Shown here: one piece after another, positions 1 through 64,000 of the stretch
Position numbering within the stretch: the stretch's first letter is position 1
Layout of the letters: the number at the start of each line of letters is the position of its first letter
Assembly: GCF_001425745.1 (NCBI RefSeq)
Contig: NZ_LMDF01000006.1
Coordinates: 444,036 to 508,035 of the forward strand
Length of the DNA: 64,000 bases
Reading direction: 5' to 3'
Source: Caulobacter sp. Root343
Lineage (GTDB): Bacteria; Pseudomonadota; Alphaproteobacteria; Caulobacterales; Caulobacteraceae
The notes under the pieces: generated by a model
What the model was told of the DNA's origin: nothing
Databases searched by the model: none
The model's input: only the letters and a program-made list of their open reading frames with translations
Position numbers and translations under genes: made by a program

Positions 1-1
1 C

Positions 2-2008
<2,007 letters not shown>

Positions 2009-2308
2009 ATCGCGAAGGAGGAGACGGCCGTTCGATGGACGACCGTCTCCCGCAGCTCATCGTTGGTGTGACTAAGAGGTATTAAATTGGTCGCATCGAT
2101 CGTCGAGCGTGGCGATCGTGCTGTTGCCTTTTCAGGCGAAATGAAACCAAAATTCCATCCGCTGGAAAATTCCCGCTTGTGAAGCCCTGCGGCCGCGTTG
2201 TCTAAGGATATGGGGCGACACGGCTCCGGGGTTTGTGAGGGGCGTTGGCCTGGTAGGAGCGCCTTCAATAGTCTTCCGCCGTCCAGGGTGACGCGAAGAG
2301 GTATTGAA
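2009..2308. promoter_or_regulatory. intergenic region with a 19-bp direct repeat (2074-2092, 2296-2314)
   Basis: This gap between lacZ and the GH89 gene holds two near-identical 19-mers, AAGAGGTATTAAATTGGTC at 2074-2092 and AAGAGGTATTGAAATGGTC at 2296-2314 (17 of 19 identical). The second overlaps the ribosome binding site and start codon of the GH89 gene and runs into TGGTCTCTACC, which resembles the TGGTCTAGACCA half-sites of GntR/HutC regulators of amino-sugar genes. I infer a paired operator for a GlcNAc-responsive regulator, but no such regulator gene is adjacent. No coding gene is seen here. Confidence 0.45.
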
Positions 2309-4642
2309 ATGGTCTCTACCGGGGCGCTGGTGTGCATGACCGCTTTTGTAAATCGACGTCAGGCGCTGACCGCCGGGCTGGCCGCCGCGCTGGCGGGGCC
2401 CGCCTTGGCCGCGAACCCGGCCGGGTCGACCACCGCCGCCAAGGCCAGCCTCACGCGTCTGTTCGGCAAGCGCTTGGCGGGCGTGTCCCTGCGCCTGGCG
2501 CCAAGCGACGGGCGCGCCTGGTATTCGGTCAGCGGTCAGGGCGGAAAGCTCTCGATCACCGGCGACAGCCCCGTGGCCCTGGTGCGCGGCGCCTACGCCT
2601 ATCTGCGCCAGGCCGGCTTGGCCCATGTCAGCTGGGAGGGGGATCGGATCACCCAGGGCGGCGCCTTGCCCGCCGCGACCGGTGGCCGGGTCGAGAGCCC
2701 GTTCAAACACCGCGCCTATCTGAACACCTGCACCTACGGATACACGACGCCGTGGTGGGGCTGGGGGCGGTGGAGCCGCGAGATCGACTGGATGGCGGCG
2801 CACGGCGTCGACATGCCCCTGGCCATGGAAGGCCAGGAATATGTCTGGCGGGCGCTGTGGCGTGAGTTCGGCCTGACCGAGGTCGAACTGGCCGACTACT
2901 TCTCGGGCCCCGCCTTCACGCCCTGGCAGCGCATGGGCAATATCGAAGGCTACCGCGCCCCGCTGCCGACGGCCTGGATCGACAAGAAGAAGGATCTGCA
3001 GGTCAAGATCCTGGGCCGTATGCGGTCGCTGGGCATGAGCCCCATCCTGCCGGCCTTCGGCGGCTACGTGCCCAAGGCCTTCGCCCAGAAGCATCCGGAA
3101 GCCCGCATCTATCGGATGCGGCCATGGGAGGGCTTCCACGAGACCTACTGGCTGGACCCCGCCGACCCGCTGTTCGCCAGGATCGCCGGCCGGTTCCTGG
3201 CGCTGTACGCCCAGACCTACGGGGCGGGGACCTACTACCTGGCCGACTCGTTCAACGAGATGCTGCCGCCGATCAACGCCGATGGCGCGGACGCCCGCGA
3301 CGCGGCCTATGGCGACGGGGCGGCCAACACCGCCGCGACCAAGACCAAGGTCGAGATCGATCCGGCCCTCAAGGCCAAGCGCCTGGCCGCCTACGGCAAG
3401 GCGCTCTACGACTCGATCCGCCAGGGCCAGCCGGACGCCGTCTGGGTGATGCAGGGCTGGCTTTTCGGCGCCGACAGCCACTTCTGGGATCCGCCGGCCA
3501 TCTCGGCCTATCTGAGCCTGGTTCCCGACGACCGGCTGATGGTCCTGGACATCGGCAACGACCGCTATCCCAACGTCTGGAAGAACGCCAAGGCCTTCGG
3601 CGGCAAGCCGTGGATCTATGGCTACGTGCACAACTACGGGGCCAGCAACCCGGTCTACGGCGACCTCGACTACTACCGTCGGGATCTCATGGCGATCGCG
3701 GCCAATCCCGACACCGGCAAGTTGGCCGGCTTCGGCATGTTTCCCGAGGGGCTGCACAACAATTCGATCGTCTACGAGGCCGCCTTCGACCAGGCCTGGG
3801 GCGCGGGCCAGGAGTCGCTGCCGGCCTGGCTGTCGACCTACGCCCGCTCGCGCTATGGCCGGACCACGCCCGCGCTGGACGCGGCCTTGGGCCAGCTGGT
3901 CCAGGCCGCCTATTCGACCCGCTACTGGTCGCCGCGCTGGTGGAAGAGCAAGGCCGGCGCCTATCTGTTCTTCAAGCGCCCGACCGCGACGATCGGCGAG
4001 TTTCCGCCCCATCCCGGCGACCGCGTCCAGCTGGACGCCGCCGTCCGCGCCCTGGCGGTCCAGGCCGGCGCCTTCGCCGACCAGCCGCTGTTCGTGCTGG
4101 ACCTGGTCGACGCCACCCGGCACCTGGCCAGCCTCGAGATCGACGGCCAACTGCAGGCCGCCGTCGCCGCCTATCGCCAGGGGGACGTGGCCGCCGGCGA
4201 CCGGGCGCGCGGCGAGGTCGAGGCCCTGGCGCGCGCTATCGACGCCCTGCTGGGCGTCCAGCCCGAGACCCTGGCCACCTGGATCGACGATGCTCGCGCC
4301 TATGGCGACACCCCGGCGGACGCGGCGGCCTATGTCGCCAACGCCAAGGCCCAGGTCACGATCTGGGGCGGGGAGGGCAACCTCAACGACTACGCCTCCA
4401 AGGCCTGGCAAGGTCTCTATCGCGACTTCTACCTGCCGCGCTGGTCGCGGTTCCTCGACGCCCTGAAGGCGGCGGGGGCCGGACCGTTCGACGAGGCGGC
4501 CGTCACCCGTGACGGCGTCGCCTGGGAGCGCGCCTGGGTCGCCGCCGATGTCACCTATCGCCGCGAGCGGCCGGCCGATCCGGTCGGCGGCGTGAAGGCC
4601 CTGATCGCTCGCCTGGACCAGGCCCGAGGGAAAACCGCATGA
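2309..4642 (+). CDS. GH89 alpha-N-acetylglucosaminidase (NAGLU-like), exported
   Basis: Predicted to release terminal alpha-linked N-acetylglucosamine. The 777-residue protein begins with a twin-arginine-like signal (NRRQALTAG near residue 15, ending AGPALAA), followed by an N-terminal NAGLU domain, a TIM barrel with TTPWWGWGRWSREIDWM, and a helical C-terminal domain. The two catalytic glutamates expected for GH89 are in SFNEMLPP (E317) and MFPEGLHNN (E480). Start 2309 is preferred because AAGAGG lies 8 bases upstream; ATG 2336 is possible and would give a shorter leader. The stop overlaps the next ATG by four bases (ATGA), so it is translationally coupled to the NagX-like gene. The likely site of action is the periplasm or cell surface. 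Confidence 0.93.
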   Translation: MVSTGALVCMTAFVNRRQALTAGLAAALAGPALAANPAGSTTAAKASLTRLFGKRLAGVSLRLAPSDGRAWYSVSGQGGKLSITGDSPVALVRGAYAYLRQAGLAHVSWEGDRITQGGALPAATGGRVESPFKHRAYLNTCTYGYTTPWWGWGRWSREIDWMAAHGVDMPLAMEGQEYVWRALWREFGLTEVELADYFSGPAFTPWQRMGNIEGYRAPLPTAWIDKKKDLQVKILGRMRSLGMSPILPAFGGYVPKAFAQKHPEARIYRMRPWEGFHETYWLDPADPLFARIAGRFLALYAQTYGAGTYYLADSFNEMLPPINADGADARDAAYGDGAANTAATKTKVEIDPALKAKRLAAYGKALYDSIRQGQPDAVWVMQGWLFGADSHFWDPPAISAYLSLVPDDRLMVLDIGNDRYPNVWKNAKAFGGKPWIYGYVHNYGASNPVYGDLDYYRRDLMAIAANPDTGKLAGFGMFPEGLHNNSIVYEAAFDQAWGAGQESLPAWLSTYARSRYGRTTPALDAALGQLVQAAYSTRYWSPRWWKSKAGAYLFFKRPTATIGEFPPHPGDRVQLDAAVRALAVQAGAFADQPLFVLDLVDATRHLASLEIDGQLQAAVAAYRQGDVAAGDRARGEVEALARAIDALLGVQPETLATWIDDARAYGDTPADAAAYVANAKAQVTIWGGEGNLNDYASKAWQGLYRDFYLPRWSRFLDALKAAGAGPFDEAAVTRDGVAWERAWVAADVTYRRERPADPVGGVKALIARLDQARGKTA

Positions 4643-5757
4643 CCAAGCCCGCCACGCGTTTCCTGTCCCTGGACGTCTTCCGGGGTCTGACGGTCTGCCT
4701 GATGATCGTCGTCAACACCAATGGTCCCGGCGCGAAGGCCTATACACAGCTGGTCCATGCCCCGTGGTTCGGGTTCACGGCGGCGGACGCGGTGTTCCCG
4801 TCGTTCCTGTTCGCCGTCGGCTGCTCGATGGCCTTCGCCTTCTCGCGGCCGATCCCGACGGGCGAGTTCATGGCCAAGGTGCTGCGGCGCACGGCCCTGA
4901 TCTTCCTGCTGGGCTTCCTGATGTACTGGTTCCCGTTCGTCCACAAGGTCGACGGGCACTGGGCGCTGAGCCCGTTTTCCAACACGCGGGTGATGGGCGT
5001 GCTGCAGCGCATCGCCCTCTGCTACATGCTGGCCGCGTTCGCCGTGCGCTGGCTGTCGCCGCGTCTGATCGTCGTGCTGTCGGTCGCGCTGCTGCTGGGC
5101 TACTGGGCGATCCTGATGGCCTTCGGCGATCCGGGCGATCCGCTGTCCAAGCTGGGCAACGCCGGCACTCATCTGGACCTGTGGCTGATCGGCCAGAACC
5201 ACCTCTATCGCAAGGACGGCGGGTTCGACCCCGAAGGCTTGCTGGGAACCCTGCCGGCGACGGTCAACGTGCTGGCCGGCTACCTGGCCGCGCGCTTCCT
5301 GAAGGAAGCGCCCGCCGCCCGCCGCGCCACCCTGCGCATGGCCCTGGCCGGTGTCGTCCTGATCGTGGCCGCGCTGGCCTGGAGCCTGGCCTTCCCGATT
5401 GCCAAGAAGCTGTGGACCAGCAGTTTCGTCCTGCTGACCGTGGGCCTGGACCTGATGGTGCTGGCCGCCCTGACCGCGCTGCTGGAAGGCAAGGCGCCCA
5501 ATCCGGCGACGCGCTTCTTCCAGGTGTTCGGCCTCAATCCGCTGGTGATCTACCTGTTCTCCGAGCTGTTCGTGACGGTGCTGGGCATGATCGAGGTCGA
5601 GCCTGGCGTCGGGCTCTACGCGTGGGTCGGGGTCCACGTGTTCCAGGCGCTCACGCCGGGCGCGTTGGGCTCGCTGCTGTGCGCGATCGCCTACATGCTG
5701 GTGTGCTGGCTGCTCGGCTATGTCATGGATCGCCGCGGGATCGTCGTGAAGCTGTAG
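4639..5757 (+). CDS. nagX: NagX/HGSNAT-like membrane acyltransferase (DUF5009 family)
   Basis: A 372-residue polytopic inner-membrane protein with about ten hydrophobic helices. The N-terminal signature SLDVFRGL (residues 10-17) and the loop HAPWFGFTAAD after helix 1 match the family that includes bacterial NagX and human heparan-alpha-glucosaminide N-acetyltransferase. His40 in that loop sits where the human enzyme has its acetyl-accepting histidine (from memory of the family). NagX is found in GlcNAc utilisation loci and is usually described as a putative transporter or acyltransferase; its biochemical role in bacteria is not settled. It overlaps the GH89 gene by four bases and is followed 7 bases later by the phosphatase gene, so all three are probably one transcript. 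Confidence 0.88.
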   Translation: MTKPATRFLSLDVFRGLTVCLMIVVNTNGPGAKAYTQLVHAPWFGFTAADAVFPSFLFAVGCSMAFAFSRPIPTGEFMAKVLRRTALIFLLGFLMYWFPFVHKVDGHWALSPFSNTRVMGVLQRIALCYMLAAFAVRWLSPRLIVVLSVALLLGYWAILMAFGDPGDPLSKLGNAGTHLDLWLIGQNHLYRKDGGFDPEGLLGTLPATVNVLAGYLAARFLKEAPAARRATLRMALAGVVLIVAALAWSLAFPIAKKLWTSSFVLLTVGLDLMVLAALTALLEGKAPNPATRFFQVFGLNPLVIYLFSELFVTVLGMIEVEPGVGLYAWVGVHVFQALTPGALGSLLCAIAYMLVCWLLGYVMDRRGIVVKL

Positions 5758-5764
5758 GAGCCCT

Positions 5765-7009
5765 ATGCGCCTGTCCGTTCGTATCGCCGCCGTCGCGGTC
5801 GCCCTGCTGTCGGCGACGTCGGCTTGGGGCGACCAGCTCGAGAAGGTCATCATCCTCAGCCGCCACGGCGTGCGGGCCGCGATGTCGACGCCGGAGCGGC
5901 TGGAGGAGGCCTCGGCCCGCCCGTGGCCGCGCTTCGACGTCCCGCCCGGCCACCTGACCGCGCGCGGCGGCCAGCTGGTCGAGCTGATGGGCGGCTATTA
6001 TCGCCAGCTCTACGCCGCCGAGGGGCTGTTGAAGCCCGGCGACTGTGGCGCGGTCTACTACTGGGCCAACGTCACCCAGCGCACCATCGCCACCGCCGGC
6101 GCCTATGCTCGGGCCCTGTCACCCGGCTGCGCGGTCCCCGTCAACACGGTGGGCGAGGGGCGGTTCGATCCGATGTTCGAGCCGGTCAAGGCCGGCGTCG
6201 CCACGCCCGACCCGGCTCTAGCGCGCGCCGCGGTGGCCGGCCGGGTCGGCGGCGACCTCTCCGCCTGGAGCGCCAGCCATCGACAAGAGGCCGAACAGCT
6301 CGACGCCTTCCTGATGCAATGCACCCAGGGGCCTTGCCCGCCGATCCCCGGCAAGCGCCGGATCCTGGACGCCAAGCCCGGCTTCGTCGACGGCGAGGAG
6401 CTGGCCAGCCTGTCCGGTCCGGAGGCCTTCGCGTCGGGCGTCACCGAGAGCCTGCTGATGGCCTGGGCCGACGGGCGCGACTTCGCCGGTCTCGGCTGGA
6501 AAGGCGTCGACGAGCCGACGCTGACCCGCACCTTCTTCCTGCACCAGGCCGAGTTCGATCTGCGCCTGCGCACGCCCTACATCGCCAAGGCCCTGTCCAG
6601 TCAGATCGCGGGGCGCCTGCTGGCCACTCTAAAGCCGAGCGTCTCGCCGGCGATGATCGGTCCCGGCGACGCGCGAGTGGTGGTGATCGCCGGCCATGAC
6701 GGAACCCTGGCGTTGCTGGGCGGCCTGCTGCGCCTGGAATGGACGCTGCCGAGCTACCAGCCCAATCAGATCCAGCCCGGCGCGGCCTTGGTATTCGAGC
6801 GCTGGCGGCGCGCCGATGGCGTTCGGGTGATCCGGGCTCGCTTCACCGGCCAAAGCCTGGGTCAGCTGCGCGCCGCCACGCCGCTGAGCTTGGCCGCTCC
6901 GCCGTCGAGCGCGCCGGTGTTCATCCCTGGCTGCAGCACCGCGACACCGGCCTTCGACTGTCCGCTCGACAAGTTCGACGCTGTCGTGGGCCAGGCGATA
7001 CGCTTCTAG
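5765..7009 (+). CDS. periplasmic histidine acid phosphatase (glucose-1-phosphatase/phytase family)
   Basis: This 414-residue protein has a cleavable signal peptide (residues 1-22, ending SATSAWG) followed by the histidine phosphatase branch-2 fold. The catalytic RHGVR motif is at residues 33-37, with His34 as the phospho-accepting residue, and the proton-donor HD pair is at 311-312 in AGHDGTLALLGG. Relatives such as AppA and Agp hydrolyse phytate or sugar phosphates in the periplasm. The usual RHGxRxP is RHGVRAA here, a small departure. The start has TAGGAG just upstream. It is the last gene of the GH89/nagX unit and could dephosphorylate sugar phosphates before uptake. Its stop overlaps the convergent lacI-family stop. 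Exact substrate unknown. Confidence 0.9.
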   Translation: MRLSVRIAAVAVALLSATSAWGDQLEKVIILSRHGVRAAMSTPERLEEASARPWPRFDVPPGHLTARGGQLVELMGGYYRQLYAAEGLLKPGDCGAVYYWANVTQRTIATAGAYARALSPGCAVPVNTVGEGRFDPMFEPVKAGVATPDPALARAAVAGRVGGDLSAWSASHRQEAEQLDAFLMQCTQGPCPPIPGKRRILDAKPGFVDGEELASLSGPEAFASGVTESLLMAWADGRDFAGLGWKGVDEPTLTRTFFLHQAEFDLRLRTPYIAKALSSQIAGRLLATLKPSVSPAMIGPGDARVVVIAGHDGTLALLGGLLRLEWTLPSYQPNQIQPGAALVFERWRRADGVRVIRARFTGQSLGQLRAATPLSLAAPPSSAPVFIPGCSTATPAFDCPLDKFDAVVGQAIRF

Positions 7010-8040
7010 GACCGCGCCGCGCCCGGCGCGGCCGTGGAAGCGCGCGGAACCAGGGTCAGCCCGGCGTTGACGTGGCGGCGCTCGTCCTCGCCGTCCTGGC
7101 GGATGAGGGCGGCGGCCATGGACACGGCGGTCGCCGCCATCTCGGCGATCGGCTGACGGATGGTGGTCAGTTCGGGCCAGACGGTCGAGGCCACCGGCGT
7201 GTCGTCGAAGCCGCCGATGCTGAGTTCGCTGGGCACGTCCAGGCCCAGACCATGGGCCACGGCGCTGACGGCGGCGGCCATGTCGTCATTGGCCGCGAAG
7301 ATCGCCGACGGACGTTTGCCCGTCGCCAGCAGTTGGCGGGCGGCGTCCAGGCCCGAGCGATAGGTGAAGTCGCCGTCGGCGACACGGGCGTCGGGGACGG
7401 CCAGGCCGGCGGCGGCCATGGTCTCGCGGAAACCTTCCTCGCGCCGACGGGCGGTGGAGTGCTTCGGATCGCCCCGAATGAAGGCGATGTCGACGTGGCC
7501 AAGGTCGATCAGGTGCCGGGTCATCATCCGCGCGCCGGCATAGTCGTCGACGAAGACCGCCGCCTTCTCGGGACGCGGCGTGGCGGTGGCGAAGCTGACC
7601 GAGGGCACGCGCTCGCGTTCCAGATAGGCGAACACCTCCGGGTCATCGCACAGCGGCGGCGGCAGGACGATGGCGCGGACGCCGGCCTCGACCAGCTTGC
7701 GCACGGCGGCCAGCGGCGTCGGATGGGCCGGCGTCGGCTCGATCAGCAGCTGGTTGCCGCTGGCGCTGGCCTCCTTGAACGCGCCCATCAGGAAGTTGCT
7801 GAGGTTGGACGAGTTCGGGTTCGAATAGAGCAGGCCGATCTGGGCGATGCCGGTGCGGGTGGCGCGGGCCTGGGTGTTGGGGCGGTAGCCGAGTGTCTGG
7901 ATCGCCGCGTTGACCCGCTCGCGGACCGGGGCGCTGACGTGCGGATAGTCGTTGACCACCCGCGAGGCCGTCATGGACGAGACCCCCGCGTGGCGCGCCA
8001 CGTCGTGGATGGTGGGCGTCTGCCGCCGCTGTCCGCTCAA
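7006..8040 (-). CDS. LacI-family transcriptional regulator 1
   Basis: A 344-residue repressor-type regulator. The N-terminal helix-turn-helix and hinge (TIHDVARHAGVSSMTASRVVNDY, then YRPNTQARATRTG) are typical of LacI, followed by a periplasmic-binding-protein-like effector domain with PPPLC and GFDDTPVASTVWPELTTIRQP. The start is TTG at 8038-8040 with GAGGGCGAG upstream; no in-frame ATG is better placed. It is divergent from the GH97-GH43 operon, and a LacI operator (8189-8202) lies between them. It is a paralogue of the second LacI regulator at 11990-13081 and shares long stretches of the effector domain, so the two may bind the same or overlapping operator sets. Confidence 0.93.
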   Translation of the reverse strand: MSGQRRQTPTIHDVARHAGVSSMTASRVVNDYPHVSAPVRERVNAAIQTLGYRPNTQARATRTGIAQIGLLYSNPNSSNLSNFLMGAFKEASASGNQLLIEPTPAHPTPLAAVRKLVEAGVRAIVLPPPLCDDPEVFAYLERERVPSVSFATATPRPEKAAVFVDDYAGARMMTRHLIDLGHVDIAFIRGDPKHSTARRREEGFRETMAAAGLAVPDARVADGDFTYRSGLDAARQLLATGKRPSAIFAANDDMAAAVSAVAHGLGLDVPSELSIGGFDDTPVASTVWPELTTIRQPIAEMAATAVSMAAALIRQDGEDERRHVNAGLTLVPRASTAAPGAARS

Positions 8041-8188
8041 GACTCGCCCTCATACGCTGGCGCGACTCTCTGTCGGAGTCCGCGCTCACGGACACTCTAC
8101 CGAAGTCCCGGGGGCGATGTCCAAGCGCACGCGCTACGACCTTGGTCCCGTATCGGCGACGGCTTGCCAAGGGCGGCGTCCTCAGGTT

Positions 8189-8202
8189 TGATATCGTTAT
8201 CA
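8189..8202. promoter_or_regulatory. LacI-type operator TGATATCGTTATCA
   Basis: Near-palindrome TGATATCGTTATCA between the divergent LacI regulator 1 and the GH97 gene. It matches the other TGATAWCGWTATCA sites at 16571, 16637, 18288 and 18345. It lies 34 bases before the preferred GH97 start and overlaps the region before an alternative GTG at 8209. Confidence 0.8.
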
Positions 8203-8235
8203 TAAGCGGTGACGCAAAAAGAGTTGGGGTGGAGC

Positions 8236-10203
8236 GTGTCGGGAGAAGAACGGTCGGAAGACGTGGGCGGACCGGCGCGACGCGCGGTTCTGGCGGGCGC
8301 GGGCGCGGCGCTGCTCGCGGGGCCCGCCTGGGCGGCCAAGGGCCAGGGGCTCGAGGTCGTTTCGCCGGACGGCCGGGTTCGGCTGCGATTGAGCGTCGGC
8401 GCGAGCGAGCTCACCTGGACTGTGACGCGCGCGGGACGGGCGGTGCTGGCCCCCAGCCCGCTAGGCCTAGTCCTGGCGGACGGCCGGCGGCTGGGATCCG
8501 GCGCGCGCCTGACCGGCGTGACGCACCGGCGGGAGCAAGGCGCCTGGACGCCGCCCTACGGGATCCGCGCCCGCTATGACCAGGCCTGTTCCGAGTTGAC
8601 CGCCGAATTCGAGCAACCCGACACGGGCATCCGCTTCGCGGTGGTCGCTCGCGCCTACGACCACGGCTGCGCGGTGCGCTACGTCCTGCGTGGCGCGCCC
8701 GGCGGCGCCGTGAAGCTGGCGGGGGAGGCGACCGGGTTCGTCCTGCCGCCGGAGACCGTCCTCTACGCCAGCCGTGACGAGGGCGAGTACCAGCGCACCG
8801 CGCCGGCCGGCCTGGCGCCGGTGGTCCATCCGGCTCTGACCGCCAGCGCCGACAAAGGTCCGTTCGCGGATCTGCCGGTGACGGCGATGATCCCGGGCGC
8901 GGCGGTGCTGATCGCCGAGTCCGACCGCCTGGACTATCCGCGCGCCATGCTGAAGGCCGACGGCGCTAAGCTGGACGTCCACCTGATGCGTTTCCCGGGA
9001 CGCGCCGACGGCTGGTCCGGGCCAGGCGATACGCCGGCGGAGGAGAGCTTCGACTTCGCGATCGGCCAGGCCAGCCCGTGGCGCGTGCTGCTGGTCGCCG
9101 AGACCGAGGCGGGCCTGATCGAGCACGCCGACCTGATCACGACCTTGGCCTCGCCGAACCGGCTGGGCGACGTGCGCTGGATCAAGCCGGGCCGGGCGGT
9201 GCGGGTTCGCAAGTCATACTCGATGGCCGGAACGATGGAGGTCATCGCCTTCGCCGCCGCGCACAAGCTGGACTACATCGAGTTCGACGCCCACTGGTAC
9301 GGCGACGGCACGGACCCCAGCGACGCCACCCGCGCTATACCGGCCCTGGACATGCCCGCCATCGTCGCGGCGGCGCGCGCGAAGGACCTGGGCGTCATCC
9401 TCTATGTCGACCGCGTGCCGGCTATGCGCCAGCGCGACGCGATCCTTTCGACCTACAAGGCCTGGGGCGTGGCGGGGATCAAGTTCGGCTTCGTCTGGGA
9501 GGGCCGCCAGTCGGACAACCGGTTCATTGTCGACCTGATCCGCGCGTGCGGCGAGCACGGCCTGCTGGTGAACCTGCACGACAACCTGCGCCCGGCGGGG
9601 CTGGAGCGGACCTATCCGAACTATGTCGCCCTGGAGGGCGTGCGCGGAAACGAGCAGTTCCCGACCGCCCGCCACAACGTCACCCTGCCGTTCACCCGGG
9701 CCGTGGCGGGGCCGATCGACTACACGATCTGCTACGCCCACGAGCGCAACCAGACGACCAACGCCCACCAGCTGGCGATGGCCGCCGTCTACTACAATCC
9801 GCTGACCTTCCTCTACTGGTACGACACGCCGGCCAAGTACGCCGGCAAGCCGTGGCCGGAGCTGGCCTGGTTCGACGAGTGTCCCACCGTCTGGGACGAG
9901 ACCCGCGCCCTGGCCGGACGCATCGGCGAGTACGTGGTGGTGGCGCGTCGGCATGGCGACCGCTGGTTCCTCGGGGCCATGACCAACGAGACGCCGCGCG
10001 TGCTGAAGCTCCCGCTGAGCTTCCTGGGCAAGGGCGTCCGCCGAGCGCGGGTGTTCGCCGATGGCCCGGCCGGCGCCAAGGCCAACCAGACGCCGGTGGT
10101 GCTGTCCGAGATCCGGGTCGGCCCAGGCGACGTCCTCATCCTTGACCTCAAGCCGAGCGGCGGCCAAGCGGTCTTGTTCGAAGCCTCGGAGGTCAAGGCG
10201 TGA
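8236..10203 (+). CDS. GH97 glycoside hydrolase, exported
   Basis: A 655-residue GH97 enzyme; the family hydrolyses alpha-glucosides or alpha-galactosides. It has a short leader ending AGAGAALLAGPAWAA, an N-terminal beta-sandwich (LEVVSPDGRVRLRLSVG), a TIM barrel with YIEFDAHWYGDG and RTYPNYVALEGVRGNEQF, and a small C-terminal beta domain. GTG 8236 is preferred because GGGGTGGAG lies just upstream; GTG 8209 would start almost on the operator. The SusB metal/base region HEAVRPTG reads HDNLRPAG here, and IKFGFVW carries Gly where retaining members have the Asp nucleophile, which hints at an inverting enzyme, though the Glu-to-Asp change makes this uncertain. Its stop overlaps the GH43 start (GTGA). 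Confidence 0.9.
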   Translation: MSGEERSEDVGGPARRAVLAGAGAALLAGPAWAAKGQGLEVVSPDGRVRLRLSVGASELTWTVTRAGRAVLAPSPLGLVLADGRRLGSGARLTGVTHRREQGAWTPPYGIRARYDQACSELTAEFEQPDTGIRFAVVARAYDHGCAVRYVLRGAPGGAVKLAGEATGFVLPPETVLYASRDEGEYQRTAPAGLAPVVHPALTASADKGPFADLPVTAMIPGAAVLIAESDRLDYPRAMLKADGAKLDVHLMRFPGRADGWSGPGDTPAEESFDFAIGQASPWRVLLVAETEAGLIEHADLITTLASPNRLGDVRWIKPGRAVRVRKSYSMAGTMEVIAFAAAHKLDYIEFDAHWYGDGTDPSDATRAIPALDMPAIVAAARAKDLGVILYVDRVPAMRQRDAILSTYKAWGVAGIKFGFVWEGRQSDNRFIVDLIRACGEHGLLVNLHDNLRPAGLERTYPNYVALEGVRGNEQFPTARHNVTLPFTRAVAGPIDYTICYAHERNQTTNAHQLAMAAVYYNPLTFLYWYDTPAKYAGKPWPELAWFDECPTVWDETRALAGRIGEYVVVARRHGDRWFLGAMTNETPRVLKLPLSFLGKGVRRARVFADGPAGAKANQTPVVLSEIRVGPGDVLILDLKPSGGQAVLFEASEVKA

Positions 10204-11909
10204 GCAAGCGGTCGATCCTTCTCGCCCTGGCCCTGCTGGCCGCCTCGCCGACGTTCGCGGCGGAGCAGAAGGCGTGGCTGCCGGATCAAGGCGACGGGAC
10301 CTATCGCAACCCCGTGTTGGCGGGGGACTATTCCGATCCGGACGTGATGCGGGTCGGCCAATTCTACTACCTGACCGCCTCGTCGTTCACGAACACGCCG
10401 GGCCTGCCGATTCTGCGCTCGACCGATCTGGTGAACTGGACGCTGATCGGCCACGCCCTCACCGACATCCCGCCCGTGGCCCATCACATGACCCCGCGCC
10501 GCGGCGGCGGGGTCTGGGCGCCCGCCATCCGCCATCACGGCGGCAAGTTCATGATCTACTATCCGGATCCGGACTTCGGGGTGTTTCTGGTCACCGCCAA
10601 GGATCCGGCCGGGCCGTGGAGCAAGCCGGTGCTGGTCGACGACGCCAAGGGCATGATCGATCCCGCGCCGTTCTGGGATGACGACGGCCAAGGCTGGCTG
10701 GTCCACGGCTGGGCGCGCAGCCGCGCGGGCATCGCCAACGTCATCAGCCTGCGAAGGCTGAACGCGGCGGGCGACAAGGCCGTGGGCGAGCGGATCAAGA
10801 TCATCGATGGCGAAACCCAGCTCAAGGTCATGACCTCGCGCGGGCCGTTCCCGTGGATGACCACCGAGGGCCCCAAGCTCTACAAGCGCGACGGCTGGTA
10901 CTATGTGTTCGCGCCCAGTGGCAGCGTGAAGGGCGGCTGGCAGGGCGTGTTCCGCTCGCGCAAGCTGACCGGGCCCTATGAGGGCCGCGACGTGCTGGAT
11001 CAGGGCAAGACCGAGGTCAACGGCCCGCACCAGGGCGCCTGGGTGACCACGCCCACGGGTGAGGATTGGTTCCTGCACTTCCAGGACTTCGACTCCTACG
11101 GCCGCCGGGTCTGGCTGCAGCCGATGGCCTGGAAGGACGGCTGGCCGGTGATCGGGACCGACCCCGATGGCGACGGCATCGGCGAACCGGTGCTCACGTA
11201 TCGCAAACCCAAGAGCGCCGTGGCCTCGGCGATCGCCGCCCCGCCGGACAGTGACCGCTTCGACGGCAAGCTGTCGCCGGCCTGGCAGTGGAACGCCAAT
11301 GCGCAGGCCGACTGGGCGGACCTGAAGGCCGCGCCCGGCAAGCTGCGCCTGAAGTCGATCTCGGGTTCGGAGAACCTCTGGGAAGTCGGGGCGCTTCTGA
11401 CCCAGAAGCTGCCGGCCGAGCGATTCACCGTTACCACCAAGCTGACCTTCGCGCCGCGCGCGGTGGGGGAGCGGACGGGCCTTGTGATGTTCGGCTCGGA
11501 CTATGCCTGGCTCGGCCTGCGCAACGGCAAGGACGGGCTGTCCCTGGTCCGTGTGGACCGCGCGGGCGCCGACGCCTTCAAGCCTGAGCAGGTCACGAAG
11601 GTGCTGGAAACCGCGCCCGCCACCGTGTGGTTGCGGCTGTCGGCAGAGCCGGTGACCGTGGCCGATCCGCCGCCGGGCTTCTCGCCTTATTGGCCGTCGA
11701 TGCTGCGCTCGACCCACGCCAAGGTGACGTTCAGCTACAGTCTCGACGGCGTGACCTATAGGCCCGCGGGCGAGCCGTTCGTCAGCAAGCCTGGCCGCTG
11801 GGTCGGCGCCCAGATGGGCCTGTTCGCCCAGGCGCCCAGCGGCACGCCGTCCAATACCTCGACCCGTATCGGCTGGTCGGACGTCGAAGAGTTTCTCGTC
11901 GGTCCTTGA
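10200..11909 (+). CDS. GH43 glycoside hydrolase (subfamily 12-like), exported
   Basis: A 569-residue periplasmic enzyme of the GH43 five-bladed propeller family, with activities such as beta-xylosidase or alpha-L-arabinofuranosidase. The signal peptide is residues 1-20 (ILLALALLAASPTFA). The three acidic residues of the family are visible: base Asp in GDYSDPDVM, pKa-modulating Asp in GMIDPAPFWDD, and acid Glu in TTEGPKLY. The C-terminal 200 residues form a beta-sandwich of the type often fused to GH43. GTG 10200 overlaps the GH97 stop, and GGAGG is positioned at 10188-10192, so GH97 and GH43 are one operon under the 8189 operator. Linkage specificity cannot be read from sequence. Confidence 0.9.
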   Translation: MSKRSILLALALLAASPTFAAEQKAWLPDQGDGTYRNPVLAGDYSDPDVMRVGQFYYLTASSFTNTPGLPILRSTDLVNWTLIGHALTDIPPVAHHMTPRRGGGVWAPAIRHHGGKFMIYYPDPDFGVFLVTAKDPAGPWSKPVLVDDAKGMIDPAPFWDDDGQGWLVHGWARSRAGIANVISLRRLNAAGDKAVGERIKIIDGETQLKVMTSRGPFPWMTTEGPKLYKRDGWYYVFAPSGSVKGGWQGVFRSRKLTGPYEGRDVLDQGKTEVNGPHQGAWVTTPTGEDWFLHFQDFDSYGRRVWLQPMAWKDGWPVIGTDPDGDGIGEPVLTYRKPKSAVASAIAAPPDSDRFDGKLSPAWQWNANAQADWADLKAAPGKLRLKSISGSENLWEVGALLTQKLPAERFTVTTKLTFAPRAVGERTGLVMFGSDYAWLGLRNGKDGLSLVRVDRAGADAFKPEQVTKVLETAPATVWLRLSAEPVTVADPPPGFSPYWPSMLRSTHAKVTFSYSLDGVTYRPAGEPFVSKPGRWVGAQMGLFAQAPSGTPSNTSTRIGWSDVEEFLVGP

Positions 11910-11960
11910 TCGCGGACACCGACGCGTTTGATCGCGCGCCGGCGCCTGCTAAGGACTGTG

Positions 11961-11977
11961 TTTGTTATCGTCACCAA
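11961..11977. promoter_or_regulatory. degenerate LacI-type operator upstream of regulator 2
   Basis: TTTGTTATCGTCACCAA is an imperfect palindrome centred on CG that resembles the TTGATAWC half-site of the regional operator. It sits just before the TTG at 11990, consistent with autoregulation of the second LacI gene. The match is weak. Confidence 0.4.
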
Positions 11978-11989
11978 TCGCGAGGCCGC

Positions 11990-13081
11990 TTGACCGAAAC
12001 GCGTGAGAGCAAGGCCCGGAAACGTCGAGAGCCCGCCAAGGCCGACGACCCCTCGCGGCCCATCACCATCCACGACGTGGCGCGCCACGCCGGGGTCGGC
12101 TCGATGACGGTGTCGCGGGTGATCCGGGGCGCGGCCAATGTCAGTCCGGCCATGCGCGAGCGGGTCGAGGCCTCGGTGCGCGCTCTGAACTACCAGGTCA
12201 ATGTCGCGGCGCGGGCGACGCGTTCCCGGACCACGGCGGCGCGGATCGGCATCCTCTACAGCAACCCCAGCGCCTCGTATCTCAGCGAGATCATGGTCGG
12301 CGGGCTGGAGCAGAGCTCCAAGCTGGCCAGCCACCTGCTGCTGGAGCGCTGCGAGGGTCTGGCTGGCCAGCAGGCGGCCGTGAAGCGGCTGCTGGCGGCG
12401 GGCGTGGACGGGGTGATCCTGCCGCCGCCGCTGTGCGACTCCCGGCCGACCATCAACCGTTTGCGCGCCGCCGGGGTGACTGTCCTGGCCCTGGCGACGG
12501 CGCGGCCGATGCCGGACGTTTCCTGCGTACGGATCGACGACTTCCAGGGAGCCTTGGCCATGACGCGGCGGCTGGTGGCCTTGGGTCATCGCGACATCGC
12601 GTTCATCAAGGGCGATCCGCTGCACACCCCCACCGAGGTGCGCTTCGAAGGCTTCGCGGCGGGCATGGCCGAGGCAGGGATCACGGTCCGGCAGGAATGG
12701 ATCGCCGAGGGCCTGTTCACCTATCGCTCGGGCCTGGCGGCGGCCGAGCAGTTGCTGGACGGACCGATGCGACCCACCGCGATCTTCGCCAGCAACGACG
12801 ACATGGCCGCCGCGGCCCTGGCCGTCGCCCATGGCCGCCAGATTGCCGTACCCCAGGACCTGACCGTCTGCGGCTTCGACGACACCGCGGTGGCGACCAC
12901 GGTCTGGCCCGAGCTGACCACCATCCACCAGCCCATCGCCGCCATGGGGCGGACGGCCGTGGCGCTGATCGCCGACCAGATCCGCGCCGAAAAAGCCGGC
13001 GGCGACCCCGCGCCCGACCATCATCTGATGAAGTTCACCCTGATCGAGCGCGGCTCGTCGGGACCGGCGCCGGGCGTCTAG
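11990..13081 (+). CDS. LacI-family transcriptional regulator 2
   Basis: A 363-residue LacI-type regulator with helix-turn-helix TIHDVARHAGVGSMTVSRVI and hinge NVAARATRSRT, then an effector-binding domain containing LPPPLCDSRP and GFDDTAVATTVWPELTTIHQP. The reading frame is open from 11906 inside the GH43 stop region, but the basic N-terminus beginning at TTG 11990 (LTETRESKARKRR) leaves room for a promoter and operator-like site at 11961, so I prefer that start. It is paralogous to the regulator at 7006-8040. It lies downstream of GH97-GH43 and converges with the ROK kinase gene, their stops overlapping. Likely controls the TGATAWCGWTATCA regulon together with its paralogue. Confidence 0.9.
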   Translation: MTETRESKARKRREPAKADDPSRPITIHDVARHAGVGSMTVSRVIRGAANVSPAMRERVEASVRALNYQVNVAARATRSRTTAARIGILYSNPSASYLSEIMVGGLEQSSKLASHLLLERCEGLAGQQAAVKRLLAAGVDGVILPPPLCDSRPTINRLRAAGVTVLALATARPMPDVSCVRIDDFQGALAMTRRLVALGHRDIAFIKGDPLHTPTEVRFEGFAAGMAEAGITVRQEWIAEGLFTYRSGLAAAEQLLDGPMRPTAIFASNDDMAAAALAVAHGRQIAVPQDLTVCGFDDTAVATTVWPELTTIHQPIAAMGRTAVALIADQIRAEKAGGDPAPDHHLMKFTLIERGSSGPAPGV

Positions 13082-14007
13082 GCGGTCACTGCCGCCAGCG
13101 CCCGGACCTCGTCCAGCGACCACAGCCGCGCGGCGCCCCGCACGCCCGAGGCGTCGCCCCAGACGGCGGGCGCGATCCTGGCGCGCCATGGGTCGGCGAA
13201 AACGCGTGGCGCGATCAGGGCCGGCAGGCGGGCGTAGATTTCCGAGACGTTCGACAGCCCGCCGCCCAGCACGATCACGTCGGGATCGACGATGTTACAC
13301 AGCACGGCGACGGCCCGGCCCAGGCGATCCAGATAGCGGTCGAAGGCGGCGGTCGCCTCGGCTTCGCCGGCGCGAAAGCGGCCGATGATCGCCTCGCCCG
13401 GCAGGTCCAGCCCGGTGGCGCGGCGGAAGTCGTGGCGCAGGCCGGTGCCGGAGATCCACATCTCCAGGCACCCGCGCTGGCCGCACCAGCATTGGGGTCC
13501 GTCCTGCTCCTCGTCCGTTGGCCAGGGCAGCGGCATGTGGCCCCATTCGCCGGCGATGCCGTTGGGACCCTCGATCAGCTTGCCGTCGATGGTCAGGCCG
13601 CCGCCGCAGCCGGTGCCCAGGATGATGGCGAAGGCGAGCTTGGCGCCGGCCGCCGCGCCGTCTACGGCCTCGGACAGCGCCAGGCAATTGGCGTCGTTGG
13701 CTAGCCGCACAGGACGGCCCAGGGCCTCGGACAGATCCTCGCGGAAGCGGCGGCCGTTCAGATACAGCGAGTTGGCGTTGCGCATCACGCCGGACGCCGG
13801 CGAGATCGAGCCGGGCGCGCCGACGCCCAGCGTCCCGCGCTGGCCAACCTGCTGCTCAAGCTTGGCCACCAGATCGCGCACCACCGTCAGCGCCGCGTCG
13901 TAGCCGCCGGGGTTCGGAACGCGTGCTCGGGCCAGCACCTGGCCGGCCGCGTCCAGGGCGGCGGCCTCGACCTTGGTGCCGCCGAAATCCACGCCGATCT
14001 GGATCAC
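13078..14007 (-). CDS. ROK-family sugar kinase (fructokinase/mannokinase-like)
   Basis: A 309-residue ATP-dependent hexokinase of the ROK family, probably phosphorylating fructose, mannose or another hexose released by the upstream hydrolases. The phosphate-binding DFGGTK motif is at the N-terminus, IILGTGCGGG marks the second lobe, and the zinc-binding signature is complete: GEWGH followed by CWCGQRGCLE. The spacing and the MWISGTGL segment resemble bacterial Mak fructokinases. Start GTG 14007 overlaps the GH88 stop (GTGA), with GGGAG about ten bases upstream; a TTG one codon earlier is possible. It is the third gene of the MFS-GH88-ROK operon and acts in the cytoplasm. Confidence 0.9.
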   Translation of the reverse strand: MIQIGVDFGGTKVEAAALDAAGQVLARARVPNPGGYDAALTVVRDLVAKLEQQVGQRGTLGVGAPGSISPASGVMRNANSLYLNGRRFREDLSEALGRPVRLANDANCLALSEAVDGAAAGAKLAFAIILGTGCGGGLTIDGKLIEGPNGIAGEWGHMPLPWPTDEEQDGPQCWCGQRGCLEMWISGTGLRHDFRRATGLDLPGEAIIGRFRAGEAEATAAFDRYLDRLGRAVAVLCNIVDPDVIVLGGGLSNVSEIYARLPALIAPRVFADPWRARIAPAVWGDASGVRGAARLWSLDEVRALAAVTA

Positions 14008-15224
14008 CAATAGGGCTCCCAGACGCGCGTCAGGCGCACCAGCGCCTCGAGGAAGAAGTAGTCGCCCCAGATGCAGGCCTCGTCGACGCCGACGCCGTTT
14101 GGCATGTGGTAGACGGCATGGGCCAGGACGCCGGTCCCGGCCGGCCCTAAGGGCAACAGGTAGCGCTCGCCCAGCACGTCGACCATGGCCAGGGCGGCGG
14201 CCGCATAGGTCTCGCGGTCGGGATCATCCAGCGGCAGGGCGCGGGTCAGCTCCAGCAGGCCGCAGGCGGCAATGGCGGCGGCCGAGCTGTCGCGCGGCTG
14301 CGTGTCGTCGGTGAAGACGAGGTCCCAGCAGCAGATCAGGTCTTCCGGCAGGCGATTGAGGAAGTAGTTGGCCAGCCGCGCGGCGACTTCGATCAGCGCC
14401 GGGTCGGCGTGGTGGCGGTGAACCAGCGGGAAGCCCGACACACCCCAGGCCTGGCCGCGGGCCCAGCACGAGCTGTCGCTGAAACCCTGGTGGGTGGTCC
14501 CGCGCAGGGGCGCGCCGGAGCGCGGGTCCATGAAGAAGGTATGGAAGGTCGAGGCGTCGGGTCGGACGATGTAACGCGCCGCCTGGGCGATGTGGCGGTT
14601 GGCGGCCTGAGCGAAGGCGGGCTCGCCGGTCTCTTCCCCGGCCCAGTAGAGCAGGGGGAGGTTCAGGTTGCAGTCGATGATCATCCGGCCAGCCTGGCTG
14701 GGGTCGGAGAGGTCGCCCCAGGCCTGGATCACGCCGGCCACGGGCAGATAGCGGTCCAGCAGCTTCCGCGCGGCGGCCAGGGCCGCGTCACGCGCGACGG
14801 TGTCGCCCGTCAGCTTCCAGGCGGGGACGCAGGACAGCGAATAGAGAAATCCCAGGTCGTGGTGGTCGACGGCGATCGCGTTGTCGATCCGGTCGCGGAA
14901 GCTCAGCACCTGGCGCTCGGCCGCCTCGCGATAGCGGTGCTCGCCGGTGGCTTCCCAAGCCAGCCACAGCATTCCGGTCCAGAAGCCGTTGGTCCATTCG
15001 GTGTTGTCGATCGCCGGGTACACGCCGCCCTGGCTGGAGGGGGCGGGGAAGGCGTCGGTGAAAACCTCGAGATTCCGATCGATCCGCTGCAGCACCGCGG
15101 CCAGGATCGCGTCGAGACGGGCGCGGTCGGGCCGCGGGCGGCGGAGGATCTCGCCGGCCCGCGCGATGGGGGCGCGCTGGGCGGACTCGCGGGCGGCGGG
15201 CGGCCAGGGGGTGGAATGGATCAT
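14004..15224 (-). CDS. GH88 unsaturated glucuronyl hydrolase
   Basis: A 406-residue alpha/alpha-barrel enzyme that removes 4,5-unsaturated glucuronyl residues from oligosaccharides made by polysaccharide lyases. The hallmark aspartates are in VDHHDLGFLY (D123) and IIDCNLNLPLLYW (D184); their 61-residue spacing equals that of the Bacillus UGL pair D88/D149. IDNTEWTNGFWTGMLWLAWE is also typical. No signal peptide is evident, so it is probably cytoplasmic and acts after uptake by the MFS transporter, whose stop lies two bases upstream of this ATG. A longer open frame runs further upstream but only shadows the transporter. No polysaccharide lyase gene is in the window. Confidence 0.92.
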   Translation of the reverse strand: MIHSTPWPPAARESAQRAPIARAGEILRRPRPDRARLDAILAAVLQRIDRNLEVFTDAFPAPSSQGGVYPAIDNTEWTNGFWTGMLWLAWEATGEHRYREAAERQVLSFRDRIDNAIAVDHHDLGFLYSLSCVPAWKLTGDTVARDAALAAARKLLDRYLPVAGVIQAWGDLSDPSQAGRMIIDCNLNLPLLYWAGEETGEPAFAQAANRHIAQAARYIVRPDASTFHTFFMDPRSGAPLRGTTHQGFSDSSCWARGQAWGVSGFPLVHRHHADPALIEVAARLANYFLNRLPEDLICCWDLVFTDDTQPRDSSAAAIAACGLLELTRALPLDDPDRETYAAAALAMVDVLGERYLLPLGPAGTGVLAHAVYHMPNGVGVDEACIWGDYFFLEALVRLTRVWEPYW

Positions 15225-15226
15225 GT

Positions 15227-16495
15227 TCAATTGACCTTGGCGAGGTCCGGACCGAGGTCGGCCCGGGCCAGCGGCGGCAGCGGCTCGGCCTCGGCGACGG
15301 TCCGGGGCGTGGGGGACAGGCTGAACAGCGAGGCCAGCCAGAAGGCGGCTGCGCCCAGGGCGATCAGCAGGTAGGTGTGGGGGAAGCCGATCAGGTCGTA
15401 GCTCTTGCCGACGATCGGCGACAGGATGGCCAGGCCCAGCGAGTGGCCGAAGCTGACGCCCACCAGATAGAGGGTCGAGGCCAGGCGGGTCTCGAAGTGG
15501 AAGGCGATGTAGCGGAAGATCGACACCGCCAGGATCGGCAGCTCGATCGCGTGCAGCATCTTCATGGCCGAGATGGCCCACGGACCGGCGACCAACCCCG
15601 AGCCGGCGATGCGGACGATCATGATCGACGCCGCCAGCAGCAGGCCTCGCTTGGCGCCGATGCGATTGACGATGAACGGCGCCACAAACAGCATCCCGGC
15701 CTCGACGAAGATCTGCGCCGAGTTCAGGTAACCGAACATCGCCGCGCCCTGCTTCGGGTCCGCGAACTGGGAGGCGTAGTAGGCCGGGAACTGCTGGTCG
15801 TAGACCTGGTAGAGATTGGTCACGCCCAGGATCAGCACCATGAAACCCCAGAACTTGGGCAGCTTCAGGATGGCCAGCGCGTCCAGCGGCTTCAAGCTGT
15901 CGGAGCGCTGACGTTCGTCGTCGGTGGTCTCGACCTTGGTCAAGGCCAGCAGCGGCAGCAGCAGCAGGCCCGCGACCGAGGCCAGGGCGAAGTTGATCAT
16001 CGGGTCGATGTTGAACAGCCGGCCCGAGAAGAACGCCGCGAAGGCGAAGCCCAGCGAACCCCAAAGGCGCGCGCGGCTGTACTCGAAGCCGTATTTGCGG
16101 CCCACGCGGTCGACATAGGACTCGATCGCGTAGCTGCCGGCGATGAAGGTCACGCCCAGATAGGCCCCACCGATCGCCGCGCCCAGCAGCAGGTTGGTCT
16201 TCAGCAGCGGCCCGTAGACGAAGGCGAAGAAGGCGCCGGAGAGCAGGACGAGGATACCCACGGTCCAGAGGATGGTCTTGCGCAGCCCCGCCTTGTCCGA
16301 GACGAAGCCGTAGATCGGCTGCGAGGCCATGGCGAAGACGAAGTTGGCGGCGAACACCACACCGGTCTGGGCGCCGGTCAGGCCGAGGGTGCGCTTGAGC
16401 CACAGGGCCAGCAGCGAGATGCTCATGGCCTGGGCGAAGAAGTACAGGAACAGGAAGGCGCTGAGCAGCGCGTAGTTCTTCTTCTTCAAGTTCAT
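15227..16495 (-). CDS. MFS oligosaccharide transporter
   Basis: A 422-residue inner-membrane transporter with twelve predicted helices. It resembles the oligosaccharide:H+ symporter branch of the major facilitator superfamily, with a short loop containing KAGLRK between helices 2 and 3 and a cytoplasmic central loop after LLALTKVE. ATG 16495 (MNLKKKN) has GGGAGG at a good distance. It is the first gene of the MFS-GH88-ROK operon, divergent from GH28, with an operator at 16571-16584 in its promoter. The likely cargo is the unsaturated uronyl oligosaccharide cleaved by the neighbouring GH88; this is inferred from gene order only. Confidence 0.87.
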   Translation of the reverse strand: MNLKKKNYALLSAFLFLYFFAQAMSISLLALWLKRTLGLTGAQTGVVFAANFVFAMASQPIYGFVSDKAGLRKTILWTVGILVLLSGAFFAFVYGPLLKTNLLLGAAIGGAYLGVTFIAGSYAIESYVDRVGRKYGFEYSRARLWGSLGFAFAAFFSGRLFNIDPMINFALASVAGLLLLPLLALTKVETTDDERQRSDSLKPLDALAILKLPKFWGFMVLILGVTNLYQVYDQQFPAYYASQFADPKQGAAMFGYLNSAQIFVEAGMLFVAPFIVNRIGAKRGLLLAASIMIVRIAGSGLVAGPWAISAMKMLHAIELPILAVSIFRYIAFHFETRLASTLYLVGVSFGHSLGLAILSPIVGKSYDLIGFPHTYLLIALGAAAFWLASLFSLSPTPRTVAEAEPLPPLARADLGPDLAKVN

Positions 16496-16570
16496 GGCCG
16501 GCGCCTCCCTTGTCCGGAGGGGGCCCGCTGCTTCGGCGGACTGACCGGACCTTTCGGTCATAGAACATGC

Positions 16571-16584
16571 TGATAACGATACCA
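16571..16584. promoter_or_regulatory. LacI-type operator TGATAACGATACCA
   Basis: One-mismatch copy of the regional palindrome, 76 bases before the MFS transporter start. It is probably the operator of the MFS-GH88-ROK operon. Confidence 0.7.
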
Positions 16585-16636
16585 ACTAATTTTCGTCAGC
16601 GATCCGCGGTTTTCCGAATGGCTTGCGCAAAGTAAC

Positions 16637-16650
16637 TGATATCGATATCA
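16637..16650. promoter_or_regulatory. LacI-type operator TGATATCGATATCA (perfect palindrome)
   Basis: Perfect 14-bp palindrome on the GH28 side of the divergent promoter, 172 bases before the GH28 start and 66 bases from the centre of the 16571 site. Confidence 0.8.
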
Positions 16651-16699
16651 ATTGCACGTCCTTCGGGACCTCCCTCTGCATGGCGGCCTTCGGGCCGAT

Positions 16700-16732
16700 G
16701 GGGCGTCGGCGGGTCCGACGCCCCTCCTTTTC
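16700..16732 (+). terminator. hairpin with T tract in the GH28 leader
   Basis: Stem GGGGCGTCGG (16700-16709), loop CGGGT, stem CCGACGCCCC (16715-16724), then TCCTTTTC. It has the form of an intrinsic terminator but lies between the operator and the GH28 start, so it may attenuate GH28 transcription or end a short leader RNA. Smaller hairpins with TTCG loops precede it at 16658-16669 and 16684-16697. Confidence 0.6.
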
Positions 16733-16821
16733 GACCGCGGGCGCAGCGTGTCGGGATGGTCCTTCGAGGGCGAGGCGATACAAGAACAAGCTGGACAGCG
16801 CCGTCCGAAGGGAGACCGTCC

Positions 16822-18252
16822 ATGATCCGATCCGCCGTCCTGTTGGGCGCTTCCTTGGCGGCCTTGGCGTTGCTGGCGCCCGTGTCCCACGCCTGGTCGC
16901 AGGAAACCTCGGAGGCGGGGCTCTACACCTACGCCGCGCCGCCGCCGAAGCTGCTCTACGCTCTGCACAATGACGACTTCACCGTGCGCGTGCGCCGGCC
17001 CGGCGGGCCGTGGCGGGACCTCTACGAATATACCGCCAAGATCGACCAGGACGGCCCCAGCGACGTCTCGATGGTGCAGTTCGATTTCGCGGGCGGAACG
17101 GTCGAGATCGGGATCGAGAAGAACAACGGCGACTTCCGGCGCGTCGAGGTGCGGCCCGTCGCCAACGCCATCAAGCCCAGGATCGAGAACGGCCGCGTGG
17201 TCTTCACGATCGACAAGCCTCAGAACCTGTCCGTCGAGTTCGACGGCGACCGGCTGCACAACCTGCATATCTTCGCTGGCGCGCCGATCCCTCGGCCAGC
17301 GCCGGGGCCGGACGTCGTGGTGTTCGAGCCGGGCATCCACGCGCCGCCCGAGGGCGGGGCTTTCTTTCCGGTCAAGTCGGGCCAGACGATCTATGTCGCC
17401 GGCGGCGCGCTGCTGCAGGGCACGTTCAGGCCGGAAAAGGTCGAGAACGTCCGGATCATCGGCCACGGCATCGTCGTCCGCCCGGCCGACCAGTTGACGG
17501 TCCAGGATTCGCGCAACGTGACGGTCGAGGGCCTGACCTTCCTGACGCCGGCGCACGGCACGATCGCCTGCTCGTCGTCGCGCCAGGTGGCGTTCAAGGA
17601 CATCAAGACGATCAGCAACGGCCAATGGTCCGACGGCATCAACGTGTTCGCCTGCCAGGACTTCGAGGTCGAACGCGCCTTCGTGCGAACCTCGGACGAC
17701 AGCATCGCGATCTACGCCACGCGCAAGGACGGCATAGGCGACACCCGCCACGTGCGCGTGAGCCATTCGGTGTTCTGGCCCGACGTCGCCCACGCGATCT
17801 TCATCGGCCTGCATGGCGACAGCAAGACGCCCAATACCTTGGACGACATCGCCTTCGACGACATCGACGTGCTGGACCTGGACGAGGACGATCCAGAATA
17901 TCAAGGCGTGATGGCGATCAGCGCGGGCGACACCAACACGGTGCGGAACGTCGCCTTCAGCCACGTGCGCGTCGAGCACATCCAGGAAGGCAAGCTGTTC
18001 AACCTGCGCACCGTCTACAACGGCAAGTACAACACCAGCCCGGGGCTTCTGGTCGAGGGGATCCATTTCCGCGACATCACCTATTCGGGCGCCGGTTGGG
18101 CCAGCCCCTCGACGATCGCCGGCCTCGCCCCCGACCGCCCGGTGCGCGACATCACGTTCGAGAACGTGATGATCGCCGGCCGCAAGCTGACCGCCAAGGA
18201 CCATGATGTGATCGAGATCGGTCCGAACGTGGAGGGTGTCCGGTTCAAGTAG
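16822..18252 (+). CDS. GH28-like exported beta-helix glycoside hydrolase
   Basis: A 476-residue secreted right-handed beta-helix protein. The signal peptide is residues 1-25 (LLGASLAALALLAPVSHA), followed by a ~150-residue N-terminal beta domain (YALHNDDFTVRVRRPGG) and the helix. Three aspartates match the GH28 catalytic set: D271 in WSDGINV and D292/D293 in SDDSIAIY, with the 21/22 spacing of fungal polygalacturonases. The usual Gly-His-Gly and Arg-Ile-Lys motifs are not recognisable, so the substrate may not be plain polygalacturonate. ATG 16822 is preceded by AAGGGAG. It lies divergent to the MFS-GH88-ROK operon and upstream of a TBDT, with the same operator on both sides. Confidence 0.82.
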   Translation: MIRSAVLLGASLAALALLAPVSHAWSQETSEAGLYTYAAPPPKLLYALHNDDFTVRVRRPGGPWRDLYEYTAKIDQDGPSDVSMVQFDFAGGTVEIGIEKNNGDFRRVEVRPVANAIKPRIENGRVVFTIDKPQNLSVEFDGDRLHNLHIFAGAPIPRPAPGPDVVVFEPGIHAPPEGGAFFPVKSGQTIYVAGGALLQGTFRPEKVENVRIIGHGIVVRPADQLTVQDSRNVTVEGLTFLTPAHGTIACSSSRQVAFKDIKTISNGQWSDGINVFACQDFEVERAFVRTSDDSIAIYATRKDGIGDTRHVRVSHSVFWPDVAHAIFIGLHGDSKTPNTLDDIAFDDIDVLDLDEDDPEYQGVMAISAGDTNTVRNVAFSHVRVEHIQEGKLFNLRTVYNGKYNTSPGLLVEGIHFRDITYSGAGWASPSTIAGLAPDRPVRDITFENVMIAGRKLTAKDHDVIEIGPNVEGVRFK

Positions 18253-18287
18253 GCCAACCTCGGGACGAGCCAGTTCTCACAAACGTG

Positions 18288-18301
18288 TGATATCGATATC
18301 A
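18288..18301. promoter_or_regulatory. LacI-type operator TGATATCGATATCA (perfect palindrome)
   Basis: First of two operators in the 295-bp gap before the TBDT; identical to the 16637 site. Its centre is 57 bases from the second site, a spacing compatible with looping or cooperative binding. Confidence 0.8.
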
Positions 18302-18344
18302 TATGTGGCCATTTGTCCGACTAATGGCCTTGCCAAGTCTCCAT

Positions 18345-18358
18345 TGATAACGATATCA
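18345..18358. promoter_or_regulatory. LacI-type operator TGATAACGATATCA
   Basis: Second operator before the TBDT, extended to the 18-bp near-palindrome ATTGATAACGATATCAAT (18343-18360). Confidence 0.8.
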
Positions 18359-18547
18359 ATAATTACGGCCATAGAGCCGAAGACATCAGAACGGCCCCGG
18401 CGCACGATGCGTCCAAGGCCGTCAGGGAGTGAAACCGGGCGCGTCGCGCCCCATGAGTTCGGACAAACATCCGCCGACAGGCGAAACGCATTCGGGGAAC
18501 TCGACGCCGGCCACAGAGTCCAGCGCGGGTCCACGGGAGGGGACACC

Positions 18548-21448
18548 ATGAAGACGCAACACCAACACCGCCGCCTCTTGCTGACGGCATCGGCCGTGGC
18601 CCTGCTGGCCGCCGGCGCCGCTCGCGCTCAGACGACTCCGGCCAGCGACACCGCCGTCCAGGAGGTGGTCGTCACCGGCATCCGCCAGAGCCTGCAATCG
18701 GCCGTGCAGATGAAGAAGAACACCATGGAGGTGGTCGACTCCATCCGCGCCGAGGACATCGGCAAGCTGCCTGATCCGAACGTCGCCGAGACGCTGACGC
18801 GGATCCCGGGCGTGCAGGGCTACCGCTACGGCGGCGAAGGCGCTTCGCCGGTCGGCGTCGGCTCGGGCCTCACCATTCGCGGCCTTTCGGGCCAGACCGC
18901 CTCGCAGGTCGATGGCCGTTCCTACTTCACCGCCGGCGGCAGCGAGTTCAACATCGAAGGCGCCATCCCGGGCATGGTCGCGGGTCTGGACGTCTACAAG
19001 AACCCCTCGGCCGAGCACATCGAGGGCGGCATCGGCGGCCTGATCGACATCCGCACCCGCAAGCCGCTGGACATGCCCGACTTCTCGGGCAGCGCGGCGA
19101 TCTCGGGCCGCTACAACGACATGGTCAAGCAGTGGCAGCCCGAATACTTCGCCCTGCTCTCGCACCGCTGGAATGTGGGCGACGGCGAGATGGGTCTGCT
19201 GCTGGCCGCCAACTACCAGAAGAGCTGGAACCGCTCGGACAACGCGCCTGGTCCCGGCGGCGCCAACCTGCGCCGCGTGGTCCGCGCCGACAGCGCCGAA
19301 TACATTGGCAACGCCGCCTACAACCAGGCCTATGCCGGCCGTAGTGACGTGGCGTTCCTGGCCGACGTGGCCGATCCGCTGGCCCTGACCGCCGCCCAGC
19401 GCTCGGGCCTGGTCAACATGGCCGGCGTGCAGATCAACGTGAACGAAGAGGACATCCAGCGCACCCGCAAGGGCGTGTCGGGGGCCTTCCAGTGGAAGCC
19501 GCGTCCGGGCCTCGAGTTCTATGTCGACGGCAACTACAACTCCTACCTCTATCACCAGGGCTACCGGTTCCTGAACGGCGCCGACAGCCGCTACGTCCAG
19601 GGCCTGCAGACCACGGCCTTCAACACCAGCGAGGGCCTGACCCAGCGCAATCGCAACGGGGGCGAGGACGTCTCGCTGGCCGGCCAGCGCTTCGGCAGCG
19701 GCACGTTCCTGGGATCCACCTTCTCCTCGACCGGCGGCGACGAGCACCGCCTCTACGAGACCTACATCCTGGCCGGCGGCGCCAAGTGGTCGCCGACCGA
19801 CGACCTGGATCTGCGGGCCGACCTCTCGTACGTGAAGGCCGACCAGGAGCAGGACAACCGCTCGGTCGCCATGCAGCCGCGCGCCGGTTTGACCTGGAAC
19901 ACGACCCGGACCGTCGGCCTGCCGCAGCAGGTGGCGATCAGCGGCCCCGGCTTGGACAATCCCGCAAACTGGGTGCTCCAGAACTACGCCAACGGCACCG
20001 AGAACATCTATGACGACGTCGGCTACGCCGCCCAGTTCGACGGCAAGCTGCGGGTCCACGACAGCTTCATCGAGGCCGTGAAGTTCGGCGCGCGCTACTA
20101 CCGGAAGAAGTCACGCTTCTACAACTATTCCTATAGCGGCAAGAACCTGACGACGGACGGCCTGGCGCTGACCGCCAACCAGTCGAACGGCATCCTGGCC
20201 AGCAGCGTCCAGGACCTGGTCGCCGGCTCGCACACCAACTGGTTCGACGGCGAGGGCGGTTATTCCGGCGGCTACCTCACCTTCAACCCGGACTCGCTGC
20301 TGGGCGACAATGTCCGCAACCGCTTTCCGCTGGCCGGCATCCCGGCGGAGGACTCGATCCCCGAAGTGCTGCTGTCGCGCCGTAAGGCCGTCGAGCAGAC
20401 CTACGCCGGCTATGGCGTTGTCGACTTCGCGTTCCTGAACGACCGCATCCGCGGCAACGCCGGCGTCCGCGTCGTGCGCACCGAGCTGAACGCCCAGGCG
20501 ATGATCACCGACACCACCAGCGCCACGCCGGTGATCGTGCCCAACAGCAAGAGCAACAGCTACACCGACGTCCTGCCGACCCTGAACGTCACCGGTTATC
20601 TTCAGGACGATCTGCTGCTGCGTTTCGGCTTCGGCAAGGGCCTGACCCGTCCTAGCGTCGGCGACATCAACCCGACGGTCTCGGTCAACATCACCAACGG
20701 CACCGGCTCGCAGGGCAACCCCAACCTGGCCCCGCTGCGCGCCAAGAGCTACGACCTGTCGCTGGAGAAGTACTTCAGCAAGTCGGCCTATGCGTCGGTG
20801 GCCGCATTCTACAAGGACATCAACGGCTTCGCCCTTGGCGTCGAGAGCTGTCAGACGGTGGCCACGGCGCCGGCCTATACCGGGGCGACGCCGAACAATT
20901 GCGCGACAGGCCAATACCGGATCACTCAGTCGGTCAACGCCGATCCCGGCTACGCCAAGGGCGTCGAGGTCGCGGGCCAGACCTTCTTCGACTACGACTT
21001 CGTGCCGGGCTTCCTGCACAATTTCGGCGTCCAGGGGTCCTACACCTGGGTGAAGACCGAGCTGCCGCTGTTGCTGGCGGGCGCGAAGGTCAATGTTCGC
21101 CAGCCGTTCCAGTCGGACAAGAACTGGAGCCTGGCCGGCCTCTACGAGAACAAGCTGATCTCGGCTCGCCTCGTCTACACCTACCGCTCCGACTACGTGC
21201 TGTTCGGGATCTCGGCCAATCCGATCGATGGCCGTTACCTGAAGGGCTACGGCCTGCTGGACGCCTCGGTGAACGTCAATCTGCGCAAGGACCTGTCGCT
21301 GTCGTTCACGGCGTCGAACCTGACCAACAAGGCCCCGACCCGCTACGTCGGCGAGCCGGGCAACGGCTACGACACCGACATCCTGCGCCAGTCCTTCATG
21401 AATGGCCGGATCTACGGCGTCAGCCTTCGGTACAAGTTCGGCGGCTGA
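18548..21448 (+). CDS. TonB-dependent outer-membrane receptor (Caulobacter-type) 1
   Basis: A 966-residue TonB-dependent receptor, probably importing the oligosaccharide degraded by the surrounding hydrolases. Signal peptide 1-28 (ends AAGAARAQ), TonB box near VQEVVVTGI, plug with AEDIGKLPDPNVAETLTRIPGVQ, then a 22-strand barrel ending RIYGVSLRYKFGG. The start at 18548 has GGGAGGGG just upstream; the frame is open further 5' into the GH28 tail but without a leader. Two LacI operators lie in its promoter, placing it in the same regulon as GH97-GH43, MFS-GH88-ROK and GH28. Two tandem terminators follow directly. Confidence 0.94.
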   Translation: MKTQHQHRRLLLTASAVALLAAGAARAQTTPASDTAVQEVVVTGIRQSLQSAVQMKKNTMEVVDSIRAEDIGKLPDPNVAETLTRIPGVQGYRYGGEGASPVGVGSGLTIRGLSGQTASQVDGRSYFTAGGSEFNIEGAIPGMVAGLDVYKNPSAEHIEGGIGGLIDIRTRKPLDMPDFSGSAAISGRYNDMVKQWQPEYFALLSHRWNVGDGEMGLLLAANYQKSWNRSDNAPGPGGANLRRVVRADSAEYIGNAAYNQAYAGRSDVAFLADVADPLALTAAQRSGLVNMAGVQINVNEEDIQRTRKGVSGAFQWKPRPGLEFYVDGNYNSYLYHQGYRFLNGADSRYVQGLQTTAFNTSEGLTQRNRNGGEDVSLAGQRFGSGTFLGSTFSSTGGDEHRLYETYILAGGAKWSPTDDLDLRADLSYVKADQEQDNRSVAMQPRAGLTWNTTRTVGLPQQVAISGPGLDNPANWVLQNYANGTENIYDDVGYAAQFDGKLRVHDSFIEAVKFGARYYRKKSRFYNYSYSGKNLTTDGLALTANQSNGILASSVQDLVAGSHTNWFDGEGGYSGGYLTFNPDSLLGDNVRNRFPLAGIPAEDSIPEVLLSRRKAVEQTYAGYGVVDFAFLNDRIRGNAGVRVVRTELNAQAMITDTTSATPVIVPNSKSNSYTDVLPTLNVTGYLQDDLLLRFGFGKGLTRPSVGDINPTVSVNITNGTGSQGNPNLAPLRAKSYDLSLEKYFSKSAYASVAAFYKDINGFALGVESCQTVATAPAYTGATPNNCATGQYRITQSVNADPGYAKGVEVAGQTFFDYDFVPGFLHNFGVQGSYTWVKTELPLLLAGAKVNVRQPFQSDKNWSLAGLYENKLISARLVYTYRSDYVLFGISANPIDGRYLKGYGLLDASVNVNLRKDLSLSFTASNLTNKAPTRYVGEPGNGYDTDILRQSFMNGRIYGVSLRYKFGG

Positions 21449-21476
21449 TCAATCCTCGCGATCCCCCGCTCCCCCT

Positions 21477-21507
21477 GGGCGCTGTCTTCGGACAGCGCCC
21501 ATTTTTT
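21477..21507 (+). terminator. intrinsic terminator 1 of TBDT 1
   Basis: Perfect 10-bp stem GGGCGCTGTC / GACAGCGCCC around a TTCG tetraloop, followed by ATTTTTT. Confidence 0.93.
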
Positions 21508-21517
21508 GTGTTGCCGC

Positions 21518-21545
21518 GCGCTGTCTTCGGACAGCGCTCTTTTTT
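21518..21545 (+). terminator. intrinsic terminator 2 of TBDT 1
   Basis: Second copy with stem GCGCTGTC / GACAGCGC around TTCG, followed by TCTTTTTT. It shares the GCGCTGTCTTCGGACAGCGC core with terminator 1, and its T tract runs into the stop codon of the convergent amidohydrolase. Confidence 0.92.
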
Positions 21546-23016
21546 ATGATCGGCGCAGGAAGCGGCCGGACCGCTCGGCCGTCGGACCATTCTCGGTCCA
21601 GGCCAGGACGCCGTTGACGAACACATGGGCGATCCCCGCCGCCGGCTGGGTCGGAGCCTCGTAGGTGGCGCGGTCCAGGATGGTGTCGGCGTCGAAGACG
21701 GTGACGTCGGCCTTCATGCCCACGGCGACCCGGCCGCGATCCTTGAGGCCAAAGGTCTCGGCGGCCAGGCCGGTCATCTTGCGCACGGCGGCCTCCAGGG
21801 TCAGCAGCCGCAGGTCGCGAGCATAGTGGCCCAGCACGCGCGGGAAGGCCCCCCACAGGCGCGGGTGGGGCAGGGTGTCGTGCGGCAGGCCATCCGAGCC
21901 GACCATGCAGCAGGCGTGGCCAAGGATGGCCCGCATATCGCTCTCGGCCATCTGGAAGTAGCTAGCCCCGCCCGGCTGCAGGCGCTCGGCCGCCTCCGCC
22001 TGGGTGACGCCCCAGTCGTCGGCGATCGACTTCAGAGTGCGGCCGCCCAGCTCGGGATGCGGCTCGGACCAGTTGATCAGAATCTCGACCTCGCCGTCGG
22101 CCAGGTCGGGGCGGATGATCGTCGAGCCGGCCGTGTAGGGATAGCAGTCCAGATGGACCGGCTGGCGCTGGCGGGCCTGATCGATCAGGCCCAGCGTCTC
22201 GGCCGCGCGGCCCCAATTGCGAAGCCCGGCGCACTTGTGGTGCGACAGGATCAGCGACGCCGGGCCGCTGTCGGCGCTGGCCTCCATTCGCCCTTGGGCC
22301 ACCGCGAAGGCCTCTTGCAGCGCCTCGATGATGCCTTCGCGCTCGTCGCGGATGTGGGCGGTATAGACACCGCCGGCCGCCGCCACGGTCGCGGCCAGGC
22401 CGCGCAGCTCCTCGACATCGGCGGCCCAGGCGGGGGCGTAGAAGACGCCGGAGCTGAGGCCCAGCGCCCCTTCGTCCAGCGCGTCCTGGAGCAGGGCGTC
22501 CATGCGCGCGCGCTCGGTGGCGGTGGCGGGGCGGTCCAGGTTTTCCAGGCACAGCACGCGCAGGGCCGAGTGACCGACCAGGGCCGCGACATTGACGCGG
22601 GGAACGGCCGTCTCGACCGCCCGCCGGTAGTCGGCGAAGGTGTCGTAGGCGAAGTCCTCGCGCGCGCCCAGCAGGTTGAACGGCTCGGCGACGGCGTCGT
22701 CGAAGCGCAGCAGCGGCGCGGAGATCCCGCAATTACCGGCCACCACCGTGGTCACGCCCTGGCTGATCTTCGGGACCATGTCGGGCTGGGTGATGCAGAT
22801 CAGGTCGTCGTGGGTGTGCACGTCGATGAAGCCGGGCGCCACGATCAGGCCGGTGACGTCGACGACGCGGGCGCCGGGGGCGTCCAGTGCCTGGCCCACC
22901 GCGACGATGGTGTCGCCGGCGATCGCCACGTCGGCCGCGAAGGCCGGGCCGCCGCCGCCGTCGATGATCCGGCCCCCCTTCAGGACGAGGTCGGCGGAGA
23001 GGATGTCTTTGGCCAT
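21544..23016 (-). CDS. N-acyl-D-amino-acid deacylase (D-aminoacylase) family amidohydrolase
   Basis: A 490-residue metal-dependent amidohydrolase. The N-terminal small beta domain (LVLKGGRIIDGGGGPAF) is followed by the metal-binding VHTHDD in GFIDVHTHDD, then VAGNCGIS, the conserved GLSSGVFYAPAW and the C-terminal KGRVAVGMKADVTVFD-like segment. Members release D-amino acids from N-acyl-D-amino acids or act on related imides. ATG 23016 follows the DSD1-like stop by eight bases without a clear ribosome binding site, so it may be translated by coupling. It lies in an operon with a D-amino-acid PLP enzyme and RidA, which supports a D-amino-acid substrate. Cytoplasmic. Confidence 0.88.
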   Translation of the reverse strand: MAKDILSADLVLKGGRIIDGGGGPAFAADVAIAGDTIVAVGQALDAPGARVVDVTGLIVAPGFIDVHTHDDLICITQPDMVPKISQGVTTVVAGNCGISAPLLRFDDAVAEPFNLLGAREDFAYDTFADYRRAVETAVPRVNVAALVGHSALRVLCLENLDRPATATERARMDALLQDALDEGALGLSSGVFYAPAWAADVEELRGLAATVAAAGGVYTAHIRDEREGIIEALQEAFAVAQGRMEASADSGPASLILSHHKCAGLRNWGRAAETLGLIDQARQRQPVHLDCYPYTAGSTIIRPDLADGEVEILINWSEPHPELGGRTLKSIADDWGVTQAEAAERLQPGGASYFQMAESDMRAILGHACCMVGSDGLPHDTLPHPRLWGAFPRVLGHYARDLRLLTLEAAVRKMTGLAAETFGLKDRGRVAVGMKADVTVFDADTILDRATYEAPTQPAAGIAHVFVNGVLAWTENGPTAERSGRFLRRS

Positions 23017-23024
23017 GATACGCG

Positions 23025-24308
23025 TCAGAAGAATGTCTTGAGGCCGCCCAGGACGGCGTAGTCGTCGTCGACCTCGAGCAGCAGCGACCACTTGTCGAAG
23101 GTCGTGCAGGGATGGGAGATCTCGAAGCCCAGCAGGTCGCCGACCTTCAGATCGGTACCGGCGGAAAGCGACAGGAAGCCGTGCTGGTCGGCCAGTTTCT
23201 CGATGGTGGCCTCGGGCGCCGCCTGGGGCGTCGTGTGCAAGCCCTCGCGGAACCAGCGGCGGACCATGGGCAGATGGATGTCGAACGACACGTCGCGCTT
23301 GCCCATCATGACGATAGCCAAGTCGGGCTGCGGGCGCGAGATCACCCGGGTCCAGACCTCGAGCGCCGGCTTCAGGCGCGGCGGTTCGCCAATGACGCTC
23401 CGACCGTCCATGCGGGCCAGCAGTTCGCGATAGAAGCCGCTGTCGTGGGTGACATAGCAGCCGCTGCGCAGCACCGGGACCACACCGGGCGCGCGGCCGG
23501 ACAAGGCGTGGGCGACGAGGTCGTAGTAGGCCGAGCCGCCGGCGGTCAGGATCACCTGGTCTGGATCGGCGAACAGCGCCTCGGCGCGCAGCGCTTCGTA
23601 GAAGCCGAGCACGCCGCCGAGATAGGCGTCGACCTCGGTGGCGTCGCGGACGGCGTGATCGCTGAAGATCAGGCCCTCATAGCCCTCGACGCCGTGAAGA
23701 TCGACGCGCGGCAGGTCGCGGACCCGCCGGGCCAGGGCCAGGCCTTCGTCGATCGAGCGCACGCCGCAGCGGCCGTCGGCCATGCCAAGCTCGATCAGCA
23801 GGCGGGCGGGCGGGGCGTCAGACAAGCGGCTGAAGACATCCGAGATCGCCTCGGCGCCGGCGGCGCTGTCGATCAGGACGTAGCAGGGGCGGTCGGGCGC
23901 GGCGGCGGTCAGGCGCGCCAGGACCTCGATCTCGGCCCGGCCGACCAACTGGTTGGCCAGGATCAGGCGCGGCGCGCCCATGTCGTGGCACAGCTTCAGC
24001 TGGGTCATCGTCGCGACCGTCAGCCCCCAGGCGCCGGCGTCCAGCTGGCGGACCAGCAGTTGCGGGCACATCGTGGTCTTGGCGTGCGGGGCTAGCTTAG
24101 CGCCGGCCCGGTCGACATAGGCCTGCATGACCGCCAGGTTGTTCTCCAGCGCCGAGCGCTTGAGCACCGCCGCCGGCATCGGCAGGTCGCCGGTCAGCAA
24201 GTTCAGGCCGGCCTTGGCCAGGTCGCCCACCGTCCGGATCGAGCCATCCAGCGGGATCGCCTTGGTCCCCGGCGCCAGCGTCAGGTCGTCTATGTCGCCG
24301 AGGCGCAC
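23025..24308 (-). CDS. DSD1-like PLP enzyme (D-serine dehydratase/D-threonine aldolase family)
   Basis: A 427-residue fold-type III PLP enzyme related to alanine racemase N-terminal-domain proteins. The PLP lysine is K77 in LAPHAKTTM. The C-terminal metal site expected for the D-serine dehydratase-like domain is visible as SHPCTTFDKW (H399, C401). Family members deaminate D-serine or cleave D-3-hydroxy amino acids; elimination produces 2-aminoacrylate-type intermediates, for which the adjacent RidA is the usual scavenger. GTG 24308 has GGAGAA upstream. It is the middle gene of the RidA-DSD-deacylase unit. Exact substrate is not determined by sequence. Confidence 0.88.
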   Translation of the reverse strand: MRLGDIDDLTLAPGTKAIPLDGSIRTVGDLAKAGLNLLTGDLPMPAAVLKRSALENNLAVMQAYVDRAGAKLAPHAKTTMCPQLLVRQLDAGAWGLTVATMTQLKLCHDMGAPRLILANQLVGRAEIEVLARLTAAAPDRPCYVLIDSAAGAEAISDVFSRLSDAPPARLLIELGMADGRCGVRSIDEGLALARRVRDLPRVDLHGVEGYEGLIFSDHAVRDATEVDAYLGGVLGFYEALRAEALFADPDQVILTAGGSAYYDLVAHALSGRAPGVVPVLRSGCYVTHDSGFYRELLARMDGRSVIGEPPRLKPALEVWTRVISRPQPDLAIVMMGKRDVSFDIHLPMVRRWFREGLHTTPQAAPEATIEKLADQHGFLSLSAGTDLKVGDLLGFEISHPCTTFDKWSLLLEVDDDYAVLGGLKTFF

Positions 24309-24321
24309 GCTGTTCTCCGGC

Positions 24322-24711
24322 CTAGGCTTGCGGCTTCAGGGCGATGACCTCGATCTCGACCTTGGCGTCGATCATCAGCGGCGACTGCACACAGGCGCGG
24401 GCCGGCATGGCGTCGCCGAAATAGCTGGCGTAGACGCGATTGAAGGCGTGGAAGTCGCGGGCGTCGTCCAGCCAGACATTGGCCTTCACGACGTCCCTCA
24501 GGGTGCAGCCGGCCTTTTCCAGGATGGCGATCAGGTTCTGGATGGTCTTGTGGGTCTGCGGAACGACGCCGCCCTCGACCACGAAACCGTTCTCGTCCAT
24601 CGCCACCTGGCCCGACACGTACACGAAGCCGTTGGCGATCGTGGCCTGGCAAAAGGGCAGGGACTGGCCACCCGTTCCGGTGGCCGCGGCCCCGATGCGT
24701 TCAATCGACAA
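24322..24711 (-). CDS. RidA/YjgF-family reactive imine deaminase
   Basis: A 129-residue RidA-type protein that hydrolyses enamine/imine intermediates generated by PLP enzymes. It has the family core GFVYVSGQVAMDENG, ILEKAGCTLRDVVKANVWL and the catalytic Arg in MPARACVQSPL before VEIEVIALKP. The open frame extends to 24789, but TTG 24711 is preferred because AGGAGG lies five bases upstream and the resulting protein has normal RidA length. It is the first gene of the minus-strand operon and is divergent from the RpiR regulator, sharing a promoter region with repeated ATGTAGTG elements. Confidence 0.88.
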   Translation of the reverse strand: MSIERIGAAATGTGGQSLPFCQATIANGFVYVSGQVAMDENGFVVEGGVVPQTHKTIQNLIAILEKAGCTLRDVVKANVWLDDARDFHAFNRVYASYFGDAMPARACVQSPLMIDAKVEIEVIALKPQA

Positions 24712-24755
24712 GATGACCTCCTGGAGCGCTATTGAAGCCGAAAAGGCCATCGCTG

Positions 24756-24790
24756 ATGTAGTGGTGTCAACGAAAATGTAGTGAAACATT
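24756..24790. promoter_or_regulatory. candidate RpiR operator: ATGTAGTG direct repeat
   Basis: ATGTAGTG occurs at 24756-24763 and 24776-24783, exactly 20 bases apart, and the second copy is part of the inverted repeat AATGT-N6-ACATT (24775-24790). It sits between the divergent RidA and RpiR genes. A related GATGTAGT lies in the GH20 promoter (28362-28369, minus strand). Confidence 0.45.
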
Positions 24791-24930
24791 CATTTTGGCT
24801 ATCATTCCGGCCGTCAAACGCGATTGCGGGCCGACATCGTTGTCACTATCTGTTGCGGCGCGACGGGAAACGGGCCGAAGATAAGCCTTGCTGCGTCGGG
24901 ATCAGGACGCTTGCGAGAGGGGACCACGGG

Positions 24931-25881
24931 ATGAGCCAGCCTGGCGCGCAGATCGACGGCGGCGACATCCTTCCACGCCTGAAGGGCATGATGGAGTCGA
25001 TGACTCGATCGGACCTGAAGATCGCCAAGCTGATCCTGAAATCGCCCAACGAATTCGTCCGCTCCAGCGTCCGCTCGGTGGCCGCCGACCTCGGCCTCAG
25101 CGAGCCGACCGTGCTGCGCTTTTGCCGGACCGTCGGCTGCGAGGGTTTCAAGGACCTGAAGTTCCGGCTGATCCAGGAACTGGCCCTGGCCCAGGCCATG
25201 ACCGACCAACGCGAACGCGCCGCGCGACCGGTTCATGCGCCGGTCCGTGAGGTTCAGGCGATGCGCAGCCTGGCGGAAGGCGACGGCGAGGTTGGCGACC
25301 GCGTGTTCGACACCATCATCGAGGCCCTGAACCGCACCCGCGACACCCTGGTCGAGGACGATCTGCAGGCCGCCGCCGCCGCCATCGCCCGGGCCGGCCG
25401 CGTGGTGATCTACGGCATCGGCGGCAGCTCGGCGGCCTTGGCCACCGAGATCCACAACCGCCTGTTCCGCCTGGACGTGCCGGCCATGGTCTTCACCGAC
25501 GGCTACGCCCAGCGCATGTCGGCGGCGATCCTGTCCGAGGGCGACGTGGCGATCTTCCTCTCCTCGACGGGCCGGCCGCGCGAACTGCAGGAGAGCCTGG
25601 AGCTGGCCAAGTACTACAAGGCCTCGTGCATCGCGATCACCGACGCCGAGTCGCCGCTGGGCCGCGATGCTGACATCTGCCTGCACGTGGGCCTGGCCGC
25701 CTCGGGGATCGAGGAGTTCCAGCCCAATCCGATGCGCTTCGCGCAGCTGTTCGTCATCGACCGCCTGGCCTACGCCGTGGCCGTGACGATGGGCGAGCGC
25801 GCCCACCTGATGCTGCGCCGGGCGCGCGGCAGCGTGGCGTGGCTGCACGGCATCGCGCCGCGGCAGCCGATCGGGGATTGA
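24931..25881 (+). CDS. RpiR/MurR-family transcriptional regulator (HTH + SIS domain)
   Basis: A 316-residue regulator with an N-terminal RpiR helix-turn-helix (ILKSPNEFVRSSVRSVAADLGLSEPTVLRFCRTVG spans about residues 33-67) and a C-terminal SIS sugar-phosphate isomerase-like domain (VVIYGIGGSSAALATEIHNRL; FLSSTGRPRE). SIS domains of this family sense phosphosugars such as MurNAc-6-P or GlcN-6-P. ATG 24931 has AGAGGGG upstream. It is divergent from RidA-DSD1-deacylase and next to a GH20 hexosaminidase, so it may link amino-sugar or peptidoglycan-fragment sensing with D-amino-acid catabolism. Effector inferred, not shown. Confidence 0.92.
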   Translation: MSQPGAQIDGGDILPRLKGMMESMTRSDLKIAKLILKSPNEFVRSSVRSVAADLGLSEPTVLRFCRTVGCEGFKDLKFRLIQELALAQAMTDQRERAARPVHAPVREVQAMRSLAEGDGEVGDRVFDTIIEALNRTRDTLVEDDLQAAAAAIARAGRVVIYGIGGSSAALATEIHNRLFRLDVPAMVFTDGYAQRMSAAILSEGDVAIFLSSTGRPRELQESLELAKYYKASCIAITDAESPLGRDADICLHVGLAASGIEEFQPNPMRFAQLFVIDRLAYAVAVTMGERAHLMLRRARGSVAWLHGIAPRQPIGD

Positions 25882-25900
25882 GGAAAACATCCTCAACCCG

Positions 25901-26000
25901 TGTCATCCCGGCCGAAGCGTAGCGAAGAGCCGGGACCGCCACAGGCTCGGAGTTTCCGGCGGTCCCGGATCGGCGCGCTGCGCGCTTGTCCGGGATGACA
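25901..26000. repeat. nested inverted-repeat element (REP-like)
   Basis: Outer arms TGTCATCCCGG (25901-25911) and CCGGGATGACA (25990-26000) enclose inner arms CCGGGACCGCC (25930-25940) and GGCGGTCCCGG (25958-25968). This is the form of the dispersed intergenic palindromes common in alphaproteobacteria. It sits between the convergent RpiR and GH20 genes and may act as a bidirectional terminator. Confidence 0.8.
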
Positions 26001-26013
26001 GTGGAGTTGAGCT

Positions 26014-28317
26014 CTACCGTCCTGGCTCCAACGTCACCGCGTCCAGCGCCCACAGCGTCTCCTGCTTCGGCCGATTGAACGTCAGGCACACTTCCTTGAC
26101 GCCCTCGGTCGGCGGAATCCGCGCCGTCACCTCCGACAGTCCCGCCTTGCCCGCGGCCGCCGCGTCGATCGGGATCACGGCCAGGGTCTGGCCCTCGCAC
26201 AGCGCCCCATTCGTCTCGCGCTTGCGGACCACCAGCTCGCCATAGGGGCTGGTCTTGGGGGTGTCGAAGCTCACGATCCGCCGCCCACCAGCCAGTTGGA
26301 AGTTGAACGGGGCCTGGCCGATCCGCGCCGTCAGGGTCGCGCCCTTGACCAGGTCGGCGCCTTCCCAGATCCAGCAGGGCCGGTAGATGCCGATCATGAA
26401 CACCGGCCGCTGTCCCTCGCGCGGGAAATCGGCCTCGAGCCGCAGCGGCACGGTCTCGCCACAGAACTTCAGCTGGCTGCTGACCCGGGTGTTCAGGGCT
26501 CGCGTCGAGACGTCGATATCCCGTGCGCCGCCTAGCGGCTGGCCGTTCAGGAAGCTGCGGGCTTTCAGTTTCGTCCCGTCCGCCAAGGCCAACGGCGCGG
26601 CGTACAGCGGCGAGGCGGTGGTCGGGATCGCGCCGCCGGTGGCGTAGCGGATCTCGCCCACGCCCAGCGAGGAGGCGAGGGTGACGCCGATCTTGCCGTC
26701 CTGCCTGGACAGCGTCGCCTCGGGCTCGAACGGCACGTCGTCATGCGCGATGTCCAACGCCTTCAGCTGGTCGAGGATCACCGGCAGGCCGTTGCTGTAG
26801 CGGGGCCAGTCGCGACGCTCCGGCGCCGTCCAGCCCAGCTCGGCCACGGCCGTCAGGCGCGGAAAGGCCATGGCCTCGACCCGCCGCGCGGTGCGCTGGT
26901 GCTCGGTGAAGCTGTTGGCCTGCACGCCGATCACGTGGCGGGCTTGCTCCTCGGAGAGCCTCTCGGTGCGGGCGTCGAACGTGTAGAGGCTCTTCAGCGT
27001 CGAGAGCTCGCTGCGGCCCGGCGGTTCGTTCGCCGACAGGCTCTGGCGGCTGTCCATGTAGAACTGAGGATGCGCCGTCAGGATGGTGTCGTGGCCCAGG
27101 CGGGCCGCCTCGGCCGCGCGATCGACGCCGCGCCAGGCCATGACGATCGAGCTTTGGTCGGCGCCGCCCTCGAGGATCTCGTCCCAGCCGATGATGCGGC
27201 GACCCTTCTTGGCCAGATGGGCGGCGATGCGGTTGATGAACCAGCTCTGCAGCTTGTCCTCGTTCTCGATCCCCAGCGCCTTCATCTGGGCCTGGATCTT
27301 GGGGCTGGCCTGCCACTGGTTCTTGATCGCCTCGTCGCCGCCGATGTGCAGGTAGGGGCCGGGGAACAGGGTCACGACCTCGTCCAGCACCGTCTCCAGG
27401 AAGGCGAAGGTCGTGTCGTCGATGTTGTAGAGGTTGGCGAACACGCCCCAGTCCGACATGCCCGAGGTCGGGACCTCGCCGGTGACGCCCAACTCGGGAT
27501 AGGCGGTGATCGCCGCCGTGGCGTGGCCGGGCAGCTCGATCTCGGGCACGACCATGATGTTGCGGGCGGCGGCGTAGGCGACGATCTCGCGGGCCTGCGC
27601 CTGGGTGTAGAAGCCACCGTAGGGCTCGTACTTGGCGGGCGCGGGGCGATAGGCGTCGGCGCCCTTGGGCTGGCGCCAGGCGCCGACCTCGGTGAGTTTC
27701 GGATAGGCCTTGATCTCCAGCCGCCAGCCCTGGTCGTCGTTCAGGTGCCAGTGCAGCACGTTCAGCTTGTAGGCGGCCATGGCGTCGATCAGGCGTTTGA
27801 CCTCATCGACGCTCTGGAAGTGGCGGGCGCTGTCCAGCATGAAGCCGCGCCAGGCGTAGCGCGGCGCGTCCTTGATGGTCATGGCGGGCAGGGCGGGGCC
27901 GTTGGTCGCCAGCTGCCAGACGGTCACGGCCCCGTAGAACAACCCCTTGCGGTCGCCGGCGGCGATCTCGACGCCGGTCGGCGCGATCTTCAGGCCATAG
28001 GCCTCGCCCGCGCTGTCTGAACGCTTCAGGACGATTGCGCCCGCCGGTATCGGGCCGCCGTCGATGACCTCCAGTCGGGGTTTGCCCGCGCGGACCAGCA
28101 TGTCGCGCAGCTGCAGCGCCACCGCCTTGGCTTCGGCGTCGCCGGCGGGGACGTGGATACGGGTCTTGGCGGTCAGCCGGAAGTCGCCGGCCCGGGGCGC
28201 GATCTCCGCCGGCCAGGGCACGAGCGCCGGACTCGTGGCCGCGGGGGCCGGGGAGGTGAGGTTGGCCGCGGCCGCCAAGGCTAGAAACAGGGCGCGCGAG
28301 GGGCTTGAAGCCATCAT
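26014..28317 (-). CDS. GH20 beta-N-acetylhexosaminidase, exported
   Basis: A 767-residue secreted exo-hexosaminidase releasing terminal beta-GlcNAc or beta-GalNAc from chitin oligomers, glycans or peptidoglycan fragments. Signal peptide 1-26 (LFLALAAAANLTSPAPAA), GH20b N-terminal domain, then the catalytic barrel with RGFMLDSARHF, HWHLNDDQGWRLEI and the catalytic Asp-Glu pair D328/E329 in HIGGDEAIKNQW, which supports substrate-assisted catalysis. After the barrel lie a chitobiase-type C-terminal sandwich and about 150 further residues with paired cysteines (ending VTLEPGR). ATG 28317 has GGGAGG nine bases upstream. An element resembling the RpiR-promoter repeat lies in its promoter. Confidence 0.93.
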   Translation of the reverse strand: MMASSPSRALFLALAAAANLTSPAPAATSPALVPWPAEIAPRAGDFRLTAKTRIHVPAGDAEAKAVALQLRDMLVRAGKPRLEVIDGGPIPAGAIVLKRSDSAGEAYGLKIAPTGVEIAAGDRKGLFYGAVTVWQLATNGPALPAMTIKDAPRYAWRGFMLDSARHFQSVDEVKRLIDAMAAYKLNVLHWHLNDDQGWRLEIKAYPKLTEVGAWRQPKGADAYRPAPAKYEPYGGFYTQAQAREIVAYAAARNIMVVPEIELPGHATAAITAYPELGVTGEVPTSGMSDWGVFANLYNIDDTTFAFLETVLDEVVTLFPGPYLHIGGDEAIKNQWQASPKIQAQMKALGIENEDKLQSWFINRIAAHLAKKGRRIIGWDEILEGGADQSSIVMAWRGVDRAAEAARLGHDTILTAHPQFYMDSRQSLSANEPPGRSELSTLKSLYTFDARTERLSEEQARHVIGVQANSFTEHQRTARRVEAMAFPRLTAVAELGWTAPERRDWPRYSNGLPVILDQLKALDIAHDDVPFEPEATLSRQDGKIGVTLASSLGVGEIRYATGGAIPTTASPLYAAPLALADGTKLKARSFLNGQPLGGARDIDVSTRALNTRVSSQLKFCGETVPLRLEADFPREGQRPVFMIGIYRPCWIWEGADLVKGATLTARIGQAPFNFQLAGGRRIVSFDTPKTSPYGELVVRKRETNGALCEGQTLAVIPIDAAAAGKAGLSEVTARIPPTEGVKEVCLTFNRPKQETLWALDAVTLEPGR

Positions 28318-28869
28318 GTCGGAGGTCCTCCCGGCGGTTTCGCGATCATGTTTGATAGTGTGACTACATCGCACCGTTCGTCAGGTCGAGAGGGTGTCGG
28401 ACATTTACAGTTGATCCCGGCGTAGCTGCTACCTGAAGGAAATTGCTGGGAAATATTGGAGATGAATAGCGCGACCCGTCGGCGCCGGTAGCCGGCGGAT
28501 AAGGGAGGGCGCCTGTCAATCGCCGTCGGCGCCGCTTTTCTAGGCGTCGTGTTTTCTTATTGAAAAATATGGAAAATTACTCTGACTGTGGTGTGTGGCT
28601 GAGCAGGGCTTTTATGAACGCTACATAAATGAATGTTTTATGATTGACGTTCTCTGAGCGCCATGCCTATCCTCGTTATGTTCCGCCCAGGGCGTCAGAA
28701 GCAGATGATCAAGGCGTAGTTTAAGTACGTCGAGATACTGCCTCGATCATCTTGAGTGGAATTAAGAAACAGCGCGCCAGCGCTGCAAATAAAAAAGAAA
28801 CCAATGCATGCGGTCGGCGCTCCCAGCCGGGGGCCAGGGGATAGTCTTCTCAGCACGGGGGCAGGAATT
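28318..28869. other. 552-bp intergenic region between GH20 and TBDT 2
   Basis: Divergent promoter region, noticeably AT-richer than its surroundings, especially 28550-28680. Near the GH20 start it holds GATGTAGTCACACTATC (minus strand, about 28354-28370). Several short GC-rich hairpins occur around 28480-28550. No credible gene, tRNA or known riboswitch was recognised. Confidence 0.5.
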
Positions 28870-31797
28870 TTGTTCAAGATAAATCGCCGTATCTATGCCG
28901 GCTCGGCCTCGGCTCTGGCGCTGTTGTCCTGGGGGGTGATGGCCAACGCACAGCAGGTCGCCACGCCGGCGGCCGACGACGGGACGACCATCACCGAGGT
29001 GGTCGTCACCGGTTCGCGGATCAATTCCCGCGGCTTCACCCAGCCGACGCCGACCACGACGGTCACGGCCGAGGACCTGGAGAAGGCCTCGCAGCCCAAC
29101 ATCTTCCAGGCCATCACCCAGATGCCGGCCCTGCAGGGCAGCACGGGCAAGACGGTGGCGGCCAACGGCACCAGCTCGGGCGCCCAGGGTCTCAGCGCGT
29201 TCAGCCTGCGGGGCCTCGGCGCCATCCGCACCCTGACTCTGCTGGACGGCCAGCGCGTCACCCCGGCCAACATCACCGGCGTCACCGACGTCAGCCAGTT
29301 CCCGCAACTGCTGATCAAGCGCGTCGACGTGGTGACCGGCGGCGCCTCGGCCTCGTACGGTTCCGACGCGGTCGGCGGCGTGATCAACTTCGTGACCGAC
29401 AAGACCTTCGAGGGCTTCAAGGCGCGTCTGGAAGGCGGCGAGAGCAAGTACCACGACAACGACACGGTCGTGGCCCAATTCGCCGGCGGCAAGTCGTTCT
29501 TCGACGGTCGCCTGCGCGTGATCGGCAGCGTCGAATATAACCGCGAGGCCGGCGTCCTGGCCGGCGACTTCGGCCTGAACCAGGCCGGCGGCCGCGACTG
29601 GTTCAACTCGCCCGCCATCCAGGTGCGCCCGCTGGGTTCGACCACGGACGGCCTGCCGCAGTACCGCGTCATCCAGGGCGCCCAGCAGCTCCAGTACGCC
29701 AAGTACGGCCTGATCACGAACGGGCCGCTGCAGGGCATCGCCTTCGGAGCCAACGGCGCGCCGCGTCAGTTCCAGTACGGCTCGAACGGCGTCGCCACCG
29801 GCACGGGCGCGGTGACCAACTGCTTCAGCCCGTTCTGCGTGGGCGGCGACCTGTCGGGCATCATCGGCGCCTCGCCGACCCTGGCCGCGCGCCTCAAGCG
29901 CAAGGTCGCCTACGGCCGGGTCAGCCTCAAGGCCACCGAGAACGACGAGGTCTACTTCACGGCCAACCTCGCCGACGCCTATTCGCTGAACCAGCCCAAC
30001 ACCGGTGAAGAGAAGACCGGCCTGACCATCCAATGCGAGAACCCGTTCGTTCCCGCCGCGATCAAGGCCTCGTGCGCCACCGCCGGCATCACCAGCTTCG
30101 CCTTCGGCACCAGCAACGGCGGATTCGGCCCGATCGCCGTCAACATCAAGCGCGAACAGGCCCGCTTCGTCCTGGGCGCGACTGGCAATCACCAGCTGTT
30201 CGGCACGGACTGGACGTACGACGCCTACTACGCGTTCGGCACGAACCGCATCAAGCTGGACGTCGACAACATCTCGGTGACCTCGCGCTACAACGCGGCG
30301 ATAGACGCCATCGCCGGCCCGAACGGCATCGCGATCTGCCGCGATCCGGTCGCTCGCGCCAATGGCTGCGTGCCGCTGAACGTCATCGGTCAGGTCACCC
30401 TGGACCCGGCCGCCCTGGCCTATGTCCTGCCGGCCAACGGTCCGTTCCAGCGTTCCAAGCAGATCGAGTCCGTCGCCAGCTTCAACGTCAGCGGCGAGCC
30501 CTTTTCGACCTGGGCCGGCCCGGTGGCCATCGCCACCGGCGTCGAGTGGCGTGAAGAGGACTACCGCACGATCACCGACCCGTACGGCGACGGCCTGACG
30601 GCCACCGCCCAGTACAACGCCGACTATCCGGCCGACCCGCTGGTCCGCACGACCGGCAACAACTGGTACGCCGGCAACTACCACAGCGGCCACGGCTACT
30701 ATCACGTGGTCGAAGGCTATCTCGAAGCCAACGTGCCGATCCTGAAGTCGGACGCGCTGGGCGAGGCCAACATCAACGGCGCGGTTCGCCAGACCAAGTA
30801 CAGCACCTCGGGCAATGTCACGGCCTGGAAGCTGGGCGGCGCCTGGAAGACCCCGATCGAGGGCCTGCGCTTCCGCGCCGTGACCTCGCGCGACATCCGC
30901 GCCCCGAACCTCTCGGAGCTGTTCGCGCCGCCGGTCGTGACCAACGCCACCGTCCTCTACAAGGGCGTGGCGACCAACGTCCTGCTGCAGACGATCGGCA
31001 ACGCCAACCTGCGTCCGGAAACGGCCCGCAACACCGAGGTCGGCGTCGTGCTGGCCGAGCCGAAGTTCCTGCCGGGCTTCAGCCTGTCGGTCGACTATTT
31101 CGACATCAAGGTGAAGGGCGCCATCAGCACCCTGGCCGCCCAGGACCTGGTCGACCTCTGCGTCGCCGGCAACCAGGAAATCTGCTCGGCCATGCTGCTG
31201 ACCAGCACCACGCCAAACACCAACTTCGTCCGCGTCCAGGCCTTCAACGTCGCGTCGCTGCGCAACAAGGGCTTCGACATCGAGGCGGTGTATCGCAAGA
31301 ACCTCGAGGACTGGGGCCTGCCGGGACAGGTGCAACTGCGGGCCCTGGCCACGCACACCATCAGCTTCCTGACAAACTCGGGCGTCCTGGGCACCATCCC
31401 GGTGCAGAGCGCGGGCGTGAACGTCGGCAATACGCCCGACTGGAAGGCCACGTTCACCCAGACCTGGACCAAGGACAAGCTCAGCCTCTCGGTCTACGAG
31501 CGCTGGATCAGCGACGGCGTCTACAGCAACGAGTTCATCGAGTGCCGGACCGGCTGCCCGGTCTCGACGGTGGCTCACCACACCATCGACAACAACCAGA
31601 TGAAGGGCGCGACCTATGTCGACGTCGGCGGCTCGTACGAGGTCACCGCCAACGCGACCGCCTACTTCAAGATCGACAACCTGTTCGACAAGGATCCGGT
31701 CGCCTCGCCGACGACCAATGTCAGCCCTGGCGTGAACCCGTTCCTCTACGACGTCATCGGCCGGATGTACCGCGCCGGCGTGCGTCTGCGGTTCTAG
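28870..31797 (+). CDS. TonB-dependent outer-membrane receptor 2
   Basis: A 975-residue TBDT with TonB box TEVVVTGS, plug segment AEDLEKASQPNIFQAITQMPALQGS and SASYGSDAVGGVINFVTDKTF, and a barrel ending GRMYRAGVRLRF. It belongs to a different subfamily from TBDTs 1 and 3, whose plugs carry AEDIGK. The start is uncertain: TTG 28870 after GGGGGCAGGA gives a normal signal peptide (FKINRRIYAGSASALALLSWGVMANAQ), while ATG 28756 or 28804 would add an unlikely leader. The divergent GH20 suggests a GlcNAc- or chitin-derived cargo, but this is only context. Confidence 0.9.
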   Translation: MFKINRRIYAGSASALALLSWGVMANAQQVATPAADDGTTITEVVVTGSRINSRGFTQPTPTTTVTAEDLEKASQPNIFQAITQMPALQGSTGKTVAANGTSSGAQGLSAFSLRGLGAIRTLTLLDGQRVTPANITGVTDVSQFPQLLIKRVDVVTGGASASYGSDAVGGVINFVTDKTFEGFKARLEGGESKYHDNDTVVAQFAGGKSFFDGRLRVIGSVEYNREAGVLAGDFGLNQAGGRDWFNSPAIQVRPLGSTTDGLPQYRVIQGAQQLQYAKYGLITNGPLQGIAFGANGAPRQFQYGSNGVATGTGAVTNCFSPFCVGGDLSGIIGASPTLAARLKRKVAYGRVSLKATENDEVYFTANLADAYSLNQPNTGEEKTGLTIQCENPFVPAAIKASCATAGITSFAFGTSNGGFGPIAVNIKREQARFVLGATGNHQLFGTDWTYDAYYAFGTNRIKLDVDNISVTSRYNAAIDAIAGPNGIAICRDPVARANGCVPLNVIGQVTLDPAALAYVLPANGPFQRSKQIESVASFNVSGEPFSTWAGPVAIATGVEWREEDYRTITDPYGDGLTATAQYNADYPADPLVRTTGNNWYAGNYHSGHGYYHVVEGYLEANVPILKSDALGEANINGAVRQTKYSTSGNVTAWKLGGAWKTPIEGLRFRAVTSRDIRAPNLSELFAPPVVTNATVLYKGVATNVLLQTIGNANLRPETARNTEVGVVLAEPKFLPGFSLSVDYFDIKVKGAISTLAAQDLVDLCVAGNQEICSAMLLTSTTPNTNFVRVQAFNVASLRNKGFDIEAVYRKNLEDWGLPGQVQLRALATHTISFLTNSGVLGTIPVQSAGVNVGNTPDWKATFTQTWTKDKLSLSVYERWISDGVYSNEFIECRTGCPVSTVAHHTIDNNQMKGATYVDVGGSYEVTANATAYFKIDNLFDKDPVASPTTNVSPGVNPFLYDVIGRMYRAGVRLRF

Positions 31798-31812
31798 GAT
31801 CTAACCTCTCCT

Positions 31813-31838
31813 GGGCGCGCCCTTCCCCCGGCGCGCCC
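31813..31838 (+). terminator. GC-rich hairpin after TBDT 2
   Basis: GGGCGCGCC (31813-31821) pairs with GGCGCGCCC (31830-31838) around an eight-base loop, 15 bases after the TBDT stop. No T tract follows, so it is at best a weak or Rho-assisted terminator. Confidence 0.4.
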
Positions 31839-32014
31839 CGCCGTCCGCGAAGCCACCTCCCCGGTGAAGCGGTCGGCAGAGCCCCTCCGACGGTCTCCCC
31901 GCCGCGAGGGGGCCGGTTCCCCGGTGTCGTACGTCGAACGCCACGACGCCGGGGAATCGCTCTCTAGTTTCTCCGGTCGCGGAGCTTCCCGCGCGTTCAA
32001 GGGTGGCCTTCCCG

Positions 32015-33349
32015 ATGGTGTTCACGGCCTTCGCGCTGATCGCCCTGCTGGTCGTGCTGATCGGATGGGGCAAGGTTCCGCCCTTCGTCGCCTTTCTGTT
32101 GACCGCCCTGGCCGCCGCCTTCTGCTTCGGCATGCCGCTGGACCACGTGGCCAAGTCGATGGAGAAGGGCGTCGGCGACATGCTGGGCGGCCTGACCGCC
32201 ATCATCTGCCTGGGCGCGATGTTCGGCCGGGCGATCGCCGACAGCGGCGCGGCCCAGAGCATCGCCCGGACCCTGATCGGGGCCGTCGGCCTGCGCTTCA
32301 TCCTGCTGGCCATGGCTATGACCGGCCTGATCGTCGGCATCCCGCTGTTCTACAGCGTCGGCTTCGTGGTCATGGTCCCGCTGATCCTGACCATCGCCAA
32401 GCGCGCCGACCTGTCGCCGGTCTATGTCGGCCTGCCGCTGCTGTGCGGCCTGTCGGTGGCCCACGGCTTCCTGCCGCCGCATCCGTCGCCCGTGGCCTTG
32501 ATCGCCCTGTTCGGGGCCGACACCGGCCTGACCCTGGGCTACGGGCTGGCCGTCGCGATCGTGGCGCTGATGACCGGCGGGCCGCTGCTGATCCTGGTCC
32601 TCAAGCGTCTCAACGCCGTGCCCCAGGCCGAACCGGGCGCCGAGGCCACGTTCGTCGTCGCCGAGACCGGCGACGCGGCGACGCCAGGCGCGCTCAACAG
32701 CTTCACGACCGCCCTGCTGCCGGTGGTGATGATCGCGGCGACCACCGCCCTGGTCTTCGCGATGAAGGCGCCGTCCGAGACCAAGACGATCGTCACCTTC
32801 GTCGGCCAGCCGGTCGTGGTGCTGACCCTGTCGCTGGTCTACGCCACCTTCAGCCTGGGCGTGCTGCGCGGCTTGCCGTTCACCGGCCAGATGGGCCGCT
32901 ACGGCGACGCGTTGAAGGACGTGGCCGGTATCCTGCTGATCCTCGCCGGGGCCGGGGCGCTGAAGCAGGTGTTCGTCGACAGCGGGATCAGCAACGAGCT
33001 GGGCGGCTGGCTGCGATCCGTGCCGCTGCATCCGCTGGTGCTGGGCTGGCTGATCGCCATGGTCATCCGCGTGGCCCTGGGCTCGGCCACCATCGCGGGC
33101 CTGACGGCGGCCGGCCTGCTGCAGCCGGTGGTGGCCGCCTCGCACGTCGACCCGAACTTGATGGTGTTGGCCGTGGGGGCGGGCAGCCTGATGTTCTCCC
33201 ACGTCAACGACCCCGGCTTCTGGATGTTCAAGGAATATTTCGGCCTCAGCCTGAAGGGCACCTTCCTGTCATGGACGGTGATGGAGAGCCTTGTCGGGGT
33301 GGTGGGACTACTGGGCGTGCTGGCGTTGAGCGTGATCCTGCCGGGCTGA
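32015..33349 (+). CDS. GntP-family gluconate/sugar-acid permease
   Basis: A 444-residue inner-membrane transporter of the GntP (gluconate:H+ symporter) family, with about twelve helices and conserved segments LSVAHGFLPPHPSPVALIALFGAD-like in the middle, LGSATIAGLTAAGL, and FSHVNDPGFWMFKEYF near the C-terminus. Members import gluconate, galactonate or related sugar acids. ATG 32015 is preferred over GTG 32003 because AAGGG precedes it at a normal distance. It follows TBDT 2 after 217 bp and is followed by a histidine kinase gene. Its proximity to a GH2 beta-galactosidase is compatible with aldonate uptake, but the cargo is not determined. Confidence 0.92.
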   Translation: MVFTAFALIALLVVLIGWGKVPPFVAFLLTALAAAFCFGMPLDHVAKSMEKGVGDMLGGLTAIICLGAMFGRAIADSGAAQSIARTLIGAVGLRFILLAMAMTGLIVGIPLFYSVGFVVMVPLILTIAKRADLSPVYVGLPLLCGLSVAHGFLPPHPSPVALIALFGADTGLTLGYGLAVAIVALMTGGPLLILVLKRLNAVPQAEPGAEATFVVAETGDAATPGALNSFTTALLPVVMIAATTALVFAMKAPSETKTIVTFVGQPVVVLTLSLVYATFSLGVLRGLPFTGQMGRYGDALKDVAGILLILAGAGALKQVFVDSGISNELGGWLRSVPLHPLVLGWLIAMVIRVALGSATIAGLTAAGLLQPVVAASHVDPNLMVLAVGAGSLMFSHVNDPGFWMFKEYFGLSLKGTFLSWTVMESLVGVVGLLGVLALSVILPG

Positions 33350-33463
33350 GCCGTCCGTCGACATCCGACCGAATACTCGCGTTTAAGGCGATCGTTGCGG
33401 CGCGAATCGTAGCCCTATGGGACGGCAGGCTTCCCTTACGAAATAGGGCTCGGCGGGACCCGA

Positions 33464-35233
33464 ATGTTGAAGAGGCCGACGGACGTCACCCAGCTCGACG
33501 GGCTGGTGCGCTACTCGCGTGGCGTGGCCTTGTCGCGCCTGGGCCTCGTCGCCTGCTTCGTCCTGCTGCTGCTGAAATTCACCCCCTGGCGGATCGCGGC
33601 CCTGGGTCTCCTGGAACTCGGGCTCTACTTCGGCCTGTTCCTGGCCACTGAGCTGGCGTTGCGCGACCCCGATCCGGTCAAGGCGCACCGGCGGCTTGCC
33701 CTGCAGTCCGACGTCCTGATGTTCCTGCTGGCCTCGAACGCCTGCTGGATGGCGGTGCAGATCCGCCTCTACGACCAGCCGCAGATGCGGGTCGAAGCGG
33801 CGCTGCTGGCGATCTGCGTCCTGCTGTTCGTGGCGCTGCGGGCGCATCTGACCCGGGTCAGCTACGTAGTCGGCGTGGTCCCACCGGCCCTGACCCTGAT
33901 CTGGATCGCGATCGACTGGAGCGATCCGTTCAAGGCTCACCACTACACCCTGGCCATGGCGCTGTTCGTGGCGGCGGTGCTGGTGGTCACCGGACGTCAG
34001 CAGGTGACGGACCGGGCCTTGGCCGGGGCCATGCGTGACCTGACCCGCAACAACGTCGCCCTGACCCAGGCGGTGCACGAGACCCGCGCGGCCAACCGCG
34101 TCAAGAGCGACCTGCTGGCCGTGGCCAGTCACGAGATCCGCACCCCGCTGAACGCCGTCCTGGGCTTCGCTCGGGCCCTGAAGGGCGAGCCGCTGTCGCC
34201 GCGCCAGGCCGAGCTCGCGGACGGCGTGGTCGAGGGCGGCGAGCAGCTGGCGCGCCTGCTGGGCGGCATCCTGGATCTGGCACGGGCCGATACGCGGGAC
34301 GCGCGCCTGGAGCTGTCGCCGGTCGACCTGCGGGCCCTGGCGCGCTCGGTGATCCGGGTCTGGAGCGGCCATGCCCGCGCGATTGGCGTCGATCTGACCC
34401 TGGAGGAGGCCGACCCGACCGTGTCCTTCCTGGTGCGGACCGACCTGGTCAGGGTCGAGCAGACCCTGGTCAACCTGGTCTCCAACGCCCTGGGCGCCGT
34501 CTCCGAAGGCGGCAAGGTCAGGCTGCGTCTGGCTGGCGTCGTCGAAGGCGAGGCGCTGCGGGTCCTGGTCGAGGTGGTCGATACGGGGCCTCCGATCTCG
34601 CCCGAGGAGCGCTGCAAGGTGTTCGAGGCCTGGGACCAGACCGAACGCGGGCGGATCCAGGGCGGCACCGGCCTGGCCTTGCGGATCTGCGCCCAGAACC
34701 TGGCCCTGATGGGCGGCGAGATCGGCGTCGACGCGGCGGCCGGGCAGGGTGGGGCGGTGTTCTGGTTCGCCTTCGCGGCGCGGGTCCATCGGCCGCTCCC
34801 GCCGGCGGTCGAGCGGGAAGAGGCGGCGCGCGACCAGATCCGCGTGCTGGCGGCCGAGGACAACGCCGCCAACCGCCGGGTCCTGGCCCTGGCGCTGGAG
34901 AGCGCCCCGGTCGAGTTGACCTTCGCCGAGGACGGGGCGCGGGCGCTGGACCTCTGGCGCACGGCGGCCTTCGACCTGATCCTGATGGACGTGAACATGC
35001 CGGTGCTGGGCGGTCGGGAAACCGTGCGGGCGATCCGCGCGGCCGAGCCGGCCGACGCGCGGATCCCGATCTGGATGCTGACCGCCAACGTCTTCCCGGA
35101 CGACGTCGCCCGTTATCGCGAGGACGGCGCCGACGGGGCCCTGCGCAAGCCTCTGGACGTGGCCGCCCTATACGCCGTGCTGGCCGATGTGGCCCAGGCG
35201 CGTTTGGCCCAGACTGACGGCGACTTGCAATAA
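33464..35233 (+). CDS. hybrid sensor histidine kinase
   Basis: A 589-residue membrane sensor with about five to six N-terminal transmembrane helices (residues 20-180) and no large periplasmic domain. A coiled segment leads to the HisKA box ASHEIRTPLNAVLGFA (phospho-His H223), the HATPase with LVNLVSNALGAVSEGG and a C-terminal receiver (phospho-Asp D509 in LILMDVNMPV). The kinase G1 box reads VVDTGPPIS rather than the usual DTGxGI, which may alter ATP binding. No response regulator is adjacent, so it must work with a distant partner or phosphotransferase. It lies between the GntP permease and the GH2 gene. Confidence 0.93.
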   Translation: MLKRPTDVTQLDGLVRYSRGVALSRLGLVACFVLLLLKFTPWRIAALGLLELGLYFGLFLATELALRDPDPVKAHRRLALQSDVLMFLLASNACWMAVQIRLYDQPQMRVEAALLAICVLLFVALRAHLTRVSYVVGVVPPALTLIWIAIDWSDPFKAHHYTLAMALFVAAVLVVTGRQQVTDRALAGAMRDLTRNNVALTQAVHETRAANRVKSDLLAVASHEIRTPLNAVLGFARALKGEPLSPRQAELADGVVEGGEQLARLLGGILDLARADTRDARLELSPVDLRALARSVIRVWSGHARAIGVDLTLEEADPTVSFLVRTDLVRVEQTLVNLVSNALGAVSEGGKVRLRLAGVVEGEALRVLVEVVDTGPPISPEERCKVFEAWDQTERGRIQGGTGLALRICAQNLALMGGEIGVDAAAGQGGAVFWFAFAARVHRPLPPAVEREEAARDQIRVLAAEDNAANRRVLALALESAPVELTFAEDGARALDLWRTAAFDLILMDVNMPVLGGRETVRAIRAAEPADARIPIWMLTANVFPDDVARYREDGADGALRKPLDVAALYAVLADVAQARLAQTDGDLQ

Positions 35234-35244
35234 TTGTACGACAA
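35234..35244. promoter_or_regulatory. possible GntR(FadR-type) operator TTGTACGACAA
   Basis: TTGTACGACAA fits the TNGTNNNACNA pattern of FadR-subfamily GntR regulators. It begins immediately after the kinase stop and is about 55 bases before the GH2 start. No GntR gene is in the window. Confidence 0.35.
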
Positions 35245-35297
35245 ATGATAGTCGCGAAGAGCGACGTTCGCTTGTCCTACTCTAAGGCTCCTTCCCG

Positions 35298-37778
35298 ATG
35301 GTCCAGATCAACCGGCGCCAGGCTCTGGCCGTCACCGCTGGCGCGGCGCTGCTGGCGCGGATTTCGGGCGCGAGCGCCCAGGCCGCCGCGACCGACCTGG
35401 GCCCGCGTGAGCGTGTCTCGCTGGATTTCGACTGGCGCTTCGCCCTGGGCCATGCGTCCGACCCGGCCAAGGACTTCGGCTTCGGCGCCAACCAGCGCAC
35501 CTACGCCAAGGCCGGGGCCAGCAGCCCGTCCTGGCAGGTCGCCGCCGCCGCCCAGAAGGACTTCGACGACAGCGCCTGGAAGCCGGTGACCCTACCGCAC
35601 GACTGGGCCGTCGAACTGCCGTTCGTCCCCAATCCCGACTACAAGCCCTCGGGCAAGCCCGACGACGAGGACTTGCGCGCCGCCCACGGCTACAAGCCCC
35701 TGGGCCGCGAATTCCCGGAGACCAGCGTCGGCTGGTACCGCAAGACCTTCGCCCTGCCGGCCGCCGACGCCGGCAAGCGGCTGTCGATCGAATTCGACGG
35801 CGCGTTCCGCGACGCCCTGGTGATGGTCAACGGCTACATCCTAGAGCGCGGGGACAGCGGCTACAGCCCGTTCCGCGTCGACATCACCGACATCGCCAAG
35901 CTGGGCGGCGACAACCTCCTGACCGTGCGCGTCGACGCCAGCCTGGGCGAGGGCTGGTTCTACGAGGGGGCGGGGCTCTATCGCCACGTCTGGCTGGTCA
36001 AGACCGCGGCGGTTCACGTGCCGCGATGGGGCGTCTTCGTGCGCGCCAAGCTCGACGGCGCGCTGCGGATCGACACCGACCTGGTCAACGAGTCCGACAC
36101 GGCGCAGGCCTTCGAGGTCTCGCACGTGGTGCTGGACGCCGCCGGCAAGCCGGCCCTGACCGTGGCTCCCGCCACTGACAGGATCCCGGCGTGGGAACGC
36201 CAGAGCCTGTCGCAGACCGTGACCCTGGCCAATCCGGTCCCGTGGTCGCTGGAGAACCCGCACCTCTACGCGCTGGTCACCGAGACCAAGGTCGACGGGG
36301 CGGTGGTCGACCGGTTCGTCACCCGCTTCGGCGTGCGGTCGATCCGCTTCGATCCGACCAACGGCTTCTTCCTCAACGACAAGCCCGTCAAGCTGAAGGG
36401 GACCTGCAACCACCAGGACCACGCCGGCGTCGGCGCGGCGATCCCGGACGCCTTGCAGGTCTGGCGGCTGGAGCAGCTGAAGTCGATGGGTTGCAACGCC
36501 TATCGCGCCTCGCACAATCCGCCGACGCCGGAGCTGCTCGACGCCTGCGACCGCCTGGGCATGCTGGTCATCGACGAGACCCGCCGGATGTCCAGCGACC
36601 CGACGTCCATGGACGAGCTGGAGCGCCTGGTCCGCCGCGATCGCAATCACCCGTCGGTGATCCTGTGGTCGATCGGCAATGAGGAGCCGCAGCAGGGCAC
36701 GGCCCGCGGCGCCCAGGTGGCGCGCACCCTGAAGCGACTGGTCAATCGCTTGGACGACACCCGCCTGGTCACCGCCGCCATGGACAATGGTTTCGGCGAG
36801 GGGATCAGCGCCGTCATCGACGTCCAGGGCTTCAACTACCGTCACGAGAAGATGGACGAATTCCACGCCCGCTTCCCGAACGTGCCGATCATCGGCACCG
36901 AGAGCGCCAGCACCGTGGCCACGCGCGGCGAGTACGCCCGCGACGACGCCAAGTCCTACGTCCCCGCCTACGACACCGAGCATCCCTGGTGGGCGACGAC
37001 CGCCGAGAAGTGGTGGAGCCACGCGGCCGAGCGGCCGTGGATGGCGGGCGGCTTCATCTGGACCGGCTTCGACTATCGCGGCGAACCGACCCCGTTCAAC
37101 CGCTGGCCCAGCATCAGCTCGCACTTCGGGGCCTTGGACACCTGCGGCTTCCCGAAGGACAACTATTTCTACTACCGCGCCTGGTGGCGGGCCGAGCCGC
37201 TGCTGCACCTGCTGCCGCACTGGAACTGGGAAGGCCGCGAGGGCCAACCGATCGCGGTCTGGGCGCATAGCAACTGCGACAAGGTCGAGCTGTTCCTGAA
37301 CGGCAAGAGCCAGGGCGTCCGCGACGTGAAGCCGAACCACCACGTCGAATGGTCCGTGCCCTATGCGCCTGGCGTCCTCGAGGCGCATGGCTACAAGGCC
37401 GGCAAGGTCGTGCTGCGCGCGCGCCGCGAGACCGCCGGCCCGGCCGCCGCCCTGCGCCTCACCGCCGACCGCGCGCGGCTGAACGCCGACGGCCAGGACG
37501 TGGCGATCCTCAAGGTCGAGGTGCTGGACGCCAAGGGCCGCGCGGTTCCGCGCGCCGACACCCTGGTGCGCTTCGAGCTCTCGGGCGCCGTCGACGTGAT
37601 CGGCGTGGGCAATGGCGACCCGACCAGCCACGAGCCGGACGTCGCCCGCCAGCGGAAAGTGTTCAATGGCCTGGCCCAGGCGATCGTCCGCACGCGGCGC
37701 GGTGAGTCGGGGCGGGCCAGGGTGACGGCGACCGCCGAAGGCCTGAAGAGCGCCGGCGTCGATCTTATTCTCGGCTGA
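35298..37778 (+). CDS. GH2 beta-galactosidase/beta-glucuronidase-like enzyme, Tat-exported
   Basis: An 826-residue GH2 enzyme with a twin-arginine-type leader (INRRQALAVTAGAALLA, cleavage near SGASA). Domain order is sugar-binding jelly roll, immunoglobulin-like sandwich, catalytic TIM barrel, then DUF4982-type and further beta domains. The acid/base Glu is E462 in WSIGNEEP and the nucleophile E535 in IIGTESAST. It is shorter than LacZ and lacks domain 5, resembling the exported GH2 enzymes of polysaccharide loci. ATG 35298 is the natural start for the Tat signal. The predicted role is release of beta-linked galactose or related sugar in the periplasm. Confidence 0.91.
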   Translation: MVQINRRQALAVTAGAALLARISGASAQAAATDLGPRERVSLDFDWRFALGHASDPAKDFGFGANQRTYAKAGASSPSWQVAAAAQKDFDDSAWKPVTLPHDWAVELPFVPNPDYKPSGKPDDEDLRAAHGYKPLGREFPETSVGWYRKTFALPAADAGKRLSIEFDGAFRDALVMVNGYILERGDSGYSPFRVDITDIAKLGGDNLLTVRVDASLGEGWFYEGAGLYRHVWLVKTAAVHVPRWGVFVRAKLDGALRIDTDLVNESDTAQAFEVSHVVLDAAGKPALTVAPATDRIPAWERQSLSQTVTLANPVPWSLENPHLYALVTETKVDGAVVDRFVTRFGVRSIRFDPTNGFFLNDKPVKLKGTCNHQDHAGVGAAIPDALQVWRLEQLKSMGCNAYRASHNPPTPELLDACDRLGMLVIDETRRMSSDPTSMDELERLVRRDRNHPSVILWSIGNEEPQQGTARGAQVARTLKRLVNRLDDTRLVTAAMDNGFGEGISAVIDVQGFNYRHEKMDEFHARFPNVPIIGTESASTVATRGEYARDDAKSYVPAYDTEHPWWATTAEKWWSHAAERPWMAGGFIWTGFDYRGEPTPFNRWPSISSHFGALDTCGFPKDNYFYYRAWWRAEPLLHLLPHWNWEGREGQPIAVWAHSNCDKVELFLNGKSQGVRDVKPNHHVEWSVPYAPGVLEAHGYKAGKVVLRARRETAGPAAALRLTADRARLNADGQDVAILKVEVLDAKGRAVPRADTLVRFELSGAVDVIGVGNGDPTSHEPDVARQRKVFNGLAQAIVRTRRGESGRARVTATAEGLKSAGVDLILG

Positions 37779-38177
37779 CGCGCCGCACTCTTCCGCGAAT
37801 TTTCATGCACGCATGAGAGGCGGCATTCGGCGATAAGCCGGCTGCTCGCGCACGCTGCGACGCGTGGACACCGGTTTCCCTTGCGAAATATAACGCAACC
37901 TCGGCGCGATAGCGGGAATGCGGCGCCTTTGCGGCAGTGCGATAAACAGCAAAATCAGCGCTCATTTATCATAAAAATCAGCCAAAAAAGGCCTTGAAAA
38001 AAGATTGCTAGCGCTGTCAATTTGCCGTTGCGGCAGTCAGTGACCGATGTTACCGCTAACTCATCTCTCGTGCATTGGTTGTTCGCCAGGCGCGGGAGCG
38101 GGAAGAGCGGTCGGGAAATGCTTCCGGCTCGTAACAAAAACAGCGCCCCACAGGGGGCTAAATTAGGGGGAACGGCT
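37779..38177. other. 399-bp promoter region of TBDT 3
   Basis: Gap between GH2 and TBDT 3. It contains a LacI-type palindrome at 38005-38020 and a good ribosome binding site at 38165-38170. No gene is seen. Confidence 0.55.
38005..38020. promoter_or_regulatory. LacI-type operator TTGCTAGCGCTGTCAA
   Basis: Imperfect palindrome centred on AGCGCT, of the TTGNYAGCGCTRNCAA class bound by LacI-family sugar repressors in Xanthomonas and Caulobacter-like bacteria. It differs from the TGATAWCGWTATCA operators on the left, so a different LacI regulator, not in this window, should control TBDT 3. Confidence 0.6.
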
Positions 38178-41100
38178 ATGAAGCGACTTCGTCGTTTGCA
38201 CGCGTCTGCCTCTTGCGTCGCCATCACGGCGGCCATGTTCGCCAGCCCAGTGCTGGCCCAGCAGACCCAAGATAACGCCGTCGACGAGATCGTCGTCACC
38301 GGCATCCGCGCTTCGCTCGAGCGATCGATCGCGATCAAGCGCAACAACAGCGGCGTCGTCGACGCCATCTCCGCCGAAGACATCGGCAAGTTCCCGGACA
38401 CCAACCTCGCCGAATCCCTGCAGCGGATCACCGGCGTGTCGATTGACCGGACCAACGGCGAAGGCTCCCAGGTCACCGTCCGCGGCTTCGGCGGCGGCTT
38501 CAACCTGGTGACCCTGAACGGCCGCACCATGCCGACGGCCAATGTCGCCACGGTCGGTGGCGACCAGGCGGTCGACTTCGCGGCGGGCACCAGCCGCTCG
38601 TTCGACTTCTCGAACCTCGCCTCGGAAGGCGTGACCACGCTGGAGGTCTACAAGACCGGCCGCGCGGGTATTCCCTCGGGCGGCATCGGCGCGACGATCA
38701 ACGTCAAGACCCGCCATCCGCTGGATGCGCATGAGAGCGGCCTCAGCGGCAGCATCGGCGTCAAGGGCGTCTACGACACCAGCATGGACAAGAAGGTCGA
38801 CGACTTCGGCCACAAGATCACGCCGGAAGTCTCGGGCCTGCTGAACTGGCTGGACGACAGCGAAAAGTTCGGCGTCACCCTGTTCGGCAGCTATCAGAAG
38901 CGCGACTTCACCAGCCGCAGCGTCACGTCCAACGACTGGAACATCCGCACCTACGCCGACTTCATCAATCCGGCGAACGGCTTCGTCCGCAACGGCGGCG
39001 CGACCCAGATCACCAACGCGCCGTCCAGCGGCTCGACCCTGGTCGCGATCCCCAACGACAGCCGCTATCACTTCTCGCAAGGCGAGCGTGAGCGGATCAA
39101 CGGCCAGCTGACCGCGCAATTCCGCCCGGTCGAAGGCCTGACGATCACGGCGGACGCCCTCTATGCGCAGAACAAGTCGTTCGAGCGCCGCAACGACAGC
39201 ACCAACTGGTTCAACCGCCCGTTCGACAAGGTCACGTTCGACAACAACCCCGTCGTGGCCACCGCCGTCCTGCTGTCGGAAACGCTCAGCGGCACCAAGG
39301 ACATGGGCTTCGAGCAGCAATATCGCAGCAACGAAGACACCCTGAAGTCCTTTGGCCTGAACGCGGCCTGGGACCTGTCGGAACGTTTCCACGTCAATGT
39401 GGACGGCCATATCTCCAAGGCCGACTCCAAGCCGAACTCGCCGAACGGCACGACCTCGACCTCGGTGTCGATCGGCGCGCCGATCGTGTCGTCCCACTCG
39501 GTCGACTACAGCGGCAAGGTCCCGGTCCAGACGATCACGATCAACGACGCCGCCCCGCGCGGCAACGCCAACGGCGTGCTGGATGTCGGCGACCTGGGCA
39601 GCCAGGTGGCCCGCACCTCGGCCCAGCGCCAGCAGCACGAGATCAAGGAATTCCGGGCCGACGCGACCTGGGACCTGGACGACAACGGCAGCCGCTTCGA
39701 CTTCGGTGTCGACTACCGCACCTCGAAAATGGTCCAGTCCACGCTGAACACGCAGCAGGACCTGGGCAGCTGGGGTATCTCCAACCCTCGTGACGTGCAG
39801 CAGTACGCCGGCAGCCTGGTGAAAGCCTTCTGCCTGGCTTGCCAGTTCGACGAGCTCGAGCTCAAGCAGAGCGGGGCCGGCCTGGTGTCGTTCCGCGCGA
39901 ACGCGATCGATCTCTTCAACGCCATGTCGGCGCCTTACGTCGCCAAGGGCAACCCCGTCGGGGTCACGGGTCAAGCCAACAACCGCGTCGACGAAGACAT
40001 CCTGGCCGGTTACGCCCAGGTGACGTGGAAGTCCGAACTGGCGGGCCACCAGGCGACCCTGGTCACCGGTGTCCGCTACGAAGAGACCAAGGTGACCTCG
40101 ACGTCGCTGGTGCGCACGCCCAGCGGCATCGTCTGGACCGCCGACAACGACTTCCGTCTCGACACGGCCAGCACCTACTCGCCGATCTCGGGCAAGGGCA
40201 AATACAGCAGCCTGCTGCCGGCCCTGGATTTCCAAGTCGAGGTTCGTGACGACCTGGTCGGCCGCTTCTCGTTCAGCCGGACGATCGCCCGTCCGGACTA
40301 CGGCAACCTGTTCGCCGCCCAGACGGCTGGCGCGCCGAACCGTCCGATCGCCAACGGGGCCATCCCGCTCGGCACCAGCGGCAACCCCGACCTGGAACCG
40401 CTGATCTCGGACAACTTCGACGTCTCGCTCGAGTGGTACTACAAGCCCAGCAGCTTCATCACGGCCGGCTTCTTCGAGAAGCGCGTGAACAACTTCGTGG
40501 GCACCGGCACGGTGATGCAGAACCTGTTCGGTCTGCGTGATCCCAGCTCCGGCGCGGCAGGCACCCGTTCGGGCACGGCCAAGTCGATCCTGACGGCCAT
40601 CGGCGCCGATCAGACCGACGTGAACCTGTTCACGATGACGGCGCTGCTGCAGACCACCGGTTCGTCGGCGGCGGCTCAGGCTCAATTCCAGGCCAATCGC
40701 GGCGCTGGCGGCGACCTGAACCAGGCGTTCGTGGACTCCATCCTGGCGGCCGTCGATATCTCGGCCAACAGCACCGATCCGCTGTTCAACTTCCAGGTCG
40801 CCCAGCCGATCAACAACAAGACCGGCAAGATCCACGGCTTCGAAATCGCGGCGCAGCACTTCTTCGGCGACACCGGCTTCGGTGTCTCGGGGGCCTATAC
40901 GATGGTGCGCGGCGACGTCGGGTTCAACAACGGCTCCAACCCGGCCGAGGACCAGTTCGCTCTGCTGGGCCTGTCGGACACGGCCAACGCCACCCTGATC
41001 TACGACAAGAACGGGATCTCGGCGCGGGTCGCGTACAACTGGCGTGACAAGTTCCTGCAAGCCACCAACCGCGGCGGCTCGCGTAACCCGGTCTACGTCG

Positions 41101-41282
41101 CGCCGTTCGGCCAGCTGGACTTCAACATCAGCTACGACGTCACGCCCAAGCTGGCGGTGTCGCTGGAAGGCATCAACCTGACCAAGGAGAGCCTGCGCAC
41201 CTACGCTCGCGACCCGAACCAACTCTGGTTCGCCCAAGAACTGGATCGGCGCTTCCTCCTCGGCGCCCGCTACCGCTTCTAG
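38178..41282 (+). CDS. TonB-dependent outer-membrane receptor (Caulobacter-type) 3
   Basis: A 1,034-residue TBDT. Signal peptide 1-28 (CVAITAAMFASPVLAQ), TonB box VDEIVVTGI, plug segment AEDIGKFPDTNLAESLQRITGVSI and a barrel ending DRRFLLGARYRF. The ATG at 38178 has AGGGGG upstream. It heads a probable cassette with SapC, a JmjC/cupin protein and a flavin halogenase-like enzyme, a combination often seen next to sugar TBDTs in Caulobacterales and Xanthomonadales. A terminator after this gene (41310) suggests the downstream three genes are expressed by readthrough or their own promoter. Cargo unknown; the upstream LacI operator points to a carbohydrate. Confidence 0.93.
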   Translation: MKRLRRLHASASCVAITAAMFASPVLAQQTQDNAVDEIVVTGIRASLERSIAIKRNNSGVVDAISAEDIGKFPDTNLAESLQRITGVSIDRTNGEGSQVTVRGFGGGFNLVTLNGRTMPTANVATVGGDQAVDFAAGTSRSFDFSNLASEGVTTLEVYKTGRAGIPSGGIGATINVKTRHPLDAHESGLSGSIGVKGVYDTSMDKKVDDFGHKITPEVSGLLNWLDDSEKFGVTLFGSYQKRDFTSRSVTSNDWNIRTYADFINPANGFVRNGGATQITNAPSSGSTLVAIPNDSRYHFSQGERERINGQLTAQFRPVEGLTITADALYAQNKSFERRNDSTNWFNRPFDKVTFDNNPVVATAVLLSETLSGTKDMGFEQQYRSNEDTLKSFGLNAAWDLSERFHVNVDGHISKADSKPNSPNGTTSTSVSIGAPIVSSHSVDYSGKVPVQTITINDAAPRGNANGVLDVGDLGSQVARTSAQRQQHEIKEFRADATWDLDDNGSRFDFGVDYRTSKMVQSTLNTQQDLGSWGISNPRDVQQYAGSLVKAFCLACQFDELELKQSGAGLVSFRANAIDLFNAMSAPYVAKGNPVGVTGQANNRVDEDILAGYAQVTWKSELAGHQATLVTGVRYEETKVTSTSLVRTPSGIVWTADNDFRLDTASTYSPISGKGKYSSLLPALDFQVEVRDDLVGRFSFSRTIARPDYGNLFAAQTAGAPNRPIANGAIPLGTSGNPDLEPLISDNFDVSLEWYYKPSSFITAGFFEKRVNNFVGTGTVMQNLFGLRDPSSGAAGTRSGTAKSILTAIGADQTDVNLFTMTALLQTTGSSAAAQAQFQANRGAGGDLNQAFVDSILAAVDISANSTDPLFNFQVAQPINNKTGKIHGFEIAAQHFFGDTGFGVSGAYTMVRGDVGFNNGSNPAEDQFALLGLSDTANATLIYDKNGISARVAYNWRDKFLQATNRGGSRNPVYVAPFGQLDFNISYDVTPKLAVSLEGINLTKESLRTYARDPNQLWFAQELDRRFLLGARYRF

Positions 41283-41309
41283 GATCGGAAGTCTCTAGAA
41301 GTGGATGGA

Positions 41310-41346
41310 GGGGTCGTCGCGCTTGCGGCGGCCCCTTTCTTCCTTT
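41310..41346 (+). terminator. intrinsic terminator of TBDT 3
   Basis: Stem GGGGTCGTCGC (41310-41320) pairs with GCGGCGGCCCC (41325-41335, two G-T pairs) around GCTT, followed by TTTCTTCCTTT. Confidence 0.8.
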
Positions 41347-41383
41347 GAAGTGCGTGAATGCGACGAGCGTGAGTAGGGCGGAC

Positions 41384-42118
41384 ATGAACCGGGTGCTTTT
41401 GAACAATGTCGACCACGCCGACCTGCGCGTGATCGCCGGTCATGGCGCGGCGTTCGGCGACGCGATCAACCAGGTTCTGGTGCTACCGACCGAGTTCGAG
41501 GCCGTGCAGCGCGAATATCCGATCCTGATCCGCAAGGACGCCAGCGGCGCCTATCAGGCCGTGGCCTTGCTGGGCCTGGACCGCGACGAGAACCTGTTCT
41601 TGGACGAGACCGGCTGGAACGCTCGCTACGTGCCGGCGGTCCAGCGGCGCGGGCCGTTCTCGATCGCCTTGCAACGCGACGAGCCCGGCGGCGAGCCGCG
41701 CCCGATGATCCACGTCGACCTCGACCATCCGCGGATCAGCCGCGTTGAAGGCGAGCCCCTGTTCCTGCCGGCCGGCGGCAACGCGCCTTACCTCCAGGGC
41801 GTCAGCCGGGCCCTGGGCCAGATCCATGACGGCCTGGACGTCGCCGGACCGATGTTCGCCTTCTTCGACGAGCTAGGCCTGATCGAACCGATCGACGTCG
41901 AGATCAAGCTCGACGACAACACCCGCTACGACCTGCCGGACGTCTTCACCCTGGCGCCGGATCGACTGGCGGCGGTGACGGGCGAGCCCTTGGAGCGCCT
42001 GCACCAGTCGGGCCTGCTGCGCGCCGCCCACTGGATCATCTCGTCGATGGGCAACATCGAAGAGCTGATCGCCCGTAAGGCCTCGCGTCGAGCCGCCCAG
42101 GAAGCCAGCGCGGCATGA
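41384..42118 (+). CDS. SapC-family protein
   Basis: A 244-residue soluble protein of the SapC family, named after a Campylobacter S-layer-associated protein but found widely beside TBDT and halogenase genes; its biochemical function is unknown. The N-terminus has HADLRVIAGHGAAFGDAINQVLVLPTEFEAVQREYPILIRKD, the typical start of the family, and the middle has PLFLPAGGNAPYLQGVSRALGQIHDG. No signal peptide or membrane helix. ATG 41384 is preferred over an upstream TTG because TAGGGCGG precedes it. It overlaps the cupin gene by four bases (ATGA), so the two are translationally coupled. Confidence 0.88.
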   Translation: MNRVLLNNVDHADLRVIAGHGAAFGDAINQVLVLPTEFEAVQREYPILIRKDASGAYQAVALLGLDRDENLFLDETGWNARYVPAVQRRGPFSIALQRDEPGGEPRPMIHVDLDHPRISRVEGEPLFLPAGGNAPYLQGVSRALGQIHDGLDVAGPMFAFFDELGLIEPIDVEIKLDDNTRYDLPDVFTLAPDRLAAVTGEPLERLHQSGLLRAAHWIISSMGNIEELIARKASRRAAQEASAA

Positions 42119-43149
42119 GCGCCCTGGTCGCCCGCCGGACGTTGGAGACCACGGTCGCGACCCCGGGCGACATCCCGTTCGACGCGGTGCTGGCCGGCCA
42201 AACGCCGATGATCTTCAAGGGCTTGGCGCTGGACTGGCCGTTGGTCCAGGCGGGACTCCGGTCCGGCCAGGCGGCCCGCGACTATATCCGCGGCCACGAC
42301 CAGGGCGGACGCGTGGTCGGCTACACGGGCGATCCGACCATCAAGGGCCGCTTCTTCTATGACGAGACCCGCACGGGCATGAACTTCAAGGCCGAGCGCG
42401 CGCCGCTCGAGACCTTTCTGCGACGCCTCGAGGAGGTTGAGGGCCGGAACGACGCCTCGTCGGTCTATGTCGGATCCACCGATCTCGACGCCTATTTCCC
42501 CAGCCTGAAGGCAGCCAATGACCTGGGCCTCGGCCCGGAGATGTTCGGCCCCGAACCGCCGATGGCCGGGATATGGCTGGGCAACCGCACCGTGGCGGCG
42601 GCGCACTACGACATGTCCAACAACATCGCCGTCTGCGCGGTCGGCCGGCGGCGTTTCACGCTATTTCCGCCGGACCAGGTCGCCAACCTCTATCCCGGCC
42701 CGCTGGAGCCGACACCCGGCGGCCAGGTGGTCAGCATGGTCGACTTCGAGACGCCCGATTTCGACCGCCATCCGCTGTTCCGCGAGGCCCAGGCCGCCGC
42801 CCAGGTGGCCGAGCTCGAGCCTGGCGACGTGCTGGTCTATCCGGCGTTGTGGTGGCACCAGGTCGAGGCGCTCGACGCCTTCAACGTGCTGGTGAACTAC
42901 TGGTGGAACGCCTCGCCAGCCTATGTCGATACGCCGATGAGCACCTTGCTGCACGGCCTGCTCAGCCTGCGCGACCGGCCCGATTTCGAGAAGCAAGGCT
43001 GGAAGGCCCTGTTCGACTACTACGTGTTCGGCCCCGCCGAGCGCGCCGGCGCGCACCTGCCGGAGGCCGCGCGCGGACCGCTGGGCCCCATGGACGAGCT
43101 GAAGGCCCGCCGCTTGCGCGCCTATCTGCTCGACCGCCTCAACCGATAA
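42115..43149 (+). CDS. JmjC/cupin-8-like Fe(II)/2-oxoglutarate oxygenase-type protein
   Basis: A 344-residue cupin-fold protein. The iron-binding HxD...H triad is visible as H164 and D166 in AHYDMSNN and H248 in PALWWHQVEAL. Other conserved features are PMIFKG near the N-terminus and GDVLVYPALWWHQ. Such proteins hydroxylate proteins or small molecules with 2-oxoglutarate, but in this context the substrate is unknown. It lies between SapC (4-base overlap) and the halogenase (19-base gap), so all three are likely one transcript. No signal peptide, hence cytoplasmic. Confidence 0.88.
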   Translation: MSALVARRTLETTVATPGDIPFDAVLAGQTPMIFKGLALDWPLVQAGLRSGQAARDYIRGHDQGGRVVGYTGDPTIKGRFFYDETRTGMNFKAERAPLETFLRRLEEVEGRNDASSVYVGSTDLDAYFPSLKAANDLGLGPEMFGPEPPMAGIWLGNRTVAAAHYDMSNNIAVCAVGRRRFTLFPPDQVANLYPGPLEPTPGGQVVSMVDFETPDFDRHPLFREAQAAAQVAELEPGDVLVYPALWWHQVEALDAFNVLVNYWWNASPAYVDTPMSTLLHGLLSLRDRPDFEKQGWKALFDYYVFGPAERAGAHLPEAARGPLGPMDELKARRLRAYLLDRLNR

Positions 43150-43168
43150 GAACCCTGGGAGGGACGCG

Positions 43169-44668
43169 ATGGATCAGCAGACGATCCGCAAGGTGGTGAT
43201 CGCGGGCGGGGGCACCGCCGGCTGGATGGCCGCCGCCGCCTTGGCCCGGCAACTGGGCCCGCTGCTCGACATCACCCTGGTCGAGTCCGAGGACATCGGC
43301 ACGGTCGGGGTCGGGGAATCGACGATCCCCACCGCCCGCACCTTCAACGCCCTGCTCGGCATCGACGAGCCGGAGTTCATGCGCGCCACCCAGGCGACCT
43401 TCAAGCTCGGCATCCTGTTCGAGAACTGGGGCGAGGTCGGCGACCGCTACATCCACTCGTTCGGCCAGGTCGGCAAATCCACCTGGATGGGCGGCTTCCA
43501 TCACTTCTGGATGCAGGCCAAGGCGCAGGGCTTCGGCGGCGAGCTGGGCGACTATTGCTTCGAGCTGAAGGCCGCAGAGCAGAACAAGTTCTTCACCGGC
43601 GAAGAGAGCCCGCTGAACTACGCCTACCACCTGGACGCGGGACTCTACGGCCGTTTCCTGCGCGGCATGGCCGAGCGCGATGGCGTGCGGCGCGTCGAGG
43701 GCAAGATCGCCAGCGTTCGCCAGCGATCGACCGATGGCTATGTCGAGGCCCTGGTCATGGAATCGGGCGACGTCGTCGAGGGCGATCTGTTCGTCGACTG
43801 CACCGGCTTCCGGGGCCTGTTGATCGAGCAGACCCTGAAAGCCGGGTTCGAGGATTGGGGCCAATGGCTGCCGACCAACAGCGCCCTGGCCGTCCAGACC
43901 CGCTCGACCGAGCCGGCCGTGCCCTATACCCGCGCCATCGCCCACAAGGCCGGCTGGCGCTGGAAGATCCCGCTGCAGCATCGCGTCGGCAATGGCCTCG
44001 TCTACAGCAACGCGCATATGTCCGACGACGAGGCCAAGGATCTGCTGATGGGCGAGATCGAGGGCGAGACCCTGATCGAGCCGCGCCTGATCCGCTACCG
44101 CACGGGCCGCCGGCGCAAGACCTGGGACAAGAACGTGGTGGCGCTGGGCCTGGCCAGCGGCTTCGTCGAGCCCCTGGAGTCGACCTCGATCCACCTGATC
44201 ATGATCGGCGTGACGCGGTTGATGCAGCTGTTCCCGTTCGCCGGCGTCAGCCAGGCGGTGGTCGATCGCTACAACCGCCAGGCCGACGACGAGCTGGAGA
44301 AGATCCGCGACTTCATCATCCTGCACTACAAGGCGACCGAGCGGACCGACAGTCCGTTCTGGGACCAAGTGCGCGAGATGGACATCCCCGACAGCCTGGC
44401 CCAGCGGATCGAACTGTTCCGCCAGAGCGCCCAGGTCTACCAGGCGCCCGGCGAGCTGTTCCAGGTCGATTCCTGGCTGCAGGTCTTGCTGGGCCAGCGC
44501 GTGACGCCCCAGGCCTATCACCAGATGGGTCGGCTGATGCCGCCGCAGCAGCTGAAGCAGGCTCTCGACGACCTGAAGCGCAATATCGCCGGCGCGGTGA
44601 CGCGCCTGCCGCAGCACCAGGCCTTCCTCGACGGCTATTGCGCGCCGCCGGTCAGCCGCAGCGCTTAA
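43169..44668 (+). CDS. flavin-dependent tryptophan halogenase family protein
   Basis: A 499-residue FAD enzyme of the PrnA/BrvH family. The dinucleotide-binding motif is GGGTAGW (residues 13-19), the catalytic lysine is K79 in ATFKLG (the same number as PrnA Lys79), the halogenase WxWxIP signature is WRWKIP (263-268), and EPLESTSIH with E337 matches the PrnA Glu346 region. All residues needed for HOCl-type halogenation are therefore present. No regulator-independent flavin reductase gene is adjacent. Position after TBDT-SapC-cupin is a recurring arrangement; the natural substrate is unknown and need not be tryptophan. Its stop overlaps the convergent glycosyltransferase stop. Confidence 0.92.
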   Translation: MDQQTIRKVVIAGGGTAGWMAAAALARQLGPLLDITLVESEDIGTVGVGESTIPTARTFNALLGIDEPEFMRATQATFKLGILFENWGEVGDRYIHSFGQVGKSTWMGGFHHFWMQAKAQGFGGELGDYCFELKAAEQNKFFTGEESPLNYAYHLDAGLYGRFLRGMAERDGVRRVEGKIASVRQRSTDGYVEALVMESGDVVEGDLFVDCTGFRGLLIEQTLKAGFEDWGQWLPTNSALAVQTRSTEPAVPYTRAIAHKAGWRWKIPLQHRVGNGLVYSNAHMSDDEAKDLLMGEIEGETLIEPRLIRYRTGRRRKTWDKNVVALGLASGFVEPLESTSIHLIMIGVTRLMQLFPFAGVSQAVVDRYNRQADDELEKIRDFIILHYKATERTDSPFWDQVREMDIPDSLAQRIELFRQSAQVYQAPGELFQVDSWLQVLLGQRVTPQAYHQMGRLMPPQQLKQALDDLKRNIAGAVTRLPQHQAFLDGYCAPPVSRSA

Positions 44669-45969
44669 GCGTCCAGGGGCGCGAACAGCTTCTGTAGCGT
44701 GTCGCCGATCCTGGTCGTGGCCGGATCGGCGTCGGCCAGGCCCATGGCCTTCAGCTCGGCGCCCAGGCGGCGGCCCACGGCCAACAGTGGCCGGCCGGTG
44801 ACCTGGGTCCGGGCCAGGGCCTCGACCGCCGCGGCGTAGCGCTCGGCGTTCAGGGTTTCCAGCGCCCAGGCGCGGGCGGCGACACCGGTCTCGCGGCGCA
44901 GGACCGGGTCGGCGACCAGGCGCTCCAGCACCGCGCGAAGTTCCTCGACCACGATCTCGCCATCGATCTTGAACACCAGGTCGTCCGGCAATTCGCCGTA
45001 GAAGCCGGCTTTGGCGACCACGGTCGGGCGGCCGCTCAGCATGGCCTCGCACGCCGAGCCCGACGCGCCCTCCAGCACCGGCTTGCGCAGGCAGACCATG
45101 ATGTCGGCCTCGGCCAGGCGCTGGTCTAGGGTGTCGTCGTCAACGGCGCCGTCGATGATCAGGTTCTTGAAGCCGACCTCGGCCGCGATCGCCGTCAGGC
45201 GCGCGCGCTCCTCGTCGGAGATCGGGCCGACCAGGCGATAGGCGCAGGCCTTCAGGGCTTCCGAGCCGCCGATCGCGCGGATCACGTCGGCGACACGCTT
45301 GTTGGCGTTCATCACGCCGACGGTGGTGACGACGAGCTGATCCTTGGCCTGGGGCGGACCGGCCGGCGTCGCGCGATCCGGGCAGCATAGCGGCGTCACG
45401 GCCACGGGCCCGGGGCAGACGGCCTCCAGCTTTGGCGCGTAAAAACGGGCATGGGCCAGGGCGGCCTCGCAGCGGCCGGCCAGCCATTCGGTCATCGGCA
45501 GCTTGGCGGCGATCTCGCCCATGTCCAGCATCTGGCCCGAGCGGACGGCCACGGCGTCGGCCTCGGCCGCCGCGCCGTAGGTGTGGACGATCTCGGCGTC
45601 GTGCCGGCGATAGTCCAAACCGTTGTAGTGCAGCCAACCCGAGAACAGGTTGTAGATATAGAAGTCGTGGAAGATCCCCAGGCACGGCGCGGCGTCCAGG
45701 ATCGCGAACACGCCGGCATGGAAGGGATAGTTGTCGCCGATATTGACGATAACGACGTCGAACTCGGTCCGCAGGCTGGCCAGGTCATAGAACCGCCAGT
45801 GCCGGACGCGCAACGCCGTTGGGTGCAGCGTTTCCGCCGGATTGTCCTCGTCCTCGCAGCGCAGGATCTCGACCTGGTGGCCGCGGGCGGCCAGGGCGCG
45901 CGTGACCTCGGCGCTGACCCGGCCGATCGACGAGCGGAGGGCGAACGGCGTGACCCAGCAGATCTTCAC
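44665..45969 (-). CDS. GT4-type glycosyltransferase
   Basis: A 434-residue GT-B glycosyltransferase, cytoplasmic or peripheral to the inner membrane. The N-terminal Rossmann half starts MKICWVTPFALRSSIGRVSAEVTRALAARGH; the C-terminal half has VGVMNANKRVADVIRA and the acceptor/donor E-x7-E type motif LEGASGSACEAMLSGRP. It follows the FkbM methyltransferase gene by ten bases on the same strand. Adjacent to the S-layer/LPS locus, it probably contributes to surface polysaccharide assembly, but the donor sugar and acceptor cannot be read. Confidence 0.88.
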   Translation of the reverse strand: MKICWVTPFALRSSIGRVSAEVTRALAARGHQVEILRCEDEDNPAETLHPTALRVRHWRFYDLASLRTEFDVVIVNIGDNYPFHAGVFAILDAAPCLGIFHDFYIYNLFSGWLHYNGLDYRRHDAEIVHTYGAAAEADAVAVRSGQMLDMGEIAAKLPMTEWLAGRCEAALAHARFYAPKLEAVCPGPVAVTPLCCPDRATPAGPPQAKDQLVVTTVGVMNANKRVADVIRAIGGSEALKACAYRLVGPISDEERARLTAIAAEVGFKNLIIDGAVDDDTLDQRLAEADIMVCLRKPVLEGASGSACEAMLSGRPTVVAKAGFYGELPDDLVFKIDGEIVVEELRAVLERLVADPVLRRETGVAARAWALETLNAERYAAAVEALARTQVTGRPLLAVGRRLGAELKAMGLADADPATTRIGDTLQKLFAPLDA

Positions 45970-45979
45970 GGGCGGCGTC

Positions 45980-47191
45980 CTAGCGCTGCAGCAGGCGGCG
46001 TTCGGCGTCGCCGCCGGCGCGCACGAAGGCGATGTTGGCCGAAACCACCTTGGCGGCGGCCTTGGCGCTGGTCGGCGCGCAGGCGCTGGTCGCCTCGTCG
46101 ATGACGTAGGCCTTGAAGCCCGCGTCGGCGAAGGCCTTGAACCACTGGGCGGGGGTCTGGCCGACCCGCTTCAGATGCTCGGGACCGAACTCGGCGACGA
46201 TGGCCAGGTCGGGGTTCTTGGCGATCACGCCGCTCATGCCGGCCAACACGTCCAGCTCGGCGCCCTCGACGTCGATCTTGACCACGTCCATGCGCTTGGC
46301 CGGCGCGACATCGTCGAGGCGCACGACCTCGACCTCGACCGTACGGGCCTCCTCGGCCTCGGGCAGGGCGTAGAGCGAGCTGTGGCCGATGATGTCGCTG
46401 ACGTGGAAGGTCAGGCGGCCGGCTTTCTCGCCGACGGCCTGGTCGCGGACCTCGACCCAGGATAGGCCGTTGAGATGCTTCATCTTTTCGAGATTCGAAC
46501 GCGGGATGGCCTCGGGTTCGAAGGCGACGACCTTACCCTCCGGACCGGTCGCCCAGGCCATCAGCAGGGTCAAGAGGCCGATATTGGCGCCGACGTCGGC
46601 GACGGTCATGCCGGGCTGGACCAGGCGGCGCAGCACGTCGCCGGTGCCGGGCTCCAGGCCTTTGCTGGTGGCGTTGGCCAGCATGGTCACAAAGGTCGGC
46701 AGGGCCCGCGGAGCCAGGACGTAGCCGTCGCGCATGCGGATCGCCATCGACTCGTCGTCATAGGCGATCAGCGGCCGCTGCTTGATTTCCAGCTCGTCGA
46801 AGCGGGGGCCGAACAGGGCGGGCAGACGGGCCAGGTCGTCGCCGATCCGCGCGAGCGGCGGCTCCAGGCGTGACAGATGGGCCGAAAGGGCCCGAGCCGT
46901 GGTGTCGTTCTGCTTCAACGCCACGTGCAACAGGGCTTGGGTCTGGTCCAGTCGCGCATGCACCGCGTGCAACTCGGCCGAGAGGACGTTGAGGTGGCTG
47001 CGCGCCTCACGCAGTTCATGCTCGACGCTGGCCTGCAGATAGCGGCGGACATAGTTGGCGACCGGCGACAGGACGGGCCCCAGCAGGCGGCGCGCCAAAC
47101 CGAAACGGCGACGAGGCGGCGCGCCGGGCGGAGTCGGATCCGTCGAAGCGTTCGGTGTCTCGGCGACGGGAGTGCGCATGGCGGAGCTCAT
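45980..47191 (-). CDS. FkbM-family SAM-dependent methyltransferase with N-terminal coiled coil
   Basis: A 403-residue protein. The C-terminal ~230 residues are an FkbM methyltransferase with SAM-binding VADVGANIGLLTLLMA, VVAFEPEA and VDVVKIDVEGAELDVLAG-like motifs. The N-terminal ~140 residues are Pro- and Arg-rich at the start, then a predicted coiled coil (about residues 50-105). FkbM enzymes commonly O-methylate sugars in surface glycans. ATG 47191 gives a complete N-terminus; ATG 47179 four codons later is also possible. It is the upstream partner of the glycosyltransferase and may cap or modify an O-antigen chain. Confidence 0.88.
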   Translation of the reverse strand: MSSAMRTPVAETPNASTDPTPPGAPPRRRFGLARRLLGPVLSPVANYVRRYLQASVEHELREARSHLNVLSAELHAVHARLDQTQALLHVALKQNDTTARALSAHLSRLEPPLARIGDDLARLPALFGPRFDELEIKQRPLIAYDDESMAIRMRDGYVLAPRALPTFVTMLANATSKGLEPGTGDVLRRLVQPGMTVADVGANIGLLTLLMAWATGPEGKVVAFEPEAIPRSNLEKMKHLNGLSWVEVRDQAVGEKAGRLTFHVSDIIGHSSLYALPEAEEARTVEVEVVRLDDVAPAKRMDVVKIDVEGAELDVLAGMSGVIAKNPDLAIVAEFGPEHLKRVGQTPAQWFKAFADAGFKAYVIDEATSACAPTSAKAAAKVVSANIAFVRAGGDAERRLLQR

Positions 47192-47300
47192 CGCCAGGTC
47201 CAGGCGTACAGGCCTCAAGTCAATCCTTCCCGAGCGGCGGCCATGGGGCGCCGTCTCCGATCTCGCGAAACTCCGGAGCGGCGCGCGCTCCGCGTCCCGT

Positions 47301-48785
47301 CTAGACCAGAATCCCGCCAACCAGGAAGGACGAATGATCGCCCACGAGGCTGATGGAGCTGCCGTCGATAAAGTCGAAGGTCATGCTGTCGAGATGGACG
47401 ATCAAACCGACGTCGTGCAGGACGCGCGCGTCGAACATGACGATCTCGGCGCCCTTCATCATCACTTCGACGCTGCCGGTATGGGCTATGAAGTAGTCGA
47501 TGAACTGCTTGACGATGTCCGGCGAAGCGTAAGTGTGCGGCTCGACAGGCGTCGGCGTGGGATCGGGGTGCGACGGCGTGGGCGTCTCGACGTTTTCGGT
47601 CGGCGTCGCCGGCGCGGGATCCTTGGGGATCGGGGACGTGTCGAGCGAAGGGGACGGTGTGAGCGGGGGCGTCACATTATAGTGGTCGCTCTTGGCGATC
47701 AGGTCGGCCAGGACGTCCGGAAGTTTGTTGACCTCGACCACCGAGATCTTCTGGGCGCCGGCTTCTCCCGCCAGCCCGCGGATCAGCTGAACAGCCTCCA
47801 CCGACGGCAAGCCGCTCAGATTCGCGCTGAGGCGCACGTCCAGGGCCCAGTTGGCGGCTTCGGCCGACGCGGGCGGCAGCGACAGCGGCTGATTATGGCG
47901 GCTGGATTCCGTGGCCACGCTCAAGAGCCCTTGGGTCGGCGCGGGCGCTTCGGTCGTGTGCGGCATCGTCGCGAGGATCGCCACGAGAGACAGGACCGAC
48001 GACACGGTCTGAACGGGCGTGTTGTCGACAGCCGCCACATGGGTCGCCGAGATCTTGACGGCGCCGTCTTCCGAGCCAAACGCCGAGGCGGTCGGGGCGG
48101 GGCCGAAGTCCAGAGCGGCGGCGGCGGCCGAGATCGCCGCGCGGGCGGCCGGGTCCAGGCTGGTCGTGTCGACGCCGTAGTCCGAGGCGAACATCGCCGC
48201 GGCCAGGATCAGCACCGCCTGGTTGGCCGGCAGCTGGATCGAATCCTGGGCGGGCGCGGCGGCGGCCGGCGCGCCGTTGGTCAGGCCGGTGTTCGAGCTC
48301 GAAGAGAGCAGGGCGGGGCGGCTGTGGCTGGCGTGACCGGTCGTGGCGCCGGTTTCGGCCGCGCGCGCCTCGCCCGTCTTGAAGAAGGCGGTGCCGACCA
48401 CGGCCACCAGCAGGGCGGCGGGGTGGATCGAAAGGTTGCCGCCGCTTTCCGACCGGCGGATCAGCGGATGACGCGCCACCAGATTGCGGACCAGGGCGGT
48501 GAAGTCGAAGCCGCGGGCGATCTCTTCATAGGCCGGGCCGGCGATCAGATATTCGCCGTCGATCCGCGCGAAATGGATCACCACCTCGCCATCGTCGGAA
48601 CGATAGAAGACGAACCAGGGCTCGTTCTCGTCGCTGAGGCCGCGGTCGGTGCCCACGCGGATGCCGGCGCGGATCAGCGCGCCTTCGACACGATAGAACT
48701 CGGCGAGCTCCTGCTGGCTCCAATCGGTCTGAGCCGGAGCCTGACGCGGCGAGCGCTGAAAGAACGAAAGGACCTGTGCGGCCAT
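47301..48785 (-). CDS. unknown 494-aa protein next to the S-layer locus
   Basis: Not recognised. Visible regions: a globular N-terminal part (1-115) rich in charged residues (YRVEGALIRAGIRVGTD; EPWFVFYRSDDGEVVIHFARIDGEYLIAGPAYEE); a hydrophobic segment at 118-135 (HPAALLVAVVGTAFF) that could be a membrane helix; an Ala/Ser/Thr-rich low-complexity middle; a Pro/Thr linker at about 367-420; and a compact C-terminal domain of about 74 residues. It lies 64 bases downstream of the XRE regulator on the same strand, so the two are probably cotranscribed away from rsaA. It may be a membrane-anchored surface or sensing protein; function is open. Confidence 0.75.
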   Translation of the reverse strand: MAAQVLSFFQRSPRQAPAQTDWSQQELAEFYRVEGALIRAGIRVGTDRGLSDENEPWFVFYRSDDGEVVIHFARIDGEYLIAGPAYEEIARGFDFTALVRNLVARHPLIRRSESGGNLSIHPAALLVAVVGTAFFKTGEARAAETGATTGHASHSRPALLSSSSNTGLTNGAPAAAAPAQDSIQLPANQAVLILAAAMFASDYGVDTTSLDPAARAAISAAAAALDFGPAPTASAFGSEDGAVKISATHVAAVDNTPVQTVSSVLSLVAILATMPHTTEAPAPTQGLLSVATESSRHNQPLSLPPASAEAANWALDVRLSANLSGLPSVEAVQLIRGLAGEAGAQKISVVEVNKLPDVLADLIAKSDHYNVTPPLTPSPSLDTSPIPKDPAPATPTENVETPTPSHPDPTPTPVEPHTYASPDIVKQFIDYFIAHTGSVEVMMKGAEIVMFDARVLHDVGLIVHLDSMTFDFIDGSSISLVGDHSSFLVGGILV

Positions 48786-48849
48786 ACGGTGGAAGCTTCC
48801 CCACGCCTAAGACGACGGCCGGCGAACCGGCGGCGGCAATCTAGCCGAT

Positions 48850-49149
48850 CTACTCTTCGCTGAACAGGATTTCGTAGGTGATCGGATCGTAGAAGCGGAG
48901 CAGTTCCCGGACGAAAGTCTTCTCCGGAACCTCGAACGCATGCGCCCAGTCGCGATAACGATCGGGCGGAATGCGGCCCCGGCCTGTCTCGAGCTGGGAA
49001 ATGAAAGTGTAGTAGTCCGCGCCGACCTTGGCCGCGAGCTGGCGTTGCGACAGGCCGACGGCCTCGCGCATTTCCTTCAGCCAGCGACCGCCCTCGCGGC
49101 GGAGGTCTTGGACCTCTGAGGCGCTGCGTCGTTGTGGATTGCCATACAT
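48850..49149 (-). CDS. XRE-family DNA-binding regulator, divergent from rsaA
   Basis: A 99-residue helix-turn-helix protein. The HTH spans residues 22-76 (RWLKEMREAVGLSQRQLAAKVGADYYTFISQLETGRGRIPPDRYRDWAHAF, recognised in parts), followed by a short C-terminal tail ending TYEILFSEE. It is transcribed away from rsaA from a shared 263-bp region containing a TGCTGTAC direct repeat, making it a candidate regulator of the S-layer gene or of itself and its downstream 494-aa neighbour. ATG 49149 gives the full domain. Confidence 0.87.
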   Translation of the reverse strand: MYGNPQRRSASEVQDLRREGGRWLKEMREAVGLSQRQLAAKVGADYYTFISQLETGRGRIPPDRYRDWAHAFEVPEKTFVRELLRFYDPITYEILFSEE

Positions 49150-49412
49150 AACAAAGACCTCGCGCTTCGGCCGGTGCGAGGGGCGCGCGCTCGCGCTCGC
49201 TCATCCACCCGACGAAATCGCATTATATGTAGCGCGTTTCGAGGGGGGGTTCAAGGAACGCTATATAGGAATTTGCTGTACCGGTTACGAAAATGCTGTA
49301 CGGCGCGATTTCAGGTATTGTGGACGTATGACGTTTGCTCTATAGCCATCGCTGCTCCCATGCGCGCCACTCGGTCGCAGGGGGTGTGGGATTTTTTTGG
49401 GAGACATTCCTC
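49150..49412 (+). promoter_or_regulatory. rsaA promoter/leader with TGCTGTAC direct repeat
   Basis: Divergent 263-bp region between the XRE gene and rsaA. It holds GCTATATAGG at 49260-49269, the repeat TGCTGTAC at 49274-49281 and again at 49294-49301 (20-bp period), and a ribosome binding site GGGAG at 49399-49403. The rsaA leader appears long. The -35/-10 of the strong rsaA promoter could not be assigned with certainty. Confidence 0.6.
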
Positions 49413-52400
49413 ATGGCCTATACCACGGCCCAATTGGTGGACGCTTATACCAAGGCTAACCTTGGCAAAGCTCCGGACCTTGCCACGTCGCTGACGCTCG
49501 ACGCGTATGCGACCCAGACCCTGCCGGGCGGCGGCCTGACCGAGCCTCAAGCGCTCGCCAACACGCTGAAGCTGGTCAACAGCACGACGGCCGTCGCCGT
49601 CGAGACCTACCAGTTCTTCACCAACCGCGCTCCGTCGGCGGCTGGTCTGGCCTACCTGGTCAACTCGGCCACCAACACCACCGACCTGAACGACGCTTAC
49701 TATGCGAAGTTCGGTCAAGAAAACCGCTTCATCAACTTCTCGATCAACCTCGCCACGGGCGCGGGTGAAGGCGCCACCGCTTTCGCCGCGTCTTACGGCA
49801 CGGGCGTTTCGTACGCTCAAGTCGTGGCCTCGGCCTATGACAAGATCATCGGCAACGCCGCCGCGACCGCCGCTGGCGTCGACGTCGCCGCCGCCGTGAC
49901 CTTCCTGAGCCGTCAAGCCAACATCGACTACCTGACCGCTTTCGTGAAGGCCAACACCGGCTTCACCGCGGCCGCCGACATCGACCTGGCCGTCAAGGCC
50001 GCCCTGATCGGTGAAATCCTGAACGCCGCTACGGTTTCGGGCATTGGCCTCTACGCCAACGCCACGAACGCCCTGCTGGTCGACCTGTCGGACGGCACGC
50101 TGAGCACCGATAGCAACGCCGGCGTCAACATCCTGACGGCCTATCCGTCGGCTGGCACCGTCGGCTCGTCGCTGACGCTGACGGTCGGTGTGGACACCCC
50201 GGTGGCCACCGCCAACAACGACACGTTCAACGGCTCGGACACGACCTTCACCAACCTCGACACGATCGACGGTGGCGCGGGCAACGACACGCTGGTGATC
50301 GCTGACGTCACCGGCGCCTTCAACACCGCTAGCGTCGTCGGCGCGACCGTGAAGAACGTTGAAAACGTGACCTTCAAGTCGATCACCACCGGCACGGTTG
50401 ACACCAGCGGCTGGGCTGGCGTCCAAGCGCTGAGCACCACGACGATCGGTGGCGTCACCGCCACGGCCGCCGGCACCACCGCCATCACCGCGGTCGACGC
50501 GGCTCTGGCGGGCGGCGCTGTCAGCGTTCAAGGCGGCAGCACCGTCAACGTGACCACGGTCACGACCGGCACCGGCACCATCGCCGTCGGCAACACCACC
50601 GCTCCGACCGGCGCCGTGACCGTGAAGGCCTCGGTCGCCGGCACGGGTAACCTCACCCAAGGCGTCATCGGCGTCACCGGCGGCACCACCGTCTCCGTGA
50701 CGACCGCCGCGACCCAGGCGACCAACAACACCACCACGACGCAAGCCGCCGTGACGGTGACGGGCACCTCGGCCACCACGGCCGTGACGGTGAACCAAAC
50801 GGCCGCCGTGACCGCCGGCGCTTCGGTGAAGGGTATCGGCGCTGGCGCCGTGACCATCAACGACGCCAACGGCGCTCACGCGACCAAGGCTGGCACCATC
50901 GGCACCGTGACGCTCGCCAACGCCGGCGCCGTCGCGATCACCGACAACTCGCTGGCCACCCTGAACGTCTCGGGCAAGGTCGGCACCATCGGCGTCACCA
51001 CCGGCGCTGGCGCCACGGTCAGCGCCCTGGCGCTGAACCTGGGTGCTGGTACGACGGGCGCTGTCACGCTCGCCACCAGCTACAAGACCCTGAACGTCGC
51101 CGTCTCGGGCGCCAACACCGTTGCTGACGTGTCGGCCACCGCCGCCACCACGCTGAACGTGTCGGGCACCGCCGCCGTGACCTTCACTGCCAACGCCGGC
51201 CTGACCGCCGTCACCACGGCTAACGTCACGGGTTCGGCTGGCCTGGTCGCCAACCTGACCACGGCGACGGCTCTGACCAAGGTCGACACCACCGCCACCA
51301 CCGGCACCTCGTCGGTGACCATCGACGCCACCAAGGTCGCCTTCGCCGGCGGCGCTGGTTCGGACACGGTCACCCTGTCGGGCGCCCTGGCTTCGGGCGG
51401 TTCGATCGTGCTGGGCGCTGGTAACGACCGCCTGGTCGGCACCACCGCCGTGGCCGCTTCGGCCACCACGGTCATCGACGGTGGCCTGGGCAGCGATACG
51501 GTCGCTTCGAGCCTGATCAACGCCGGCAACGGCGCGCTGTTCAAGGGCTTCGAAGTGCTGGGTCTGGGCGCCAACACGCTGGACGCCGGTCTGCTGACGG
51601 GTTCGACCATCTCGGGCCTGGAGCTGTACGCCGGCGGCGGCAATGGCACGTTCACGAACGTGGTCAAGGCCCAATCGCTGAGCGTCACGGGTTCGGCCGC
51701 TGGCGGCACCACCACGCTGACCTTCAGCGACGTGGCTGGCACCGCCGACGCGTACACGATCGGCTTCAACGCCTCGACCACTGGCACCACCTCGTCGCCG
51801 ACCACGGTCGCCGCGGGTACGCTGGCGATCGCCGGCATTGAGACGGTCAACATCGCTTCGGGTTCGGCTGCTGGCGTGAACAGCAACACGATCACGCTGC
51901 TGGACACCTCGGCCAAGTCGCTGGTGGTCACGGGCTCGCAAGCCCTGACCGTTGGCTTCGACGCTGGTGGTTTCGGCACCGCCGGCGCCAACGGCCTGGC
52001 CACGATCGACGCTTCGGCGGCGACCGGCGCCATCACCCTGAACACCACGAACGCTGGTGTCGCCACTGGCGGCCTGACGATCGTTACGGGTTCGGGCGCT
52101 GATGTCGTGACCCTGGCTCAAGGCGCCACCGTCCTGCTGGGCGCTGGCAACGACACGATCACGACGGCCGCCGGCGCTTCGACCATCACCCTGGGTGGTG
52201 GCAACGATGCGGTCGACGCCCATCTGACCACGGTCGCGTCGCTGGTTACGCCGGTGTTCACGACCATCACCGACACGTTCGCCACCGGTGACTCGCTGAT
52301 CTTCGCTAACGTCGGCACCGAAGTGTTCAACGCTACGGCCGCCTCGGTCGGCGCCGCGACCACGCTGGCCAACGCTCTGGACATCGCGATCACCGCTGCT

Positions 52401-52577
52401 GGTGACACGAACGCCCAGATCTACTGGTTCCAGTACGCCGGCAACACCTACGTCGTCGAGCACACCGGCGCTTCGACCAACCTCGACACCACCGACGTCG
52501 TGGTGAAGCTGGCTGGCAACGTTGACCTGACGACCGCTTCGTACACGGCCGCCACCAACACGCTGTTGGCCGTCTAA
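49413..52577 (+). CDS. rsaA: S-layer protein RsaA (RTX-type, type I secreted)
   Basis: A 1,054-residue S-layer monomer that is exported in one step by RsaD-RsaE-RsaF and crystallises on the LPS O-antigen in the presence of calcium. The N-terminus [22 protein letters not shown] and the following ~240 residues match the LPS-binding domain of C. crescentus RsaA (1,026 residues). No N-terminal signal peptide is present, as expected. The body is Thr/Ala/Gly/Val-rich beta roll. RTX calcium motifs GGAGNDTL (287-294), LGAGNDRL (667-674), LGAGNDTI (909-916) and GGGNDAV (about 929) are visible, and the last ~80 residues carry the uncleaved secretion signal. Codon use is strongly biased, as for a very highly expressed gene. 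Confidence 0.96.
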
Positions 52578-52591
52578 TCGACTTGGGAACT

Positions 52592-52611
52592 GGCCGGAGT
52601 TCGCTCCGGCC
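52592..52611 (+). terminator. hairpin after rsaA
   Basis: GGCCGGAG (52592-52599) pairs with CTCCGGCC (52604-52611) around TTCG. No T tract, so it is probably an mRNA 3'-stabilising or auxiliary hairpin before the true terminator. Confidence 0.65.
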
Positions 52612-52630
52612 GGCAACCTGGCCAAGATGC

Positions 52631-52665
52631 GCCGCCCTGGTTCTCCAGGGCGGCGTTTTCTTTTT
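52631..52665 (+). terminator. intrinsic terminator of rsaA
   Basis: Perfect 10-bp stem GCCGCCCTGG (52631-52640) / CCAGGGCGGC (52645-52654), loop TTCT, followed by GTTTTCTTTTT. It separates the abundant rsaA message from the transporter genes. Confidence 0.93.
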
Positions 52666-52837
52666 CCGATCGGATGAATGCGCATCGGGCGCGAGACGGC
52701 TTGCGGACGCCAAGCCCTGTGTTTAAGGCGAACCGGAGTGAGTGCTCCTTTTCCGCCACAATTTCGTGGTCGAGACGCGACCTAAGTTGTTACTGTATAC
52801 GGCCCCGCTCGCTGGCGTGGCGTCCTGAAGGCTCGAG

Positions 52838-54568
52838 ATGATCGTCAACCGCACCGGCGCCAAGCCGACCATTCTTGACCAGGCCGTCTTGGTCGCGAAG
52901 CCGGCGGTGGTCACCGCCATGGTCTTCAGTTTCTTCATCAACATCCTGGCGCTGGTCAGCCCGATGTACATGCTGCAGGTCTATGACCGGGTGCTGTCGA
53001 GCCGCAGCGTCTCGACCCTGGTGGTCCTGACCATTATCTGCGTCTTCCTGTTCATCATCTACGGGTTGCTGGAGGCGCTCCGCACCCAGGTGCTGGTGCG
53101 CGGCGGCCTGAAGTTCGACAGCGTCGCGCGCGATCCGATCTTCAAGGCGGTGCTGGATTCGACGCTTAGCCGGCGCGGCGGCAGCGGCCAGGCGTTTCGC
53201 GACATGGACCAAGTCCGCGAATTCATGACCGGCGGCCTGATCGCTTTTTGCGACGCGCCCTGGACGCCCGTCTTCATCATCGTCTCGTGGTCGCTGCATC
53301 CCTATTTCGGCATCCTGGCGATCATCAGCTGCTTCGTCATCTTCGGCCTTGCCATGATGAACGACCGCAGCACCAAGAACCCGATCCAGATGGCCACCAT
53401 GGCCTCGATCGCGGCCCAGAACGACGCCAGCTCGACCCTTCGCAACGCCGAGGTCATGAAGGCGATGGGCATGTGGGGCGGCCTGCAAGCGCGTTGGCGC
53501 GTGCGTCGCGATGAGCAGGTGGCTTGGCAAGCCGCCGCCAGCGACGCTGGCGGCGCGGTGATGTCGGGCATCAAGGTGTTCCGTCAGGTGGTCCAGACCT
53601 TGATCCTGGGCGGTGGCGCCTATCTGGCCATCGAAGGCAAGATCACGGCCGGTTCGATGATCGCCGGTTCGATCCTGGTCGGTCGCGCCCTGGCGCCGAT
53701 CGAAGGGGCCGTCGGCCAGTGGAAGGGTCTGCTGGGGGCCCGCAGCGCCTGGGACCGTCTCCAGGTGATGCTGCGCGAGGAGAAATCCGCCGAGGATCAC
53801 ATGCCGCTGCCCGAACCGCGCGGCGTGCTGTCGGCCGAGGCCGCCTCGATCCTGCCGCCCGGCGCCCAGGTCCCGACCATGCGTCAGGCCAGTTTCCGTA
53901 TCGAGGCCGGCACGGCCGTGGCGCTGGTCGGCCCCAGCGCGGCCGGCAAGTCGTCGCTGCTGCGCGGCATCGTCGGCGTCTGGCCCTGCGCGGCGGGGGT
54001 GATCCGGCTCGACGGCTACGACATCAAGCAGTGGGACCCCGAGAAGCTGGGCCGCCATATCGGCTACCTGCCGCAGGACATCGAACTGTTCTCGGGGACG
54101 GTCGCCCAGAACATCGCTCGCTTCACCGAGTACGAAGCCCAGGAAGTCATCGAGGCGGCCACCCTGGCCGGCGTGCACGAGATGATCCAAGGCTTGGCCA
54201 TGGGTTACGACACGCCAATCGGCGAGGGCGGCGCCTCGCTCTCGGGCGGCCAGCGCCAGCGCCTGGCCCTGGCGCGCGCCATCTTCCGGATGCCGGCCCT
54301 GCTGGTTCTGGACGAACCGAACGCCAGCCTGGACCAGGTCGGCGAGATCGCGCTGATGGAGGCCATGAACAAGCTGAAGGCCGCCCAGCGCACCGTGGTC
54401 TTCGCCACCCACAAGGTGAACCTGCTGACCCAGGCCGACTACATCATGGTCATCAATCAGGGCGTCATCGCCGATTTCGGTCCGCGCGACACCATGCTGG
54501 CGAAGCTGACCGGCGCGGCGCCTCCGCCCCAGCCGACCGCGCCCACGCCCATCCAGAGCGCCCACTAG
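52838..54568 (+). CDS. rsaD: type I secretion ABC transporter RsaD
   Basis: A 576-residue inner-membrane ABC exporter of the PrtD type, dedicated to RsaA secretion. Six helices lie in residues 25-290, followed by the ATPase: Walker A GPSAAGKS (365-372, K371), signature LSGGQ (468-472), Walker B LLVLDEPNASLD (about 487-498) and the His switch in FATHKVN. ATG 52838 follows the rsaA terminators by 170 bases, so transcription from a separate promoter is likely. It is followed 63 bases later by rsaE. Confidence 0.95.
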   Translation: MIVNRTGAKPTILDQAVLVAKPAVVTAMVFSFFINILALVSPMYMLQVYDRVLSSRSVSTLVVLTIICVFLFIIYGLLEALRTQVLVRGGLKFDSVARDPIFKAVLDSTLSRRGGSGQAFRDMDQVREFMTGGLIAFCDAPWTPVFIIVSWSLHPYFGILAIISCFVIFGLAMMNDRSTKNPIQMATMASIAAQNDASSTLRNAEVMKAMGMWGGLQARWRVRRDEQVAWQAAASDAGGAVMSGIKVFRQVVQTLILGGGAYLAIEGKITAGSMIAGSILVGRALAPIEGAVGQWKGLLGARSAWDRLQVMLREEKSAEDHMPLPEPRGVLSAEAASILPPGAQVPTMRQASFRIEAGTAVALVGPSAAGKSSLLRGIVGVWPCAAGVIRLDGYDIKQWDPEKLGRHIGYLPQDIELFSGTVAQNIARFTEYEAQEVIEAATLAGVHEMIQGLAMGYDTPIGEGGASLSGGQRQRLALARAIFRMPALLVLDEPNASLDQVGEIALMEAMNKLKAAQRTVVFATHKVNLLTQADYIMVINQGVIADFGPRDTMLAKLTGAAPPPQPTAPTPIQSAH

Positions 54569-54631
54569 TCGTCCGTTCGCTCCCTTTTCGTAAGGCCGTC
54601 CCCGGGACGCGCCCATCAGGCTGAAGACAAG

Positions 54632-55939
54632 ATGAAGCCCCCCAAGATCCAGCGTCCGACGGACAACTACCAAGGCGTGGCCCGGATGGGCTACGCCGTG
54701 ATCGCCGTCCTGTTCCTAGGCCTATTCGCGGCGGGGTTCACGAGCCTGAGCAGCTCCGTGAGGGCCGGCGGCGTCATCACCGCCGAGGGCAATCGCAAGA
54801 CCATCCAGCATCTGGAAGGCGGCATGCTCCGCAAGATCCTCGTGCATGAGGGCCAGAAGGTGAAGGCCGGCCAGATCCTGTTCGAGCTGGACCCGACCCA
54901 GGCCAACGCCGCCGCGGGAATCACCAAGAACCAATATGTGGCTCTGATGGCCATGGAGGCGCGCCTGGTGGCCGAGCGCGACCAACGCCCGACGATCACC
55001 TTCCCGGCCGAGTTGCTCAGCCAGCGGAGCGATCCGATGGTCGCGCGCGCCATCGTCGACGAGCAATCGCAGTTCCTCGAACGCCGCCAGACGATCCAGG
55101 GCCAGACCGACCTGATGAACGCCCAGCGCGAGCAGTATCAGAGCGAGATCGAGGGCATCGATCGTCAGACTCAAGGTCTGAAGGACCAGCTGGGCTTCAT
55201 CGAGGACGAGCTGAACGATCTGCGCAAGATCTACGACAAGGGCCTGGTGCCGCGCCCGCGCCTGCTGGCGCTGGAGCGCGAGCAGGCGTCGCTGTCTGGC
55301 TCGATCGGCCGCCTGACCGCCGACCGTTCCAAGGCGGTGCAGGGCGCGGGCGAGACCCAGCTGAAGATCCGTCAGATCAAGCAGCAGTTTTTCGAGCAAG
55401 TCAGCCAGAGCATCAGCGAGACTCGCGTGAAGTTGGCCGAGGTGACCGAACGAGAGGTGGTGGCTTCCGACGCCCAGCGGCGGATCAACATCGTCTCGCC
55501 GGTCAACGGCACCGCTCAGAACCTGCGGTTCTACACGGAGGGCGCCGTCGTCCGCGCGGCCGAGCCGCTGGTCGACATCGCGCCCGACGACGAGTCATTC
55601 GTGATTCAGGCCCATTTCGCGCCGACCGATGTCGACAACATCTACCCCGGCATGGTGACCGAGGTGCGTCTTCCGTCTTTCCATTCCCGCGAAATTCCGA
55701 TCCTGAATGGCAAGATTATGTCGATCTCGCGTGACCGGCTGAACGATCCAGAGGGCAAGACGGTCTATTTCCTCGCGATCGTCCAGGTCGACGTGAAGCA
55801 ACTGCCGAGGGAGTTCCGCGCCAAGGTCACCGCGGGCATGCCGGCCGAAGTGGTGGTGCCGACCGGCAAACGCACCGTGCTGCAGTACCTGTTCTCGCCC
55901 CTGCGCGATGCGATGCGCACCGCCATGCGCGAGGAGTAG
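54632..55939 (+). CDS. rsaE: type I secretion membrane fusion protein RsaE
   Basis: A 435-residue HlyD-family periplasmic adaptor linking RsaD to the outer-membrane RsaF. It has a short cytoplasmic N-terminus, one transmembrane helix (about residues 15-37), a lipoyl half-motif IQHLEGGMLRKILVHEGQKVKAG, a long coiled-coil hairpin (about 100-290), the second lipoyl half (RRINIVSPVNGTAQNL) and a beta-barrel domain (EPLVDIAPDDESFVIQAH). It lies directly after rsaD and ends 139 bases before gmd. Confidence 0.95.
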   Translation: MKPPKIQRPTDNYQGVARMGYAVIAVLFLGLFAAGFTSLSSSVRAGGVITAEGNRKTIQHLEGGMLRKILVHEGQKVKAGQILFELDPTQANAAAGITKNQYVALMAMEARLVAERDQRPTITFPAELLSQRSDPMVARAIVDEQSQFLERRQTIQGQTDLMNAQREQYQSEIEGIDRQTQGLKDQLGFIEDELNDLRKIYDKGLVPRPRLLALEREQASLSGSIGRLTADRSKAVQGAGETQLKIRQIKQQFFEQVSQSISETRVKLAEVTEREVVASDAQRRINIVSPVNGTAQNLRFYTEGAVVRAAEPLVDIAPDDESFVIQAHFAPTDVDNIYPGMVTEVRLPSFHSREIPILNGKIMSISRDRLNDPEGKTVYFLAIVQVDVKQLPREFRAKVTAGMPAEVVVPTGKRTVLQYLFSPLRDAMRTAMREE

Positions 55940-55991
55940 TCGGCGATTCCAAGAGCCTGATTTCCAACGCCTTTCGGAAAGCGGTGCGTGA

Positions 55992-57696
<1,705 letters not shown>

Positions 57697-57700
<4 letters not shown>

Positions 57701-58824
57701 CCAGCCCGGCGAACACCCTGCCCAGGATTTCCGTCGCCGCTCCGCGCCTGGACGGCAAGGAGCGCGAATACGTTCTCGAATGCATGGACACGACCTGGAT
57801 CTCGTCGGTCGGTCGCTTCATCTCCGAGTTCGAGAAGGCCTTCGCCGACTATTGCGGCGTGCGCAACGCCATCGCCTGCAACAACGGCACGACGGCCCTG
57901 CACCTGGCCCTGGTGGCCCTGGACATCGGTCCGGGCGACGAAGTCATCGTGCCCAGCCTGACCTACATCGCCTCGGCCAACGCCGTGACCTATTGCGGCG
58001 CGACGCCGGTGCTGATCGACAACGATCCGCGCACCTTCAACCTCGATCCGGCCAAGCTGGAGGCGCTGATCACGCCGCGCACCAAGGCGATCATGCCGGT
58101 GCACTTGTACGGCCAGATCTGCGACATGGACCCGATCCTGGAGGTCGCGCGCAAGCGCGGCCTGAAGGTGGTCGAGGACGCGGCCGAGGCCGTCGGCGCG
58201 ACCTACAACGGCAAGAAGTCCGGCTCGCTGGGAACGTGCGCCACGTTCAGCTTCTTCGGCAACAAGATCATCACCACCGGCGAAGGCGGGATGATCACCA
58301 CCGACGACGACGAACTGGCCGCCAAGATGCGCCTGCTGCGTGGCCAGGGCATGGATCCGAGCCGCCGCTACTGGTTCCCGATCGTCGGCTACAACTACCG
58401 CATGACCAACATCCAGGCCGCCATCGGCCTGGCGCAGCTGGAGCGCGTCGACGTTCACCTGGACGCCCGCGAGCAGGTGATCGGCTGGTACGACGAAAAG
58501 CTGACGCGCCTGGGCAACCGCGTGATCAAGCCCTATGTCGCGCCGACCGGCCGTCACGTATTCTGGATGTACACGGTGCGCCTGGGCGAGGGCCTGTCGA
58601 CCTCGCGCGACCAGGTGATCAAGGATCTGGACGCCTTGGGGATCGAGAGCCGCCCGGTGTTCTATCCGATGCATGTCATGCCGCCTTACGCTCACCTGGC
58701 CAATGGCGACCTCGCCACCGCCGAGGCCTGCGGCGCCGACGGCCTGAACCTGCCGACCCATGCGGGCCTGAGCGAGGCGGACATCGACCGCATCGTCGCG
58801 GCGCTGGACCAGGTGCTGGTCTAG
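57697..58824 (+). CDS. per: GDP-perosamine synthetase (DegT/DnrJ/EryC1 aminotransferase)
   Basis: A 375-residue PLP-dependent sugar aminotransferase that converts GDP-4-keto-6-deoxymannose to GDP-perosamine. The PLP lysine is K190 in FFGNKIITTGEGGM; VEDAAEAVGATYNGKKSGSLG and NNGTTALHLALVAL are typical of the family. It overlaps the acyltransferase gene by four bases and is followed by a glycosyltransferase three bases later. With Gmd and the acyltransferase it supplies activated N-acetylperosamine for the O-antigen that holds the S-layer. Confidence 0.94.
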
Positions 58825-58827
58825 CCG

Positions 58828-59865
58828 ATGCGGATCGTCCTGCTGTCCTCGATCGTGCCGTTCATCAACGGCGGGGCGCGCTTCATCGTCGAGTGGCTCG
58901 AGGAGAAGCTCGTCGAGGCCGGCCACGAGGTGGAGCGGTTCTATCTTCCGTTCACAGACGATCCGAACGAGCTCCTGCACCAGATCGCCGCTTGGCGGCT
59001 GATCGACCTGACCCAGTGGTGCGATCGGGTGATCTGCTTCCGGCCGCCAGCCTATGTGGTGGACCATCCCAACAAGGTGCTGTGGTTCATCCACCACATC
59101 CGCACCTTCTACGACCTGTGGGACACGCCCTATCGCGGCATGCCGGACGACGCCAACACCCGGGCGATCCGCGACAACCTGCGGGCCCTGGACACCCGCG
59201 CCATCGCCGAGTCCCGGGCGGTGTTCACCAATTCCCAGGTGGTCGCCGACCGCCTGAAGACGTTCAACGGCCTGGACGCCACGCCGCTGTATCCGCCAGT
59301 CTATCAGCCCGAGCGTTTCACCCATACGGGCTATGGCGACGAGATCGTCGCGATCTCGCGTCTGGAGCCTCACAAACGCCAGGCCCTGATGATCGAGGCC
59401 ATGCAGCACGTGAAGACCGGCGTGAAGCTGCGCCTGGCCGGCACGGCGTCCAGTCCCGAATATGGCCGTCAGCTGGTCCAGATGACCCGCGACCTGGGCG
59501 TCGCCGACCGGGTGATCCTCGAGGACCGGTGGATCAGCGAGGATGAGAAGGCGCAGATGCTAAAAGAAGCGCTGGCCGTCGCCTACCTGCCCAAGGACGA
59601 GGACAGCTACGGCTACCCGTCGCTGGAAGGCGCCCACGCGCGCAAGGCCATCGTCACCACCACCGACTCCGGCGGCGTGCTGGAGCTGGTCGAGCACGGC
59701 CGCAACGGCCTGATCAGCGAACCCGACCCCAAAGCCCTGGCCGAACAGTTCGATCGTCTGCACGCCGACAAGCAAGGCGTGGCCAGGATGGGAACCGCGT
59801 CGCTGAACCGCCTCGCCGAGATGAAGATCGACTGGAGCACCGTCGTGGAGCGGCTGACCGCATGA
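58828..59865 (+). CDS. GT4 glycosyltransferase A of the O-antigen cluster
   Basis: A 345-residue GT-B glycosyltransferase. The N-terminal half begins with SIVPFINGGARFIVEWLEEKLVEAGHEVERF and the C-terminal half has ISRLEPHKRQALMIEAM and EDSYGYPSLEGAHARKAIVTTTDSGGVLELV, the E-x7-E region. It is clearly paralogous to the next gene. Likely adds perosamine or a core sugar in LPS O-antigen synthesis. It overlaps the next start by four bases. C. crescentus has lps-named glycosyltransferases in the same position. Confidence 0.9.
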   Translation: MRIVLLSSIVPFINGGARFIVEWLEEKLVEAGHEVERFYLPFTDDPNELLHQIAAWRLIDLTQWCDRVICFRPPAYVVDHPNKVLWFIHHIRTFYDLWDTPYRGMPDDANTRAIRDNLRALDTRAIAESRAVFTNSQVVADRLKTFNGLDATPLYPPVYQPERFTHTGYGDEIVAISRLEPHKRQALMIEAMQHVKTGVKLRLAGTASSPEYGRQLVQMTRDLGVADRVILEDRWISEDEKAQMLKEALAVAYLPKDEDSYGYPSLEGAHARKAIVTTTDSGGVLELVEHGRNGLISEPDPKALAEQFDRLHADKQGVARMGTASLNRLAEMKIDWSTVVERLTA

Positions 59866-60899
59866 AGGTTCTGGTCGTCAACAACGCCGCCCCGTTCCAG
59901 CGCGGGGGCGCGGAAGAGCTGGCCGACCATCTGGTCCGCCGCCTGAACGCCACGCCCGGCGTCCAGTCGGAGCTTGTCCGCGTGCCGTTCACGTGGGAGC
60001 CGGCCGAGCGGCTGATCGAGGAGATGCTGATCTCCAAGGGCATGCGGCTCTACAATGTCGACCGCGTGATTGGCCTGAAGTTTCCGGCCTATCTGATCCC
60101 CCACCACGACAAGGTGCTGTGGCTGCTGCATCAGTTCCGCCAGGCCTATGACCTGTCGGAAGCCGGCCAGAGCCATCTCGATTTCGACGAAACGGGCAGG
60201 GCGGTGAAGGCGGCGATCCGCGCGGCCGACAACGACTGTTTCGCCCAGTGCCGCAAGATCTTCTGCAATTCGCCCGTCACCCAGAACCGGCTGATGAAGT
60301 TCAACGGCGTGCAGAGCGAGGTCCTGTATCCGCCGCTGAACGACGGTGAGCTGTTCACCGGCGGCGACTATGGCGACTACGTGTTCGCCGGCGGTCGTGT
60401 TGCGGCAGGCAAGCGTCAGCACCTGCTGGTCGAGGCCCTGGCCCTGCTGCCGAACGGCCCGCGACTGGTCGTCGCCGGGCCGCCGGAGAACCAGGCCTAT
60501 GCCGACCGGCTGCGCAAGCTGGTCGAGGACCTGGACCTGAAGGATCGGGTCGACCTGCGCTTCGGCTTCCACCCGCGCGAGGACATCGCCCGCTGGGCCA
60601 ACGGCGCCCTGGTCTGCGCCTATCTGCCGTTCGACGAGGACAGCGTCGGCTATGTGACCATGGAGGCCTTCGCCTCGGGCAAGGCCGTGCTGACCGTCAC
60701 CGACTCCGGCGGCCTGCTGGAAATTGTCAGTCAGGACACTGGCGCGGTGGCCGAACCTTCGCCTCAGGCGTTAGCTCAAGCGTTGCATAGTTTGACGTCC
60801 GATAAGGCGCGGGCGATATCCCTGGGGGGCGTCGCGCGTGAACTCTGGCGCGACAAGAATGTCACATGGGAGGAGACGGTCCGCCGTCTTCTTGATTAA
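59862..60899 (+). CDS. GT4 glycosyltransferase B of the O-antigen cluster
   Basis: A 345-residue tandem paralogue of the preceding glycosyltransferase: NNAAPFQRGGAEELADHLVRRLN at the N-terminus, CRKIFCNSPVTQNRLMKFNGVQSEVLYPPLND in the middle and EDSVGYVTMEAFASGKAVLTVTDSGGLLEIV at the donor-binding end, each aligned with the same stretch of its neighbour. Equal length and tight coupling suggest an old duplication followed by specialisation for successive linkages. Cytoplasmic face of the inner membrane. Followed by rsaF after 62 bases. Confidence 0.9.
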   Translation: MKVLVVNNAAPFQRGGAEELADHLVRRLNATPGVQSELVRVPFTWEPAERLIEEMLISKGMRLYNVDRVIGLKFPAYLIPHHDKVLWLLHQFRQAYDLSEAGQSHLDFDETGRAVKAAIRAADNDCFAQCRKIFCNSPVTQNRLMKFNGVQSEVLYPPLNDGELFTGGDYGDYVFAGGRVAAGKRQHLLVEALALLPNGPRLVVAGPPENQAYADRLRKLVEDLDLKDRVDLRFGFHPREDIARWANGALVCAYLPFDEDSVGYVTMEAFASGKAVLTVTDSGGLLEIVSQDTGAVAEPSPQALAQALHSLTSDKARAISLGGVARELWRDKNVTWEETVRRLLD

Positions 60900-60961
60900 G
60901 CCATAAATTTTGGGTTGAAGGCCGGGTTAAGCTGAGATCCGCCCAAGTCTAGGAAGTGCGA

Positions 60962-62536
60962 GTGTTGTTGAAAGCCTTGTCCGTTCGGTCATCTGTCATC
61001 GCCATGGCGGTCGCCATGGTCGTGGTCGGTCGCGCCGAACTCGCTCACGCCGAGACTTTGTCCGACGCGATCGCCGCCGCCTATCAGAGCAACCCCAACA
61101 TCCAGGCGCAGCGCGCCGCCATGCGCGGTCTGGACGAGAACTATACCCAGACCCGCGCGGCCTACGGCCTGCAGGCCAGCGCGTCGGTGGCGGAGAACTA
61201 CGGCTGGCAGAAGGGTGCTCTGCAAGATAACGGGATCGAGGCCGCCAGCCAGACGACCCAGCTCTCGCTCAGCCAGGCGCTGTATACCAACGGCCGCTAC
61301 GCTGCGCGGCTCGCCGGCGTCGAGGCCCAGATCAAGGCCGCGCGCGAGAACCTGCGTCGCATCGAGATGGACCTGCTGGTGCGGGTCACCAACGCCTATG
61401 TCTCCGTGCGCCGCGATCGCGAAGTGCTGCGCATCAGCCAGGGTGGCGAAGCCTGGCTGCGCAAGCAGCTGCAGGACACCGAGGACAAGTATTCGGTTCG
61501 CCAGGTGACGCTCACGGACGTGCAGCAGGCGAAGGCCCGTCTGGCCTCCGCCACCACCCAGGTCGCCAACGCTCAGGCGCAACTGAATGTCAGCGCCGCC
61601 TTCTACGCCTCGCTGATCGGCCACATGCCCGACACGCTCGAACCGGAGCCGGACATCGACGGCCTGCCGACTAGCCTGGACGAGGCCTTCAATCAGGGGG
61701 AACAGTCGAATCCGAGCCTGCTGGCCGCAGGTTATACGGAAAAGTCGTCGCGCGAGGGCGTCGCCGAGGCTCGCGCCCAGCGCCTGTTTTCGGTCAGCGC
61801 CAATGCGGCCTATCGCAATGGGTCGAGCTCGCCCTACTACGGGCGGGGCAATTTGCGCGAAGACACGGTCAATGCCGGCATCACCTTGAGCCAGCCGCTG
61901 TTCTCGGGCGGTCAGTTGAGTTCCGCCGTCCGCCAGTCGGTCGAGGAGAACAATCGCGACAAGCTGCTGATCGACGACGCGCGCCGCAACATGGTGCTGA
62001 GCGTCTCGCAGTACTGGGACCAACTGGTCGCCGCCCGCAAGTCGCTGGTCTCCCTCGAAGAGGAAATGAAGGCCGACACCATCGCCTTCTACGGCGTGCG
62101 CGAGGAAGAGCGCTTCGCCCTGCGCAGCACGATCGAGGTGCTGAACGCCCAGGCCGAACTGCAGAACGCCCAAATCGGCTTCGTGCGCGGTCGGGCCAAC
62201 GAATATGTCGGCCGCGTGCAGCTGCTGGCCCAGGTCGGCACGCTGGAAGTCGGCAATCTGGCGCCGGGCGTCCAGTCCTATGATCCCGAGCGGCACTTCA
62301 AGAAGGTCCGCTACAAGGGCATGTTGCCGACGGACCTGATCGTCCAGACCTTCGACAAGATCGCCCTGCCGCTCGAGCCGAAGAAACCCGAGGCCGGCGA
62401 CACCACGCCGATCCGCCCCCCGTCCACCGACCTTCCGGCCAAGCCGGTGTCGGCCGACAAGGTGACGCCGCCGCAGTCGATCAACGATCTGCCAAGTCTG
62501 AACGACTCGCCGGTCGCCACAGCGCCGAAGGGCTAG
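60962..62536 (+). CDS. rsaF: TolC-like outer-membrane secretion protein RsaF
   Basis: A 524-residue TolC-family trimeric channel that completes the RsaA type I secretion system. Signal peptide (residues 1-28, ending GRAELAHA), two repeated outer-membrane efflux domains with long coiled coils (IQAQRAAMRGLDENYTQTRAAYG; VEENNRDKLLIDDARRNMVLSVSQYWDQLVAARKS) and a Pro-rich C-terminal tail. GTG 60962 is preferred because AGGA at 60951-60954 is then seven bases upstream; GTG 60956 is one base from it. The position about 5 kb after rsaE matches rsaFa of C. crescentus. Its stop overlaps the convergent glycosyltransferase. Confidence 0.93.
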   Translation: MLLKALSVRSSVIAMAVAMVVVGRAELAHAETLSDAIAAAYQSNPNIQAQRAAMRGLDENYTQTRAAYGLQASASVAENYGWQKGALQDNGIEAASQTTQLSLSQALYTNGRYAARLAGVEAQIKAARENLRRIEMDLLVRVTNAYVSVRRDREVLRISQGGEAWLRKQLQDTEDKYSVRQVTLTDVQQAKARLASATTQVANAQAQLNVSAAFYASLIGHMPDTLEPEPDIDGLPTSLDEAFNQGEQSNPSLLAAGYTEKSSREGVAEARAQRLFSVSANAAYRNGSSSPYYGRGNLREDTVNAGITLSQPLFSGGQLSSAVRQSVEENNRDKLLIDDARRNMVLSVSQYWDQLVAARKSLVSLEEEMKADTIAFYGVREEERFALRSTIEVLNAQAELQNAQIGFVRGRANEYVGRVQLLAQVGTLEVGNLAPGVQSYDPERHFKKVRYKGMLPTDLIVQTFDKIALPLEPKKPEAGDTTPIRPPSTDLPAKPVSADKVTPPQSINDLPSLNDSPVATAPKG

Positions 62537-63822
62537 GCGAGGGGCAGCAGCTCGCGGATCATCCGCAGCCAGGTTTCGCGATCGAACGAGACGTGGCCGT
62601 TGTGCGCGGTCGCGGCGGCCAGCTCGGCGCGCCAGGCGTCGTCGGCGATCATCCGCGCCAGCTTGCCGGCCGCGTCCTCGACGCTGGCGTCGGCCCAGCG
62701 GCCCGCGCGGTAGATGGCGCCGTCGCCTTCGACCGGGATCAGGTTGAAATCGACCAACCGGCTCGAGGCGGGATCCATGAATTCGACGTTCGAAGACCAG
62801 CCCGTCGCCAGGGTCGGCTTGCCCAGCCAGATGGCCTCGGCCAGCAACAGACCGTAGCCCTCGGAGCGGTGCAGGGACAGGACGATGTCGCTGCTGGCGG
62901 TCAGTACCGCCATGTCGTCAGTCGACAGGCTTTCGGTCATCAGGCGGATCGACGGGTCGTCCGCGACCTGGCTCCGCAGCGCTTCGAACGTTTCGGGATA
63001 GAGATCCGCGCCGACCACCTTGCACAGCAGCAGAGCGGGCTTGGACGCCGTCGCCTGAGCGCGCTGAAAAGCGCGCAGGGCGGCGTAGGGGTTCTTCCGT
63101 TGCGCGGTGGAGCGCAAATCGAAGGCCATCAGCACGACCACCGCGCGCTCCGGGAAACCGAAGCGGGCGCGATCGGGCGCGGGGCGTGGATTGAGGTACA
63201 GCGGATAGGGGACCGGCGAGACCTTCACGCGCGGCGGAGCGATCTTGCGGATGGCGTCGGCGGCGAAGGCCGAGGGGGTCCAGACCTCGTCGACGAGGGC
63301 GAAGGCGGCGTTCCACTCGGATGGAACGTCTTCCAGCTCCCAGGCCCAGTAACCGATATGGCGGTTGCCCTCCAACGGTCGGCCCTCGGTCTCGCGGACC
63401 CAGCGCAGCAGCTCCGGTGGATTGATGTGCGAGATCACCACGCCGCGCTCGTCGGTCGCGGGCGGCGGGAAAACGGCCGGCAGATCGACAGGGAAGCCGA
63501 CCTGAGCGGACAGATCGACGGCGCGCGTGGCCAGGCCCGCGTCGGCGAAGCCCCGCGCCAGCATGCGCGCGCCCTCTCCGAGACCGTGCACCGCGCCGTG
63601 GAAGCCGACGATGGTGACGGGCAGGGTCGGTGGCAGGTTCCGGCGCTTGGCGCGACGACCGGCGCGGGCCTGGGCCGTGCGTTCCGCGCGCGCCTTGGCC
63701 GCCGCATCATAGGCGTCGCACGCCGCTCTGAACGTCGCGCCGGGCGCCCCGGCCGTCAAGTGCGCGGCGCGACGCACCGGGACCGGCAAATTTCGCCAGA
63801 GCGCGAGAAGGCGAGCTTTCAT
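62533..63822 (-). CDS. GT4-type glycosyltransferase, convergent with rsaF
   Basis: A 429-residue glycosyltransferase. A basic, Arg/Ala-rich N-terminal region of about 70 residues precedes the GT-B fold (LPVTIVGFHGAVHGLGEGARMLARGFADAGL; GYWAWELEDVPSEWNAAFALVDEVWTPSAF; SLHRSEGYGLLLAEAIWLGKPTLATGWSSN with the E-x7-E motif). The start at 63822 is the first ATG giving a plausible N-terminus; no strong ribosome binding site is visible, and the frame is open upstream to 63981. It probably adds to surface polysaccharide synthesis but lies on the opposite strand from the O-antigen genes. Confidence 0.88.
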   Translation of the reverse strand: MKARLLALWRNLPVPVRRAAHLTAGAPGATFRAACDAYDAAAKARAERTAQARAGRRAKRRNLPPTLPVTIVGFHGAVHGLGEGARMLARGFADAGLATRAVDLSAQVGFPVDLPAVFPPPATDERGVVISHINPPELLRWVRETEGRPLEGNRHIGYWAWELEDVPSEWNAAFALVDEVWTPSAFAADAIRKIAPPRVKVSPVPYPLYLNPRPAPDRARFGFPERAVVVLMAFDLRSTAQRKNPYAALRAFQRAQATASKPALLLCKVVGADLYPETFEALRSQVADDPSIRLMTESLSTDDMAVLTASSDIVLSLHRSEGYGLLLAEAIWLGKPTLATGWSSNVEFMDPASSRLVDFNLIPVEGDGAIYRAGRWADASVEDAAGKLARMIADDAWRAELAAATAHNGHVSFDRETWLRMIRELLPLA

Positions 63823-64000
63823 GAATGATGCGTGCGGAATCGATCGCCGGGAGGGCTGGATCACAGACCTATAGCGGCTCGTCACGCAAGGGCGCCACGC
63901 GAAAGGGCGGCCGTACGCCCAGAGAGCGCACCGCGAACTTGTCAGGGGCAATATTTCAATGCAGCAATTGACGGTAAGCAACCGTAAGGAGATCGCGTGT
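63823..64000. other. intergenic end of window; possible start of a rightward gene
   Basis: Upstream region of the terminal glycosyltransferase. AAGGAG at 63986-63991 followed by GTG at 63997 looks like a start signal for a plus-strand gene cut by the window edge, and ACGGT-AAGCA-ACCGT (63971-63985) forms a small inverted repeat before it. Nothing else recognised. Confidence 0.25.

Follow-up and report, generated by a model that had tools for sequence, protein, structure and literature searches.

Organization of the cassette

The window, which is the whole stretch of 64,000 nucleotides of Caulobacter sp. Root343 DNA that was analysed, carries a cassette of four genes that encode a TonB-dependent receptor (TBDT), a SapC family protein, a JmjC/Cupin_8 protein and a flavin-dependent halogenase. 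The features of this locus are the following:

38006..38019, + strand: LacI-family-like operator TGCTAGCGCTGTCA, upstream of the receptor gene (pattern match)
38048..38060, + strand: second LacI-like palindrome TGTTACCGCTAAC (pattern match)
38178..41282, + strand: TonB-dependent receptor of the TIGR01782 family, cassette-type clade (profile score, AlphaFold model, TBDT fold)
41307..41338, + strand: terminator-like hairpin of 14 pairs between the receptor gene and the enzyme genes
41384..42118, + strand: SapC family protein (PF07277), ATG at 41384 (profile score, AlphaFold model)
42115..43149, + strand: JmjC/Cupin_8 protein (PF13621), FIH/JMJD5-like, with the HxD...H motif intact (profile score, residue check)
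43169..44668, + strand: flavin-dependent halogenase (PF04820, Trp_halogenase) of the Xcc4156/BrvH clade (profile score, intact K79 and WRWKIP)

The original prediction had placed these four families at 38178-44668 from the sequence alone, and the profile searches bear it out, with scores of 705.6 bits for TIGR01782 (curated cut-off 310), 213.2 bits for SapC (PF07277, gathering cut-off 28.9), 257.7 bits for Cupin_8 (PF13621) and 656.2 bits for Trp_halogenase (PF04820). The receptor possesses Plug and barrel domains and matches the TBDT fold, as befits a TIGR01782 TonB-dependent receptor; its AlphaFold model has a mean pLDDT of 88.1, and that of SapC a mean pLDDT of 97.2. Calculated by script from the coordinates, the intergenic gaps along the cassette are 101, -4 and 19 bases, and the supposed coupling of SapC, cupin and halogenase by close or overlapping genes is found as a 4-base overlap followed by a 19-base gap.

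The operator pattern search gave, within the window, 11 matches over both strands, which correspond to six sites where 0.02 were expected, while the TGTTACCGCTAAC palindrome is represented by one site that was matched on both strands with at most one mismatch (0.14 expected). In a polysaccharide utilization locus the receptor is under common control with neighbouring glycoside hydrolases; here a GH2 gene is located upstream of the cassette, but the cassette operators are unlike the TGATATCGATATCA-type sites found elsewhere in the window. LacI-type palindromes are present in 27 of 63 upstream regions of the receptors and, judged from these operators, the module looks sugar-regulated. A hairpin similar to that between receptor and SapC is found behind the receptor gene of 34 of 61 related cassettes, whereas plain base shuffling, done once for each locus, gave none in the 61 controls. 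Terminator-like sites show no excess over the whole region (4 observed versus 4.8 in shuffles), and the folding z-score of the whole receptor-SapC intergenic stretch is only -1.06. Because of the terminator-like hairpin behind its gene, the receptor would be produced in bulk and the enzymes in lesser amounts.

Conservation of the cassette across genomes

The gene neighbourhood was scrutinized at the loci of the best 80 of 582 confirmed relatives of the halogenase, a sample that consequently leans to close relatives of the window enzyme. After removal of 11 loci, hand-listed as cut off upstream, 69 loci from these best 80 of 582 with a full upstream flank were left; the receptor is present in 63 and absent in six, while the colinear order TBDT-(Hal)-SapC-Cupin8-Hal is found in 48 and absent in 21. 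On the Root343 genome, eight of the ten halogenase loci have one of the 47 TIGR01782 receptors at a distance of 2 kb or less (ten weak partial matches being left out of this count and split matches merged), and approximately 5.9% of the genome lies within 2 kb of such receptors (binomial tail 6e-9).

A full-length halogenase was found in all 23 sampled genomes that possess the receptor clade, in at least 36 of 299 genomes overall, and in at least 13 of the 276 genomes lacking that clade. SapC is present in at least 35 of the 36 halogenase genomes, compared with at least 69 of the 263 others; as five or two candidates were scored per genome, these presence counts are lower bounds, and they ignore phylogeny. 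Cassette genes flank 27 of 32 clade receptors. The receptor-halogenase-hydroxylase-SapC operon occurs in many soil and water bacteria, and its order is constant in distant proteobacteria. The co-occurrence of the families, on which the original prediction depended, is therefore not random: linkage by chance is refuted by the co-occurrence and order counts (48 of 69 loci colinear, from the best 80 of 582; 23 of 23 genomes), and the genes, their intact catalytic motifs, their conserved order and the co-inheritance of the module are demonstrated. Carbohydrate loci are mobile and modular, and the genes might merely travel together in them with no joint function, but the constant order in distant proteobacteria, the overlapping genes and the near-invariant catalytic residues make this very improbable.

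The halogenase and the JmjC protein

The halogenase residues described as intact in the original prediction were recovered by script: GGGTAGW at position 13, K79, which is conserved in 99% of 136 rows of relatives, WRWKIP at 263-268 and EPLESTSI at 334-341. The PF04820 match together with GGGTAGW, K79, WRWKIP and E337 places the protein among the flavin-dependent (tryptophan-type) halogenases. Its three nearest solved relatives include Xcc4156 (PDB 6y1w, 599 bits), 9luq (542 bits) and BrvH (PDB 6frl, 485 bits); the counterpart of BrvH in the Root343 genome is another halogenase, L078 (716 bits), whose gene is located directly behind a receptor gene. Passages of the BrvH paper (PMC5945002) describe the K and WxWxIP motifs that it shares with the window halogenase, and report that BrvH halogenates an aromatic substrate with FADH2, O2 and halide, turns over indole slowly and does not halogenate free tryptophan; its authors considered that larger substrates could fit the active site. 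The close homologues BrvH and Xcc4156 are active halogenases, and the window enzyme is a predicted one. An unrelated substrate already established for a close homologue would speak against the original prediction, but none was found: according to a passage of PMC7336383, what BrvH and three Xcc halogenases act on in nature is unknown.

In the texts searched, Xcc4156 and BrvH were studied alone (TonB and SapC are absent from the BrvH paper by word search, as is TonB from the Xcc4156 paper), whereas the window halogenase sits in a receptor cassette. A precedent for a flavin halogenase that brominates tryptophan within a peptide is SrpI, a RiPP halogenase described in passages of PMC11544707. Clusters of RiPP halogenases have a precursor gene, whereas none fits between the cassette genes, with their gaps of 101, -4 and 19 bases.

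The cupin residues H164, D166 and H248 are also intact (script) and are conserved in 100% of 67 rows of relatives. With this HxD...H iron triad inside the cupin core, the protein is a predicted Fe(II)/2-oxoglutarate hydroxylase. A PDB sequence search returned FIH, JMJD5, JMJD7 and C2orf60 as solved relatives; the match to FIH/JMJD5-type hydroxylases extends over the catalytic core (1e-19), with the HxD...H motif in common. The 35 matched PDB sequences are eukaryotic by name, whereas the cassette JmjC protein is bacterial and belongs to a receptor operon. FIH, JMJD5 and JMJD7 act on proteins, and C2orf60 (TYW5) on tRNA.

SapC

A role of SapC as a flavin reductase, or any other assignment to a known fold, was rejected, as the structure and sequence searches were empty: Foldseek and VIA-align 2 gave no fold match in the PDB, with a best E of 0.21 and none of 993 chains reaching a Z of 2, and the best sequence match had an E of 0.24 by profile and 0.063 by single sequence. 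In the cassette members of the family H11, E37, G64, N70, W78, P84, F92, D112, F127, G131, L166 and S221 are invariant.

The Campylobacter fetus SapC, of the same Pfam family as the cassette protein, has an S-layer or secretion role. Among 20 SapC loci, hand-picked from the matches listed and mostly one per family, SapC outside the cassette adjoins export genes or giant ORFs in seven (RTX, HlyD, SecA-like, OEP, a two-partner secretion gene or giant ORFs as neighbours), and nine have no clear theme; when 30 loci with 1.5-kb flanks were considered, which partly overlap these 20, 23 were without cassette or export genes. In secretion operons SapC stands beside export genes, whereas the cassette has no export gene and the partner of SapC is the receptor. 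At 14 of 24 stand-alone SapC loci of the same family as the cassette protein, a receptor gene in the same orientation precedes SapC by at most 1.5 kb (neighbours taken as a single-linkage cluster, one representative of which was confirmed).

SapC could itself be the substrate or carrier of the enzymes, its modified form aiding the assembly of exported proteins. Consistent with this, W78 is invariant in 51 cassette members, and the sapC gene follows the receptor gene and precedes the last enzyme genes in 48 of 69 loci (from the best 80 of 582). Against it, 69 of the 104 SapC genomes have no full-length halogenase, by halogenase presence counts that are lower bounds, and we regard it as improbable.

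Neighbouring genes and comparison with carbohydrate loci

Among the best 80 of 582 loci, GH3 is found in 22, GH16 in 16 and GH1 in 11, and these recurrent glycosidases appear to be of the beta-glucan type. Annotation of nine of the 46 recurrent single-linkage clusters, with one representative each, gave LacI, GH3, GH16, GH1, sugar transporters, glucokinase and a GFO/IDH/MocA oxidoreductase; in these nine clusters neither aromatic-catabolism genes nor a biosynthetic assembly line or evident product exporter were found. Readings of the locus as a pathway for aromatic-glycoside catabolism or as a natural-product cluster were set aside on this basis.

The suggestion of the original prediction that an imported aromatic glycoside is modified gains no support from these annotated neighbours. 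The enzymes would then act on a small aromatic compound entering via the receptor, such as the aglycone of a beta-glucoside or phenolics of plant or algal glycans, and halogenation and hydroxylation would detoxify this cargo or prepare it for use. The single operon for receptor and enzymes, the palindromes in 27 of 63 upstream regions and the GH3, GH16 and GH1 genes fit this reading, as does the acceptance of small indoles in vitro by the Xcc and Brevundimonas halogenases (passages of PMC7336383 and PMC5945002). Given the lack of aromatic catabolism in the nine of 46 clusters annotated, the slow turnover of indole by BrvH in PMC5945002, the protein or tRNA substrates of the JmjC relatives and the lack of a small-molecule context for SapC in the sampled loci, we consider it somewhat unlikely.

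Natural-product pathways are the usual setting of flavin halogenases, and the receptor is missing from six of 69 halogenase loci (from the best 80 of 582). The product might accordingly be a signal or defence metabolite, made from a cytoplasmic indole or phenol and released when glycans are plentiful, with a merely co-regulated receptor. This is unlikely in view of the near-strict tie to one receptor clade (23 of 23 genomes) and of the nine annotated clusters, of 46, which contain no assembly line or evident exporter.

The CUT-type TBDT loci of Blanvillain et al. 2007 (PMC1790865) have a TIGR01782-type receptor and LacI-type sites in common with the cassette, and glycoside hydrolases in common with the surroundings of many cassettes; halogenase, SapC and cupin are absent from that paper by word search, and the oxidative enzymes seem to be an addition to a carbohydrate locus of this type. 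The open-access literature searched yielded no description of the module, of tryptophan halogenase, SapC and TonB-dependent receptor as a set, or of a halogenase in TonB-dependent polysaccharide utilization loci. The papers that mention both a tryptophan halogenase and TonB-dependent proteins were judged unrelated, PMC11337851 from its passages and the others from title and abstract, and none of the titles and abstracts listed by broader searches depicts the cassette. By word search, PMC8269204 lacks SapC, TonB and cupin, PMC2996990, PMC4052901 and PMC7142613 lack halogenase and SapC, and PMC12645471 lacks TonB; PMC11340318 names a tryptophan halogenase in one table line, with neither TonB nor SapC.

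Proposed role of the cassette

The operon hints at chemical decoration of the receptor or of its cargo. We tentatively favour a sugar-regulated operon in which a glycan receptor is made together with cytoplasmic enzymes that may modify a polypeptide, most likely the receptor, over the modification of an imported aromatic cargo. The operon would deliver an outer-membrane glycan receptor along with a few cytoplasmic enzymes for oxidative tailoring. SapC may capture a polypeptide destined for export while it is still unfolded in the cytoplasm; there it would be hydroxylated by the JmjC protein, and the halogenase would halogenate, probably brominate, one of its aromatic residues. The likeliest target would be the receptor from the same operon, and the modified residue could tune glycan capture or the resistance of the receptor to attack. 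In favour of this reading are the colinear order in 48 of 69 loci (from the best 80 of 582), the tie of the halogenase to the receptor clade and to SapC, the protein or tRNA substrates of the JmjC relatives, the export genes, giant ORFs and receptor genes found beside SapC, the inactivity of BrvH on free tryptophan, the room for larger substrates in its active site and the SrpI precedent. Against it stand the tryptophans kept by receptors that have no cassette beside them or missing from cassette-linked receptors of another clade, the loci with no receptor or no colinear order and the SapC loci with no clear theme. The more specific version of this polypeptide reading, a cis-acting system in which SapC holds the receptor while hydroxylase and halogenase decorate residues destined for its extracellular loops, strikes us as rather unlikely.

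Such a system would be, as far as we know, the first in which a membrane receptor is halogenated by an enzyme, and SapC would then serve more generally in the handling of large exported proteins. For a halogenase clade studied in vitro, the near-strict association with one clade of receptors, with SapC and with a JmjC protein provides a concrete hypothesis on the substrate. Modification of the receptor, if it occurs, would add a layer of chemistry to glycan uptake by bacteria and give SapC a role.

Tryptophans of the receptor

As to the receptor or a peptide as the modified molecule, a polypeptide is suggested by the families to which the JmjC protein and SapC belong, but the receptor keeps its conserved tryptophans independently of an adjacent halogenase. 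Residues W344, W532, W653 and W955 are near-invariant across the cassette-clade receptors and, going by the order of the strands in the model, would be on the extracellular side. This signature was rejected as evidence of modification or halogenation sites, because five orphan receptors of the clade (L255-L259), with no cassette genes within approximately 8 kb, retain all four tryptophans, because L083 and L262, which are cassette-linked but belong to another clade, lack two and three of them, respectively, and because W532 in halogenase-only receptors is alignment-dependent. The genomes of all five orphans encode halogenases elsewhere. As the orphans keep these tryptophans and their predicted position is extracellular, plain sugar binding explains the conservation.

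After realignment by a different method from that of the first comparison, W344 was found in 56 of 58 cassette, five of five orphan, six of 18 halogenase-only and two of 33 unlinked receptors, and W532 in 56 of 58, five of five, 13 of 18 and seven of 33, respectively; the apparent excess of W532 among halogenase-only receptors is largely an alignment effect in a gappy loop. The overall tryptophan content differs modestly, with 1.37% in cassette, 1.24% in halogenase-only and 1.14% in unlinked receptors.

Organization of the cassette

All four genes predicted for the cassette are present and intact in the window, together with the catalytic residues that had been named for its two enzymes. The cassette and the regulatory sites discussed below are located as follows.

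8189, 16571, 16637, 18288 and 18345: five TGATATCGATATCA-type palindromes among other carbohydrate genes
38006 and 38048: LacI-type site pair of the cassette
38178-41282 (+): TonB-dependent receptor (TBDT), TIGR01782 member
41307-41338: terminator-like hairpin 3' of the receptor gene
41384 (+): ATG start codon of SapC

The end of SapC and the beginning of the Cupin_8 (JmjC) gene share 4 bases, and 19 bases separate the end of the cupin gene from the halogenase start. The halogenase retains GGGTAGW, K79, W263/W265 of WRWKIP and E337, and the cupin retains its H164, D166, H248 triad. Based on alignments of relatives, in which K79 is conserved at 99% (136 rows) and the cupin triad at 100% (67 rows), both proteins appear to be selected for as enzymes. 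Directly behind the receptor gene, 34 of 61 cassettes have a terminator-like hairpin versus none of 61 shuffled controls; it would probably leave the receptor in excess over the cassette enzymes. Genes for a glycosyltransferase and an FkbM-type methyltransferase (44665-47320, minus strand) converge on the cassette from the opposite strand.

Conservation of the module

The cassette is a real, conserved module of known families; no description of this combination was found in the literature searched. A halogenase-alignment scan of 84,980 species genomes gave 582 confirmed loci, the best 80 of which comprise a receptor in 66 cases, SapC in 58, Cupin_8 in 61 and all four genes in 52; for the 69 of these having a full upstream flank, the numbers are 63, 51, 54 and 50, respectively. 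A colinear, one-strand order TBDT-(Hal)-SapC-Cupin8-Hal was found in 48 of the 69, with hosts including Stakelama, Sphingomonas, Caulobacter, Massilia, Duganella, Xanthomonas, Stenotrophomonas, Alteromonas, Colwellia and Shewanella, thus spanning alpha-, beta- and gammaproteobacteria. Within the best 80 loci, WxWDIG is present in most of the 38 halogenases following the receptor and WxWxIP in most of the 59 following the cupin, while the lysine and glutamate are kept in all 97. Twelve of these 80 loci carry an additional DUF6445 gene (named from Pfam through two members), whose product has, as judged by eye, an HxD...H pattern of the kind seen in 2OG oxygenases.

In 299 Pseudomonadota genomes, a set less biased by the halogenase query, SapC was found in 104, a halogenase of full length (E < 1e-80) in at least 36 and the cassette receptor clade in at least 23. 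The co-occurrence check proposed with the original prediction came out in its favour: SapC is present in 35 of the 36 full-length-halogenase genomes versus 69 of 263 others, and a full-length halogenase in 23 of 23 receptor-clade genomes versus 13 of 276 others. Cassette genes adjoin 27 of the 32 receptor-clade matches, leaving five without them.

Halogenase loci in the Root343 genome

The 5.36 Mb genome contains 16 halogenase profile matches (15 above the cut-off) in ten loci, 47 TIGR01782 receptors (split matches merged, ten weak partial matches left out), three SapC and three Cupin_8. A TIGR01782 receptor lies within 2 kb of eight of the ten halogenase loci, versus a coverage expectation of 5.9%. 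One further set is cassette-like.

C6:723-730 kb: a receptor and a halogenase, the latter of another type, with SapC and Cupin_8 on the opposite strand

Another receptor-halogenase pair, preceded at its receptor by a LacI-like site (TGGTAGCGCTAACA), is located approximately 2 kb before the window start (C6:438068-442250). At locus L075, a row of four halogenase genes (10010-15998) adjoins a divergent receptor. For one of these genes (11614-12792) the profile match is split in two and profile positions 240-306 are missing, a middle section in which the alignment would place WxWxIP. Locus L081 (8490-10789) has a WxWDIG halogenase directly followed by a DUF6445 gene, and also encodes a PTS EIIA-HPr-EI fusion.

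Apparent sugar regulation and putative ligand

The module is apparently under sugar regulation. Of 63 regions upstream of a receptor, 27 contain LacI-type palindromes, versus 0.004 per 600 bases within genes, and the clusters recurring near cassettes in the 80 loci (annotated through representatives) include LacI (35), GH3 (22), GH16 (16), GH1 (11), sugar transporters (11 and 9) and glucokinase (6). In the available text of PMC4052901, BglR1-3 are predicted LacI paralogues for beta-glucoside operons of Caulobacterales. Of the five orphan receptors in the cassette clade, four adjoin GH16-like proteins, recognized from sequence starts, which would make beta-glucan oligosaccharides the likeliest ligand. 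Cassette-clade receptors having no adjacent enzymes (loci L256-L259), each next to a GH16-like protein, share a GLRGGPGFN loop motif.

The cassette's own LacI-type pair differs from the TGATATCGATATCA-type sites, which belong to another carbohydrate locus in the window. That locus (5-18204 and 18236-21448) includes the five palindromes, a TIGR01782 receptor, GH2 (LacZ-like), a NAGLU-type alpha-N-acetylglucosaminidase, an HGSNAT-like acyltransferase, GH97, GH43, LacI, a ROK kinase and GH88.

Genomic context of SapC

SapC was modelled with very high confidence (mean pLDDT 97.2), and the model had no match in the PDB. SapC, some form of which is present in 117 of 119 genomes of the strain's family, is of two kinds, cassette and stand-alone, the latter accounting for 24 of 33 loci drawn from this family and genome. 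In 14 of these 24, the preceding 1.5 kb holds a same-strand gene of a receptor cluster, and in 17 a DsbD cluster is located downstream (one representative of each cluster Pfam-confirmed). Twenty hand-picked SapC loci from elsewhere comprise four cassettes, four loci neighboured by RTX, HlyD, SecA-like or OEP genes, and three with a giant ORF (one alone, one along with ShlB and one along with a divergent halogenase); the remaining nine lack a clear theme, including L214 with an OEP gene and L222 with a DsbD gene. Thirty loci with 1.5 kb flanks only, partly the same places as the 20, gave one cassette, six with such export genes and 23 with neither. ORFs of at least 1500 aa occur in 6 of the 20 SapC loci versus 5 of 63 halogenase loci (Fisher p 0.02). 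These export genes and giant ORFs tentatively suggest that SapC handles large exported polypeptides.

What looks like an unusual export system is found at four SapC loci (L205, L206, L209 and L210), where HlyD, a SecA-like ATPase, an M50 peptidase fused to HlyD, and RTX or giant proteins are combined in varying composition. At SapC locus L215, a halogenase-like protein (13224-16040, minus strand; 939-aa frame, WxWxIP absent by eye) is found near a 2894-aa ORF (3-8684, minus strand).

Candidate substrates

Close homologues of the window halogenase are real halogenases: according to PMC5945002, BrvH slowly brominates indole and does not act on tryptophan, and activity is lost on mutation of the lysine. 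According to PMC7336383, no native substrate is known for BrvH or for three Xcc enzymes. An imported aromatic cargo, such as the aromatic glycoside originally proposed, seems rather unlikely as the substrate, and a separate metabolite as product is more doubtful still. The PDB relatives of the JmjC protein (FIH, JMJD5, JMJD7 and C2orf60), together with the company of SapC, favour a polypeptide substrate. The only non-enzymes of the operon are the receptor and SapC, and our best guess, a tentative one, is that the enzymes would decorate the receptor polypeptide in the cytoplasm.

Receptor modification, as first proposed, was also scrutinized through the receptor tryptophans. In the cassette receptor clade, four of them reach at least 95% conservation over 60 rows, W532 and W653 within otherwise variable loops, and all four are predicted on the extracellular side, as judged from strand order in the model (mean pLDDT 88.1). 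Dependence on an adjacent cassette did not hold: the orphan receptors of the clade retain all four, and of two cassette-linked receptors from another clade, one lacks two and the other three. The conserved tryptophans are thus compatible with sugar-binding residues as well as with sites of receptor modification.
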